Positions 1 to 51,287 of a DNA stretch of 51,287 bases are shown here, piece by piece. How positions within the stretch are numbered: position 1 is the stretch's first letter; the number at the start of each line of letters is the position of its first letter. The position numbers and the translations under genes were made by a program. Origin of the DNA: Cellulosimicrobium cellulans (lineage in GTDB: Bacteria > Actinomycetota > Actinomycetes > Actinomycetales > Cellulomonadaceae); the NCBI RefSeq assembly GCF_016921195.1, contig NZ_JAFGYF010000018.1, forward strand, positions 1-51,287, read 5' to 3'. Below the pieces are notes generated by a model. It was given only the letters and a program-made list of their open reading frames with translations, made no database searches and was not told the DNA's origin.

Positions 1-1209
1 GTCCTTGGGCTGGGGCGGCTTGTTCGGTTGGGTCCGGTCCGCGATGAACTGGTCCACCTGCTCCGGGTTCGTCAGCTCCGCGTCGGACTCCTCACCCTCG
101 GCCTCCTCCGGCATCTGCACGTCCCAGTCGTCGACCTTCTGGTACTCGTCCGCCGCCATCCACAACGTCCCCGCCGACAGATCGTTCAGCACGATCACCT
201 GCCGGTTCACCCGGTACTCCAGGCGCGCCTGCGGATCGATCCCCTCCAGGCGGGTGTCCAGGTCGCGGTCGGTGCCGTCGCAGTCACGGATCACCTGACC
301 CGTCGAGGCCCACGCCCCGTACGTGCACGCCCCGAGCTGCACCGGGGCGCCAGGGCGCCCCTCGGCCGCGCGACGCAGGGCGTCCCCGCCCTTCAGCGGC
401 TGCGTGACCAGTCCCGTAGTCGTCGCCACCACGACGTTCTCCGAGCCGGCCGACGGCTGCTGAAGGCGGGCCTCGGCGCCGCCGTCCAGCGCCACCGTCT
501 TGCCACCGGGGAGAACGAGCTGCGACGCCGACCGGTCGAGGACCACCGGTCGGTCACCGACCGCGGTCACCTCGACCTCGGCGCCCTTCCCCACGGGGAG
601 GGAGGACGACGTGGGGTCACCGTCCGCGGTGCCCTGGGACGTCGTCTTCACCGTCCACAACGTCCCCGTCGAGGGGATCGCCGCGAACACCGTCCCGTCC
701 TGGGACACCGCGAGGTCGCCGCTCCCCTCGACCTCCGCCGTGGGCTCGGTCTTCTCCGCGTCGAACGAGCTTGCGCCGTCGAACGGCAGCACCCACAGCA
801 GCCCCTCCTCGCCGTCGAGGATCGCCGTCGTCGCACCACCCGACACCACCTGCGCCCCCGCCGGCAGACGGACCTGCCCGTCCAGCTTGAGGTGCGCCAC
901 GCTCACCGGGGAGGCCGTGCCTGTGCTCGTGTCGTCGAGCAGCACCCGGCCCGCGTCCTGCTGCACGTCGAACGACGTGCTGCCCGCGTTCAGCGTCCCG
1001 TCCAGCGCCTGCGACTCGTAGTTGAACCGACCCAGCAGCCCGGCCGACGTCTTCGTCACCCACACGCCCGAGTCGTTCAGGTCCACGTCCGCCGTGGCCT
1101 CGCCCTCGTAGAGGAACGCCATGCCCACCAACGCCGTCGAGAACACCGACACGGTGCTCACCGACGCGACGGTACGGCGGTGCTCGCGCAGACGCGCCAG
1201 GAAACCCAC
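1..1209 (-). CDS. Large membrane-anchored protein of unknown function, N-terminal 403 residues only
   Basis: The frame is open from a GTG at 1209 to the window edge with no stop, so the 3' end lies outside. A GGAGG at 1214-1218 sits 4 bases before the GTG and decides the start. A short basic head (residues 5-13) precedes one membrane segment (about 14-32). The rest is an outward-facing region rich in Val, Thr, Asp and Gly, with alternating short strands such as LWVLPFDG, TLWTVKTT and TLWMAADEY that suggest a beta-propeller or repeated beta module. An acidic stretch (EEAEGEESD) follows near the edge. Actinobacteria carry very long fibronectin/Ig-like proteins with such an N-terminus next to moxR and DUF58 genes; that identity is inference because those parts are off the edge. 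No function is assigned. Confidence 0.7.
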   Translation of the reverse strand, partial: MGFLARLREHRRTVASVSTVSVFSTALVGMAFLYEGEATADVDLNDSGVWVTKTSAGLLGRFNYESQALDGTLNAGSTSFDVQQDAGRVLLDDTSTGTASPVSVAHLKLDGQVRLPAGAQVVSGGATTAILDGEEGLLWVLPFDGASSFDAEKTEPTAEVEGSGDLAVSQDGTVFAAIPSTGTLWTVKTTSQGTADGDPTSSSLPVGKGAEVEVTAVGDRPVVLDRSASQLVLPGGKTVALDGGAEARLQQPSAGSENVVVATTTGLVTQPLKGGDALRRAAEGRPGAPVQLGACTYGAWASTGQVIRDCDGTDRDLDTRLEGIDPQARLEYRVNRQVIVLNDLSAGTLWMAADEYQKVDDWDVQMPEEAEGEESDAELTNPEQVDQFIADRTQPNKPPQPKD

Positions 1210-1517
1210 AGGCCCTCCGAGGAGTTGGAACGGGAGACGATCGGCCCTCTTCCCCAGCCCCCTCGATCTCGCACGTACCAGGCGGCCCCACCGATCGCGC
1301 AACCGAGGATAACGGGGGACCGGGTGAAAACCGACACCCGTCCTATGGGGAGCACTCCCCACCCTGCACCTCCGGACGCCGCGGCCACGGCGAGCCTCGA
1401 CTCCCCGGACGGGACGTCCGAGCAGGTCACCTCGGTGACGGAGGCAACGATGCCGTCAGGGCGCGCCGCCGGTCCTGGCCGCCGCGGACCGGGAAGAAGA
1501 TCACCCTCGCGCGACGG
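1210..1517. other. Non-coding gap with two hairpins
   Basis: No convincing gene lies here; reading frames across it are shadows. It must carry the promoter of the large protein that starts at 1209 and the end of the nuo operon transcript. An inverted repeat at 1346-1361 (arms TGGGGAG and CTCCCCA, 2-base centre) could be an operator for the large protein. A second one at 1469-1492 (arms CCGGTCC and GGACCGG, 10-base loop) lies 26 bases beyond the prenyl synthase stop and could end the nuo transcript. Neither has a T-tract. Confidence 0.4.
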
Positions 1518-2591
1518 TCAGGCGGCGCGGTCGGCGAGCGCCTCCGCGAAGGAGCGCAGGGCGTCGGTGACGGGGCCTGCGGGGAGCGCGTCGAGCTCCT
1601 CCACGGCGGAGCGCGCCCAGCGCACCGCGAGCGCCCGCGTCTCCCCGAGCACCTCGTGGCATCGCAGCGCGGCCACGGCCGCGGCGAGCGCGGCGTCGTC
1701 CGTGAGGTCCGAGTCGAGGAGCTCGACGAGACCCGCGTCCGCCTCGCTCGCCGTCCCGTTCGCGATCCGGGCGCGGAGCAGGAGGACGGGCATCGTCGGC
1801 ACCTTCTCGCGCAGGTCGGTACCCGGCGTCTTGCCGGACTCGTCACCCGAGGACGCGAGGTCCAGCACGTCGTCGGCGAGCTGGAACGCGACCCCGAGCT
1901 TCTCCCCGTAGGCGGCGACGGTGTCGACGACGTCGGCCGGGCACCCGGCGAACATCGCACCGAGCCGCGCGGACGTCGACAGGAGCGACGCCGTCTTGTC
2001 GGCGAGCACCTCGAGGTAGTGCTCGACGGGGTCGTCGCCCTCCTCCGGACCGATCGTCTCGTGGAGCTGGCCCAGGCACAGCCGCTCGAACGTCCTCGCC
2101 TGGATCAGCACGGCCTCCGGCCCGAGCGCGGCGACGGTCGACGCCGCGCGCGCGAAGAGCAGGTCGCCCACCATGATCGCGACGGAGTTCCCCCAGACGG
2201 CGTGCGCCGACGGAGCTCCCCGACGCACCGGAGCGGAGTCCATGACGTCGTCGTGGTACAGCGACGCGAGGTGCGTGAGCTCGACGACGACCGCGGACTC
2301 CACGACCTCCGGACGCGTCCCGTCCCCGAGCTCGGCGGCGAGCAGGGTGAGCAACGGCCGCAGCCTCTTGCCCCCCGCGTTGACGAGATGGCGGGACGCG
2401 GTGTCGGCGAGCGGGTCGGCGTGCGCGACGGCGTCGCGCAGCCGGGCCTCGACCCCGGCGAGCCGCTCGGTGAGGGCGGCCGCGAGCTCGGGGTCCGAGA
2501 TCGGGATCGCGGTGGTCGTCACGGGCGCGGTCCGGTCGCGCGGGCCGCGAGGCCCGGCGGGCACGGGCGGCACGGAAGGCACAGAGGTCAC
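1518..2591 (-). CDS. Long-chain polyprenyl diphosphate synthase (menaquinone side chain)
   Basis: Trans-isoprenyl diphosphate synthase of 357 residues, which condenses isopentenyl diphosphate onto allylic primers to make the polyprenyl tail that MenA attaches to the quinone ring. Visible are the GGKRLRP substrate loop (73-79), the first aspartate-rich motif DDVMD (114-118) and the second, DDVLD (240-244); these bind the Mg-diphosphate. The GTG start at 2591 overlaps the nuoN stop (GTGA), so it is the last gene of the nuo operon. The first 23 residues are Pro-rich and unlike the family; an in-frame GTG at 2522 would give a more typical N-terminus. Product chain length (hepta to nona) cannot be read from sequence. 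The context favours menaquinone rather than carotenoid synthesis. Confidence 0.9.
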   Translation of the reverse strand: MTSVPSVPPVPAGPRGPRDRTAPVTTTAIPISDPELAAALTERLAGVEARLRDAVAHADPLADTASRHLVNAGGKRLRPLLTLLAAELGDGTRPEVVESAVVVELTHLASLYHDDVMDSAPVRRGAPSAHAVWGNSVAIMVGDLLFARAASTVAALGPEAVLIQARTFERLCLGQLHETIGPEEGDDPVEHYLEVLADKTASLLSTSARLGAMFAGCPADVVDTVAAYGEKLGVAFQLADDVLDLASSGDESGKTPGTDLREKVPTMPVLLLRARIANGTASEADAGLVELLDSDLTDDAALAAAVAALRCHEVLGETRALAVRWARSAVEELDALPAGPVTDALRSFAEALADRAA

Positions 2592-4360
2592 GGGACGAAC
2601 TTAACCGCCTCGGCCGCCAGATCGAGAACCGGGGACGGGAACACACCGAGGAGGAGCACCCCGAGCGCGCACGCGGCGATCGCGATCGTCGTCGGGCCGG
2701 TCGACCGGACGACGGTCACTCCCGGTCCCTCGATCGCGCCGCCGTCGTCGCTCGCGTCATCCGCGGCCCCGCCTGCCGGGGCCGTGAAGAACATGAGCAC
2801 GATGATGCGGACGTAGAAGAACACGGCGACCGCGGAGGCGAGCACGCCGACCACGGCGAGCACCCACGTCGAGCCGCCACCCTGCCCGTCGGGCCCGGCG
2901 ATGGCCGCGCCGAACGCCGTGAACTTCGCCACGAACCCCGCGGTGAGCGGGATGCCCGCCATGGAGAGGAGGAAGAGGGAGAACGTGCCCGCGAGCCACG
3001 GGCTGCGGCGTCCGAGCCCCGCCCACTGCGCGAGGTGCGTCGCCTCCCCGAGCACGGCGACGGGCTGCTCCGTCGCCCCGTCCGTCACGTTGTCCGCGTC
3101 GGCTCCGTCCGACGCCCCCGCACCCACGGCCGCAGGCACGCGCTCGCGCACCGGCGCGGTCTCCCGCACCAGCGTGACGACGGCGAACGCGCCCACCGTC
3201 GCGAGGCCGTAGACGAGCAGGTAGAAGACCGTCGCGCGGAGGGAGAGCTGTGAGAACCCGACGACACCGACGAGGATGAAGCCCGCGTGCGCGATCGACG
3301 AGTAGGCGAGCAGGCGCTTGACGTCGGTCTGCACGGCACCGACGACGGTGCCGACGACCATCGTGAGCAGCGTGACGATCCACAGCGCGACGAAGAGGTC
3401 CTCGCGCGTCGCCAGGGACGACTGCGCGAGCCCGAGGCTCACGACGTACAGCACGCGCAGCAGCGCACCGAACGCCGCCGCCTTGGTGCACGCGGCCATG
3501 AAGCCGGTGATGGGCGTCGGGGCGCCCTGGTAGACGTCGGGGGTCCACGCGTGGAACGGCGCGGCGCCGATCTTGAACAGGAGTCCCGCGAGGATGAGCA
3601 GGACGCCGACGACGACGAGCCCGGGCATCGTGGCGAGCGGGCCCTCGGGTGCGGCGAGCGCCTGGAAGACCTCGACGAGGTCGACCGACCCGGCGAAGCC
3701 GTAGACGAGCGCGACGCCGAACACGAACAGCGCGGACGCGAACGCCCCGAGCAGGAAGTACTTGAACGACGCCTCCTGCGACAGGAGGCGACGGCGGCGG
3801 GCCATCGCCGAGAGCACGTAGAGCGGGAGCGAGAGCACCTCGAGCGCGACGAACATCACGAGGAGGTTGCCGGTCGCGGGGAAGATCATCATGCCGCCGA
3901 CGGCGAAGAGCACGAGCGGGTAGACCTCGGTCTGCTCGAGGCCCTTGCGCCGAGTGAGGTCCTCGTACGGAGAGCCGGGGACGGCCGCCGCCGAGGGCGC
4001 GAACGCGTCCTGCCCGGTGGACGTCCGGTCGGCGATGACGAGGATCGCGAGGAACGCGAGGAGGACGACGATCCCCTGGATCGCGAGCCCGAACGGGTCG
4101 ATCACCATCGACCCGCCGAGCACCCGCACCCCGTAGGGCGCGCCGTCGCTCCCCTGGACGGCCGGGTCCCGCCACAGCACGACGACGAGCGCGAACGCGG
4201 CGGCGGTCGCGAGCAGTGCGAGGACGACCTGCGTGGTCCGTCGCACGCGCGCCGGGACGAACGCCTCGATCAGCACACCGACGACGCCGGCACCCAGCAC
4301 GACGAGGATCGGGGCGAGGTAGAGCCAGTCGACCGTGGGGGCCACGAAGGAGTCGTTCAC
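2588..4360 (-). CDS. nuoN: NADH-quinone oxidoreductase subunit N
   Basis: Antiporter-like membrane subunit of complex I, 590 residues with about 14 hydrophobic helices. The proton-channel core is recognisable, including FKIGAAPFHAWTPDVYQGAPT and KRLLAYSSIAHAGF. Two hydrophilic insertions stand out: one after the third helix (TSTGQDAF to TRRKGLEQ) and one of about 45 residues before the last helices (VRERVPAAV to EATHLAQW), making it longer than the roughly 490 residues usual in proteobacteria. It overlaps nuoM by ATGA and is followed by the prenyl synthase through GTGA. Confidence 0.96.
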   Translation of the reverse strand: MNDSFVAPTVDWLYLAPILVVLGAGVVGVLIEAFVPARVRRTTQVVLALLATAAAFALVVVLWRDPAVQGSDGAPYGVRVLGGSMVIDPFGLAIQGIVVLLAFLAILVIADRTSTGQDAFAPSAAAVPGSPYEDLTRRKGLEQTEVYPLVLFAVGGMMIFPATGNLLVMFVALEVLSLPLYVLSAMARRRRLLSQEASFKYFLLGAFASALFVFGVALVYGFAGSVDLVEVFQALAAPEGPLATMPGLVVVGVLLILAGLLFKIGAAPFHAWTPDVYQGAPTPITGFMAACTKAAAFGALLRVLYVVSLGLAQSSLATREDLFVALWIVTLLTMVVGTVVGAVQTDVKRLLAYSSIAHAGFILVGVVGFSQLSLRATVFYLLVYGLATVGAFAVVTLVRETAPVRERVPAAVGAGASDGADADNVTDGATEQPVAVLGEATHLAQWAGLGRRSPWLAGTFSLFLLSMAGIPLTAGFVAKFTAFGAAIAGPDGQGGGSTWVLAVVGVLASAVAVFFYVRIIVLMFFTAPAGGAADDASDDGGAIEGPGVTVVRSTGPTTIAIAACALGVLLLGVFPSPVLDLAAEAVKFVP

Positions 4361-6027
4361 GACTCGCTCCCTTCGTCGGTGCTACGGGTGAGGGACGACC
4401 CCTGGCTCTCGAAGGCGACCAGCTCGGTCCCCCCGGCGAACGGGTCGGAGCGCGGCGGGTCCTCGACGCCGGCGACCGCGAGGTCGGACAGGGTGACCTC
4501 GGCGGGCTCGCGCACGAGGTCGAGCGCGGGAGCCGGGTAGAAGCCGAGGACCAGGAGGACGACGATCAGCGGCGCGACGACCCACTTCTCGCGCGCCCCG
4601 AGGTCCGGGAGCTGGTCCAGCCCTTCACGGGTGCTGCCCGTGAAGATCCGCTGGTAGGTCAGCAGCACGTAGAGCGCGGCGAGCACGACGCCGAGCACCG
4701 CGACGAGCGCGGCCCACGGGCTGCGCGCGAACGTCCCGACGAGGACCATGATCTCGCTGACGAATGTGGACAGGCCCGGCAGCGAGAGCGCGGACAGGCC
4801 GGCCACGAGGAACGTCCCCGCGAGCACCGGGACCACCTTCTGCAGGCCGCCGTAGTCCGCGATGCGCTGCGAGCGCTCCGGGTGCCGGGCGATGAGGAAG
4901 CCCGCGAGGAGGAACAGGGCCCCCGTCGAGATCCCGTGGTTGACCATGTACAGCGACGACCCGGACACGCTGAGCGACGTGAACGCGAAGATGCCGAGCA
5001 CGATGAACCCGAAGTGGGACACGGACGTGTAGGCGATGAGGCGCATGAGGTCGCTCTGCCCGATCGCCATGAGCGCGCCGTAGAGGATCGAGACCACGGC
5101 CAGCACGATCACGACCGGGGCCGCCCACGCGCTCGCGTGCGGGAAGAGCGGGAGGCACAGCGTGAGCATCCCGAACGTGCCGACCTTGTCCAGCACGCCC
5201 ACGAGGAGCGTGGAGGTGCCCGCGGGTGCGTGCTGCGCGGCGTCGGGCAGCCAGGTGTGGACGGGGAAGAGCGGCGCCTTGATGGCGAACGCGAGGAAGA
5301 ACCCGAGGAACAGCAGCCGCTCGGTCGTGACCGGCATCGGGTTCTCGGCGAAGTACCCCACGAGGTTCGACGTGAGGAACGCGTCCTCGGGGCGCGCGCC
5401 CGTCGCCGCGTCGATCGGCACCTGCACGTACAGCGCGATGACCGCCGCGAGCATGATCAGACCGCCCGCGAGCGAGAACAGCAGGAACTTCACCGCCGCG
5501 TAGCGTCGCCGCGCCCCGACCCCGAACCCGCCGATCATGAAGTAGACCGGGATCAGCATCGCCTCGAACAGCACGTAGAAGAGGAACACGTCGCGCGCGA
5601 CGAACACCGCGACCATGAAGGCCTCGAGCAGCAGCACGAGCGCGAGGTAGTGACGCAGGCGACGCACGTCGCCGTCCTGCTCCTTCCACCCGGCGAGCAC
5701 GACGAGCGGGACGAGCAGGACCGACAGCGCGACGAGCGCGAGCGCGACGCCGTCGGCGCCCACCGCGTAGCTCGCGCCGATCTGCGGGATCCAGGGGTAC
5801 GTCTCGGCGAGCTGGTGCGTGCCGGCCGCGGACGTGTCGAACGCGGTGAACGCGCCGACGAGCAGGCCCAGCTCGACGAGCGCGGCGCCGAGCGCGATGC
5901 CGCGCACGGCGCGCAGGGCGCCCGCGCCGACGCCGCGCGTGCGGGCCGCGGCCGTGAGCCACACCGCCGCGGCGCCGACGACGGGCCACGCGACGAGCAG
6001 GGACAGCCAGGGGACGGAGGTGGTCAT
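4357..6027 (-). CDS. nuoM: NADH-quinone oxidoreductase subunit M
   Basis: Second antiporter-like proton-pumping subunit, 556 residues. Recognised by the conserved loop FLAFAIKAPLFPVHTWLPDAA with the channel Lys, HAPAGTSTLLVGVLDKVGTFG, and the discontinuous helix DLMRLIAYTSVSHFGFI. A GGGAG lies 6 bases before the ATG. The C-terminal tail (about 30 residues after PAEVTL) is hydrophilic. It begins 13 bases after the nuoL stop and overlaps nuoN by 4 bases. Confidence 0.97.
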   Translation of the reverse strand: MTTSVPWLSLLVAWPVVGAAAVWLTAAARTRGVGAGALRAVRGIALGAALVELGLLVGAFTAFDTSAAGTHQLAETYPWIPQIGASYAVGADGVALALVALSVLLVPLVVLAGWKEQDGDVRRLRHYLALVLLLEAFMVAVFVARDVFLFYVLFEAMLIPVYFMIGGFGVGARRRYAAVKFLLFSLAGGLIMLAAVIALYVQVPIDAATGARPEDAFLTSNLVGYFAENPMPVTTERLLFLGFFLAFAIKAPLFPVHTWLPDAAQHAPAGTSTLLVGVLDKVGTFGMLTLCLPLFPHASAWAAPVVIVLAVVSILYGALMAIGQSDLMRLIAYTSVSHFGFIVLGIFAFTSLSVSGSSLYMVNHGISTGALFLLAGFLIARHPERSQRIADYGGLQKVVPVLAGTFLVAGLSALSLPGLSTFVSEIMVLVGTFARSPWAALVAVLGVVLAALYVLLTYQRIFTGSTREGLDQLPDLGAREKWVVAPLIVVLLVLGFYPAPALDLVREPAEVTLSDLAVAGVEDPPRSDPFAGGTELVAFESQGSSLTRSTDEGSES

Positions 6028-6040
6028 GGGTGTCTCCCTC

Positions 6041-8071
6041 TCAGCTCACGGAGCCGGTGGTCAGGGCGAGGACGACGGCGACGACCACCACGAGCCCGCC
6101 GAGCATCGTCGCGCCGTACGAGCGCACGTAGCCGTTCTGCCACCCGCGCAGCCACTCCCCCACCCGGCCGACGAGGCCCGCCAGGCCCATCCAGCCGCCG
6201 TCCACCATCTCCTTGTCGGCGTAGACGAGCGAGCGTGTGAGGTACTGGCCGGGGCGCATGAACACGGCCTCGTTGACGTCGTCCTGGTACAGGTCGCGAC
6301 GGGCGGCGCGCGTGAGCACCGAACCCCGCGGGGCGCGGACCGGGACGCTCGACATCGCGTACTGGCGCCACGCGAGGGCCGCGCCCGCGAGGACGAGCAG
6401 GAGCGTCAGGGTGATGAGCGACCACACCGGGAGCACGGGCTCGTGGTGCTCGGCGTGCCCGGTGACCGGCTCGAGCCACGTGACGAAGCGCGAGCCCGCG
6501 GCGAGGATGCCGCCCAGCGCGACCGACCCGACCGCGAGGACGATCATCGGCCACGTCATGAGGCGCGGGGACTCGTGCGGGTGCTGGACCGGGCCGTCCT
6601 GCGGGCCGAGCCCGTCCACGGAGCCGCTGCCGTCGTTCCAGCGGCGGCGCCCGGAGAACGTCATGAAGAACAGGCGCGACATGTAGAACGCGGTGATCCC
6701 GGCGCCGAGCAGCGCGACGCCGCCGAACACCCACGCCCGCCACGGCTCGCCGTCGACGGGGACGAACGCGGCCTCGATGATCTTGTCCTTGCTCCAGAAG
6801 CCGGAGAACGGCGGGATGCCGAGGATCGCGAGCCAGCCCATCATGAACGTGATCCACGTGACCTTCATGTACCGCGCGAGCCCGCCGAACCGACGCATGT
6901 CGACCTGGTCGTCCATGCCGTGCATGACGGACCCCGCCCCGAGGAACATGCCCGCCTTGAAGAAGCCGTGCGTCACGAGGTGGAAGATCGCGAACGCGTA
7001 GCCGATCGGTCCGAGCCCGGCGGCGAGGATCATGTAGCCGATCTGGGACATGGTCGACGCCGCGAGCGCCTTCTTGATGTCGTCCTTGGCGCAACCGACG
7101 ATCGCCCCGAAGAGCAGCGTCACCGCGCCGACGATCACCACGACGAGCTGGGCGGTGGGCGCGCCCTCGAAGATCGGTGCGGACCGCACGACGAGGTAGA
7201 CGCCCGCCGTGACCATGGTGGCGGCGTGGATGAGCGCGGAGACCGGCGTCGGGCCGGCCATCGCGTCCCCGAGCCAGGCCTGGAGGGGGAACTGCGCCGA
7301 CTTGCCGCAGGCCGCGAGCAGGAGCGCGATGCTCGTCGCGGTGAGCATCGCCGTCGACGCCTCAGGAGCCTCCGCGAACACCGTGGTGAAGTCGACCGCG
7401 CCGAACGTCGCGAACATGAGCATGAGCGCGACGATCAGGCCGATGTCGCCCACGCGGTTCATGACGAACGCCTTCTTGGCCGCGACGGCGTACGCGCGGT
7501 GGTGGTTCCAGAACCCGATGAGCAGGTACGACGCGAGGCCCACGCCCTCCCAGCCGACGAACAGCAGGAGGTAGGAGTCGGCGAGGACGAGCACGAGCAT
7601 GGCCGCGACGAACAGGTTGAGGTAGGCGAAGAACCGGCGCCGGTCGCGGTCGTGCGCCATGTAGGCGACCGCGTAGACGTGGATCAGCGTGCCGACGAAC
7701 GTCACGAGGAGCACGAACGTCAGGGACAGCGGGTCGATCCGCAGCCCGACGGCGAGGTCGAGGCCCCCCGAGACGATCCAGTCGAAGAGGCGGTAGTCCA
7801 CGACCCGCTCGTCCACGGGCAGGCCGAGCATCGCGACGAAGAGGACCAGCCCCACGACGAACGCCGCGCCGGACATGAGGACCCCGAACCACGCGCCCCA
7901 CCGGTCGCTGCGACGCCCGGCGAGCAGGAGGACGGCTGCCCCGAGGAGCGGGAGCAGCACGAGGAACGGTGCCGCGAGGAACGCGCCCGGCACGGTCTCG
8001 GACGCGGGCACGACGTCGGTCGCGGCCAGCAGTCCGCTCGCCGTGGGCAGGGCGGGAAGGAGCGTCGTCAT
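6041..8071 (-). CDS. nuoL: NADH-quinone oxidoreductase subunit L
   Basis: Largest antiporter-like subunit, 676 residues, which also forms the long lateral helix along the membrane arm. Typical segments are [49 protein letters not shown] and [15 protein letters not shown]. The C-terminal part after the antiporter fold ([18 protein letters not shown], then a last helix) anchors the lateral helix. The start has a GAGGGG upstream. It follows nuoK by 13 bases. Confidence 0.97.
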
Positions 8072-8084
8072 CGGTGCCGGCCCC

Positions 8085-8384
8085 TCAGCTCTTGAGCAGG
8101 TTGACGTCGTCGACCGAGGCGGACCGACGGGTGCGGAAGATGGACACGATGATCGCGAGGCCGACGACGACCTCCGCCGCCGCGACGACCATGACGAAGA
8201 ACGCGAGCACCTGCCCGGTCACGTCGCCGTGCATCCGGGCGAAGGTGACGAACGCGAGGTTGGTCGCGTTGAGCATGAGCTCGACGCCCATGAACACGAT
8301 GATCGCGTTGCGTCGCAGCAGCACGGTCGCGGCGCCGATCGAGAAGAGGATCGCCGCGAGCACGAGGTAGTTGGTGAGCTCCAT
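8085..8384 (-). CDS. nuoK: NADH-quinone oxidoreductase subunit K
   Basis: Small three-helix membrane subunit, 99 residues, the normal family length. The two conserved membrane Glu residues are visible in [12 protein letters not shown] and in [15 protein letters not shown], where they form the central proton path. A strong GGAGGAGAGG lies before the ATG, which overlaps the nuoJ stop. Confidence 0.97.
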
Positions 8385-9349
8385 CAGTCCTCTCCTCCCC
8401 GGTTTCCTCCCGGGGTGGCTTCCGGGTTCGCGTCCGCGGGGCCGCCGGGCACGCGAGACCGGCCCGGGTCGTCCGGACCGGAGACGTCGCCCGCGGGCGC
8501 CTCGCCCTCCGGCTGGTCGGCGGTCGCCGTCTGCACCGTGCGCTCGTTCGCGTCCTGGGCCCGCAGCGCGGGCAGCGCTCGCAGCGGCTCGTGCTCGACG
8601 AGCACCTCGCGCTCGGCCTCGAGGATCGTCCCCGCCGAGCGCTCCTGGCCGCGGATGCGCAGGATGCGCGAGACCGACTCCTCGATGGGACGGCCCTGCG
8701 GGTCGAGCGCCGGGGTGTCCATGGCGTTGTTCTGCGCGTACACGCCGGGCGCGGCGAGCGGCGTGAGCCGGCCGCCCGAGGGCAGGGCCGCGACCTTCGC
8801 GTCCGCCTGCTCGCGCTGGCCGACCTTCGGGGTGAGGCGGCGCCGGTGCGTGAGCACGAGCGCCGAGACCGCGGCGGTGATGAGCAGGATGCCCACGACC
8901 TCCATCGCGAACACGTAGTCGGCGAAGAGCACCCGCGCGAGCGCGACCGGGTTCGTCACCGCGTTCGCGGCCTCGAGGCCGACCGCGGGCGGGAACGCCG
9001 CCTGCGAGACGACGCCCACCAGCACGGCCCCGAGGCCGAGCCCCAGCAGCACGCCGATCCAGCGCTGGCCGCGGATCGTCTCGACGAGCGAGTCCGACGC
9101 GTCGACGCCGACGAGCATGAGCACGAAGAGGAAGAGCATCATCACGGCGCCCGTGTAGACGACCACCTGCACGACGCCGAGGAACGACGCCTCCTGCGCG
9201 ATGTAGAGGATCGCGAGGTCGACCATGACGAACATGACCGCGATGGCGGCGTGCACCGCCTTGCGCGCGAAGAGCAGCGAGAGCGCCGCGAGGACCATGA
9301 GGGGGGCGAGGACCCAGAAGAGGACCGCCTCGCCGCCGCTCGCGGTCAC
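8384..9349 (-). CDS. nuoJ: NADH-quinone oxidoreductase subunit J with a long soluble tail
   Basis: Five-helix membrane subunit; the GTG start at 9349 overlaps the nuoI stop (GTGA) and gives 321 residues. The conserved third helix [23 protein letters not shown] carries the segment that bends during turnover in known complex I structures. After the fifth helix (about residue 180) there is a hydrophilic tail of about 130 residues with charged, Ala/Glu-rich sequence ending in Gly/Pro/Asp-rich residues ([20 protein letters not shown]). E. coli NuoJ is 184 residues, so the tail is extra. Similar tails occur in other Actinobacteria; its role is unknown. Confidence 0.95.
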
Positions 9350-10077
9350 CGGGCGGCCTTCCGGGCCGACGGGCGCGCGGACCGCCCGGACGGCTGGGCG
9401 ACCCGCCGGACCTCCGGGGGCGGCCCCGTGGGCTCGGGAGGGAGCGTCGGGTCGTCCGGACGGTGCTCGCGCACCCACTCCACCTGCTCGGCCACCGGGC
9501 CGTTCACCTCCCCGCGGTAGTACTCGGTGTCCGACGTCCCGGGCACCATCGGGTGCGGCGCGGCGAGCATCCCCTCGCGCAGCGGCGCGAGGAGGTCCTG
9601 CTTCTCCCAGATCATGCCCTCGCGCGTCGGCCCGGCGAGCTCGTACTCGTTGGTCATCGTCAGCGCGCGTGTCGGGCACGCCTCGATGCACAGCCCGCAG
9701 AAGATGCAGCGCAGGTAGTTGATCTGGTAGACGCGCCCGTACCGCTCGCCCGGCGACATGTGGCCGCCGTCGGGGAGGTCGGCGTTGTCCGCGCCCTCGA
9801 CGTAGATCGCGTCCGCGGGGCACGCCCACGCGCACAGCTCGCACCCGATGCACTTCTCGAGCCCGTCGGCGTACCGGTTGAGCTGGTGCCGGCCGTGGTA
9901 GCGCGGCTTCGTCGGCACCTTCTGGCGCGGGTACTGCTCGGTGACCGTCGGGCGGAACATCGAGGCGAAGGTGACGCCGAACCCGGCGACGGGCGCGAGC
10001 GCCTCCCGCAGGCCCTTCGCCTGGGGGCGCCGGACCTCGTACTCGCCGGGCCGGTCCGGCTTCTGGTCGTCAGCCAC
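9346..10077 (-). CDS. nuoI: NADH-quinone oxidoreductase subunit I (two 4Fe-4S clusters)
   Basis: Peripheral-arm subunit that carries clusters N6a and N6b towards the quinone site. Two ferredoxin motifs are complete: C76, C79, C82 and C86 ([11 protein letters not shown]), and C124, C127, C130 and C134 ([11 protein letters not shown]). The start chosen is GTG 10077 ([11 protein letters not shown]), 6 bases after AAGGAGG, and overlaps the nuoH end by 8 bases; the frame is open further upstream but that part is nuoH in another frame. The C-terminus after residue 200 is an extra Pro/Arg-rich tail. Confidence 0.96.
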
Positions 10078-11467
10078 GGTCGACCTCCTTGTCGTGGGGC
10101 GTTCGAGGTGTCCCGGACGTCCCGGGCGATCCCGCGTCGTCGGGCACGAGGGCGCGACGGCGCGGCGAGGGCGGGAGCGACTGCCCGGGCAGCGGCGGGA
10201 CGGGGAACCCGCCCGCGAACGCGTCGAACGGCTCGGGCCCGGTGCCCGCGGCGCCGGGTGCCGCACCGGGCGGCGCCTTCTTCTCGGGCCAGAACCACAC
10301 GACGACGACCACCACGAGGGCGAGCGCGACGGCGATGCCGACGAAGACGCGGAGGTCGACCTCGAGGAACTGGCGCACGGCCTGCGCGACGGCCAGCAGC
10401 ACGAGCCACGCGAGCGCGAACGGGATGAGGACCTTCCAGCCGAAGCGCATGAACTGGTCGTAGCGCAGGCGCAGGAGCGTGCCGCGCACCCACACGAAGA
10501 AGAACATGACGGCCCAGACCTTGACGAGGAACCAGAGGATGGGCCACCAGCCCTCGTTGAACATCCCGTCGTTGATCGCGGACAGCGGCCACGGGGCGCG
10601 CCACCCGCCGAGGAACAGCGTCGTGGCGACCGCGGAGACGTTGAGCATGTTGATGTACTCCGCGAGGAAGAACCACGCGAACTTCATCGACGAGTACTCG
10701 GTCATGTACCCCGACACGAGCTCGCCCTCGGCCTCGGGGAGGTCGAACGGCAGGCGGTTCGTCTCGCCGACCATGGAGATGACGTAGATGACGAACGCCG
10801 GCAGGAGCGGGAGGAACCACCACAGCTGCGTCTGCGAGTCGACGATGCGCGACGTCGACATCGACCCCGCCATGAGGAACACCGAGACGAGCGACAGGCC
10901 CATCGCGAGCTCGTAGCTGATGACCTGGGCCGTCGAGCGGACGGACCCGAGCAGCGGGTACGTCGACCCGGACGACCAGCCGCCGAGCACGATGCCGTAC
11001 ACGCCGAGCGACGCGCACGCGAGGATGTAGAGCGTCGCGACGGGGAAGTCGGTGAGCTGGGCGGGCGTCACGTAGTCCGTGAACGGGATCTGCACCTCGG
11101 GCCCGAACGGGATGACCGCGAACACGAGCAGCGCGCAGAACACGGAGATCATCGGCGCGAGGAGGTAGACGAACTTGTCCGCCGCCTTGACGGTGATGTC
11201 CTCCTTGAGCAGGAGCTTCATCGCGTCGGCGAGCGACTGGAGCAGGCCGAACGGGCCGTGCCAGTTGGGGCCGGGCCGCACCTGCATGCGCGCGACGACC
11301 TTGCGCTCGAACCAGATGGCGAACAGCACGCTCGTCAGCAGGAACACGAGGATGAGGACGGCCTTGACGAGGTACGTCCACCCGGTGTCCTGCGAGAAGT
11401 TCGCCGTGATCCCGGGCACGCCCGGCGTCTCGGCAGCGAGCGCGTGGATCGCGTGGACGCCGCTCAT
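10070..11467 (-). CDS. nuoH: NADH-quinone oxidoreductase subunit H
   Basis: Membrane subunit at the joint between the arms that forms most of the quinone cavity, 465 residues. The family core is clear: [33 protein letters not shown] and the acidic loop [19 protein letters not shown], which faces the quinone channel. The ATG at 11467 overlaps the nuoG stop (ATGA). The C-terminus is extended by about 80 residues, Pro-rich and basic, after the last helix [12 protein letters not shown]. Confidence 0.96.
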
Positions 11468-14154
11468 GCGCCCTCCCCTCGGTCGGTGCTCACGGTCTCG
11501 AGGCGGACCACGTCGCCCGGCACCGCGCCGAGCGTCGCGTGCACGGACGAGCCCGGCGAGCGCAGGGGCAGCCACACGACGTGGTCGACCATGTCCGTCA
11601 CGACGACAGGGAGCGTGATCGCGCCCCGGTCCGTCGAGACGCGCACGACGTCGCCGTCGAACACGTCGGCAGCGGCCGCGGTCGCCGCGGACAGCCGCGC
11701 CACGGGTCGCTTCGCCGTCCCGGCGAGGTAGCGCTCGCCGTCCTGGCCGCGCGCGTCGTCGAGCAGGAGCCGCCAGCTCGCGAGGACCGCGGTCCCCGGC
11801 GCGACGGCGGGCGGCTCCGTGGTCTCGACGTCCGGCGCGGCGGCGCGCTCGCCGTCCCACGCGCCGTCGCCCACGAGCTGGTCGAGCTCGGCGCGCACCG
11901 CGTCCACGGTCGGCAGGCCGAGCGGCACGCCCGCGGCGTCGGCCAGGGCGTCGAGCACGCGGTGGTCCGGCATGGCCGTGGACGCGAGCGCCGCCGGGAA
12001 CGGACGCACGCGCCCCTCCCAGCTCACGTACGCCCCGGCCCGCTCCACGGGCGGCGCGACCGGGAGCACGACGTCGGCGAGCTCCGTGACCGCCGAGCGC
12101 CGCACCTCGAGCGAGACGACGACGTCCGCCGCCTCGAGCGCGCGACGCGCGTGCGCCGGGTCGGGCAGGTCGTCGAGCTCGAGCCCGCCGACGAGCGCGC
12201 CCGCGAGCTGACCGACCGACAGCGCGTCGAGCATCTCCCCGACGTCCCGGCCCGCGGTCGCGGGCAGCCCGGCGGCCCCGTCCTCCGTGGCGGCCACGCC
12301 CCAGACGGTCGCGACGTCCACGCGGGCCGCGGCGTCGGCGACCGGGCGACCGCCCGGCAGGAGGTTCGGCAGGGTGCCGGCCTCGACGCCGCCGCGCTCG
12401 CCGGCGCGGCGCGGGACCCACGCGAGGCGCGCCCCCGTCGCGGCGACCGCGCGCAGCAGCGCGCTGTACCCGCCGCGCGTCGCGGCGAGCCGCTCGCCGA
12501 CGAGGATCACGGCGCCCGGCGCCCGGAGGGCGTCGCTCACGTCGGCGAGGAGGTCGGTGCCCTCCGCCTCGTCGAGCGTGCGGACCTGGTCGCCGGCGGC
12601 GATGCCGTCGAGCCACTCCGCCTCGGTGCCCGGCGCGGCCGGGAGGAGCGTGCCGTGCATGCGCTGCACGCCGCGCGAGGCGAACGGCGCGACGGAGAAC
12701 ACCCGCACGCCGTGCCGCAGCGCCCCCTTGCGCAGGCGCAGGAACGTCACGCCGGCCTCCTCCTCGGCCTCGAGGCCGACGAGCAGGACGGCGGGCGCCT
12801 TCTCGAGGTCGGTGAACGTCACCCCGCCGGGGTGGCCGACGGCGCGACCCGCGACGGCGTGCGCGAGGAAGTCCGCCTCCTCGGCGCTGTGGACGCGGGC
12901 GCGGTGGTCGACGTCGTTCGTGCGCAGCCACGTGCGCGCGAGCTTGGCGTACGCGTACGCGTCCTCGAGCGTGAGGCGCCCGCCCGGCAGGACCGCGACG
13001 CCCCCGGCGTCGCGTGCGCGCGTCAGGGCGTCCGCCGCGACCTCGAGCGCCTCGGCCCACGAGGCGGGGCGCAGCTCGCCGCGCGACACCGTCCCGTCCG
13101 GGGCGACCTCGCGGTCGCGCACGAGCGGGTGCGTGAGGCGGTCCGGCGCCGACTGCCAGGTGAACGCGAAGCGGTCGCGGTCGGTGATCCACTCCTCGTT
13201 GACCAGCGGGTCCTCGCCCGCGAGGCGGCGCAGCACGACGCCGCGACGGTGGTCGACGCGGATCGCCGACCCGGACGAGTCGTGCTCGGCGACCGACGGC
13301 GTCGAGACGAGGTCGAACGGGCGAGACCGGAACCGGTACGCGGCACCCGTGAGCGCGCCGACCGGGCAGATCTGCACGGTGTTGCCGGAGAAGTAGGACG
13401 CGAACGGCAGGCCCGACTCGTCCTCGAGCGCGAGCCCGACCGGGCGGTCGCCCGGCGCCTGCCCCGCGGGCGGGGCGAAGTCCAGCACCGCCTCGTCGAA
13501 GCGGCCGATCTGCTGCGCGGCACCGCGCTTCTGCAGGTCGATGAACGCGTCGCCCGCGATCTCCTGCGAGAAGCGCGTGCAGCGCTGGCACAGGACGCAG
13601 CGCTCGCGGTCGAGCAGGATCGTCGTCGAGACCGCGATCGGCTTGGGGAACGTGCGCTTGACGTCGACGAACCGGCTGGTCGCGCGGCCGTTGCTCATCG
13701 CCTGGTTCTGCAGCGGGCACTCGCCGCCCTTGTCGCACACCGGGCAGTCGAGCGGGTGGTTGATGAGCAGCAGCTCCATGATCCCGTGCTGTGCCTTGTC
13801 GGCGACGGGGCTCGTGCGCTGGGTCTTCACCACCATGCCCGGCGTCGCCTCGAGCGTGCACGACGCCTGCGGCTTGGCCATGGGCCGGACGTTGCCCTCG
13901 CGGTCCGGCGTCGCCACCTCGACGAGGCACTGGCGGCACGCGCCCGCGGGCTCGAGCAGCGGGTGGTCGCAGAACCGCGGGATCTGGATCCCGATCTGCT
14001 CGGCCGCGCGGATCACGAGCGTGCCCTTCGGCACGGACATCTCGACGTCGTCGATCGTGAACGTCACGTGGTCCGCGGGGACCGGTGGCTTGGCCGCGCC
14101 ACCCGTGGGTGCGGCTGCCGAGCCGGTGCCCGCGGCGGGGGTCGTGGTCGTCAT
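11464..14154 (-). CDS. nuoG: NADH-quinone oxidoreductase subunit G, cluster N7 ligands missing
   Basis: Largest peripheral subunit, 896 residues from ATG 14154, which overlaps the nuoF stop by one base. N-terminal 2Fe-2S ligands are C62, C73, C76 and C99; the N5 ligands are H133, C137, C140 and C146; the N4 ligands are C186, C189, C192 and C263. A molybdopterin-oxidoreductase-like domain without cofactor follows from about 285. In the segment that normally binds cluster N7 (residues 288-325) the frame of the motif remains (STPSV-EH, HRRG, LAGEDP, NEEW), but every Cys is replaced (VAEHD, SGS, WIT). This protein should therefore carry three clusters, not four. The first 28 residues are an Ala/Thr/Pro-rich extension. 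Confidence 0.96.
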
Positions 14155-15521
14155 CAGTGCACTCCTGCGGTCAGGACGCGGGCCGGGCGGGGCGTGTAGT
14201 CGAAGAGGGCCGAGGCCGCCGGGTCGAACGGGCAGCGGTGCTCCGTGATGTGCGCCTCGTACTCGTCGCGGAACAGCTCGATGCTGCTCGTCACGGGCGA
14301 CGTGGCGCCGTCGCCGAGCGCGCAGAACGCGCGGCCCAGGATGTTGTCGCACGTGTCGAGGAGGAGGTCGAGGTCCGCCTCCGTGCCCTGGCCCGCCTCG
14401 ATGCGTGCCAGCACCTGCTTCATCCAGTACGTGCCCTCGCGGCACGGCGTGCACTTGCCGCACGACTCGTGCGCGTAGAAGTCCGTCCACCGGCTCACGG
14501 CCCGCACGACGCACGTCGTGGAGTCGAAGAGCTGCAGCGCGCGCGTGCCGAGCATCGAGCCGGCCGCCGCGACCGACTCGTAGTCGAGGGGCGTGTCGAG
14601 GTGGGCGTCGGTGAACAGCGGCGTCGACGAGCCGCCCGGCGTCCAGAACTTCAGCGCCTTGCCACCGCGCATCCCGCCCGCGAGGTCCAGGAGCTCGCGC
14701 AGCGTCGTGCCGAGCGGCGCCTCGTACTGGCCGGGACGCGTCACGTGACCCGAGAGCGAGAACAGGCCGAACCCCGCCGAGCGCTCCGTGCCCATCGACG
14801 TGAACCAGTCCGCGCCGCGCGCGACGATCGACGGCACGCTCGCGATGGACTCCACGTTGTTGACGACCGTCGGGCGCGCGTACAGGCCCGCGACCGCGGG
14901 GAACGGCGGCTTGAGCCGCGGCTGCCCGCGGCGGCCCTCGAGCGAGTCGAGCAGCGCCGTCTCCTCGCCGCAGATGTACGCGCCCGCGCCGGCGTGGACC
15001 GTGACGTCGAGGTCGAAGCCGGAGCCCTGGATGTCCGTGCCGAGGTACCCGGCCTCGTACGCCTCCTCGACCGCGCGCAGCAGCCGGCGGTACACGTGCA
15101 GCACCTCGCCGCGCACGTAGATGAACGCGTGGCGGCACCCGATCGCGTACGACGTGATCGCCACCCCCTCCACGAGCGCCTGCGGGCTCGCGAGCATGAG
15201 CGGGATGTCCTTGCACGTGCCCGGCTCGGACTCGTCCGCGTTGACGACCAGGTACCGCGGGCCGCCGTCGGGCGCGGGCAGGAAGCCCCACTTCATGCCC
15301 GTGGGGAACCCGGCGCCGCCACGGCCGCGCAGGCCCGACGCCTTGACCGTCGCGACGACGTCACCGGGCTCCTGCCCCAGCGCCGCGCGCAGGCCCGCGT
15401 AGCCGCCGCGGTCCAGGTAGGACGCGAGCGTCCAGGACCGGTCCGCGTCCCACGTGTCCGACAGGACCGGGGTCAGCGGGTCCGGCGCCGGGCGGGTCTC
15501 GGTGCTCTGCTGCTCGCTCAT
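14154..15521 (-). CDS. nuoF: NADH-quinone oxidoreductase subunit F (NADH and FMN site)
   Basis: Binds NADH, FMN and cluster N3. The Gly-rich nucleotide segment [16 protein letters not shown] (64-78), [12 protein letters not shown] (94-105) and [14 protein letters not shown] are all present. N3 ligands are C354, C357, C360 (ESCGKCTPC) and C400. The ATG at 15521 overlaps the nuoE stop (ATGA), giving 455 residues, the usual length plus a short N-terminal extension. Confidence 0.97.
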
Positions 15522-16414
15522 GCGTCCGCTCCCTTCGACGGGTCGGGCTTGGTGCCGGGCGACTCGGCCTTGCCGCCGGGGTCGACGTCGGCGTCGGTCG
15601 TCGCCTCGCGGTCGGCGCTCGACTGCTCGCCGCCCGTCACGGGCTTCTCGGGAGCCGGCTCGCCTGCCGGGGTAGAGGCCTGGTCCGACGAGGTGGAGGC
15701 CTGGTCGGTGGTGGGGGCGGTCCAGCCGTGCTCGCGCGCGAGGCGCAGCCCGGCGAGGGTGGGCTCGCCCGCGCCGACGCCCTCGTCGGCGCGACCGTCG
15801 GGGAAGCCCGCGAGGACGCGGCTCATCTGCTTGAAGGTGCACACGCTCGCGGCGCCGCGGGTGGGGGCGACGGGCTCGCCCGCGCGGAGGCGGTCGACGA
15901 CGTCCGTCGCGCTCGCGGGGGTCTGGTTGTCGAAGAACTCCCAGTTGACCATCATCACGGGCGCGTAGTCGCAGGCCGCGTTGCACTCGACGCGCTCGAG
16001 CGTGATCGCGCCGTCCTCGGTGGTCTCGTCGTGCCCGACGCCGAGGTGCTCCGACAGCTCGTCGAAGATGGCGTCGCCGCCCATGATCGCGCACAACGTG
16101 TTCGTGCAGACGCCCACGGTGTAGGTGCCGTTGGGGTGGCGCTTGTACTGCGTGTAGAACGTCGCGACGGCGGAGACCTCCGCCGCGGTGAGGCCGAGCT
16201 GCTCGGCGCAGAACAGGATGCCGTCGCGCGAGACGTAGCCGTCCTCGGACTGCACGAGGTGCAGCATCGGCAGCAGCGCCGAGCGCGACTCGGGGTAGCG
16301 CGCGACGATCTGCGCGGCGTCGGCGGCGAGGCGCGCCGTCGTCTCCGCGTCGTACCCGGGGCGCGGCCCGCCGGCGGGCGCGCCGTTCGTCGCAGGTCCG
16401 GCGTCGATGGTCAT
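15518..16414 (-). CDS. nuoE: NADH-quinone oxidoreductase subunit E with a repetitive C-terminal tail
   Basis: Thioredoxin-fold subunit with 2Fe-2S cluster N1a, ligands C103, C108, C144 and C148. It starts at ATG 16414, overlapping nuoD (ATGA). The catalytic domain ends near residue 215; the last 70-80 residues are Ser, Thr, Glu, Asp and Pro-rich with an imperfect repeat ([13 protein letters not shown]) and look disordered. Total length is 298, against about 165 in E. coli. A shorter second conserved block ([16 protein letters not shown]) is common in actinobacterial NuoE. Confidence 0.96.
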
Positions 16415-17790
16415 CGGTCCACCCCTCCCAGCACGGGGTCCAGCGAGGCGACGGCGACCACGACGTCGGCCACCTGGCCGCCCTCGCACATCGCCGCCAC
16501 GGCCTGGAGGTTGTTGAACGACGGGTCGCGGAAGTGCGCCCGGTAGGGGCGCGTGCCGCCGTCGGACACGAGGTGCACCCCGAGCTCGCCGCGTGGGTGC
16601 TCCACGGTCTGCCATGCCTGCCCGACCGGGACGCGGAAGCCCTCGGTGACGAGCTTGAAGTGGTGGATCAGGGCCTCCATGGAGGTGCCCATGATCTCCT
16701 TGATGTGCTCGAGCGAGTTGCCCTGACCGTCGCTCCCGATCGCCAGCTGCGCGGGCCACGCGATCTTGCGGTCGCCCACCATGACGGGCTGCCCGGCCGT
16801 CACCTCGAGGCGCTCGAGGCACTGCGCGACGATGTGCAGCGACTGGTAGCACTCCTCGAGCCGGAGCACGACGCGGTCGTAGCAGTCGGCGCCCGTCGAG
16901 GTCGGCACGTCGAAGTCGTACGTCTCGTAGCCGCAGTACGGGTCGGCCTTGCGCACGTCGTACGGGTGGCCGGTCGAGCGCAGCACGGGACCGGTGACGC
17001 CGAGCGCCATGCAGCCCGCGAGGTTGAGGTGCCCGACGCCGACGAGGCGGCCCTTGAAGATCGGGTTGGCGAGCATGAGGTCGCCGAGCTGGCCGAGGTA
17101 CCGCCGGATGAGCGGGTCGGCCTTGCGGACCTGCTCGACGAGGTCGGGTGGCACGTCCTGCGCGACGCCGCCGGGCCGCACGTACGCGTTGTTCATGCGC
17201 AGGCCCGTGACGGCCTCGAAGATCCGCAGGATCTCCTCGCGCGCGGTGAACGCGACGGTCATGACGGTCGTCGCGCCCATCTCGTTGCCGCCGGTGCCCA
17301 GGCACACGAGGTGGGACGCGATCCGGTTGAGCTCCATCATGAGCACCCGGATGACGCTCGCCCGCTCGGGGACGTCGTCCGTGATGCCCAGGAGCTTCTC
17401 GACCGCGAGGCAGTACGCCGTCTCCTGGAACAGCGGCGCGAGGTAGTCCATGCGGGTGCAGAACGTGACGCCCTGCGTCCACGTCCGGTACTCCATGTTC
17501 TTCTCGATGCCGGTGTGCAGGTAGCCGATGCCGCACCGCGCCTCGGTGACGGTCTCGCCGTCGATCTCGAGCATGAGGCGGAGCACGCCGTGCGTGGACG
17601 GGTGCTGCGGGCCCATGTTGACGACGATGCGCTCCTCGCCGAGCGCGGCCGCGGCGACGGCGCTCTCGGCGACGTCCGCCCAGTCGCCGCCCGACGCCTC
17701 GAAGCTCGGGACGCCCTGGTCGAAGTCGCCCACGGGCGGCTTCGTGGCGTGCGGGGCGGCGCCAGGGGCGCCCGTGGTGTGCGTGCTCAC
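16411..17790 (-). CDS. nuoD: NADH-quinone oxidoreductase subunit D
   Basis: 49-kDa-type subunit derived from the large subunit of NiFe hydrogenases; it lines the quinone head-group site. The signature [14 protein letters not shown] (His and the surrounding quinone-site loop) lies near residue 54. Further blocks are [16 protein letters not shown] and [17 protein letters not shown]. The GTG at 17790 is preceded by GAGGAGG 8 bases upstream and overlaps the nuoC stop; the longer frame upstream is the nuoC coding region in another frame. 459 residues. Confidence 0.97.
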
Positions 17791-18560
17791 GAGTACGACC
17801 TCCTCGTGTCGGGCGGGGGCACGGTCGCGCCCTTGTACTCGACGGGGATCCCGCCGAGCGGGTAGTCCTTGCGCTGCGGGTGGCCCGGCCAGTCGTCGGG
17901 CATCTCGATGCGCGCGAGCGACGGGTGCCCGTCGAAGACGATCCCGAAGAAGTCCCACGTCTCACGCTCGTGCCAGTCGTTCGTCGGGTAGACGGACGTC
18001 GTGGTCGGCACGTGGGGATCGGCGTCGGGCACCGACACCTCGAGCCGCAGCCGCCGGCCGTGGGTGATCGACGTCAGGTGGTAGACGGCGTGCAGCTCGC
18101 GGCCCACGTCGTGCGGGAAGTGCACGCCGCTCACGCCGAGGCTCAGCTCGAACCGCAGGTCCTGGTCGTCGCGCAGCGCTCGGCACACGTCGACGAGGTG
18201 GTCGCGGTGCACGTGGATCGTCAGCTCGGCGTGCGGGCCGGGCGGGTCCACGACGACGCGCTCCACCGCGGCCTCGAAGCGCGTGCCCTGCTCGGCCAGC
18301 ACCTCGGCCAGCACGTCGACGACCTCGTCGAACCACCCTCCGTAGGGGCGCGGGCTCGCGCCGGGCATCGCGACGGGCTGGACCAGCCCGCCGTACCCGG
18401 ACGTGTCGCCCGAGCCGCGGACGCCGAACATGCCCTCGCGGACCTCGACGACCTCGAGCGTGCGCGGCGCGCCGGCCCCGGTCACCAGGTCGCCCGACCG
18501 CGGGCCGTTGACCTCCTCGGGCTGCGGCACGGGCGTGCCGCCGCTCTTCTCGTCCGTCAC
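17787..18560 (-). CDS. nuoC: NADH-quinone oxidoreductase subunit C
   Basis: 30-kDa-type subunit that docks on NuoD and NuoB. The family signature [19 protein letters not shown] and the C-terminal [11 protein letters not shown] are present. The GTG at 18560 overlaps the nuoB stop and gives 257 residues. The first 80 residues are an actinobacterial extension (VTDEKSGG, then [10 protein letters not shown]) without counterpart in E. coli. Confidence 0.96.
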
Positions 18561-19108
18561 CGCAGCAGCCCCTTCATCTGGAACGTGGGCGTCGCCTCCA
18601 GCGCGGCCGCCTCGGCGGCGCGCGCCGCCTCCTTGCGGTTCACGCCGAGCGGCTCGTGCTGGATCTGCTCGTGCAGAGCGAGGATCGCGTTGATGAGCAT
18701 CTCCGGCCGCGGCGGGCAGCCCGGCAGGTAGATGTCCACGGGCACGATGTGGTCGACACCCTGCACGATCGCGTAGTTGTTGAACATGCCGCCGCTGGAC
18801 GCGCACACGCCCATCGACAGCACCCACTTGGGCTCGCTCATCTGGTCGTAGACCTGCCGCACGACCGGGGCCATCTTCTGGCTCACGCGCCCGGCGACGA
18901 TCATGAGGTCCGCCTGCCGCGGCGAGGCACGGAAGACCTCCATGCCGAAGCGCGACAGGTCGAACCGCGACGCCCCGGCCGCCATCATCTCGATGGCGCA
19001 GCACGCCAGCCCGAACGTCACGGGCCACAGCGACGCCTTGCGCAGGTACCCCGCGAGGTCCTCGATCGTGGTCAGCAAGAAGCCCGAGGGAGCTTCCTCG
19101 ATCCCCAT
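18557..19108 (-). CDS. nuoB: NADH-quinone oxidoreductase subunit B (cluster N2)
   Basis: Carries the terminal 4Fe-4S cluster N2 that reduces quinone. All four ligands are seen: the adjacent pair C36 and C37 (LACCAIE), C102 (GVCASSGG) and C131 (LPGCPPRP). 183 residues; AGGAG lies before the ATG. A 44-base gap separates it from nuoA, the largest gap inside the nuo genes proper. Confidence 0.98.
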
Positions 19109-19152
19109 GGTGTTCTCCTAGTTCTCTCGCCGGCGGTCTCTCGGCCGTGCGC

Positions 19153-19515
19153 TCAGTCCCATTCCAGGCCGCCCCGGCGCCACTCGTAGACGAACGGGAC
19201 GGTGATGAGCGCGAGGAACGCGAGCATCGCGACGAGGCCGAAGGTCGCGAGCGTCGCGAAGTCGACCGCCCACGGGTAGAGGAAGACGACCTCGATGTCG
19301 AAGACGATGAACGTCATGGCGACGAGGTAGTACTTGATCGGGAAGCGCCCGCCGCCGATCGCGTGGGGCGTGGGCTCGATGCCACACTCGTACGCGTCGA
19401 GCTTGGCGCGGTTGTACCGCTTGGGGCCGATGACCGCGCTCGCGGCGACCCCGCCGAGAGCCAGCACGGCGGCCACGCCCATGAGGACGAGCAGCGGGAC
19501 GTACGGGTTGGTCAT
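19153..19515 (-). CDS. nuoA: NADH-quinone oxidoreductase subunit A
   Basis: Three-helix membrane subunit, 120 residues. The conserved loop [13 protein letters not shown] with its quinone-linked Cys and the membrane acidic stretch [14 protein letters not shown] are present. AGGAG sits 6 bases before the ATG. It is the first nuo gene but follows the GGR gene by about 106 bases on the same strand with no clear new promoter, so it is probably transcribed from the GGR promoter. Confidence 0.97.
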
Positions 19516-19551
19516 CGCGTACTCCTCGAGTGGGGGCTCGGGACGGGAACG

Positions 19552-19568
19552 CCCGGGCGGTGCCCGGG
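19552..19568 (-). terminator. Hairpin between GGR and nuoA
   Basis: Perfect 7-bp stem (CCCGGGC and GCCCGGG, 3-base loop) in the leader of nuoA, 37 bases before its start. There is no T-tract. It could attenuate or process the transcript so that GGR and nuo messages differ in abundance; that is inference. Confidence 0.35.
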
Positions 19569-19621
19569 AAGACCTGCAGGTGGAGCGAGTGCCGGCGTCG
19601 TTGCCGGCCCACCTCGTGGGC

Positions 19622-20998
19622 TCATGACGATGGCACCACCCTCGTCAGCCCCGCGATGACGCGGTCGACCCAGTCGCCTCCGCGGGGCTCGTAGCAGTCG
19701 GACAGGAGCTTGAGGACGAACCGCATGACGACCGGGCGCGGGAGCCCGTAGCGCGTGCAGATCCGCATGATCTCGGGGTGCTCGATGAGCTTCACGAAGT
19801 ACCTGCCGAGCGTGTAGTAGCCGCCGAGCTCGCGGCGCATGATCCGCGGGTACGTCTGGAGCGCGCGCTCACGGCCCGAGTCGGTGAGACGCACGCGCGA
19901 CTGCGCGACGACGTCGGCCGCCGCCCGCCCGGCCTGCATCGCGTACGCGATGCCCTCGCCGTTGAACGGGCTCACCATGCCGCCCGAGTCGCCCACGAGG
20001 AGCACGCCGCGCGTGTACAGCGGCGTGCGGTTGAAGCCCATGGGCAGCGCCGCGCCGCGCACCGGGGCGAGCCGGTTCTCCTCCGTGAACTCCCACTCGG
20101 CGGGCGCGTTGCGCATCCACGTGGCGAAGAGGTCCTTGTAGTCGACGTTGGCCGCGGACTGGCGCGCGGGCGTCGAGCTCACCGAGCCGAGGCCGACGTT
20201 CGCCGTGCCGTCGCCGAGCGAGAAGATCCATCCGTAGCCCGGCAGGAGGTTCGACTCGCGGGGCGTGCCCTCCCACAGCTCGAGGTGGGACTCCATCCAC
20301 GGGTCGTCGTGGCGGGGCGTGCGGAAGTAGGTGCGGACGGCGACGCCGATCGGGCGGTCCTCGCGCCGCGCGAGGCCGAGCGCGAGCGCGAAGCGCGACG
20401 AGACGCCGTCGGCGGCGATGACGACGGGCGCGCGGTACGTGACCTCTTCTCCGGCGCGCCGGCCCTTCTCGTCCACGGGGCGCGCGGTCACGCCGACGAC
20501 GCGGCCCGTGCGCTCGTCGAGGACGGGACCGGTGACGGCCGTGCGCTCGAGCAGCTTGGCGCCCGTGCGCTGCGCGTGCTCGGCGAGCGTGCGGTCGAAC
20601 GAGTGGCGCGCGCGGGCCATGCCGTAGCTCGGGTACGACGCGAGGTCCGGCCACGCGAGCTCCCAGGAGCGGCCGCTCGCGACGACGCGCAGCCCGCGGT
20701 TGCGGATCCAGCCGTCCTCGGCGCGCGTGGGGACGCCCATGCGCACGAGCTCCGCCACGGCACGCGGCGTCAGGCCGTCGCCGCAGATCTTGTCGCGGGG
20801 GAACGAGGACTTCTCGAGCAGGAGGACGCTCAGCCCGGCCGCGGCGCAGTAGTGGGCTGCCGCAGAGCCTGCCGGACCCGCACCGACGACGATGACGTCG
20901 GCGTCGTCGAGCCTCGCGCCCACCGTGCTCACCTCACCGTCCGGTCGTCGGGTCACCTCGTGGTGGTCCACCGTGCCCCGGGCTGGGACACGGCGCAT
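19622..20998 (-). CDS. Geranylgeranyl reductase family flavoprotein, probable menaquinone tail reductase (MenJ-like)
   Basis: FAD-dependent reductase of 458 residues. It has the dinucleotide fold VIVVGAGPAGSAAA near residue 35, the family segment KICGDGLTPRAV, and the second FAD motif GDSGGMVSPFNGEGIAYAM. Relatives saturate isoprenoid double bonds in archaeal lipids, phytyl chains, or menaquinone tails (MenJ in mycobacteria). Position at the head of the nuo operon and near the men genes favours menaquinone, by inference. The ATG at 20998 has AAGGA 6 bases upstream; an in-frame GTG at 20932 (VSTVGARLDDAD) is a shorter option with a weak ribosome site. A Rex-like operator lies 10-27 bases upstream. 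Confidence 0.88.
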   Translation of the reverse strand: MRRVPARGTVDHHEVTRRPDGEVSTVGARLDDADVIVVGAGPAGSAAAHYCAAAGLSVLLLEKSSFPRDKICGDGLTPRAVAELVRMGVPTRAEDGWIRNRGLRVVASGRSWELAWPDLASYPSYGMARARHSFDRTLAEHAQRTGAKLLERTAVTGPVLDERTGRVVGVTARPVDEKGRRAGEEVTYRAPVVIAADGVSSRFALALGLARREDRPIGVAVRTYFRTPRHDDPWMESHLELWEGTPRESNLLPGYGWIFSLGDGTANVGLGSVSSTPARQSAANVDYKDLFATWMRNAPAEWEFTEENRLAPVRGAALPMGFNRTPLYTRGVLLVGDSGGMVSPFNGEGIAYAMQAGRAAADVVAQSRVRLTDSGRERALQTYPRIMRRELGGYYTLGRYFVKLIEHPEIMRICTRYGLPRPVVMRFVLKLLSDCYEPRGGDWVDRVIAGLTRVVPSS

Positions 20999-21007
20999 CC
21001 ACGGTCC

Positions 21008-21025
21008 TTGTGAAGTCGGTCACAA
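21008..21025. promoter_or_regulatory. Candidate Rex operator for the GGR-nuo operon
   Basis: TTGTGA, six bases, TCACAA: a perfect 6-bp inverted repeat with 18-bp total length. Rex operators have the published form TTGTGAA-N4-TTCACAA, and in Streptomyces TGTGAAC-N3-TTCACA; this site keeps the outer six bases of both arms and the seventh on one side. It lies between the probable start of transcription and the first gene, where binding would block transcription when NADH/NAD+ is low. A rex gene is in this window. Confidence 0.72.
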
Positions 21026-21036
21026 TGGACATCGCC

Positions 21037-21042
21037 ACTCTA
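21037..21042 (-). promoter_or_regulatory. Possible -10 box of the GGR-nuo operon
   Basis: TAGAGT on the minus strand, about 12 bases before the Rex-like site, so transcription would begin just ahead of the operator. No good -35 was found at 17-18 bases. Confidence 0.35.
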
Positions 21043-21233
21043 GTCACTCCCGGCGCGAGATGTGTAGCAAGGTGACCCTTCCCTGGGAGATCCTGTGACG
21101 AAGGTCCTCCCGTGCGCCGGCTCCCGACCCTGTGGCTCGGGACGACCGGGCAAGGGTGCCGGCCGCCCGATCGCCTAGCCTCCCGCGCGTCCGCCCCGGC
21201 TCCCGGCTGCCCGCTCCCCGACGTCGCCGCAGG

Positions 21234-21812
21234 TCACCGTCGCCCTCGCCCGCCGAGCAGCTCGCGCGCGCGACGCTCGCGACGGCGCAGCCGCGCGCGG
21301 GACGCGACCAGCGCGACGAGGAGCGTGACGACCGTGCCCGCGCCGACGAGCGCTCCGAGCGTCGCCCAGTGCACCTCGTCCGTGAGCACGGCGACGGCCG
21401 ACCCGGCGAGGACCCACGCGACGACCACGAGCACGGCCACGCCGATGCTCCCCCAGGGCCGGCGCGGCGCGAGGACCGCCCGGCGGACGCTCACGACGTC
21501 GACCGCGGTCATGACGTCGTCCCCGCGCGCGCCGGCGCCGGGCGCGGGGACCGAGTAGAGGGGCGTGCCGTCATCGGTCACGCGCACCTCGACGAGCACG
21601 CGCGGCCGCGCGTCCTGCCGGACGGCGACCGTGCCCCGCCGCGGGGTGAGCTTGCCGAGCGACGTGCGGGCGCCGTGGGCGCGCAGGTGGGCCGCCAGGT
21701 CGACCGCGGCGGCCTTGACCCGGGCGCGTCGTTCGCCGTCCTCTGCGGCCGACGCTCGCGCGCGGTGCCCTGCGCGCGAGAGCGGTGCGGGGGTCGTGGG
21801 CGTGGCGGACAT
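21234..21812 (-). CDS. Small membrane protein of unknown function, last gene of the SipW cluster
   Basis: 192 residues with GGGAG 5 bases before the ATG, which supports a real gene. The N-terminal 115 residues are soluble and basic, with a core (LTPRRGTVAVRQDARPRVLVEVRVTDDGTPLYSV) of beta type. Two membrane helices follow (about 120-140 and 148-170) and a very basic tail ends it (RARLRRRERRARELL). I do not recognise the family. It lies 79 bases after the LARTG protein on the same strand and may belong to the same operon. Confidence 0.6.
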   Translation of the reverse strand: MSATPTTPAPLSRAGHRARASAAEDGERRARVKAAAVDLAAHLRAHGARTSLGKLTPRRGTVAVRQDARPRVLVEVRVTDDGTPLYSVPAPGAGARGDDVMTAVDVVSVRRAVLAPRRPWGSIGVAVLVVVAWVLAGSAVAVLTDEVHWATLGALVGAGTVVTLLVALVASRARLRRRERRARELLGGRGRR

Positions 21813-21891
21813 TCGGGCTCCCTTCGCACGGGCGTCGCCCGGCGACCGTGCCGGCGCGGCGGCGCGGGACCGCCCCGCGCGCCACCGGACG

Positions 21892-22575
21892 TTAGGAGCG
21901 CAGCCTGGGACCTCCCTCGGACGCGGCTGAGAACTTCCTGCCGAGACGACCGAGCAGCACGCCGGTGCCGGTGGCGAGCACCGCGGCGACGGCGAGCCAC
22001 CAGGCGTCGGCCCCGGTGCGCGCCAGGCCCGGACCGGTCGGGGGCTGCCCGGCGGGCGGTCGGACGGCGTCCGCGACGCCGACGAGGTGCACCGCCTCCA
22101 GGACCCCGGCGACCGAGCGGCGCGTGGAGGACGGCGCGTCCGCCGACATCGCGACGCCCACCTCCACGCGGGCCGCCTCGCCGGGGTCGAGGACGGGTCC
22201 CGCCCAGGTCGCGGCGTCCGGCTCGGCGCCGTCCAGGCGGACGTCGAGCCACGCGCCGAGCCCCGCGCCCCCGGCGGTGGGGTCCACGTCGTCGGCGAGG
22301 TCCACGAGGACGCGTGCCGCCGTCGGGCCGTCGTTGCGGACCCACAGGTCGCGCTCGACCGTCGAACCCGGCACGACCAGCGCGTCCGGCCCGAAGAGGG
22401 ACGCGGGCAGCTGCGTCGCCCACGTCGCGCCGTCCGTGCTCAGCCGGAGCGCCTCGTCGCCCCCCGGCGCCGTGTCGGCCGCCGCCGCGGCAGGCGCCCC
22501 CGACCCAGCGAGCAGGACCGCGAGCAGCACCCCGGCGAGCGCGCGGTGCGTCGTCCGCCCCGGACCCCGGGTCAC
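21892..22575 (-). CDS. Surface protein with a C-terminal LARTG sorting signal
   Basis: 227 residues from GTG 22575, which overlaps the signal peptidase stop (GTGA). An N-terminal signal peptide (about 10-33, ending in APAAAAAD) precedes a beta-rich domain with WVRNDGPTAARVLVDLADD. The C-terminus has the three parts of a cell-wall sorting signal: LARTG at 184-188, a hydrophobic helix (about 192-208), and a basic cluster (GRLGRK). Sortase would cleave between T and G and attach it to peptidoglycan; no sortase gene is in the window. Its place directly after SipW suggests it anchors or caps the exported proteins of this cluster (inference). Confidence 0.75.
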   Translation of the reverse strand: MTRGPGRTTHRALAGVLLAVLLAGSGAPAAAAADTAPGGDEALRLSTDGATWATQLPASLFGPDALVVPGSTVERDLWVRNDGPTAARVLVDLADDVDPTAGGAGLGAWLDVRLDGAEPDAATWAGPVLDPGEAARVEVGVAMSADAPSSTRRSVAGVLEAVHLVGVADAVRPPAGQPPTGPGLARTGADAWWLAVAAVLATGTGVLLGRLGRKFSAASEGGPRLRS

Positions 22576-23147
22576 GTCGCCACCGCCGAGGGCGACCGCC
22601 CACGCCGGCCGCGCTCGCGCAGCCCGGCCACGACCTGCCAGGCGCCCCAGGCGAGGAGCCCGGCGGCAGCCACGACGGCGACGGTGCGGCGTGTGTCCCC
22701 CGAGACCGCGGAGCTCACCCACCCGAGCAGCGGGACCGCGTAGACGACCGTCCCGCGCACCTGCACGGGTCGGACCGGTTCGGGGTCGGGGGCCGCGTTG
22801 GCGTCACCCCGGGTCGTCAGGACGCGCTCGTCGCCCGCCCCGACGCCGACGGCGACGACCCGGTGCGTGACGACCTCCGGCCGGCCCGACGCGAGCTGGT
22901 AGGTGACGACGTCGCCCGGGACGACGCGCTCGACCGCGACCGGCCGCACGACGACCATCGTGCCGGGCGGGTAGGTGGGGCGCATGGACCCGGTGAGCAC
23001 CGTGTACGGCGTCGCTCCCAGCACGAGCGGCACCACGACCCCGACGAGCGCGAGCACGACCGCGCACGCCAGCGCGAGCGCGCCGAGCGCCCGGGCGAGC
23101 GGCCCGTGCCGCCGGGCCCCGTCCCTGGCGTGCCGCCGCTCAGGCAC
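22572..23147 (-). CDS. sipW: Signal peptidase I of the SipW (ER/archaeal) type
   Basis: 191 residues from GTG 23147, overlapping the upstream gene by 8 bases. An N-terminal helix (about 12-36) is followed by the catalytic Ser in TGSMRPTYPPGTM, then GDVVTYQ, a conserved His in VVTHRVVAV where bacterial enzymes have the Lys base, and TRGDANAAPD. A second helix is near the C-terminus (about 155-175). Ser-His signal peptidases of this type process TasA and related fibre proteins in Bacillus. The three genes just upstream have matching signal segments, so they are its likely substrates. Confidence 0.88.
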   Translation of the reverse strand: MPERRHARDGARRHGPLARALGALALACAVVLALVGVVVPLVLGATPYTVLTGSMRPTYPPGTMVVVRPVAVERVVPGDVVTYQLASGRPEVVTHRVVAVGVGAGDERVLTTRGDANAAPDPEPVRPVQVRGTVVYAVPLLGWVSSAVSGDTRRTVAVVAAAGLLAWGAWQVVAGLRERGRRGRSPSAVAT

Positions 23148-23616
23148 AGGAGACCCCCGACAGCCCGGTCCCCGCGACGAGCGCACCACGGACCGCGACC
23201 GCGCCGCCCGGGGCCGAGACCCACCCGGAGTCGTGCACCGACTGCACGCCGACCTGCAGCACCGTCCCGCCGAGCAGCAGGTCGAGGATCGACTGGAGGA
23301 GCCCACCGAGCAGGGACTCGGTGACGACGAGCTGCGTCGCCGTGGTCTCGGTCGTCGTCGACTGCCCGCCTCCCGCGATCGTGACGCGGTAGCGCGCGGG
23401 AGCGGGAGTCGGCGCCGTCCACCGGACGGTCGCGCTGCGATTGAGGGTCGTCCCCGTGGTGGTGCACGTCGTCCCGGTCGGGGCCGGGACCGTCCCCGCC
23501 GACACGGTCGTCGACAGCGACGCGCTCGCCGTCCACCACGCCACGGCCGGCGCGCCGACGAGCGCGAGCACCACGGCCAGCGCGGCGACGACCCGGAGCC
23601 GAGCGCGGCGCGTCAC
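23140..23616 (-). CDS. Exported protein with SipW-type signal segment
   Basis: 158 residues from GTG 23616, which overlaps the preceding gene (GTGA). After a basic start (VTRRARLR) and a hydrophobic helix comes AVAWWTASASLSTTVSAGTV, the W-[TS]-x-S-x-S pattern just behind the helix that marks SipW-dependent substrates. The remaining 120 residues look like one fibronectin/Ig-type beta sandwich (TVRWTAPTPAPARYRVTIAG). Two Cys are present (TTCTT and the penultimate Cys), possibly a disulfide. Function beyond export is unknown. Confidence 0.72.
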   Translation of the reverse strand: MTRRARLRVVAALAVVLALVGAPAVAWWTASASLSTTVSAGTVPAPTGTTCTTTGTTLNRSATVRWTAPTPAPARYRVTIAGGGQSTTTETTATQLVVTESLLGGLLQSILDLLLGGTVLQVGVQSVHDSGWVSAPGGAVAVRGALVAGTGLSGVSCA

Positions 23617-24185
23617 GACGGCCTGCTCTCGAGCGTGACCGTCACCGCGACCTGCCCGCTCTGCCCCTGCCAGTCGCCCGGGCTCCCCGCGGGCAGCGTG
23701 TAGCGGACGCACACCTGGGTCGTCGCGCCGCGCGCGTACGTCTGCGGGCTGAGCGTCCCGGCCGGAAGAGCGGTCCCGGTGCACGTGGCCCCCGGGTAGA
23801 ACGCGACGGTCGGCCGCACGACGCCGTCGTACGCCACCGCGAGCCGGTACCGCCACGTCCCGTCGCCGGTGTGCGTCACGGCGACCACACCGTCGCGGGA
23901 CTGGCCCGGCAGCATCCCTGCCAGGTCGGGGACGGTCTGCCACGACGTCTGGACGCCGAACGACCCCGACCGCACCTGCGCGCCGCTCACCGCCTGCGAC
24001 GCGGACCACGTGGCCCACGCCGCACCCGCGGAGAGCGGCAGCGCGGCGAGCACGAGCACGACGACGGCGCGCACGGCACCTCGCCGTGCGCGCGCGGCAC
24101 GGCCCGGCTCGCCGCGGCGATCGGCTCCCGCGTCAGGACGCGGGACCGGGGTGCGGGCGCGGCGGCGGGAGAGCTCGACGCCCAC
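23613..24185 (-). CDS. Exported protein with SipW-type signal segment
   Basis: 190 residues from GTG 24185 with GAGAGG 6 bases upstream. A long basic N-terminus (RRRARTP to RAARARRG) leads into a helix (about 38-55) and AWATWSASQAVSGAQVRSGSF, the alternate signal-peptide pattern cleaved by SipW. The mature part has a beta-sandwich look (WRYRLAVAYDG, VAVTVTLESR) and two Cys (ATCTGT, TQVCVRY). It lies 10 bases from the upstream gene and overlaps the next, so it is in the same operon. Confidence 0.72.
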   Translation of the reverse strand: MGVELSRRRARTPVPRPDAGADRRGEPGRAARARRGAVRAVVVLVLAALPLSAGAAWATWSASQAVSGAQVRSGSFGVQTSWQTVPDLAGMLPGQSRDGVVAVTHTGDGTWRYRLAVAYDGVVRPTVAFYPGATCTGTALPAGTLSPQTYARGATTQVCVRYTLPAGSPGDWQGQSGQVAVTVTLESRPS

Positions 24186-24195
24186 CGCGGGCCTC

Positions 24196-24738
24196 TCAGA
24201 GGTGCTGCTCGAGCGTGAACGTCAGGCTCGACAGGTTCACCACGGAGCTCGTCGCGACCTGGTCGGGCGTGGCGGCGTCGAACGTCAGGGTGACGTCGGC
24301 GTCGACCGCCGGGTACGCAGCCGTGGACGGCGCGACCTCGAACGTGCCGTCCCCGTTGGGCGTCGCCCACGACGGCGGGCCGTCGAGCGCGAACGTCACG
24401 TCGAGCGCGTCGAGGAGCGCCTGGTCCCCCGTGAGGCCGTCCGTGCCGCTGACGGCGAGCGTCGCCTGGAGCGAGTCGCCGATCGCGGTCACGGTGATCG
24501 GCTGGCTGAGGGCCAGCACGTCGCCCGGGACGATGCGGACGGCGGTGACGTCTGCGACCGTCGTCCCGTTGAGCGTCCAGGCCGCGGTGCCCAGCGCGAG
24601 GTCGAGGTCACCCGAGCTGATCTCCCCCGACTCGGCGACGGCCTGCGAGTCGGACCACAGCGCGTAGGTCCCGGCCCCGCCGAGGAGGAGGAGCGCCCCC
24701 GCCCCGATCGCCAGCGCACCCTTGGTCAGACGTTCCAT
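24196..24738 (-). CDS. Alternate signal peptide protein, TasA/CalY-like, first gene of the SipW cluster
   Basis: 180 residues. MERLTKGALAIGAGA leads into a helix and then TYALWSDSQAVAESGEISSGDLDL, the classic SipW-cognate signal pattern. The mature part is acidic and Thr/Val/Ala-rich with no Cys, and repeats short beta strands (ITVTAIGDSLQATLAVSG, VDADVTLTFDAATPDQVATSSV), like the single jellyroll domain of TasA and CalY fibre proteins. It is the most likely fibre subunit here. The start has GGGGCAGGAC upstream. Confidence 0.78.
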   Translation of the reverse strand: MERLTKGALAIGAGALLLLGGAGTYALWSDSQAVAESGEISSGDLDLALGTAAWTLNGTTVADVTAVRIVPGDVLALSQPITVTAIGDSLQATLAVSGTDGLTGDQALLDALDVTFALDGPPSWATPNGDGTFEVAPSTAAYPAVDADVTLTFDAATPDQVATSSVVNLSSLTFTLEQHL

Positions 24739-24759
24739 GTCCTGCCCCTGTCATGCCGC

Positions 24760-24802
24760 GCGCGGCCCCGTCGGCCGCGCTCTGCCCCGACCGTAGGTCG
24801 GG
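24760..24802. promoter_or_regulatory. Two adjacent hairpins between menG and the fibre-protein operon
   Basis: Arms GCGCGGCC and GGCCGCGC at 24760-24780 (5-base loop), and CCCGACC and GGTCGGG at 24786-24802 (3-base loop). They lie 22-64 bases before the first SipW-cluster gene and 77-119 bases beyond the menG stop, all on the minus strand. They could end the menG message or sit in the leader of the fibre operon. No T-tract is visible. Confidence 0.4.
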
Positions 24803-24878
24803 TGCCGCGGGACGGCTCGCCCAGACGCCGGGCGGGCCGGGTGAAATCCCCGTCGGCCCGGCGCGGACGACGGCGCCG

Positions 24879-25574
24879 TCAGGCGGGGCGCGTGCCGCGG
24901 TGGAGCGCGACGATCCCCCCGGAGAGGTTGCGGTAGGCGACCTTCTCCCAGCCCGCGCGGAGCAGGAGCCGGCCGAGCCGGACCTGGTCGGGCCAGGCCG
25001 CGATCGACTCCGCGAGGTACTGGTACGACCCGCCCTCGCGCGTGACCGCGGCGGCGATGCGGGGCAGGGCCTGCACGAGGTACTCCTGGTACACGACGCG
25101 GAACGGCGCCCAGGTCGGCGTCGAGAACTCGCAGATCACCACGCGACCACCCGGCCGCACGACGCGCAGCATCTCGCGCAGCGCGCCCTCGGTGTCGACC
25201 ACGTTGCGCAGCCCGAACGAGATCGTCACCGCGTCGAACGTGCCGTCGGCGAACGGCAGGTGCGTCGCGTCGCCCGCGACGAACGGGAGGTCGGGCCGGC
25301 GCTCCTTGCCGACCTGGAGCATCCCGAGCGAGAAGTCGCACGGCACGACGCGCACCCCGTCGTCGGCGAACGGCTCGGACGACGTCCCCGTCCCGGCCGC
25401 GAGGTCGAGGACCTTCTCGCCCGGCAGCGCGCCGACCGCGCGCACCGTCGCCCGGCGCCACGCGCGGTCCTGCCCGAGCGACAGGAGGTCGTTCGTCAGG
25501 TCGTAGCGCGAGGCGATGCCGTCGAACATCGACGCGACCTCGGAGGGCTTCTTGTCCAGGTTGGCGCGGGGCAT
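24879..25574 (-). CDS. menG: Demethylmenaquinone methyltransferase
   Basis: UbiE/MenG-type SAM methyltransferase that adds the ring methyl in the last step of menaquinone synthesis. Residues include [23 protein letters not shown], the SAM motif [10 protein letters not shown] and [12 protein letters not shown]. The start chosen (ATG 25574, [13 protein letters not shown]) gives 231 residues, the family norm; an ATG three codons earlier (25583) is equally possible. It is divergent from menF across 92 bases. Confidence 0.94.
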
Positions 25575-25652
25575 GCCGCCCATGCTTCCACGTCCGCGGG
25601 CGACGGGCCGCACCCGGACCCCGCACCGCAGGGCGCACCCGCGCGCGCGGCT

Positions 25653-25658
25653 TACGCT
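25653..25658 (+). promoter_or_regulatory. -10 box of menF
   Basis: TACGCT ending 8 bases before the ATG. Transcription would start at or just before the start codon, so the message is leaderless or nearly so, although a GGGAGG overlaps the same space. Confidence 0.5.
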
Positions 25659-25666
25659 GGGAGGCG

Positions 25667-27043
25667 ATGACTGCAGAACCGTCGGCCACGGCCGCACAGC
25701 CCCACCCCAGGCCGAGCATCGTCGTGAGGACCACCCCGGTCCCCGACCTCCCCGGCGGTCTGGACGCCCTCGTCGACCTCCTGCCCGACGCACGGCCCCT
25801 CGCCTGGGTGCGCCGCGGCGACGGGATCGTGGGCTGGGGCGAGGCGCTGCGCCTCGAGACCTGGGGCCCCGGCCGGTTCGCCGACGCCGAGGCGGCGTGG
25901 CACGAGACGCTCGCGCGCGCCGTCGTGCGGGACGAGGTCGGTCTCCCCGGGACGGGCCCGGTGGCGTTCGGGTCCTTCGCGTTCGACGACTCCGCCCCCG
26001 GCGACGACGCCCACGACCCGGTCCGCGCGGGCGGGGTGCTCGTCGTGCCGCGCGTCGTCGTCGGGCGGCGCGACGGTCACGCGTGGCTCACGACGGTCGA
26101 CACCGCCGGCTCGCTCTCGTCCTCGCCCGCGGACGCCCTGCGGCGCACGCCCCGCGCCCCCGTGACCGCCCCGGGCGACGTGGCGTGGCACGACGGCGCG
26201 CTGCGGGCGGACGACTGGGCGGCGGTCGTGGCGGAGGGCGTCGAGCGCATCCGCTCGGGCGCGCTCGAGAAGGTGGTCCTGGCGCGGGACGTCGTCGCGC
26301 ACACGGCCGAGCCGGTCGACCCGCGCTGGCTGCTCGCTCGCCTGGCGTCCGCCTACGAGGCGTGCTGGACCTTCTCCGTCGACGGCCTGGTCGGCGCGAC
26401 CCCCGAGCTCCTCGTCCGCAGCGAGAAGGGCCTCGTCACGTCGCGCGTGCTCGCGGGGACGATCCGCCGTGGCGGGCTCTCGGACGACGAGGCGCTCCTG
26501 CGCGCCGCCCAGCTCGCCCGGTCGTCGAAGGACCTCGAGGAGCACGAGTACGCCGTGCGGTCGGTCGCGCAGGCTCTCGCCCCGTTCTGCTCGTCGATGA
26601 ACGTCCCCGACGCGCCCTTCGTCCTGCACCTGCCGAACGTCATGCACCTCGCGTCGGACGTGACCGCGGTCCTCGCCCGCGGCGCCGTCGTCCCGGGCTC
26701 GTCGGGCGGTGCGGCGGCGGGGCCCACGAGCCTCGCGCTCGCCGCCGCGCTGCACCCGTCGGCGGCCGTGTGCGGGACCCCGACGAGCGTCGCGCGGGAC
26801 CTGATCCGGGAGATCGAGGGCATGGACCGCGGGCGGTACGCCGGGCCCGTCGGGTGGCTCGGCGCGGACGGCGACGGCGAGTGGGGCATCGCGCTGCGCT
26901 CGGCGGAGCTCTCGGCGACGGACCCGCGCTCGGTCCGGCTCTTCGCCGGGTGCGGCATCGTCGCCGCGTCCGACCCGGCGGCCGAGGTCGCCGAGTCCGA
27001 GGCGAAGCTCGAGCCGATGCGCTACGCGCTCGGCGGGTCCTGA
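25667..27043 (+). CDS. menF: Isochorismate synthase (menaquinone)
   Basis: 458 residues of the chorismate-binding family; converts chorismate to isochorismate, the first committed step. The C-terminal half carries the fold: [14 protein letters not shown] with the Lys base, [29 protein letters not shown], and the Mg-binding [17 protein letters not shown] salicylate- or siderophore-type isochorismate synthase (EntC/DhbC) would look similar, but the men genes around it settle the role. Confidence 0.92.
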
Positions 27044-27150
27044 CCCGGCACCGGGCCCGGAACGTCACCTCCGCTGACTCCCGACCGTCACCCGGGACAC
27101 CCGGCCCGGGCACGCCCCGCGCTGCGAGGTTCGGCTGGTGTCCGATTCCT

Positions 27151-27450
27151 CTGCTCGCCGCGCTCGACACCTACTTCGCGGTCGCCGAGCTCGCGGACCA
27201 CGGCATCGTGGGCTACCTGCTCGCGAACCGGCACCTGACGTTCGCGTCCAACGGCGTCGTGTGCCGGGTCGAGGAGGTCGCGGTCCTCCCGGCGCACCGC
27301 CGCCGGGGCGTGGGCCACCTCCTCCTCGCGAGCGCGGAGGACTGGGCCGCCGACGTCGGTGCGCGCCGCATCAGCCTCGCGACCGGGCTCTCCGAGGAGT
27401 TCTCCGTCTCCGGCGGCTACGCCGGGACGGCGGGGTTCCTCACCAAGCGC
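27151..27450 (+). pseudogene. Remnant of a GNAT acetyltransferase gene
   Basis: One frame encodes a clear GNAT C-terminal half: GYLLANRHLTFASNGVVCRVEEVAVLP, then the acetyl-CoA loop HRRRGVGHLLL, ISLATGLSEEF and the terminal FLTKR. The N-terminal 40-50 residues of the fold are missing, because the menF stop is only about 108 bases upstream. No ATG or GTG precedes the homology; the first internal one is GTG 27208. No stop follows FLTKR either, and the frame runs on through a terminator into the antisense of the protease gene. Both ends have therefore decayed. A short functional fragment cannot be fully excluded. Confidence 0.72.
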
Positions 27451-27546
27451 GTAGGGGCACCTGTCGTGCCGTCCGAGGTCGCGGGCGGCGCGCCGTGGGC
27501 ACCGAGCGCCGCCCCCGACCGACTGAGCACGGGCCCGCACCGACGA

Positions 27547-27582
27547 CGAGCGGCCGGCACGGAGATCCGTGCCGGCCGCTCG
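27547..27582. terminator. Strong hairpin terminator, probably bidirectional
   Basis: Perfect 17-bp arms (CGAGCGGCCGGCACGGA and its complement) with a 2-base centre. It lies after menF and the GNAT remnant and can also serve the minus strand downstream of the protease gene. There is no T-tract, as is usual in high-GC Actinobacteria. Confidence 0.75.
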
Positions 27583-27714
27583 GTGCGATGGCCCGGCCCG
27601 CGCGGGGACGTCGCGGGACCGGTCATCCGCCCGCCGCGGTCAGAGGTCGCGACGGGACACAGGGCGGGGTGCGGGTCGCGCGTGCCGGCGCGACGACCCG
27701 CCCCCGCAGATCGT
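27583..27714. other. Short non-coding stretch between two hairpins
   Basis: Between the 17-bp hairpin and the terminator of the protease gene I see no gene. The whole interval from 27044 to 27742 holds only the GNAT remnant and these two hairpins. Confidence 0.5.
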
Positions 27715-27736
27715 GGGCGCCCCTCGCGGGGCGTCC
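27715..27736 (-). terminator. Terminator of the HtrA-like protease gene
   Basis: Stem of 9 pairs, one of them G-U (GGGCGCCCC with GGGGCGTCC, loop TCGC), starting 6 bases after the stop codon of the protease. Confidence 0.65.
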
Positions 27737-27742
27737 GTCAGG

Positions 27743-29299
27743 TCAGCCCTGGCCGCCGAAGAACCAGTCGAACGGGTTCGGCACGTTGCCCGGGTCGGTC
27801 GGGTCGGTCTGCTGACCCTGGTCGCCGCCCTGCTGGCCGCCCTGCTCGCCCTGGCCGGGGAGCTGCCCCTGACCGTCCTGGGACCCCTGGCTCTCGTCGT
27901 CCGCAGGACGCGTCGCGAGCGTGACGTCGAGCTCGGTCGTCTTCCCGTCGCGCACGACGGTCAGCGTGGACTTCGCGCCCGCGGCGCGCTCGCGGACGAA
28001 CGCGGTGAGCGACTCGGCGCCGCCGACCGCGTGACCGTCGATCGCGACGATCACGTCACCGGACCGGATGCCGGCCTCGGCGGCCGGCGACCCGTCGGTC
28101 ACCTCCTGGACCTCGGCACCGCGTCGCGTGACGCCGTCGGCGGTCGCCGTGGCGTCCGCGAGCGTCACCCCGAGGAACGCGTGCTCCGCGCTGCCGTTCT
28201 CGATGAGCTGCTGCCCGATCGACTTCGCGAGGTTCACCGGGATGGCGAACCCGAGGCCGATGGAGCCGGACTGGGCGCCGCCGCCCGACAGCGTCGCGAT
28301 CGACGACGTGATGCCGATGACGCGACCCTGCGCGTCGAACAGCGGACCGCCGGAGTTGCCGGGGTTGATCGCGGCGTCGATCTGGATGGCGTTCGTCACG
28401 ACGGAGGTGCCGCCGTCCTCGCCCGACGCGGAGACCGGGCGGTCGACCGCCGACACGATGCCGGTCGTCGCCGTGTTGGCGAGGCCGAGCGGGTTGCCGA
28501 CCGCGAGGACGGACTCGCCGACGCTCACGTCGTCGGAGTCGCCGAGCGTCGCGGGCTGGAGGTCGTCGGGCGCGTCCACGAGCTGCACGACGGCGAGGTC
28601 GGTCGCCGGGTCGAGCCCGACGATCTTCGCCTCGAAGAGGCGCCCGTCGCTGAGCGTCACCTGGACGGTGTCGTTCTCCGCACCGGACACGACGTGGTTG
28701 TTGGTCACGACGTGGCCCTGGTCGTCGATGATGACGCCCGACCCCTCGGCGCCGCCCTGCGAGGTCTGCACCTGGATCGCGACGACGGACGGCGCGACGG
28801 CCTTCGTCACGGCTTCCCAGTCGGGGTTCTGGGACGACGAGTCGGACACCGGCGCGGCCGTGGCCTCCTGCTGCTGACCGACGTCCGCGAGCGAGGCGGA
28901 GCCCTGGTCCTGGGCGAGAGCGCCGGTCAGGCCCGCCGTCCCCACGCTCGCGAGGACCGCCGCCGCGGCGGCGGCGCTCACGACGGGCACCCACGTGCGC
29001 CGGCGCTTCGGGGCGTCCGCCTCGCCCTGCGCGGACGGGGCCGGCGGCGCGGGCGGGGGCCCGAAGCTCCCGGACGGCGCGTGCGGCCCGGTCTGCGCGG
29101 GGCGTGCGTACGGGTTCGGCATCGGCGTCGCCGCGGCGTGCGCCGTGGGAGCCGGCTGCGGCGTGGCGAGGTGCTGCACGTGCTGCGGCGCCTCGAGCGG
29201 CTGCGTCGTGGCGGTCGGCGTCGTGGCGGTCGGCGTCGACGCGGGCGCGTCGGGGGCCGGCGTGGTGGGGGTGGGCTCGGTGCCCGGGGTGTTGGTCAT
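27743..29299 (-). CDS. HtrA/DegP-family serine protease with PDZ domain, membrane-anchored
   Basis: 518 residues. Cytoplasmic Pro/Thr-rich N-terminus (1-98) with a short tandem repeat (TPTATTPTATT), one membrane helix (103-125), a trypsin-like domain with the full triad H202 (VTNNHVV), D234 (DPATDLAVVQL) and S316 (NPGNSGGPL), one PDZ domain (about 375-455; AEAGIRSGDVIVAIDG), and a Gly/Gln-rich tail ending in FDWFFGGQG. Family members clear or refold misfolded proteins outside the membrane and take part in envelope stress responses (PepD in mycobacteria). AGGAGG precedes the ATG. An 11-bp tandem repeat lies upstream. It follows menD on the same strand by 97 bases. Confidence 0.92.
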   Translation of the reverse strand: MTNTPGTEPTPTTPAPDAPASTPTATTPTATTQPLEAPQHVQHLATPQPAPTAHAAATPMPNPYARPAQTGPHAPSGSFGPPPAPPAPSAQGEADAPKRRRTWVPVVSAAAAAAVLASVGTAGLTGALAQDQGSASLADVGQQQEATAAPVSDSSSQNPDWEAVTKAVAPSVVAIQVQTSQGGAEGSGVIIDDQGHVVTNNHVVSGAENDTVQVTLSDGRLFEAKIVGLDPATDLAVVQLVDAPDDLQPATLGDSDDVSVGESVLAVGNPLGLANTATTGIVSAVDRPVSASGEDGGTSVVTNAIQIDAAINPGNSGGPLFDAQGRVIGITSSIATLSGGGAQSGSIGLGFAIPVNLAKSIGQQLIENGSAEHAFLGVTLADATATADGVTRRGAEVQEVTDGSPAAEAGIRSGDVIVAIDGHAVGGAESLTAFVRERAAGAKSTLTVVRDGKTTELDVTLATRPADDESQGSQDGQGQLPGQGEQGGQQGGDQGQQTDPTDPGNVPNPFDWFFGGQG

Positions 29300-29341
29300 G
29301 GTGGGCCTCCTCGGTTCTGCCCACTACTTCACACGACCGCG

Positions 29342-29363
29342 CTTGAACGAGCCTTGAACGAGC
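29342..29363 (-). promoter_or_regulatory. Tandem 11-bp repeat upstream of the protease gene, likely response-regulator site
   Basis: On the minus strand GCTCGTTCAAG occurs twice head to tail without a gap, 43-64 bases before the ATG. Head-to-tail repeats with an 11-bp period are typical of OmpR/PhoB-family response regulators; Streptomyces PHO boxes use 11-base units beginning GTTCA, and GTTCA recurs here at the same step. Confidence 0.5.
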
Positions 29364-29396
29364 CTGGGAGTTCGCTGCGAGTTCTGGTCGGCGCCG

Positions 29397-31364
29397 TCAG
29401 CGGTCCTCCACGAGCGCCGCACGGACCGCCTCGCGCACCTGCTCTCCCAGGCGCAGACCGGCCCGCCGCCGCTCCGCCCGGGACACGCGCACCTCGAGCA
29501 CCTGGACGCCGTGGCTCGGTGCCGCGAGCGCGTGCCGCAGCGAGGGGACGTCCTGCACGAGCTGGTGGTCCACGCCGTACCCGGCGCAGAGCTGGGCGAG
29601 GTTGGCGCCGTGCGGCGTCGCGAACACCCGCTCGAACGTGCGGCTCGCCGCCGCCGACGTCTCCCCCAGGCCGCCCGGTTCGAGGCCCGTGAAGATGGAG
29701 CCGCCGTCGTCGTTCACGACGACGAGCTGGAGGTCGACGTGGGGCTCGTGCGGACCGCGCAGCAGGCCGCCCGCGTCGTGGAGGAACGTGAGGTCGCCGA
29801 GCAGCGCGCGCGTGCGCCGGTGGGGGCGCCCGGCGGCGACCGCGGCGCCGAGCGCGGTCGACACGGTGCCGTCGATCCCGGCGAGCCCGCGGTTGGCGAG
29901 GACCCGCGGCGACCCGGGGTCGAGCCCGAGCACGAGGCTCAGGTCGCGCACGGGGTTGGAGGACCCGACCACGAGGAGGTCGTCCGGCTCGCACGATGCG
30001 ACGACGGCGCGCGCGACGCTCGGGCCGTCGGTCAGCGTCCCGTCGGTCGCCGCGGCGACGACCTCCGCGGTCGCGGCCGACGCCGCGCGCCAGCGCGCGA
30101 GCCACCTCGGGTCGGTCGCGCGGCCGGGCGCAGTCCCGGGCGCGGGCCCGGACGGGTCCAGGGCGCCCGGGCGCGGGTCGAGCCATCGCGCGGGGACCGC
30201 CGTCAGGACCGTCGACGCGTTGCGCGCGGCGTCGGGCCACGGGCCGGAGCCCGGCGCGACGACGCTCACCTCGACCTCGGGCCGCCCGAGCAGGCGCTGC
30301 ACGGGCCGCGAGAGCGTCGGCCGGCCGAGCACGACGACGTGCTCCACGTCGTCCGTGAGCTCGTCGACCCCGAGCACGAGCGCGTGCGCGACGACCAGGT
30401 TCGGGCCGTCCGCCGCTCCCGAGGACGGCTCCGCGAGCAGCGGCCAGCCGCGCGCCTGGGCGAGGTCGCGCGCGACGCCGCCCGCGCCGTCGCCCGCGAC
30501 GACGACGGTGCGCCCGCCGGGGACCGGCACGACGACGGGCGCGACGGGCGCGCCGCGGAGCGCCGCGACGTCACCGGGCGTCGCCACGGCGGGCAGCACG
30601 ACGGAGCGCACGCCGCGCCGGTCCGGGCCGTCCGGGACGCGCACGTCGCGGCCGGTCGCAGCGTGGAGAACGGTCGCGGCGTCGGTGACCGTCGCGGCGT
30701 CGGGGACGAGCGGTTCGCGGTAGGCGAGGTCGAGGTGCACCGGGCCGGCGTGCCCCGAGCGCGCGCCGACCGCCTCGGCGAGGGCCCGCGTCGTGACGGC
30801 GAGGAGGTCGCGCACCTCCCCCGCGCGGCCGTCCGGCGCCGGGACGTCCGCCGCGAACCGCACCGCGGGCCCGAAGATCCCGGCCTGGTGCGTCGTCTGG
30901 TTCGCGCCCGTGCCGCGCAGCTCGTGCGGCCGGTCGGCGGTGAGGAGCACGATCGGGACGCCCGTGTGGTGCGCCTCCAGCACCGCGGGGTGGAGGTTCG
31001 CGACGGCCGTCCCGGACGTCGTGACGACCGCGACCGGCCGGGGCAGCGCGACCCCGCCGCGCACGACCGGCCCCGCGCCGCGCGAGAGGCCGACGGCGAG
31101 GAAGCCGGCCGCGCGCTCGTCGACCCGCACGTGCAGCGTGAGGTGCCCGAGGTCGGACGCCGCCGCGAGCGCGTAGGCGAGCGGCGCGCTGCGCGACCCG
31201 GGCGCGAGGACGACGTCCGCGACGCCCTCGTGCAGCAGCCGGTGCACGAGCGCGAACGCGCTGCGCACCGCGGGCGGCTGCGCGTCCAGGCCGTCGAGCA
31301 GCGCGTCGGGGCCCGAGCCGCGGGGCGGGGTGCCGGTGCCGGGCGTGCCCCCGGGCGCGCTCAT
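29397..31364 (-). CDS. menD: 2-succinyl-5-enolpyruvyl-6-hydroxy-3-cyclohexene-1-carboxylate synthase
   Basis: Thiamine-diphosphate enzyme that joins 2-oxoglutarate to isochorismate. The ATG at 31364 overlaps the menC stop (ATGA). The N-terminal pyrimidine-binding half shows DVVLAPGSRSAPLAYAL, RVDERAAGFLAVGLSRG and VVTTSGTAVANLHPAVLEA. The diphosphate half shows LLGDLTFLHDAGGLL and VVNDDGGSIFTGLE, which holds the Mg and cofactor. At 655 residues it is some 70-100 longer than E. coli MenD; the extra length is in Ala/Pro/Gly-rich loops around 300-440 and a Pro-rich N-terminus. Confidence 0.94.
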   Translation of the reverse strand: MSAPGGTPGTGTPPRGSGPDALLDGLDAQPPAVRSAFALVHRLLHEGVADVVLAPGSRSAPLAYALAAASDLGHLTLHVRVDERAAGFLAVGLSRGAGPVVRGGVALPRPVAVVTTSGTAVANLHPAVLEAHHTGVPIVLLTADRPHELRGTGANQTTHQAGIFGPAVRFAADVPAPDGRAGEVRDLLAVTTRALAEAVGARSGHAGPVHLDLAYREPLVPDAATVTDAATVLHAATGRDVRVPDGPDRRGVRSVVLPAVATPGDVAALRGAPVAPVVVPVPGGRTVVVAGDGAGGVARDLAQARGWPLLAEPSSGAADGPNLVVAHALVLGVDELTDDVEHVVVLGRPTLSRPVQRLLGRPEVEVSVVAPGSGPWPDAARNASTVLTAVPARWLDPRPGALDPSGPAPGTAPGRATDPRWLARWRAASAATAEVVAAATDGTLTDGPSVARAVVASCEPDDLLVVGSSNPVRDLSLVLGLDPGSPRVLANRGLAGIDGTVSTALGAAVAAGRPHRRTRALLGDLTFLHDAGGLLRGPHEPHVDLQLVVVNDDGGSIFTGLEPGGLGETSAAASRTFERVFATPHGANLAQLCAGYGVDHQLVQDVPSLRHALAAPSHGVQVLEVRVSRAERRRAGLRLGEQVREAVRAALVEDR

Positions 31365-32362
31365 CGCGCACCTCCCGCGAGCACCAGGCCGGCGACGCGG
31401 CCGAGCCGCTCGCGCCAGCGACGGTCGGTCTCGTCGTCGGGTGCGGTGGCCGCGAGCGCCGAGGTGGAGGGCTCGGGGCGGACGACGGGCAGCGCACCGT
31501 CGACGGGCACGAGCGGCGGGTCGGCCACGTCGGCGACGAAGAGGTTCACCGTCGCGAGCCCGCACGCGTAGGGCAGCTCAGGGAGCGCCGCCGCGAGCGC
31601 GACCCCCGCGGCGATGCCGAGCGACGACTCGAGCGCGGAGGACACGACGACGGGGAGCCCGACCTGCTCGGCGAGGTCGAGGCACGCGCGCACGCCCCCG
31701 AGCGGCTGCACCTTCAGCACGACGACGTCGGCGGCGTCGGCGCGCACCACGGCGAGGGGGTCCGCGGCGCGACGGATCGACTCGTCGGCGGCCACGGGCA
31801 CGGCCGTGTCGCCCCGCTGCCCGCGCCGGACCGCCGCCAGCCCGGCGACGTCCGCGCACGGCTGCTCGACGTACTCCAGCCCGCCCGCCGCGCGGTCGAG
31901 CGCGGGGAGCCGGCGCAGCGCCTCGTCGACGTCCCACGCGCCGTTCGCGTCGACGCGCACGCGCCCGCCCGGCCCGAGCGCGTCGCGCACGGCCTCCAGC
32001 CGCGCGACCTCGGCTCCCAGAGGTTCGAGCGCGCCGTCGGGCCCTCGCTGCGCGACCTTGACCTTCGCGGTGCGGCAGCCCCCGGACGCAGCGACGAGCT
32101 CGCGCGCGCGGTCGGGGCCGACCGCGGGCACGGTGACGTTGACGGGCACGCGGTCGCGCACGGCGTCGGGCCAGCCCTGGTGCGCGGCCTCGTGCGCGGC
32201 CCGCAGCCAGGACGCCGACTCGACGTCGTCGTAGTCCCAGAACGGGGAGAACTCGCCCCAGCCCGCGTCCCCGCGCAGCAGCACGCCGTCGCGTGCGTCG
32301 AGCCCGCGGAACCGCGTGGTCAGAGGGGTGCGGTAGACGACGGTCTCTCGGGCTCGGGGCAC
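31361..32362 (-). CDS. menC: o-Succinylbenzoate synthase
   Basis: Enolase-superfamily dehydratase that follows MenD. Catalytic residues are in place: K100 and K102 in the K-x-K motif, metal ligands D138 (VDANGAWD), E166 (YVEQP) and D193 (AADES), and K217 (VLKVQPLGG). The start chosen is GTG 32362, giving 333 residues; the long frame upstream is not menC. A TAGCCT box ends 7 bases before this GTG, which supports the start and a leaderless message. It is translationally coupled to menD. Confidence 0.92.
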   Translation of the reverse strand: MPRARETVVYRTPLTTRFRGLDARDGVLLRGDAGWGEFSPFWDYDDVESASWLRAAHEAAHQGWPDAVRDRVPVNVTVPAVGPDRARELVAASGGCRTAKVKVAQRGPDGALEPLGAEVARLEAVRDALGPGGRVRVDANGAWDVDEALRRLPALDRAAGGLEYVEQPCADVAGLAAVRRGQRGDTAVPVAADESIRRAADPLAVVRADAADVVVLKVQPLGGVRACLDLAEQVGLPVVVSSALESSLGIAAGVALAAALPELPYACGLATVNLFVADVADPPLVPVDGALPVVRPEPSTSALAATAPDDETDRRWRERLGRVAGLVLAGGAR

Positions 32363-32369
32363 GCGTTCC

Positions 32370-32375
32370 AGGCTA
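32370..32375 (-). promoter_or_regulatory. -10 box of menC-menD
   Basis: TAGCCT on the minus strand, 7 bases before the menC GTG. The spacing points to a leaderless transcript. Confidence 0.5.
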
Positions 32376-32421
32376 GGCCACCGCGCGCTCCCCCACGTCG
32401 CCCGGGGAGCCGGGGCGCCGC

Positions 32422-33138
32422 TCAGGCGCTGACGAGCACGGCGACCACGAGCGCGACGATCACCGCGTTGAACGCGAACGCCACGACCGTGTGCGTCGTG
32501 ACCATGCGGCGCGTCACCGTGTCGAGCACGGTCACGTCGGCCGTGGAGAACGTCGTGCTCACGCCCGCGGCGAGGTACACGTAGTCGGCGTAGGCGCGCG
32601 GGCCGCTCCCGGGGAAGGCGAAGCCCCCGTCGCCCGCCGCGACGTCGCGCCGCGCGTAGTGCACCGAGTAGGAGACGAGGACGGTCACCCACGAGACGAC
32701 GATCACCGCGAGGCCCAGCACCGTGATGACGGGGAGGTCCGCCCAGGCGACGCCCTGGGCGAGCACGAACCCGACGAGGAGCGCCATGAGCGCGAACTGG
32801 ACCGACCAGGCGGCGGAACCGCCGCCCAGCAGCCACCGGTGCGCCCGGCCACGGCCCTCGGGGTGCGCGGCGACGAGCGCCCGCTCGAGCGCGGGCCCAC
32901 GGCGCCCGGCGAACGCCACGCACGTGAGCGCGCAGTACGTCCCGGAGAGCACCACCCACACGAGGAGGCCGGCCGCGACGGGCGCGGTGCCGTCGTCGAG
33001 CCCGAGCGGGCGCGCCGCGAGGACGACGGCGAGAGGCCCCAGCACGAGCGCGACGCCGGTCGACGTGAGCGAGCGGACGCTCTCCGGGACCAGGCGGTCG
33101 CGCAGCGCGGTGCGGGGCGAGGACGGTCGACGGCTCAT
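32422..33138 (-). CDS. DUF1345 membrane protein
   Basis: 238 residues with about five to six membrane helices. The C-terminal block YADYVYLAAGVSTTFSTADVTV followed by TRRMVTTHTVVAFAFNAVIVALVV is the DUF1345 signature. The family has no proven function. The minus-strand start has TAGCCT 8 bases upstream, again suggesting a leaderless message. It stands alone, 59 bases before menC on the same strand. Confidence 0.85.
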   Translation of the reverse strand: MSRRPSSPRTALRDRLVPESVRSLTSTGVALVLGPLAVVLAARPLGLDDGTAPVAAGLLVWVVLSGTYCALTCVAFAGRRGPALERALVAAHPEGRGRAHRWLLGGGSAAWSVQFALMALLVGFVLAQGVAWADLPVITVLGLAVIVVSWVTVLVSYSVHYARRDVAAGDGGFAFPGSGPRAYADYVYLAAGVSTTFSTADVTVLDTVTRRMVTTHTVVAFAFNAVIVALVVAVLVSA

Positions 33139-33146
33139 GGCCCGCG

Positions 33147-33152
33147 AGGCTA
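33147..33152 (-). promoter_or_regulatory. -10 box of the DUF1345 gene
   Basis: TAGCCT on the minus strand, 8 bases before the ATG at 33138; same layout as for menC. Confidence 0.45.
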
Positions 33153-33193
33153 CCGCGGACGTCCGCCGTGGTCGCGGGACCGCGTCCGGGCCC

Positions 33194-33799
33194 TCAGCTC
33201 GCGAGCGGCCGGCGCACGAGCTCGCCGACGAGCTGCACGGCGAGCTCGCGCACGTCGCGACCCTCGCTCAGCGCGCTCACCGCGGCGCCGTCCACCACGG
33301 CGATGAGCAGCCCGGGCGGGACGCTCGCGAGGCCCCGGACCACGAGGAGGTGCCCGACGGCGTCGTCGAGCTCCTGCCGGCCCTCGCCGTAGGCGCGGGC
33401 GAGCGCGGGATAGCGGCCCGCGCCCACCAGGTGCTCGTAGAACCCGCGCAGCTCGCTCTCCCCGCCGGGTGGGAGGACCGCGTCGACCAGCACGTGCGCG
33501 TCCTCGCGGGCCCGGTCCCCGCCGCGCGCGGCCCGCTCGACCGCGCCCCGCGCGTGCTCCGCCCAGCCCGCGACGACGACCTCGCCGGCGGCGCCGATGA
33601 GGTCGTCGAGGCCGGTGAAGTAGTACGTCGTCGCGGCGAGCGGGACGTCGGCCCGCGCCGCGACGGCCCGGTGCGTCACCGCCGCCGGGCCCTCCTGGAG
33701 GATGAGGTCGGCGGCGGCGCGCACGATCGCGTCACGGCGCGCGACCCCGCGCGCCTGACGGCGTGGCGCGGGCCGCGGGTCGACGGTCTCGGTCGGCAT
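33194..33799 (-). CDS. TetR-family repressor, probable regulator of the adjacent SMR exporter
   Basis: 201 residues. The N-terminal helix-turn-helix is clear (ARRDAIVRAAADLILQEG, VTHRAVAARADVPLAATTYYFTGLDDL). The C-terminal ligand domain is all-helical and not specific. The ATG at 33799 lies 5 bases after the SMR stop, so the pair is one operon. A 24-bp inverted repeat over the -10 of that operon is the likely binding site, giving autoregulation. Confidence 0.85.
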   Translation of the reverse strand: MPTETVDPRPAPRRQARGVARRDAIVRAAADLILQEGPAAVTHRAVAARADVPLAATTYYFTGLDDLIGAAGEVVVAGWAEHARGAVERAARGGDRAREDAHVLVDAVLPPGGESELRGFYEHLVGAGRYPALARAYGEGRQELDDAVGHLLVVRGLASVPPGLLIAVVDGAAVSALSEGRDVRELAVQLVGELVRRPLAS

Positions 33800-33804
33800 C
33801 GGTG

Positions 33805-34128
33805 TCAGTGCCCTCCCCCGGAGAGGTTGAGCCCGACGACGCCCGCGACGATCAGCACCAGCGAGATCACCTTGAGGACGGTCACGGGCTCGTCGAACAG
33901 GACGACGGCGAGGACGGCGGTGAGCGAGGCCCCGATCCCCACCCAGACACCGTAGGCCACGCCGACGGGCAGCGACTTCAGCGCGACGCTCAGGCCGACC
34001 ATGCTCAGGACGAGCATGACGACGAACCCCACGCTCGGCCAGAGCCTCGTGAAGCCGTGCGACGCCTTGAGGCTCAGCGCCCAGCCGGCCTCGAGCATGC
34101 CGGACGCGATGAGGACGATCCATGCCAT
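33805..34128 (-). CDS. sugE: Small multidrug resistance family exporter, SugE/Gdx type
   Basis: 107 residues, four membrane helices. The essential membrane Glu is at position 13 (ASGMLEAGWALSLK), as in SugE/Gdx, and KASHGFTRLWPS matches that subgroup rather than EmrE. Gdx proteins export guanidinium in exchange for protons. The start ATG 34128 is preceded by GAGGGAG. No guanidine riboswitch was recognised in the leader; control is more likely by the TetR repressor encoded next to it. Confidence 0.88.
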   Translation of the reverse strand: MAWIVLIASGMLEAGWALSLKASHGFTRLWPSVGFVVMLVLSMVGLSVALKSLPVGVAYGVWVGIGASLTAVLAVVLFDEPVTVLKVISLVLIVAGVVGLNLSGGGH

Positions 34129-34181
34129 GGGGAGACTCCCTCGGGTCGGCGCACCGGGTGGCAGGGCCCGCCGTCGTGCGC

Positions 34182-34205
34182 GAACTGGTACTAACGTACC
34201 AGTTC
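34182..34205. promoter_or_regulatory. 24-bp inverted repeat, likely TetR operator
   Basis: Perfect 10-bp arms GAACTGGTAC and GTACCAGTTC with the 4-base centre TAAC. It overlaps the -10 box of the sugE-tetR promoter and also the last codons of the mocR gene. Confidence 0.72.
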
Positions 34206-35615
34206 TTCGTCGGCCGTCAAGACCACGTCCCGCAGCACCGCCACGACGCGCGCGACGTCGTGCTCGCGCACGCGCGCCGTCCCGACGACGACCCCCGCCT
34301 CGGCGCGATCGACCCCCGTCCCGCTCAGCGCCTCCGCGGGCACGCCCGCCGCGCGCAGCCCGTGCACCGCGGTGCGCTCGGCGGCCGGGCCCGGCAGCGG
34401 CACGACGAGATGGAGCCCGGCGGCGACCCCGCCCACCTCCACCCCCGGCAGACCACGCGCGAGCGCGTCGAGCAGCAGGCGACGCCGCCGCTGGTACACG
34501 AGCCGGGCCCGGCGCAGGTGCCGCTGGTAGGCGCCCGACGCGAGGAGCTCGGCGAGCGCCGCCTGCTCCGGCACCGAGGTCCCGAGGTCCGCGTGCCGCT
34601 TGGCCTCCACCAGCGGTCCGACGACGCGCGGCGGCGCCACGACCCAGCCGAGCCGCAGCGCCGGCGACAGCAGCTTGGACACCGAGCCGAGCAGCACGAC
34701 GCGCTCGGGGTCCAGCGCCTGCACGGAGGCCACGGGCCGACGGTCGTACCGCAGCTCGGCGTCGTAGTCGTCCTCGAGCACGAGGCGGTCGTCCGCCGCC
34801 GCCCACGCGAGCAGCGCGCGCCGTCGCTCGGGCCCGAGGACGACCCCGAGCGGGAACTGGTGCGCGGGCGTCACGAGGGCGGCGCGCGCGTCGTCGGGCA
34901 GCAGGTCCGCGCGCACGCCGTCGGCGTCCACGGGCACGCCGACCGTCCGCAGGCCGGCGTCCCGCAGCAGCTCGACCGCGCCGCGCGACGACGGGTCCTC
35001 GACCGCGATGCGCACGCGCCCTGCGGGGCGCTCGCCCGCGACGCGCCCCTCGGCCAGGAGCCGGGCGAGGAGGGAGAGCGCCTGGGCGACCCCGCTCACC
35101 ACGACCACATCGTCCGCCGTGACCTGGGCCCCTCGCGCGCGGCGCAGATGGACCGCGAGCGCCTCGCGCAGCGCCGGCAGCCCCTGGGGGTCCGGGTAGC
35201 CCAGGTCGGCGTCGGCCAGGCCCCGCACGCCGTCGCGCACGGCACGCGCCCACGCGGCGCGGGGAAAGAGCGCGGGGTCCGGCGTGCCGACGCTCACGGC
35301 ACCACGTGCCGCCGTCGGCGCGGTCGCCGCGCGGCCCGACGGCGCGGCGGGCAGTGCCGCCACGACCACCCCGGACCGGGGCCGGGACACGAGCAGCCCT
35401 TCGCCCACGAGCACGTCGACGGCCGTCATGACCGTGCCCCGCGACACCCCGAGCGCCGCCGCCGCGTCGCGGCCCGACGGGAGCAACGCCCCGGCCTCGA
35501 GGCGCCCGTCGACCACCGCGGCGCGCAGACCGTGGTGGAGCCAACGGCCGACGTCGCGCGCCGGACGCGGACCGAGGACGAGCAGCAGGGCGTCGGGATC
35601 GATCCGGGTCGTCAT
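34191..35615 (-). CDS. MocR-type regulator (GntR helix-turn-helix fused to aminotransferase domain)
   Basis: 474 residues from ATG 35615. A GntR winged helix (about 25-80: LPSGRDAAAALGVSRGTVMTAVDVLVGEGLL) is joined to a fold-type I aminotransferase domain with VLEDDYDAELRYDRRP and the PLP Lys in SVSKLLSPALRLGW. MocR proteins sense PLP or amino compounds and often control the divergent gene, here an EamA transporter 66 bases away. Two CTGGTCCAG elements lie between the two starts. The frame is open further upstream, but that would run through these elements. Confidence 0.9.
   Translation of the reverse strand: MTTRIDPDALLLVLGPRPARDVGRWLHHGLRAAVVDGRLEAGALLPSGRDAAAALGVSRGTVMTAVDVLVGEGLLVSRPRSGVVVAALPAAPSGRAATAPTAARGAVSVGTPDPALFPRAAWARAVRDGVRGLADADLGYPDPQGLPALREALAVHLRRARGAQVTADDVVVVSGVAQALSLLARLLAEGRVAGERPAGRVRIAVEDPSSRGAVELLRDAGLRTVGVPVDADGVRADLLPDDARAALVTPAHQFPLGVVLGPERRRALLAWAAADDRLVLEDDYDAELRYDRRPVASVQALDPERVVLLGSVSKLLSPALRLGWVVAPPRVVGPLVEAKRHADLGTSVPEQAALAELLASGAYQRHLRRARLVYQRRRRLLLDALARGLPGVEVGGVAAGLHLVVPLPGPAAERTAVHGLRAAGVPAEALSGTGVDRAEAGVVVGTARVREHDVARVVAVLRDVVLTADEELVR
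34193..34220 (-). promoter_or_regulatory. sugE-tetR promoter
   Basis: Minus-strand -35 TTGACG (34215-34220) and -10 TACGTT (34193-34198) with a 16-base spacer. It lies inside the 3' end of the mocR gene; the inverted repeat covers the -10. Confidence 0.6.
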
Positions 35616-35661
35616 CTGGTCCAGTGAACCAGGCACGAACTGGCCCTGCACCCTGGTCCAG
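35616..35661. promoter_or_regulatory. Paired CTGGTCCAG sites between mocR and the EamA gene
   Basis: The 9-base palindrome CTGGTCCAG is found at 35616-35624 and 35653-35661, 37 bases apart, with an extra AACCAGG half copy at 35627-35633. MocR dimers commonly bind spaced repeated half-sites. The right copy lies just upstream of the EamA -10; the left copy abuts the mocR start codon, fitting autorepression. Confidence 0.6.
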
Positions 35662-35669
35662 CCGGCTCG

Positions 35670-35675
35670 TACGGT
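35670..35675 (+). promoter_or_regulatory. -10 box of the EamA transporter gene
   Basis: TACGGT ending 6 bases before the ATG at 35682, consistent with a leaderless transcript. Confidence 0.45.
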
Positions 35676-35681
35676 CGACGC

Positions 35682-36704
35682 ATGCCACCGTCCCCTCACC
35701 GGTCAGCCCGCCGTCCGCTGCCGGACGTCCAGGCCGTCCCCCGTCGCCCCGGCGCCGCGCGTGCCGGGGACGTCCGGTGCGCCGTCGGCATGGTGATCGT
35801 CGGCTCGTCGTTCGTCGCGTCCGCCGCCCTCGCCGACTTCCCGGTGCTGGGCGGCCAGGCCGCGCGCTACGCCGTCGCGGCGCTCGTCCTGCTCGCCGTC
35901 CTCGCCGCGCGGCGCGTGCCGTGGGTGCTGCCCTCGCCCCGCGCGCTGGTGCGCCTGACCGCGCTCGCGGCGACCGGCCTCGTCGGCTTCAGCGTGCTCG
36001 TGGTCGAGAGCGCGGGGCGCGCGGACCCGTCCCTGGTCGGAGCGGTCGTCGGCGCCTCGCCCGTCGTGCTCGCCGCGGCCGCCGCGCTCCGGGCGCGCCG
36101 CGTCGCTGTCCGGACGCTCGCGGCGGCGGTCGTCGTGACGGCCGGCGTCGTGGTCGTCGAGGGCGGCGGCTCCGGGGACCCGGTCGGCGTCGCGCTCGCG
36201 CTCGGGGCGCTCGCGTGCGAGGTCTGCTTCTCGCTGCTCGCCGTGCCGCTCCTGCCGACGCTCGGCGCGCTGCGCGTCTCCGCGTACGCGTGCGTCCTGG
36301 CCGTCCCCCAGCTCGCCGTGCTCGGCCTCGTCCGGCAGCGCGTCACCGGGCAGCCGTTCCTGGTCGCGCCCGACGCCGCCGAGCTCGCCGCGCTCGCGTA
36401 CCTCGCCGTCGTCGTCACGGCCGTCGCGTTCCTGCTCTGGTACTCCGGGCTGGCCGCGATCGGCCCCGCGCGGGCCGGCCTGTTCGCGGGCCTCCTGCCC
36501 GTCGCGGCGCTCGTGACCTCGGTCGCCCTCGGGTTCGAGTCGCTCGACGCCCGCTCCCTGCTCGGGACGCTCGTCGTCGGGGCCGGCCTCGTCCTCGGCC
36601 TCTCGGCGCCGCCGCACGGCGCCGACGCCCCGGTGCCCGCTCCCCGCGCCGACGCGGGGGCGCCCGCGCCGGGCGCGGGCCTCGCCCCGCAGCGGCTACC
36701 GTGA
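35682..36704 (+). CDS. EamA/DMT-family transporter
   Basis: 340 residues, about ten membrane helices in two EamA repeats (residues 35-160 and 175-300). Each repeat begins with a segment like GMVIVGSSFVASAALADFP. The Pro/Ala-rich C-terminus after 305 is cytoplasmic and disordered. Substrate is unknown; the divergent MocR regulator suggests an amino compound or B6-related substrate (inference). The stop overlaps the first possible start of menB. Confidence 0.88.
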   Translation: MPPSPHRSARRPLPDVQAVPRRPGAARAGDVRCAVGMVIVGSSFVASAALADFPVLGGQAARYAVAALVLLAVLAARRVPWVLPSPRALVRLTALAATGLVGFSVLVVESAGRADPSLVGAVVGASPVVLAAAAALRARRVAVRTLAAAVVVTAGVVVVEGGGSGDPVGVALALGALACEVCFSLLAVPLLPTLGALRVSAYACVLAVPQLAVLGLVRQRVTGQPFLVAPDAAELAALAYLAVVVTAVAFLLWYSGLAAIGPARAGLFAGLLPVAALVTSVALGFESLDARSLLGTLVVGAGLVLGLSAPPHGADAPVPAPRADAGAPAPGAGLAPQRLP

Positions 36705-36709
36705 CGACC

Positions 36710-37734
<1,025 letters not shown>

Positions 37735-37738
<4 letters not shown>

Positions 37739-37751
37739 CCCGGCGGGTCAG
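37735..37751. terminator. Bidirectional hairpin made from two stop codons
   Basis: CTGACCC, loop GGC, GGGTCAG. The menB stop lies in the left arm and the stop of the convergent small gene in the right arm. The two genes are only 9 bases apart, so this short stem is the only terminator candidate for both. Confidence 0.5.
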
Positions 37752-38005
37752 GAGCCGCCGACCATGCTGGTGAGCATCTCGATGAGGCCGCGGCCGACGA
37801 ACGCCGCGGCGACGGCGAGGCCGAACAGGAGACCCACCGAGATCGCGACGGGTGCCGCCGAGCGGGCGACGCCCGGCTCGTCGTCGCGCGGTGCGCGCGG
37901 CGGGTAGGACGGCGGGAGCTGCCCCTCGGCCGAGCGCTGCGAGGCGCCTTCGCCAGGGGTGCCGGGCTGGGACGGGTGGACGGGGTGCGGGACGACGGTT
38001 GCCAT
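37748..38005 (-). CDS. Small single-pass membrane protein
   Basis: 85 residues. A Pro-rich hydrophilic half (MATVVPHPVHPSQPGTPGEG to PPSYPPRAP) is followed by one hydrophobic helix (about 50-72: APVAISVGLLFGLAVAAAFV) and a short end. GGAG lies 2 bases before the ATG, which is tight. It is convergent with menB. I do not recognise a family. Confidence 0.55.
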   Translation of the reverse strand: MATVVPHPVHPSQPGTPGEGASQRSAEGQLPPSYPPRAPRDDEPGVARSAAPVAISVGLLFGLAVAAAFVGRGLIEMLTSMVGGS

Positions 38006-38141
38006 GACTCCACGGTGCCGCCCCGGACCCGGTCGCCGCGTCGGCCCCGCGACTCGACCTGTTCGACGGCCGCTCCACCCCGGGACGGAGCACGCGTACG
38101 CCGTGGGGAGGACCCAGGACGCCGCCGGGAGGGAGCGGCGG

Positions 38142-39218
38142 TCAGCCGATCTCCCAGCTCCCCGACCCGGTCGGGACGAGCTCGATCCACGACGTCCCGG
38201 GCTCGAGCTCGACGGGCTTCCCGTCCGCGCCCGTGAGCACCACCGGGGACTCGACCGTCTCCTTGGACCACGTCACCGGAACGTGCTTGCCGCCACTCGC
38301 CACGACGCCCTCGCCCGTCCCCACGAGCTTCGTCTCCGGGACGGGAGCCCCGGCCGGGTCCTTGAACGCCGTGTCCTGCATCGGCGCGGCCAGCAGCACG
38401 ACGTTCGTCGCCGAGAGCCGCACCTCGTCCGAGGACACCGCGGGCGTGTCGCCCTCGCTGCGGACGTAGCGACCCTCGCCGGCGTCCCACTCCCACACCG
38501 CGCTGCTCGCGAACGTGAGCCGCACGCCGAGCCGCGTCGCCGCGCTGCCCGTCACCGTCGCCGAGCCTGTCCCGGGCTCGCGCGCGAAGACGAACTGGGC
38601 CGGCGGGGGCGCGGTGCGGTCGCCGTCGGCCTGGGCCCAGAACTCCTCCGGGCTGCCGTAGACGTTGTGCGGAGCACGGCGCGCGCGCGTCGTGGCGAAC
38701 CCGTCGTCACCCTCGTCCATGACGACCGACTGGACGCCCGCCGCGCCGACGGCATCGATGAACGGCTCCTGCCCGCCCGTGTACGCGAGGATCCCGTGCA
38801 GCGGGCCGACGATCGCCGGGTCCATCGGCCGGACCGAGCGGACCGGCCCCACGCTCGCGGGGACCTGCGAGTGGTAGACCGCGACGAAGCGCGTGATGCC
38901 GCCCTCGACGACCTCCTCCCACACGACGTCGGCCTGCTCGAGGCCGGTCTGCGGGCGCGCCTGGGGCGCGTTCTCGATCTTCACCGCGAGAGCCGGCCGG
39001 TCGGCGACCTCCTCGGCCGCGACGCCGGTCAGCGGCCAGACGAGCGGCACGTCCGGCGTCGGCGGCGCGCTCTTGTCCGCGGACACGTCCGCGGGGACCG
39101 TCTCCGTGATGGGCGCGGCGGGCTCGCCGCCGCACCCCGCGAGCAGGACGGTCGCCGCGGCGAGCGCGACCACCAGCCCCGCCCGGGCCGCACCCGGCCC
39201 TCGTGCCGTCCTCGTCAT
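38142..39218 (-). CDS. DUF3048 (YerB-type) lipoprotein
   Basis: 358 residues. The signal ends in the lipobox VLLAGC with lipid-bearing Cys 29. Conserved blocks are WPLTGVAAEEVADRPALAVKIENAPQARPQTGLEQADVVWEEVVEGGITRF, VGPVRSVRPMD, and the second domain from about 240 (VTWSKETVESPVVL). The ATG at 39218 has GGGAGG upstream. YerB-type proteins are surface lipoproteins with unproven function. It is divergent from menE. Confidence 0.9.
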   Translation of the reverse strand: MTRTARGPGAARAGLVVALAAATVLLAGCGGEPAAPITETVPADVSADKSAPPTPDVPLVWPLTGVAAEEVADRPALAVKIENAPQARPQTGLEQADVVWEEVVEGGITRFVAVYHSQVPASVGPVRSVRPMDPAIVGPLHGILAYTGGQEPFIDAVGAAGVQSVVMDEGDDGFATTRARRAPHNVYGSPEEFWAQADGDRTAPPPAQFVFAREPGTGSATVTGSAATRLGVRLTFASSAVWEWDAGEGRYVRSEGDTPAVSSDEVRLSATNVVLLAAPMQDTAFKDPAGAPVPETKLVGTGEGVVASGGKHVPVTWSKETVESPVVLTGADGKPVELEPGTSWIELVPTGSGSWEIG

Positions 39219-39304
39219 CCTCGACCTCCCCGTCGGTCCAGGACCCGGTCCCGGAGCAGCCCCTGCGACGGACGTGCGCTTCCCCGTCACCCTACGGCCC
39301 GGCC

Positions 39305-39310
39305 TACGCT
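39305..39310 (+). promoter_or_regulatory. -10 box of menE
   Basis: TACGCT, identical to the menF box, ending 6 bases before the GTG at 39317. No ribosome site fits between, so the message is probably leaderless. Confidence 0.55.
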
Positions 39311-39316
39311 GATCCG

Positions 39317-40582
39317 GTGAACCGCGCCGTCGTCCCCGCCGATCTCGGCGCCCTGGTCTCGGCGGTCGGCGCCGCGCTCGACGGCGACGGCCCTCCGGTG
39401 GCGCCCGTCCCGCCGCTCCCCCGGCCAGGGCGCGCCGACGTCCCGCCGGGCGCCGCGCTCGTCCTGCGCACGTCGGGCTCGACGGGCGAGCCGCGCGAGG
39501 TCGTGCTGTCCGCGGCCGCGCTGCGCGCCTCCGGCGCCGCGACGCACCAGCGGCTGGGCGGCCCCGGGCACTGGCTCCTGACGCTGCCCGCGACGCACGT
39601 CGCGGGCGTGCAGGTGGTCGCCCGCGCGCACGCGGCGGGGCGAGGCCTCACGGTCGCGCCGGAGGACGAGCCCTTCACCCCGGCCGGGTTCGCCGCGCTC
39701 GTCGCCCGGTCGCCGCGTGCGGAGCGCCGGTACGTCTCGCTCGTCCCCACGCAGCTCCACCGCCTGCTCGCCGCGGCGGAGGCGGGCTCGGACGGCGGCG
39801 CGGCGGCCCTCGACGCGCTCTGCGCCCTCGACGCCGTCCTGCTCGGCGGTGCCGCCGCGCCGCCCGCGCTGCTGCGCCGCGCGAGGGCGGCGGGCGCGCG
39901 CGTCGTGACCACCTACGGCATGACGGAGACGAGCGGCGGCTGCGTGTACGACGGCGTGCCGCTGGCGGGCGCGCGCGTGCGCCTCGCACGCCCGACGGCC
40001 GCGGACGGGCCGGACGGCGCCCCGGGCGTCATCGAGCTCTCCGGACCGTTCCTCGCCGACGGCTACCTCGGCGACCCGGCCGCGACCGCGCACGCGTTCC
40101 GCACCGACGACGACGGCACGCGCTGGTTCCGCACCAGCGATCTCGGCCGGCTCGACGGGTCGCCGGACGGGCCCTCGCTCACCGTGCTCGGCCGGGCGGA
40201 CGACGTCGTCGTCTCGGGCGGCGTCAACGTCGCCCCGGCCGCGGTCGAGGCCCTGGTCGCCGAGGTCGACGGCGTGGGCGAGGCGTGCGTCGTCGGCGTG
40301 CCGCACCCGGAGTGGGGGCAGGAGGTCGTCGCGGTCGTCACGACCGCCGAGCCGGCGCCCGCCCCTCCCGGCCCCGGTCGCGAGGGCACGGTCGTGGTCG
40401 CGGAAGCCCCGACCGCGCTCGTCGCCACGGTCCGGGACCACGTCGCGGATAGGCTGGAGCGGGCGGCCGCACCGCGTCGCGTGCTCGTCGTCGCGGATCT
40501 CCCGCGCCGGGGGCCCGGCAAGGTGGACCGCGCCGCGGTGGCGCGGCTCGCCGTCGGGCACCTCCAGTCCCGCCCTGGTTGA
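39317..40582 (+). CDS. menE: o-Succinylbenzoate-CoA ligase
   Basis: Adenylate-forming enzyme that activates o-succinylbenzoate for MenB, 421 residues. Core motifs: RTSGSTGEPREV (phosphate loop), TYGMTETSGG (aryl-binding), RTSDLGRLD, GRADDVVVSGGVNV (hinge), and the C-terminal catalytic Lys in RGPGKVDRAAV. It lacks the first about 60 residues of longer family members, which is normal for actinobacterial MenE. The GTG start is fixed by the -10 box 6 bases upstream. Confidence 0.93.
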   Translation: MNRAVVPADLGALVSAVGAALDGDGPPVAPVPPLPRPGRADVPPGAALVLRTSGSTGEPREVVLSAAALRASGAATHQRLGGPGHWLLTLPATHVAGVQVVARAHAAGRGLTVAPEDEPFTPAGFAALVARSPRAERRYVSLVPTQLHRLLAAAEAGSDGGAAALDALCALDAVLLGGAAAPPALLRRARAAGARVVTTYGMTETSGGCVYDGVPLAGARVRLARPTAADGPDGAPGVIELSGPFLADGYLGDPAATAHAFRTDDDGTRWFRTSDLGRLDGSPDGPSLTVLGRADDVVVSGGVNVAPAAVEALVAEVDGVGEACVVGVPHPEWGQEVVAVVTTAEPAPAPPGPGREGTVVVAEAPTALVATVRDHVADRLERAAAPRRVLVVADLPRRGPGKVDRAAVARLAVGHLQSRPG

Positions 40583-40636
40583 GCCGCCCGCGGTCCCCAC
40601 CACCCCGCACGACCCGCACGACCGAGACGGAGCACC

Positions 40637-41506
40637 ATGGCCAGCACCACCGAGTGGGTCGCGGGCGCGCGCCCCCGCACCCTCCCCGCCGCCGCGACGC
40701 CCGTCATCGTCGGGTCCGGCGCCGCGGCCCAGGTGGACGGTTTCGCGTTGTGGCCGGCGCTGCTCGCGCTCGGCGTCGCGCTCGCGCTCCAGGTGGGCGT
40801 GAACTATGCGAACGACTACTCCGACGGCGTGCGGGGCACCGACCTCGACCGCGTCGGCCCCATGCGGCTCACCGCGACCGGCGCCGCGCGACCCGGGCAG
40901 GTGCGCGCCGCGGCGTTCGGCGCGTTCGGCGTCGCCGCCGTCCTCGGGCTCGTGCTCTGCGCGGTGACCGGCCACTGGTGGCTGGTCGCCGTGGGCGCGC
41001 TCGCGATCCTCGCGGGCTGGTACTACACGGGCGGGCGCAACCCCTACGGCTACCGGGGCCTCGGTGAGGTCGGGGTGTTCGTGTTCTTCGGGCTCGTGGC
41101 CACGCTCGGCACCACCTACACGCAGGCGGACGTGGTCACGTGGCCCTCGGCCGTCGGCGCGGTCGCGGTGGGGCTGCTCGCGTGCGCGATCCTCATGGTC
41201 AACAACATCCGCGACATCCCCACCGACGTGGTCGCGGGCAAGCGCACGCTCGCGGTACGGCTCGGCGACTTCCGTGCGCGCCGGGCGTACGTCGCGATGA
41301 TCTGGGTCCCGCTGCTGCTAGTGGTCGTGTGCGCGTTCGCGTCGCCCTGGGCGCTCGGCACCCTGGTCCTCCTGCTGCCGGCCGTGCTCCTCACGCTCCC
41401 GGTGATCGCGGGCGCGCGCGGACCGCTCCTCGTGCCGGTGCTCGCCGGGACCGGGCTGTTCGAGCTCGCGTACGGCGTGCTGCTGGGGGTCGGGCTCGCG
41501 CTCTGA
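40637..41506 (+). CDS. menA: 1,4-Dihydroxy-2-naphthoate polyprenyltransferase
   Basis: 289-residue UbiA-family membrane enzyme that attaches the polyprenyl chain to the naphthoquinol ring. Both aspartate motifs are present: NYANDYSDGVRGTD (first) and NNIRDIPTDVVAGKRTLAVRLG (second), separated by about five of the eight to nine helices. It follows menE by 54 bases with GGAGCACC before the ATG. Its prenyl donor should come from the synthase at the end of the nuo operon. Confidence 0.95.
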   Translation: MASTTEWVAGARPRTLPAAATPVIVGSGAAAQVDGFALWPALLALGVALALQVGVNYANDYSDGVRGTDLDRVGPMRLTATGAARPGQVRAAAFGAFGVAAVLGLVLCAVTGHWWLVAVGALAILAGWYYTGGRNPYGYRGLGEVGVFVFFGLVATLGTTYTQADVVTWPSAVGAVAVGLLACAILMVNNIRDIPTDVVAGKRTLAVRLGDFRARRAYVAMIWVPLLLVVVCAFASPWALGTLVLLLPAVLLTLPVIAGARGPLLVPVLAGTGLFELAYGVLLGVGLAL

Positions 41507-41533
41507 GCGTCGGCAGGCCGCGGCCCCGGCGGC

Positions 41534-41884
41534 TCAGCGGGCCGACGACGTCCCGGGCTGCTCGGTCGGCGTCGCGTCCGTGCCCGACGACGTCGCGTTC
41601 CCCTCGGGTTCGAGGGCCGCGTCGAGGGCCGCGTCCTCGGCCGCCGCGTCGTCCTCGATCTCGCGCGAGAACCGCTCACCCGTCCGGGCGCGGTGCTCTG
41701 CCCGCTCGGCGAGGTAGCGCGAGGCCGCGTCGCGGGGCTTGCGCAGGGTCAGGTACGACAGCATGAGCGCGACGACCGCGGCGACGAGGACGAGCAGCCA
41801 GCCCCGGAGGCCGGCGAACCAGAGCGCGGCGAGCGCGACCGCGAAGAGCAGCAGACGCAGGACGGAGTAGACGACGACAGGCAC
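41534..41884 (-). CDS. DUF4229 small membrane protein
   Basis: 116 residues from GTG 41884. Two hydrophobic helices near the N-terminus (VYSVLRLLLFAVALAALWF and WLLVLVAAVVALMLSYL) are followed by LRKPRDAASRYLAER and an acidic, disordered tail. This matches DUF4229 proteins, which are common beside menA in Actinobacteria; no function is known. TACCCT lies 6 bases before the GTG. It is convergent with menA. Confidence 0.8.
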   Translation of the reverse strand: MPVVVYSVLRLLLFAVALAALWFAGLRGWLLVLVAAVVALMLSYLTLRKPRDAASRYLAERAEHRARTGERFSREIEDDAAAEDAALDAALEPEGNATSSGTDATPTEQPGTSSAR

Positions 41885-41890
41885 GACTCC

Positions 41891-41896
41891 AGGGTA
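41891..41896 (-). promoter_or_regulatory. -10 box of the DUF4229 gene
   Basis: TACCCT on the minus strand, separated from the GTG by GGAGTC (6 bases). Confidence 0.5.
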
Positions 41897-41903
41897 CGGC
41901 CCG

Positions 41904-41909
41904 TAGGCT
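41904..41909 (+). promoter_or_regulatory. -10 box of the PLDc_N gene
   Basis: TAGGCT, separated from the ATG by GGAGCC (6 bases); it mirrors the divergent box at 41891-41896. Confidence 0.5.
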
Positions 41910-41915
41910 GGAGCC

Positions 41916-42386
41916 ATGCTTCGCGTGCTGCTCCCCCTCATCGCCGTCGGCCTCGCGGTCTACGCGCTCGTCGACCTCGCCTCGAGCGACGAGGAGGAGC
42001 GCGGCGGCATCCCGAAGGGGCTGTGGATCGTCCTCATCATCCTGCTGCCGTTCCTCGGCCCGATCGCGTGGATCCTCGTCAAGCGGTCCGCGTCCCGCTC
42101 GGGCTCGCGGTACGCGGGCGGCCGCCCCTCGGGCGGCTCGTCGAACGGCGCCGCGCGCCGTCGTCGCAGCGCGCCCCTCGCCCCCGACGACGACCCCGAG
42201 TTCCTGTGGCGGCTCGAGCAGCAGCAGCGCCGCCAGGCACGCGACGAGGCGCCGTCGCCCGCGACGGACGACGCTCCTCCGGCGGCCGGGGGCACGACGG
42301 AGGACGGCCGGGCCGAGGACGACGGCGACGCGCGTCGTCCCGGAGCGAGCAACGGCACCGACGACGGCGACGACACCGCCCGCTGA
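41916..42386 (+). CDS. PLDc_N domain small membrane protein
   Basis: 156 residues. Two helices (MLRVLLPLIAVGLAVYALVDL and KGLWIVLIILLPFLGPIAWILV) separated by a short acidic loop make the PLDc_N module found before cardiolipin synthase domains, but no catalytic domain follows. The rest is a charged, disordered tail with EFLWRLEQQQRRQ. Function unknown. Confidence 0.82.
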   Translation: MLRVLLPLIAVGLAVYALVDLASSDEEERGGIPKGLWIVLIILLPFLGPIAWILVKRSASRSGSRYAGGRPSGGSSNGAARRRRSAPLAPDDDPEFLWRLEQQQRRQARDEAPSPATDDAPPAAGGTTEDGRAEDDGDARRPGASNGTDDGDDTAR

Positions 42387-42409
42387 CCACCCCACCACCC
42401 GCCGGTCGG

Positions 42410-42424
42410 GCGCTCGGTGAGCGC
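42410..42424. terminator. Short hairpin between convergent genes
   Basis: GCGCTC, loop GGT, GAGCGC in the 55-base gap between the PLDc_N and ccsB stops. The stem is only 6 bp. Confidence 0.35.
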
Positions 42425-42441
42425 GCGGCGCCGGGCCGGGC

Positions 42442-43461
42442 TCAGTCGCCCGGGTTGAGGCCCGAGTACGAGTGCTTGCCGTTGAACAGCAGGTTCACGC
42501 CGGTGAAGTTGAACAGCACGCACGCGTAGCCGACGATCACGAAGTACGCCGCCCGGCGCCCGGACCAGCCGCGGGTCGTGCGCGCGTGCAGGTAGGCCGC
42601 GTACACGATCCAGACGACGAAGCTCCAGACCTCCTTGGGGTCCCAGCCCCAGTAGCGGCCCCACGCGTGCTCGGCCCAGATCGCGCCGCCGATGATGGTG
42701 AACGTCCACAGCACGAACGCGACCGCGTTGAGGCGGAAGCTCAGCGCCTCGAGCTGCACGGGCCCGGGCGTCGAGTCGAGCCAGCGCCAGCCGCGCGCGC
42801 CGAGGAACGCGTTGCCGGAGTCGCGCGAGTCGCGCAGGAGCTGGAGGACGGACGTCACGAAGGCGACGGTGAAGATGCCGGTCGCGATGATCGCGACGCC
42901 CACGTGGATGACGAGCCAGTAGGACTGGAGCGCGGGCTGCACGCCCGTCGCGGCGACGAAGAACGCGTTCTGCGCGAGCACGAGGAAGAGCACCGCGAGG
43001 CCGGTCACGAACGACCCGAGGAAGCGCACGTCGCGCTTGAGCGAGACACCGAGGAACACCGCGAGGGCGACGAAGGCACCGACGAGCGTGAACTCGTACA
43101 TGTTGGCCCAGGGCGTGCGGCCCGCGGCGATCCCCCGCGTGACGATCGCGACGAGCAGCAGCGCCGTCCCGAGCCACGTGAGCGAGATCCCGATGTTGGC
43201 GGCCTTGCGCGACGGCTCGGGCGTGGCGACGGGCGCGGCGTCGACGGCGTCCGGCGCGTCCGGGCCGTACGGCGACGCCGACGCGCCCGCGCCCGCGAGA
43301 ACCTCGGCGCCGGGCACCTTCGCGTCGGCCCGCGCCTCGGCCCGCACGTCGTCGGCGCGGCCCGCCAGCCGCGCGAGGTCGATCGCGAACGCGACGAGCG
43401 CGACGGTCAGGGCAGTCGCAGCGGCCCAGACGAGGTCCTGGCTCAGCTCGGCTACGGTCAT
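42442..43461 (-). CDS. ccsB: System II cytochrome c biogenesis protein CcsB (ResC/CcsA family)
   Basis: 339 residues, about eight helices. The haem-handling Trp-rich motif is complete: WGRYWGWDPKEVWSFVVWIVYAAYLH. Flanking conserved His residues are in IHVGVA and near ARTTRGW. With ResB it moves haem across the membrane and attaches it to apocytochrome c. The ATG at 43461 overlaps the resB stop (ATGA). A 70-residue soluble loop (ADDVRAEARAD to EPSRKAAN) follows the first helix. Confidence 0.95.
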   Translation of the reverse strand: MTVAELSQDLVWAAATALTVALVAFAIDLARLAGRADDVRAEARADAKVPGAEVLAGAGASASPYGPDAPDAVDAAPVATPEPSRKAANIGISLTWLGTALLLVAIVTRGIAAGRTPWANMYEFTLVGAFVALAVFLGVSLKRDVRFLGSFVTGLAVLFLVLAQNAFFVAATGVQPALQSYWLVIHVGVAIIATGIFTVAFVTSVLQLLRDSRDSGNAFLGARGWRWLDSTPGPVQLEALSFRLNAVAFVLWTFTIIGGAIWAEHAWGRYWGWDPKEVWSFVVWIVYAAYLHARTTRGWSGRRAAYFVIVGYACVLFNFTGVNLLFNGKHSYSGLNPGD

Positions 43462-45356
43462 CGGTCAGCCTTTCGTGCGCGGTCGCGCGCGGTCGGGTCC
43501 TGTGCGGGACGCCCGGTCGGGCGGGTGCCGTCCGCCGGGATGCGCCCCGGCGACGAGGTGAGGTCGCCCTCACCCGATGGTGCCACGCCCGGGAGCGCGG
43601 CGAGAAGCGAGTCCACCTCGCCCTGGAGGCCAGCGTCGTCCCCGCGGGCGAGGCCCGCGACGGCGACGACGGTGCGCTCGCGCGGGGGGTCGTCGCCCGT
43701 CCCGGGCACCTCCTCGCGCCAGGCGCGCACCCACACGCGGCGGCGCGGGGTGAAGAGCGAGACGGCGAGGCCCGTGAGCGCGCCGAGCGAGAACACGAGC
43801 ACCCACGTGAGCGACGGGTCGTGGCGCAGGTCGAGCGCGACGTAGCGCGGCAGCGAGTCGAACGTGATCGTCCCGAGGCCGTCGGGCAGGTCGACGGTCT
43901 CGCCCGGGGCGACGAGGAGCTTGACGCGCTCGCCGTCCTCGTCGACCGACGGCGTGAGGCCGTCGGTGTCGAGGCGGTAGACGTTCTGCGGCAGGCCCTC
44001 GTCGAGGCCGAGGTCGCCGCGGTAGACCTCGAGCACGAGCAGCGGGTTGATCGGCTGCGGGTACACCGACGCCGCGGTCTGTCCGTCCTCGCTGATCTCG
44101 GCCGTGGGGAGGAAGTACCCGACGAGCCCGATCTGGTCGAGGCCGGCCGACACGTCGGGCACCTTGATGACGCCGCGCGAGGTGTACATCGTGTCCTCGG
44201 GCAGGAACGGCACGCGGCCGGAGAACGCGACCTCGCCGTCGGCGTCGTGCACCGTGACCTCGGGCGCGAACCCGTTGCCCTGGAGGTAGATCTTGGCGCC
44301 GCCCGCGGTGAGCGGGTGGTTGACCTTGATGGTCTCCTCGTGGGTCGCACCGTCGGGGTCGCGCACGGTGACCGTCGCCGTGAAGTCGCGCGACTGCGCG
44401 AACGCGACGGAGTCCTGGGCGAACTCCGACTCGAACGCGTCGAGCGTCATGGAGAACGGCACGAGCGACGACGGGCGGAACCAGGCGCCGTTCTCGAACG
44501 TGTCGTAGTCGACGACCGCGTTCGCGAACCCGCGTCCTTCGGTGACGATCGCCTGACCGCGGTAGTGCAAGAGCTGGCCCGTCGCGACGGCGACCAGGAG
44601 GCCGACGAGCGACAGGTGGAACAGCAGGTTGCCGGTCTCGCGCACGTAGCCGCGCTCGGCGGACACGGTGCGCGCCGCGGGGCGCGCAGCGGCGCGGCCG
44701 CGCGCCGGGGCGGCCTCCTCGGCGCCGGTGTCGACGCGGAACGTCGGCAGCCGGCGCAGGCGGCCGCGCAGGTGGGTGCTCGCCGCCGCGACGACCTCGT
44801 CCGGGGAGGCGTCGGTGACGACGCGCGCCTGCGCCGGGAAGCGGTCGAAGCGCCGCGGCGTGCGCGGCGGGCGCGTGCGCAGCGCCTGCCAGTGCGCCTT
44901 CGTGCGCGGCAGGATGCAGCCGACGAGCGAGACGAACAGCAGGAGGTAGATCGCGGAGAACCACACCGAGGCGTAGACGTCGAAGAAGCCGAGCCGGTCG
45001 AGCCACTCCCCCGTCGTCGGGTTCTCCTGGAGGTAGCGCAGCACGGCCGCGGGGTCCTGCGGGCGCTGCGGCAGGACGGAGCCGGGCACCGCCGCGACCG
45101 CGAGCAGCATGAGGAGCATGAGCGCGACCCGCATGCTCGTGAGCTGGCGCCACGTCCAGCGCAGCGTGCCGCGCCAGCCGAGCCTCGGGAGCGCCGGGCC
45201 GCCGTCGCCTCCTGCGCCGCTGCCGCCACCCGGGGTCGTCCGGTCCCCCGGGCCGTCGCCCGCCGAGAACGCGTCGTCGATGCCCTCGGGGCGGTAGCCC
45301 GCCGTCCGCTCCGCCTGCTCCCCGGCCTTCGCGGCCTGGCCGGTCCGTTCGGTCAT
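43458..45356 (-). CDS. resB: System II cytochrome c biogenesis protein ResB
   Basis: 632 residues. A long soluble N-terminus (1-55) precedes helices with RMALMLLMLLAVAAVPGSVLPQRP, then FDVYASVWFSAIYLLLFVSLVGCILPRTK, a third helix (NLLFHLSLVGLLVAVATGQL), a large outside domain, and a last helix near residue 540 (VLVFSLGALTGLAVSLF). This is the ResB pattern. It partners CcsB. It starts one base after the ccdA stop region. Confidence 0.94.
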   Translation of the reverse strand: MTERTGQAAKAGEQAERTAGYRPEGIDDAFSAGDGPGDRTTPGGGSGAGGDGGPALPRLGWRGTLRWTWRQLTSMRVALMLLMLLAVAAVPGSVLPQRPQDPAAVLRYLQENPTTGEWLDRLGFFDVYASVWFSAIYLLLFVSLVGCILPRTKAHWQALRTRPPRTPRRFDRFPAQARVVTDASPDEVVAAASTHLRGRLRRLPTFRVDTGAEEAAPARGRAAARPAARTVSAERGYVRETGNLLFHLSLVGLLVAVATGQLLHYRGQAIVTEGRGFANAVVDYDTFENGAWFRPSSLVPFSMTLDAFESEFAQDSVAFAQSRDFTATVTVRDPDGATHEETIKVNHPLTAGGAKIYLQGNGFAPEVTVHDADGEVAFSGRVPFLPEDTMYTSRGVIKVPDVSAGLDQIGLVGYFLPTAEISEDGQTAASVYPQPINPLLVLEVYRGDLGLDEGLPQNVYRLDTDGLTPSVDEDGERVKLLVAPGETVDLPDGLGTITFDSLPRYVALDLRHDPSLTWVLVFSLGALTGLAVSLFTPRRRVWVRAWREEVPGTGDDPPRERTVVAVAGLARGDDAGLQGEVDSLLAALPGVAPSGEGDLTSSPGRIPADGTRPTGRPAQDPTARDRARKADR

Positions 45357-45357
45357 C

Positions 45358-46212
45358 TCACACCACCGTCACGTAACCGTCGATCCAGCCCTGCATGGTC
45401 GTGGTCCAGGTCGTCCACAGGCCGGTGACCAGGGCGAGACCGATGAGCACGAGCAGCCCACCGCCGATCCGCATGATCGCGAGGCGGTGCCGGCGCAGGA
45501 ACCCGAGCATGCGCTGCGAGCTCTGCAGGCCGAGCGCGATGAGCAGGAACGGCACGCCCAGTCCGAGGCAGTAGGCGACCCCGAGGATCGCGCCACGGCC
45601 CGCCGACGCCTCGTTCAGCGACAGCGACTGCACGGCGACGAGCGTCGGACCGAGGCACGGCGTCCAGCCGAGCCCGAACACGACGCCGAGCAGCGGCGCT
45701 CCCCACAGCCCGGCCTGCGGGCTCAGGTGCAGCCGCCGCTCGCGCTGCAGGAACGGGACCGCACCCATGAAGGCGAGCCCCATGAGGACGACGACCACGC
45801 CCAGGACGCGCGTGATGACGTCCTCCCAGCGGACCAGGTGCACGCCGATCGCGCCGGCCGCGACCATCAGCGCGACGAAGACGAGGGTGAACCCGGCGAC
45901 GAAGAGCGCGACCCCCGCGAGCACGCGCCCGCGGCTCGGCGCCGTGACCCGGGTGGCCGTCGTCGTGCCCCCGGACGGTCCGCGCCCGCTGCCGGCGTTC
46001 GCCGCGGCCATGCCGGAGACGTAGCCGACGTACCCGGGCACGAGCGGCAGCACGCACGGCGACGCGAAAGAGGCGAGCCCGGCCAGCACCGCCACCGGGA
46101 CCGCCAGCAGCATCGACCCGCTCCAGACCGTCGCGGCGAACGTGTCGCCGACGCTCGCCGCGGGGAGCGCGGAGGCGGGGACGGTGGCGGCGAGGGACGC
46201 GAGGGTGACCAC
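45358..46212 (-). CDS. ccdA: Cytochrome c biogenesis protein CcdA
   Basis: 284 residues from GTG 46212. It carries reducing equivalents across the membrane to TlpA/ResA. The paired redox Cys are C53 (FASPCVLPLVPGYVGY) and C186 (GLGWTPCLGPTL), in the two symmetric halves. About six helices; the loop between them holds a Ser/Gly/Thr-rich insertion (residues 72-96). It starts 2 bases after the tlpA stop. Confidence 0.93.
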   Translation of the reverse strand: MVTLASLAATVPASALPAASVGDTFAATVWSGSMLLAVPVAVLAGLASFASPCVLPLVPGYVGYVSGMAAANAGSGRGPSGGTTTATRVTAPSRGRVLAGVALFVAGFTLVFVALMVAAGAIGVHLVRWEDVITRVLGVVVVLMGLAFMGAVPFLQRERRLHLSPQAGLWGAPLLGVVFGLGWTPCLGPTLVAVQSLSLNEASAGRGAILGVAYCLGLGVPFLLIALGLQSSQRMLGFLRRHRLAIMRIGGGLLVLIGLALVTGLWTTWTTTMQGWIDGYVTVV

Positions 46213-46214
46213 GG

Positions 46215-46892
46215 TCAGCCGGCCGCCTCGTCCCCGGCGAGCACGTCGTCGACGAGCGCGGTCAGGGTCGAGCCCTCCGCGAGCCCGATGACGCGCGCCG
46301 CGACGCGGCCCTCGCGGTCGAGCACGACCGTCGACGGCACGGCCTGGAGCGGCACGGTGCCGGAGAGCGCCGCGACGACCTCCCCGCTGCGGTCGTCGAT
46401 CGACGGGTAGGGCACCTCGAACCGGCGCTGGAACGCCTGCGCGGCACCCGCCTCGTCGGTCGTGTTGATGCCGAGCACCTGCACGCCGTCGTTGGCCCGG
46501 TCGTTCGCGAGCGCCACGAGGTCGGGCGCCTCGGCGCGGCACGGCGCGCACGCCGCGTACCAGGTGTTGAGGACGACGACGTCGCCCAGCCAGGCGCTCG
46601 TGTCGACCTGCTCGCCCTCGTAGTCGGTGCCGGTGAGCGCGACGACGTCGCCCCGCTCGCCGGGGTCCCAGGTGCGGACCGAGCCGTCGCCGGAGACGTA
46701 GCCCTGCCCGACGACGTCCGTCGTCGCGCCGGAGTCCTGGGCGCACGCCGCGAGGCCGAGCGTCGCGGCGACCACGACGCCCGCGGTCAGCACGCGGCGG
46801 ACGGGCGGGAGGGCGCGCGGGTCACGCGCGCGCGAGCTGGCGGTCACGGCGTCATCACGGGAGGCACCCTGCCCGGGGTTCCTGGACGCCAC
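46215..46892 (-). CDS. TlpA/ResA-type thiol-disulfide lipoprotein
   Basis: 225 residues. A lipobox TLGLAAC places the lipid on C50; the thioredoxin fold has the redox pair C115 and C118 (WYAACAPCRAEAP) and the cis-Pro in AVPSTVVLD. It reduces apocytochrome c haem Cys using electrons from CcdA. The start is uncertain: GTG 46892 has only a distant GGAGG (13 bases); a later in-frame GTG (VTASSRARDP, residue 17) would still keep the whole signal. Confidence 0.9.
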   Translation of the reverse strand: MASRNPGQGASRDDAVTASSRARDPRALPPVRRVLTAGVVVAATLGLAACAQDSGATTDVVGQGYVSGDGSVRTWDPGERGDVVALTGTDYEGEQVDTSAWLGDVVVLNTWYAACAPCRAEAPDLVALANDRANDGVQVLGINTTDEAGAAQAFQRRFEVPYPSIDDRSGEVVAALSGTVPLQAVPSTVVLDREGRVAARVIGLAEGSTLTALVDDVLAGDEAAG

Positions 46893-46916
46893 CTGAGAGA
46901 CGTGACCTCCGCCACT

Positions 46917-46936
46917 CCCGAACGGGACGGTTCGGG
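46917..46936 (-). terminator. Hairpin between the phosphatase and tlpA
   Basis: CCCGAAC and GTTCGGG arms with a 6-base loop, 25-44 bases before the tlpA start in an 82-base gap. It may lower or separate transcription between the first gene and the ccs genes. Confidence 0.4.
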
Positions 46937-46974
46937 CGTCCGGACGGCGACGACGGCACGAGACATGACCGACG

Positions 46975-47646
46975 TCACGCCCCCGCGACGGTCGCGGCGC
47001 CCGGGAGGAGGTCGGCGACGGGCTCGGAGTAGTGCAGGCCGACGAGGCGGTCGTCCTCGAAGTGGAGCGACGTGAGCGACGCGAGCGAGCACTCCCGCTT
47101 GCGCGGGTCGTGCCACAGCCGGCGGTTCTCGAAGCTCAGGCGCGTGAGCCATACCGGGAGCTGGTGGCTCACGAGGAGGGCCTCGTGGCCCGCGGCCTTG
47201 TCGCGGGCGTCGGCCACGGCCGCCCTCATCCGCGCGACCTGCTCGGTGTACGGCTCGCCCCACGACGGCCGGAACGGGTTCCACAGGTAGCGCCAGTGCT
47301 GGGGGTGGCGCAGCGACCCGTCCCCGACGCCGAAGGTCATGCCCTCGAAGTGGTTCGCGGCCTCGACGAGCCGGTCGTCGGTGCCGAGCTCGAGGCCGAA
47401 CGCCTCGGCGACCGGCGTGGCCGTCTCCTGGGCCCGCTGGAGGGGCGAGGCGACGACGACGGCGAGGTCGGCGCGCGGACGTGACGTGCCGTCGGGACCG
47501 GGCTCGCCCGCGAGGTGCGCGGCGACGCGGCGGGCCATCTCGTGGCCACGCTCGGAGAGGTGGTAGCCGGGGATGCGGCCGTAGAGGACGCCGTCGGGGT
47601 TGTGGACCTCGCCGTGGCGCAGGAGGTGGACGATGGTGGAGACCAT
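46975..47646 (-). CDS. Histidine phosphatase family protein
   Basis: 223 residues. The phosphohistidine motif LLRHGEV is at residues 8-14, followed by YGRIPGYHLSERG, SPLQRAQETA and the second catalytic His in LLVSHQLPVW. Substrate unknown; it is a phosphoglycerate-mutase-like enzyme commonly found before the ccs genes in Actinobacteria. ATG 47646 is chosen; a GTG two codons earlier (47652) is possible. GACACT lies 7 bases before the ATG. Confidence 0.9.
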   Translation of the reverse strand: MVSTIVHLLRHGEVHNPDGVLYGRIPGYHLSERGHEMARRVAAHLAGEPGPDGTSRPRADLAVVVASPLQRAQETATPVAEAFGLELGTDDRLVEAANHFEGMTFGVGDGSLRHPQHWRYLWNPFRPSWGEPYTEQVARMRAAVADARDKAAGHEALLVSHQLPVWLTRLSFENRRLWHDPRKRECSLASLTSLHFEDDRLVGLHYSEPVADLLPGAATVAGA

Positions 47647-47718
47647 GCGCACCAGTGTCCCGCACTCCGGGCTCTGACCGGCACCTGCCTCCCGGCGACC
47701 CGAGACGGCGGTCGGCGG

Positions 47719-48249
47719 TCAGGAGTCGCGGTCCGCCTTGCAGGCCTCGGCGACCGCGGCCATCGCCTCGCCGAGCGCGCGGAACTGCTCCGGCGTGAGC
47801 ACGTCGACCATGAACCGGCGCACGGCCGCGACGTGCGCCGGCGCGGACGCGACGAGCACGCGGTAGCCCTCGGTCGTCATCGCGCAGTTCACGCCCCGGC
47901 GGTCGCCCGTGCTCGCCGAGCGTCGGACCAGTCCGCGCGCCTCCATGCGCGCCACGGTGTGCGTGACGCGGCTGCGGGAGCGCGCGAGGCCGTCGGCGAG
48001 CGCGGACATGCGCAGCGTGTGGTCGGGGCTCTCCGAGAGCCGGACGAGGAGCTCGTACTCGTTGAGCGACACCTCGGACCGCTCCTCGTGGTCGCGCCCC
48101 AGCGCCTCGATGAAGCGCACCGTCCCGTCGAGGTAGGCGCGCCACAGCCGCTGCTGGTCGGCGTCGAGCCAGCGCGGCTCCCCGCTCGCGGGCGCGACGG
48201 TGCCGGTTGCGGCCGTCGTCGGCGGCTTGTCGACGTCGTTGCTGGTCAT
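47719..48249 (-). CDS. MarR-family regulator
   Basis: 176 residues with GAGGACC before the ATG. The winged helix is seen in LNEYELLVRLSESPDHTLRMSALADGLARSRSRVTHTVARMEARGLVRRSAS followed by DRRGVNCAMTTEG. The first 28 residues are an Ala/Pro-rich extension. Divergent from yceI; two inverted repeats between them are candidate operators. The signal sensed is unknown; no redox Cys is present in the sensor helix region. Confidence 0.9.
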   Translation of the reverse strand: MTSNDVDKPPTTAATGTVAPASGEPRWLDADQQRLWRAYLDGTVRFIEALGRDHEERSEVSLNEYELLVRLSESPDHTLRMSALADGLARSRSRVTHTVARMEARGLVRRSASTGDRRGVNCAMTTEGYRVLVASAPAHVAAVRRFMVDVLTPEQFRALGEAMAAVAEACKADRDS

Positions 48250-48298
48250 AGGTCCTCGGGCGCTGGCGGACTGTGGCGGGTCGGGGGTCGAACCTCGC

Positions 48299-48311
48299 GG
48301 AACATTGTTCC
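48299..48311. promoter_or_regulatory. Inverted repeat near marR, candidate operator
   Basis: GGAACA, T, TGTTCC: perfect 6-bp arms around one base, 50-62 bases before the marR ATG. Confidence 0.5.
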
Positions 48312-48349
48312 ACCCCCTCGGGAATAGACGGATCGACCCCTGCTGTTGA

Positions 48350-48355
48350 TACGCT
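48350..48355 (+). promoter_or_regulatory. -10 box of yceI
   Basis: TACGCT, with a start of transcription expected near 48362. A poor -35 (TAGACG, 48325-48330, 19-base spacer) is the best upstream match. Confidence 0.4.
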
Positions 48356-48363
48356 CGTACGAA

Positions 48364-48377
48364 GTTGAACCTTCAAC
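48364..48377. promoter_or_regulatory. Inverted repeat near the yceI transcription start, likely MarR operator
   Basis: GTTGAA, CC, TTCAAC. The arms are perfect 6-bp complements, lying directly after the -10 box of yceI. MarR-family sites often have TTGAA-type half-sites of this kind. Confidence 0.62.
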
Positions 48378-48418
48378 CAAGTCCGGTCCCCCGGGACCTC
48401 GACCTCTCAGGAGCACTC

Positions 48419-48970
48419 ATGGCCACGCCGCTGCCCGCCGGGCTCAACGCCGGAACCTACGCCCTCGACTCGTCCCACTCGCAGGCGGCCTTCACGGTCC
48501 GCCACGCCGGCATCTCCAAGGTGCGCGGCACGCTCGCCATCACGGCCGGCACCATCACCGTGGGCGACGACCTCGAGTCGACCTCCGTGACCGCCGAGCT
48601 CGACGCAGCGTCCGTGAGCACGGGCGACGAGAACCGCGACAACCACCTGCGCAGCGCGGACTTCTGGGACGCCGAGAACAAGCCGACGTGGAGCTTCACG
48701 TCGACGAGCATCTCCGGCGACGGCGACGCGTACGTCGTGGCGGGCGACCTGACCATCAACGGCGTGACCAAGCCGGTCGAGCTCGAGACCGAGTTCGCGG
48801 GCACCGCCACCGACCCGTTCGGCAACGCGCGCGCCGGCTTCGAGGCGACGACGGAGATCTCGCGCAAGGAGTTCGGCCTGACCTGGAACGCGGCGCTCGA
48901 GACCGGCGGCGTGCTCGTCGGCGACAAGATCAAGATCGCGCTCGACGTCTCGGCCATCAAGCAGGGCTGA
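48419..48970 (+). CDS. YceI family protein
   Basis: 183 residues, starting at ATG 48419 with AGGAG 5 bases upstream; a TTG-started longer frame was rejected because it would begin inside the operator. The lipocalin-like YceI fold is visible in TYALDSSHSQAAFTVRHAGISKVRG, SVSTGDENRDNHLRSADFWDAENKP and GDLTINGVTKPVELETEF. No signal peptide is present, so it is probably cytoplasmic. Family members bind polyprenyl chains or quinones; a link to the menaquinone theme is possible but not shown. Confidence 0.92.
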   Translation: MATPLPAGLNAGTYALDSSHSQAAFTVRHAGISKVRGTLAITAGTITVGDDLESTSVTAELDAASVSTGDENRDNHLRSADFWDAENKPTWSFTSTSISGDGDAYVVAGDLTINGVTKPVELETEFAGTATDPFGNARAGFEATTEISRKEFGLTWNAALETGGVLVGDKIKIALDVSAIKQG

Positions 48971-49042
48971 CGCCCGACTCCCGGGACACCCTTCCCCGGG
49001 ACATTTCCCCGGAACACTGCACCCACCGGCAGGGGTGCCGTC

Positions 49043-49076
49043 CGAGGGGCCGCGTGCAGCAGCACGCGGCCCCTCG
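49043..49076. terminator. Strong bidirectional terminator between yceI and rex
   Basis: 15-bp perfect arms beginning CGAGGGGCCGCGTGC with the loop AGCA, between convergent stops at 48970 and 49081. Confidence 0.8.
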
Positions 49077-49080
49077 TCGT

Positions 49081-49755
49081 TCAGCGGTCCTGCGCCTCGG
49101 CGAGCGCGCGGGCCTGGGAGTGGAACGCGAGGATCTGCAGCTCGCTGCCGACGTCCACGCCGCGCACGTCGACGTCCGCGGGCACCTGCAGCGCGCGCGG
49201 CGCGAAGTTGAGGATCTCCCGCACTCCGGCCGCGACGACGCGGTCCGCCACGGACTGCGCGTGCGCCGCGGGCGTCGCGAGGACGACGATCGACACCTTC
49301 TCGCGCTCCACGACCTCCTCGAGCGCGTCGACGTGCTCGACGACGAGGCCCGCCGCCCGCGTCCCCACGACGTCCGGCGACGCGTCGAGGAGCGCCGCGA
49401 CGTGGAAGCCGCGCTGCTCGTAGCCCGAGTAGTTCGCGAGCGCGTGCCCCAGGTTGCCGATCCCGACGATCGCGATGCGGTGCTCGTCCACGAGCCCCAG
49501 CGCCTCGGTGATGTACTGCGCGAGCGAGTCCACGTCGTACCCGACGCCGCGCGTTCCGAACGAGCCCAGGAACGACAGGTCCTTGCGGAGCTGCGCGGGC
49601 CCGACGCCGGAGAGCTCCGCGAGCTCGACCGAGGACGTCGTCGCGACGCCCCGCGCCACGAGGTCCCGCAGCGCCCGCAGGTAGGACGGGAGCCGCGCCA
49701 CCGTCGCGCTCGGTATACCCGGCGCCGTCACCTCACCGACTACCTGCTCAGCCAC
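49081..49755 (-). CDS. rex: Redox-sensing transcriptional repressor Rex
   Basis: 224 residues from GTG 49755 with GGAG 6 bases upstream. An N-terminal winged helix (VELAELSGVGPAQLRKDLSFLGSFGTRGVGYDV) is followed by a Rossmann domain with the NAD(H) loop IVGIGNLGHALANY and acid LLDASP, then a C-terminal swapped helix. Rex binds DNA when NADH/NAD+ is low and represses respiratory genes. In Streptomyces it heads rex-hemACD; here no hem genes follow, since yceI is convergent behind a terminator. A matching operator lies before the GGR-nuo operon of this window. Confidence 0.95.
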   Translation of the reverse strand: MAEQVVGEVTAPGIPSATVARLPSYLRALRDLVARGVATTSSVELAELSGVGPAQLRKDLSFLGSFGTRGVGYDVDSLAQYITEALGLVDEHRIAIVGIGNLGHALANYSGYEQRGFHVAALLDASPDVVGTRAAGLVVEHVDALEEVVEREKVSIVVLATPAAHAQSVADRVVAAGVREILNFAPRALQVPADVDVRGVDVGSELQILAFHSQARALAEAQDR

Positions 49756-49813
49756 CCGTCACTCCGTCGTCCTTGGGACCGTCCTCGTCGACGGTCACGC
49801 TCCACCGCAGGAA

Positions 49814-50107
49814 TCATCCCAGGTCCGCGCGCCCCGCCGAAATCCGGCGCACGGCGCGCGCGAGCCGCCGCGCGTCGACGCGCCAGAACCCCTGCTGGAC
49901 GCCGCCGACCGTCACGACCGGGACGTACTCGCCGTACTGCTCGCGCAGGCCCGGGTCCGCACCCGGCGCGTCGACGTCCACCTCCGCCCAGGCGACCCCG
50001 GCCTCGGTGCACACCGCCTCGACCACGGCCCGCGCGTCGTCGCACAGGTGGCACCCCGCGCGGCCGTAGAGCAGGACGGGAGGGGTCGGAGCGTCGGAGG
50101 CGGTCAC
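49814..50107 (-). CDS. Glutaredoxin-like protein
   Basis: 97 residues from GTG 50107, with GGGAGGC just before it and TACCCT 7 bases upstream. The thiol motif is GRAGCHLCDDAR (CxxC). The rest of a short thioredoxin fold follows: AWAEVDVDAP, then EYVPVVTVGG with the cis-Pro. It lies 58 bases upstream of rex on the same strand, the usual pairing in Actinobacteria. The electron donor is unknown. The N-terminal part of the longer frame is not part of the gene. Confidence 0.88.
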   Translation of the reverse strand: MTASDAPTPPVLLYGRAGCHLCDDARAVVEAVCTEAGVAWAEVDVDAPGADPGLREQYGEYVPVVTVGGVQQGFWRVDARRLARAVRRISAGRADLG

Positions 50108-50114
50108 GCCTCCC

Positions 50115-50120
50115 AGGGTA
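50115..50120 (-). promoter_or_regulatory. -10 box of grx-rex
   Basis: TACCCT on the minus strand, 7 bases before the GTG at 50107. No Rex-like repeat was found near it. Confidence 0.45.
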
Positions 50121-50154
50121 CGAGCACGGTCCGGGGGCGGTGCGAGAGAGCGCC

Positions 50155-50160
50155 TAGAGT
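50155..50160 (+). promoter_or_regulatory. -10 box of the HAD-IB gene
   Basis: TAGAGT ending 6 bases before the ATG at 50167 (GGGGAC between). Confidence 0.45.
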
Positions 50161-50166
50161 GGGGAC

Positions 50167-51036
50167 ATGGCGACGTCTTCCGGTCCGGGCCCCGTCCCGA
50201 CCGCACCCGAGGACGCGCCTACCGCCGGTCGCGCACCGTCGGCTCCCGCGCACCGGACCGCCGCGTTCTTCGACGTCGACAACACGATCATCCGCGGCGC
50301 GTCGTCGTTCCACCTCGCGCGCGCCCTGTACCAGCGGGAGTTCTTCTCGACGCTCGACATCGTGCGGTTCGCCGTCCACCAGGCGCGCTACCTGTTGTTC
50401 GGCGAGAACAAGCAGCAGATCGACCGCATCCGGTCACGCGCGCTCGCACTCATCGCCGGCCGCTCCGTCGCCGAGGTCACCGCCATCGGCGAGGAGGTCT
50501 ACGACACCGTCCTCTCGCTGCGCATCTACCCCGGCACGCGCCGGCTGCTCGACGAGCACCTCGCCGCCGGGCACCAGGTGTGGCTCGTCTCCGCGACCCC
50601 GGTCGAGATCGGCGAGCTCATCGCCCGCCGGCTCGGCACGACCGGCGCTCTCGGCACCGTCGCGGAGCACGAGGACGGCTTCTACACCGGACGGCTCGTC
50701 GGCGACATGATGCACGGCCGCGCCAAGGCCGCCGGGGTGCGGGCCCTGGCCGAGCGCGAGGACATCGACCTCGCGGCGTCGTACGCCTACGGCGACTCGC
50801 TCAACGACGTCACGATGATGGAGGCGGTCGGCCACCCGTGCCCCATCAACCCGGATGCGCGGCTGCGCCGCTACGCGCAGGACGTCGGCTGGCCCATCCG
50901 CGAGTTCCGTGGCCGACGTCGCCGCGTCGCCCGTAGCAGCGTCCGCACCGCGAGCTGGGCCGGCGCCGCGTGGGCCGCCGCCCTCGTCCTGCGCTCGGTC
51001 CGCCGCGCCGTCGACCGCCGCATCGCCCGCCTCTGA
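50167..51036 (+). CDS. HAD-IB family phosphatase
   Basis: 289 residues of the HAD superfamily, subfamily IB (SerB/CicA-like). Nucleophile motif FFDVDNT with D36 and D38, motif II VSATPVE, motif III Lys near GRAKAAGV, and motif IV YGDSLNDVTMM. A Pro/Ala-rich extension of 28 residues precedes the domain, and a basic amphipathic C-terminus (RGRRRRVARSSVRTASWAGAAWAAALVLRSVRR) may touch the membrane. Related actinobacterial proteins are annotated as phosphoserine phosphatase-like or linked to lipid phosphate turnover. The substrate here is unknown. Confidence 0.9.
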   Translation: MATSSGPGPVPTAPEDAPTAGRAPSAPAHRTAAFFDVDNTIIRGASSFHLARALYQREFFSTLDIVRFAVHQARYLLFGENKQQIDRIRSRALALIAGRSVAEVTAIGEEVYDTVLSLRIYPGTRRLLDEHLAAGHQVWLVSATPVEIGELIARRLGTTGALGTVAEHEDGFYTGRLVGDMMHGRAKAAGVRALAEREDIDLAASYAYGDSLNDVTMMEAVGHPCPINPDARLRRYAQDVGWPIREFRGRRRRVARSSVRTASWAGAAWAAALVLRSVRRAVDRRIARL

Positions 51037-51061
51037 GCCCCTCCGGCGAGGGCGACGCCCG

Positions 51062-51206
51062 GCCGCGCGAGGGAGCACCGTGGTTACCTAGCGGAACGGC
51101 GGTCGAGCAAGGTAGAGCCCTGGTCGCGCGAGGTAGAGCCCTGGTGGGCCGAGGGAGAACCCTGGTCGCGCGAGGTAGAACCGTGGTTGGCCGAGGTAGA
51201 ACCGTG
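51062..51206. repeat. 21-bp imperfect tandem repeat block
   Basis: Five consecutive 21-base units at 51102-51122, 51123-51143, 51144-51164, 51165-51185 and 51186-51206, of the form GT-N6-GAGGTAGAACCSTG, plus a sixth unit at 51062-51082 separated by 19 bases. Units differ at a few positions and alternate GTCGCGCGAG and GTKGGCCGAG starts. The 21-base period gives 7-residue repeats in every frame, but no start or ribosome site supports a gene. The spacing is too small and regular for a CRISPR array. Confidence 0.8.
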
Positions 51207-51287
51207 GTTCTTGGGTGCGACGGCGTGTGGTCGCCCTGGGTGGGCGGGGTGGGTGGTGGTGCCGCGTCTACCATCCGCCGCTCGTTC

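Follow-up and report, generated by a model that had tools for sequence, protein, structure and literature searches.

A predicted Rex operator precedes the geranylgeranyl reductase-complex I-prenyl synthase operon of Cellulosimicrobium cellulans and is widespread at this place in its class

In Streptomyces avermitilis, Rex represses nuoA1-N1 in an NADH-sensitive manner, and its site before nuoA1, which lies between the -35 and -10 elements, has been footprinted with DNase I (accessible text of PMC5355995). According to the same text, the cydA1 site of this species lies downstream of the transcription start, with protection from -3 to +25, and the Rex targets it names include pflBA and adhE, with a reference given also for S. 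aureus. Since the action of Rex on nuo is published for S. avermitilis, the core idea is already known. Iron enters through another described system: at the nuo promoter of Saccharopolyspora erythraea, a single dimer of IdeR binds with an apparent KD of 102 nM, and TTAGGNNNNCCTAA was proposed as consensus (available parts of PMC8464063). There, IdeR contacts C1, C2 and T3 of each CCTAA; changing A4A5 lowers its affinity (apparent KD 128 nM) without abolishing it, and sequences with only T3 and one C left are unbound (PMC8464063). A 2023 review, in the part available, lists as open questions the role of IdeR at one-dimer half-sites and the way in which IdeR activates certain genes (PMC10317159). 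Finally, geranylgeranyl reductase lies beside nuoA in Actinomyces oris, where transposon hits in the two genes, 163 bp apart, gave the same phenotype class, CS-2; Rex is absent from the accessible text of that paper (PMC5478893).

In the open literature searched, a scope within which subscription papers mostly do not fall, no paper joins Rex, menaquinone and geranylgeranyl reductase, and combinations of geranylgeranyl reductase, nuoA, menaquinone and Rex gave no paper that joins the reductase and Rex. Among the matches listed for IdeR, nuo, complex I, iron and Rex, the two papers on IdeR at nuo do not mention Rex. Rex together with menJ led to a menaquinone paper in which Rex is the name of a resin (PMC6461227), and IdeR, nuo and Rex together led to PMC11250799, in which Rex is the name of an author.

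The window, that is the whole stretch of 51,287 nucleotides from C. cellulans that we analysed, carries a 16-gene minus-strand operon that begins with a geranylgeranyl reductase family gene (GGR), continues with nuoA to nuoN and closes with a gene of the polyprenyl diphosphate synthase family (Table 1). The original prediction had proposed a respiratory operon of this size with rex 28 kb away in the same window, and matches to family profiles across GGR, nuoA-N and the prenyl synthase, together with a rex match above its cut-off, bear out both points. GGR is 97-99% identical to the GGR of Cellulosimicrobium cellulans and C. funkei. It passed TIGR02032 but, at 244.5 bits, missed the equivalog cut-off of 700 for MenJ menaquinone reductase (NF045655). 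Similarly, the prenyl synthase passed none of the equivalogs for long-chain polyprenyl diphosphate synthases, the best being NF042417 with 299 bits for a cut-off of 600. The rex gene is the only match of the genome to PF06971, the Rex DNA-binding domain, and its product matches by sequence solved Rex structures such as 5zz5, 3ikv and 2vt2.

Table 1. Features of the window, with the match or observation behind each assignment.
Feature	Position	Strand	Basis or remark
GGR, geranylgeranyl reductase family (putative quinone side-chain reductase)	19622..20932	-	TIGR02032 245.5 bits, cut-off 158.8
nuoA	19515-19153	-	NCBIfam
nuoB	19108-18557	-	NCBIfam
nuoC to nuoN	2588..18563	-	NCBIfam matches
polyprenyl diphosphate synthase family	1518..2591	-	prenyl synthase family matches, none above a curated cut-off
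rex	49755-49081	-	NF003992 326.5 bits, cut-off 226
Rex operator (predicted)	21008..21025	-	TTGTGACCGACTTCACAA, putatively +6 to +23; exact motif, family conservation, 15/18 match to a footprinted site
-10 element TAGAGT	21037..21042	-	conserved in upstream regions
-35 element TACACA (CAGACA in other genera), 18-bp spacer	21061..21066	-	conserved block; putative assignment
Second conserved dyad AAGGGTCACCTT, candidate IdeR/DtxR half-site	21069..21080	-	putatively -50 to -39, adjoins the -35 element

Upstream of GGR lies the palindrome TTGTGAAGTCGGTCACAA on the forward strand, which reads TTGTGACCGACTTCACAA on the strand of the operon. It has the exact 18-bp length of the Rex operator consensus TTGTGAANNNNTTCACAA, an inverted repeat, and matches all 12 of its outer bases, as had been claimed from the sequence for the outer six bases of both arms. 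The palindrome is thus real, but its arms are not fully symmetric: one of them is TTGTGAC instead of TTGTGAA, so that the site departs from the consensus at one inner base, the C at position 7. Compared with the footprinted S. avermitilis nuoA1 site (PMC5355995, accessible text), which shows the same departure at one inner base, the site is identical at 15 of 18 bases; regulator family and target operon are the same, and the 18-bp site nearly so. What differs is the layout, since here the site stands before GGR, which heads the operon, and downstream of the putative transcription start; in this respect it resembles the S. avermitilis cydA1 site (PMC5355995).

Scanning the window gave this palindrome as the sole exact copy of the motif, and three matches with up to three mismatches when 2.27 were expected. 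Across the 4.58-Mb genome, TTGTGAN6TCACAA occurs exactly four times and 26 times with up to two mismatches, compared to 0 and 3 for the reversed control. The genome-wide search that had been proposed as a check thus returned four exact copies, all before genes expected of a Rex regulon: the GGR-nuo operon, pflBA, adhE and cydAB. The site at cydAB faces a divergent RNase E-like ORF as well. The same Rex probably also governs cydAB (cytochrome bd), pflBA (pyruvate formate-lyase) and AdhE in this organism. A fifth near-match with one mismatch (C1:398047, L016) was dismissed as a Rex target: it overlaps the start of a 190-aa ORF, which has no NCBIfam match and lies near a quinone-oxidoreductase-like ORF.

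The original prediction had named as its refutation a repeat that is not conserved upstream of this operon in related genomes. We looked for the site in 121 genomes of the family, of which 101 carry rex and 110 carry GGR. In total, 109 loci were read, 108 of them with an intact upstream region; the counts leave out G108 and L140 (G101), both with a truncated GGR locus. In rex-bearing genomes, a site with at most two mismatches precedes GGR-nuo in 99 of 99 cases (62 exact, 23 with one mismatch and 14 with two), compared to 0.65% expected from Markov-resampled upstream regions, and nuoA comes after GGR in all 99. In the nine readable genomes without rex, the best sites have 2, 2, 3, 4, 4, 4, 4, 4 and 5 mismatches, so none reaches one mismatch or fewer and two stand at two. 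Five of these nine have nuoA behind GGR (G001 with 3 mismatches, G022 and G081 with 4, G061 and G086 with 2), and the last two do not differ in this from 14 of the rex-bearing genomes. The contig of G026 stops behind GGR, and in G010, G035 and G052 no nuoA was found behind it; the absence of the site in these four may reflect gene order.

A similar picture emerged for whole genomes, the exact motif being present somewhere in 68 of 101 rex-bearing genomes and in 2 of 20 without rex (reversed control 8 of 121). A Fisher test on the co-occurrence of site and rex in the family ignores kinship. On the GGR tree, rex changes five times and the site follows in four contrasts, opposes in none and ties in one (p 0.125), a design in which fewer than six differing pairs cannot reach 0.05 and in which one contrast is likely the confounded group of G010. 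Altogether, the operator appears to be mostly lost where rex is lost.

In part of one genus of the family (g25), rex seems to be decaying. G025 has a TGA inside its rex match and G061 and G086 are without rex; the operators have two mismatches in G025, G045, G061 and G086 and are exact in the rex-bearing G075 and G096. We also noted that 11 family genomes have no GGR match (E 1e-60). Ten of them are also without rex (G004, G012, G015, G029, G039, G046, G062, G080, G114 and G120), three of which, G062, G114 and G120, are only 72-81% complete; the exception, G017, has rex.

At the level of the class, 108 genomes including our own were sampled, with a GGR match in 86 and rex in 91, and 80 loci from 78 genomes were read. 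Not counted are L297 of G124, whose start is missing, and the GGR hits of G218, G194, G199, G151, G202, G227 and G200, which are distant or truncated. When GGR lies directly before nuoA in a genome with rex and its start is intact, the site was found in 59 of 64 loci, across 26 of 27 families (8 with no mismatch, 35 with one and 16 with two), and was missing in the other five. The repeat is thus kept upstream of GGR-nuo in relatives at both family and class level. Positions 7 and 12 are not scored in the motif; among the 45 distinct class sites, the former is A in all 45 and the latter is T in 44, which amounts to the full Rex consensus. In our own family one arm is relaxed relative to this sample, with A at position 7 in only 22 of 46 distinct sites.

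None of the 11 class loci that showed no nuoA behind GGR carries the site. These loci come from 10 genomes, since G159 counts twice, and include L298, a second GGR copy of G150, L300, a distant copy (37% identity), and L270, which lies near a contig end. The family f22, from which six genomes of 7-10 Mb were sampled, showed neither nuoA behind GGR nor a site before GGR in any of the seven loci read. Among four class loci with GGR before nuoA and no rex, a one-mismatch site is kept in three (G187, G196 and G189); as these genomes are 76, 73 and 94% complete, rex may be missing from their assemblies. In another family (f23: L222, L229, L233, L235, L252 and L263), the Rex site has a conserved block of type TAAATCYGCAGGTCAG on its upstream side.

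The CRP consensus is TGTGAN6TCACA. Because the core of the palindrome fits it exactly, we had to decide between Rex and a CRP/GlxR (cAMP receptor) site. The genome encodes one Crp-family domain and contains the TGTGAN6TCACA core with other flanks, and the CRP-type motif without the outer T/A is found in 92 of 101 rex-bearing and 17 of 20 rex-less genomes of the family. However, we found a Crp-family domain in all 20 family genomes tested (10 without and 10 with rex), including 10 of 10 without rex, yet seven of the nine readable rex-less loci have 3-5 mismatches; a PF00325 match does not prove that each of these regulators is a CRP orthologue, and four of the nine have no proven nuoA behind GGR, which limits this test of persistence. 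Moreover, the outer T/A and, at class level, the inner A7/T12 are conserved as in Rex operators, and the remaining exact sites of the genome are at typical Rex targets. The Crp-family domain persists in genomes from which both rex and, mostly, the site have gone; this disfavours a CRP/GlxR site, which we consider very improbable. The palindrome is very probably a Rex operator.

Even less credit is due to the reading that the palindrome matches by chance or has a structural role in the mRNA leader. The palindrome does lie within the putative leader and could self-pair. Against this, the reversed pattern has no exact match in the genome, the site occurs in 26 families with a variable centre, and it is mostly lost with rex. 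With a reversed control of 0, 99 of 99 sites in the family and 59 of 64 in the class, we rejected a chance origin.

The promoter was deduced from an alignment of 14 upstream regions (our own and 13 of the 108 others) and a listing of 40. A simple sigma-70 scan of 19400 to 21300 called no promoter and so missed the main one too, and the -35/-10 assignment therefore rests on conservation. From these elements, we infer a transcription start near 21030, which would place the operator at about +6 to +23. The longest frame of GGR opens at ATG 20998. Because conservation is poor between 20998 and 20932, and this stretch varies in length so that the frame changes between species and is broken in some relatives, the true start is most likely GTG 20932. 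The operator would therefore end about 75 bp before the likely start codon, so the position that had been proposed for it, between the likely transcription start and the first gene, agrees with the predicted layout.

Whether Rex would control the whole operon depends on the extent of the transcript. The same scan of 19400 to 21300 found no terminator-like site between GGR and nuoA, nuoM overlaps nuoN and nuoN overlaps the prenyl synthase gene by 4 bp each, and in 7 of the 99 family loci with rex an ATGA overlap joins GGR to nuoA, which favours their co-expression. The predicted control of the operon as one unit, presumably from a single GGR-nuo-prenyl synthase transcript, is thus supported by the order of the genes, by their overlaps and by the missing terminator-like site in the GGR-nuoA interval. 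Rex could instead act on GGR alone, with nuo driven by its own promoter in the 106-bp GGR-nuoA gap. This gap is larger than the 44 bp between nuoA and nuoB, a terminator-like pattern is found at 19101-19084, at the start of nuoB (one of five such patterns found when 2.5 were expected), and Rex of S. avermitilis works directly before nuoA1 (accessible text of PMC5355995). In addition, three class loci of one family (L251, L260 and L268; f20) have an exact site before GGR plus a Rex-like site with two mismatches inside the GGR-nuoA gap. On the other hand, 19400-21300 contains neither a promoter-like nor a terminator-like site in a scan that missed the main promoter as well, GGR and nuoA overlap in the seven loci mentioned above, and Rex sites before GGR were found only at loci where nuoA comes after GGR. 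A separate nuo promoter therefore seems unlikely to us, and control of the entire operon remains the preferred reading.

Rex autoregulates in S. avermitilis, whereas no site with up to three mismatches was found near rex in our window. Between 24879 and 45356, the window carries menaquinone-type genes (menG and genes for a chorismate-binding enzyme, UbiA and an AMP-binding enzyme) together with genes for cytochrome c assembly (ResB, CcsA-like); at the same threshold, this region is also without a Rex site.

Next to the -35 element lies a second dyad. Of the 99 rex-bearing family loci, 80 have its core, AGGNNNNCCT, at a distance of 40-48 bp upstream from the operator, compared to 0-9 of 99 for seven control dyads and three other spacings; the test was framed after the alignment had been seen, which makes these counts, drawn from related sequences, post hoc. 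The core occurs in 17 of 18 genera counted, being absent from g9 (0/6) and partial in g20 (2/9), g6 (3/5) and g8 (6/10). Outside the family, it was found in 4 of 62 class loci, with 0-1 for six control patterns. Among six rex-less genomes looked at, the exact core is kept in five (G001, G026, G061, G081 and G086, not G022), and in G001 and G026 the box is followed by a -10 element and no Rex site.

This core is shared with the IdeR half-site upstream of the complex I genes of S. erythraea (PMC8464063, available parts), whereas the outer bases differ in our window, the box is conserved mainly in our own family and it is paired with a Rex operator. Indeed, the window box (GAAGG...CCTTG) differs from the full TTAGGNNNNCCTAA at all four outer bases and retains C1, C2 and T3 of either arm. 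Within the family, 55 of 99 loci come within three mismatches of TTAGGNNNNCCTAA; the expectation is 14%, and control patterns reach 11-12 of 99. An iron-box pattern that requires A/T at the outer bases matched 34 of the 99 loci with rex and 4 of the 9 without, and the counts of the core were used in its place. Genome-wide, perfect iron-box palindromes number one exact and two with one mismatch, and the reversed control gives five; since perfect boxes are rare, such matching alone is no support for IdeR, which comes from positional conservation. An iron-box-like site precedes a gene for a siderophore-interacting protein in the genome (L303). Using rough hallmark patterns, we found no match to ideR in 140 kb of contig C21, in the window or in some other loci; the 140-kb stretch, around lexA-nrdR, was chosen by synteny. 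A perfect TTAGGTCGACCTAA lies between the lexA and nrdR genes (L301:1501-1514; G000:C21:140574).

If IdeR binds it, the candidate box, centred near -44.5, would be at an activator-like position beside the -35 element. The promoter may thus combine NADH and iron, one IdeR dimer near -44.5 signalling iron sufficiency and Rex downstream signalling NADH, a possibility to which we give somewhat less than an even chance. Because the core of the half-site persists in five of the six rex-less genomes looked at, the iron and NADH inputs would form modules that can be separated from each other.

Taking the comparisons together, the palindrome is best explained as a Rex operator that closely follows the promoter driving the GGR-nuoA-N-prenyl synthase operon, with a probability of about 0.88. 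When the NADH/NAD+ ratio is low, a Rex dimer would occupy about +6 to +23 and block initiation or promoter escape; when NADH accumulates, Rex would be released, allowing more complex I and more of the enzymes making and saturating the quinone tail. Binding, repression and release by NADH are here taken over by analogy from Streptomyces (PMC5355995, accessible text), and this mechanism in C. cellulans is deduced from it. Judged from sequence, the locus appears to be a confirmed member of the known Rex regulon in a variant layout. What seems new is that a predicted Rex operator precedes the gene of a putative quinone-tail reductase and is widespread there, and that a second dyad, resembling a one-dimer IdeR half-site, is kept beside the -35 element in most family members.

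Rex control of complex I would thus be widespread in the class and, by the order of the genes, tied to the enzymes of the quinone side chain. With its fixed and activator-like place beside the Rex operator, the conserved half-site-like box would make both open IdeR questions testable in soil actinobacteria. If IdeR indeed acts there, its input would report the iron supply for the many Fe-S clusters of complex I, and complex I and the quinone tail would be built only when iron and reductant are both at hand.
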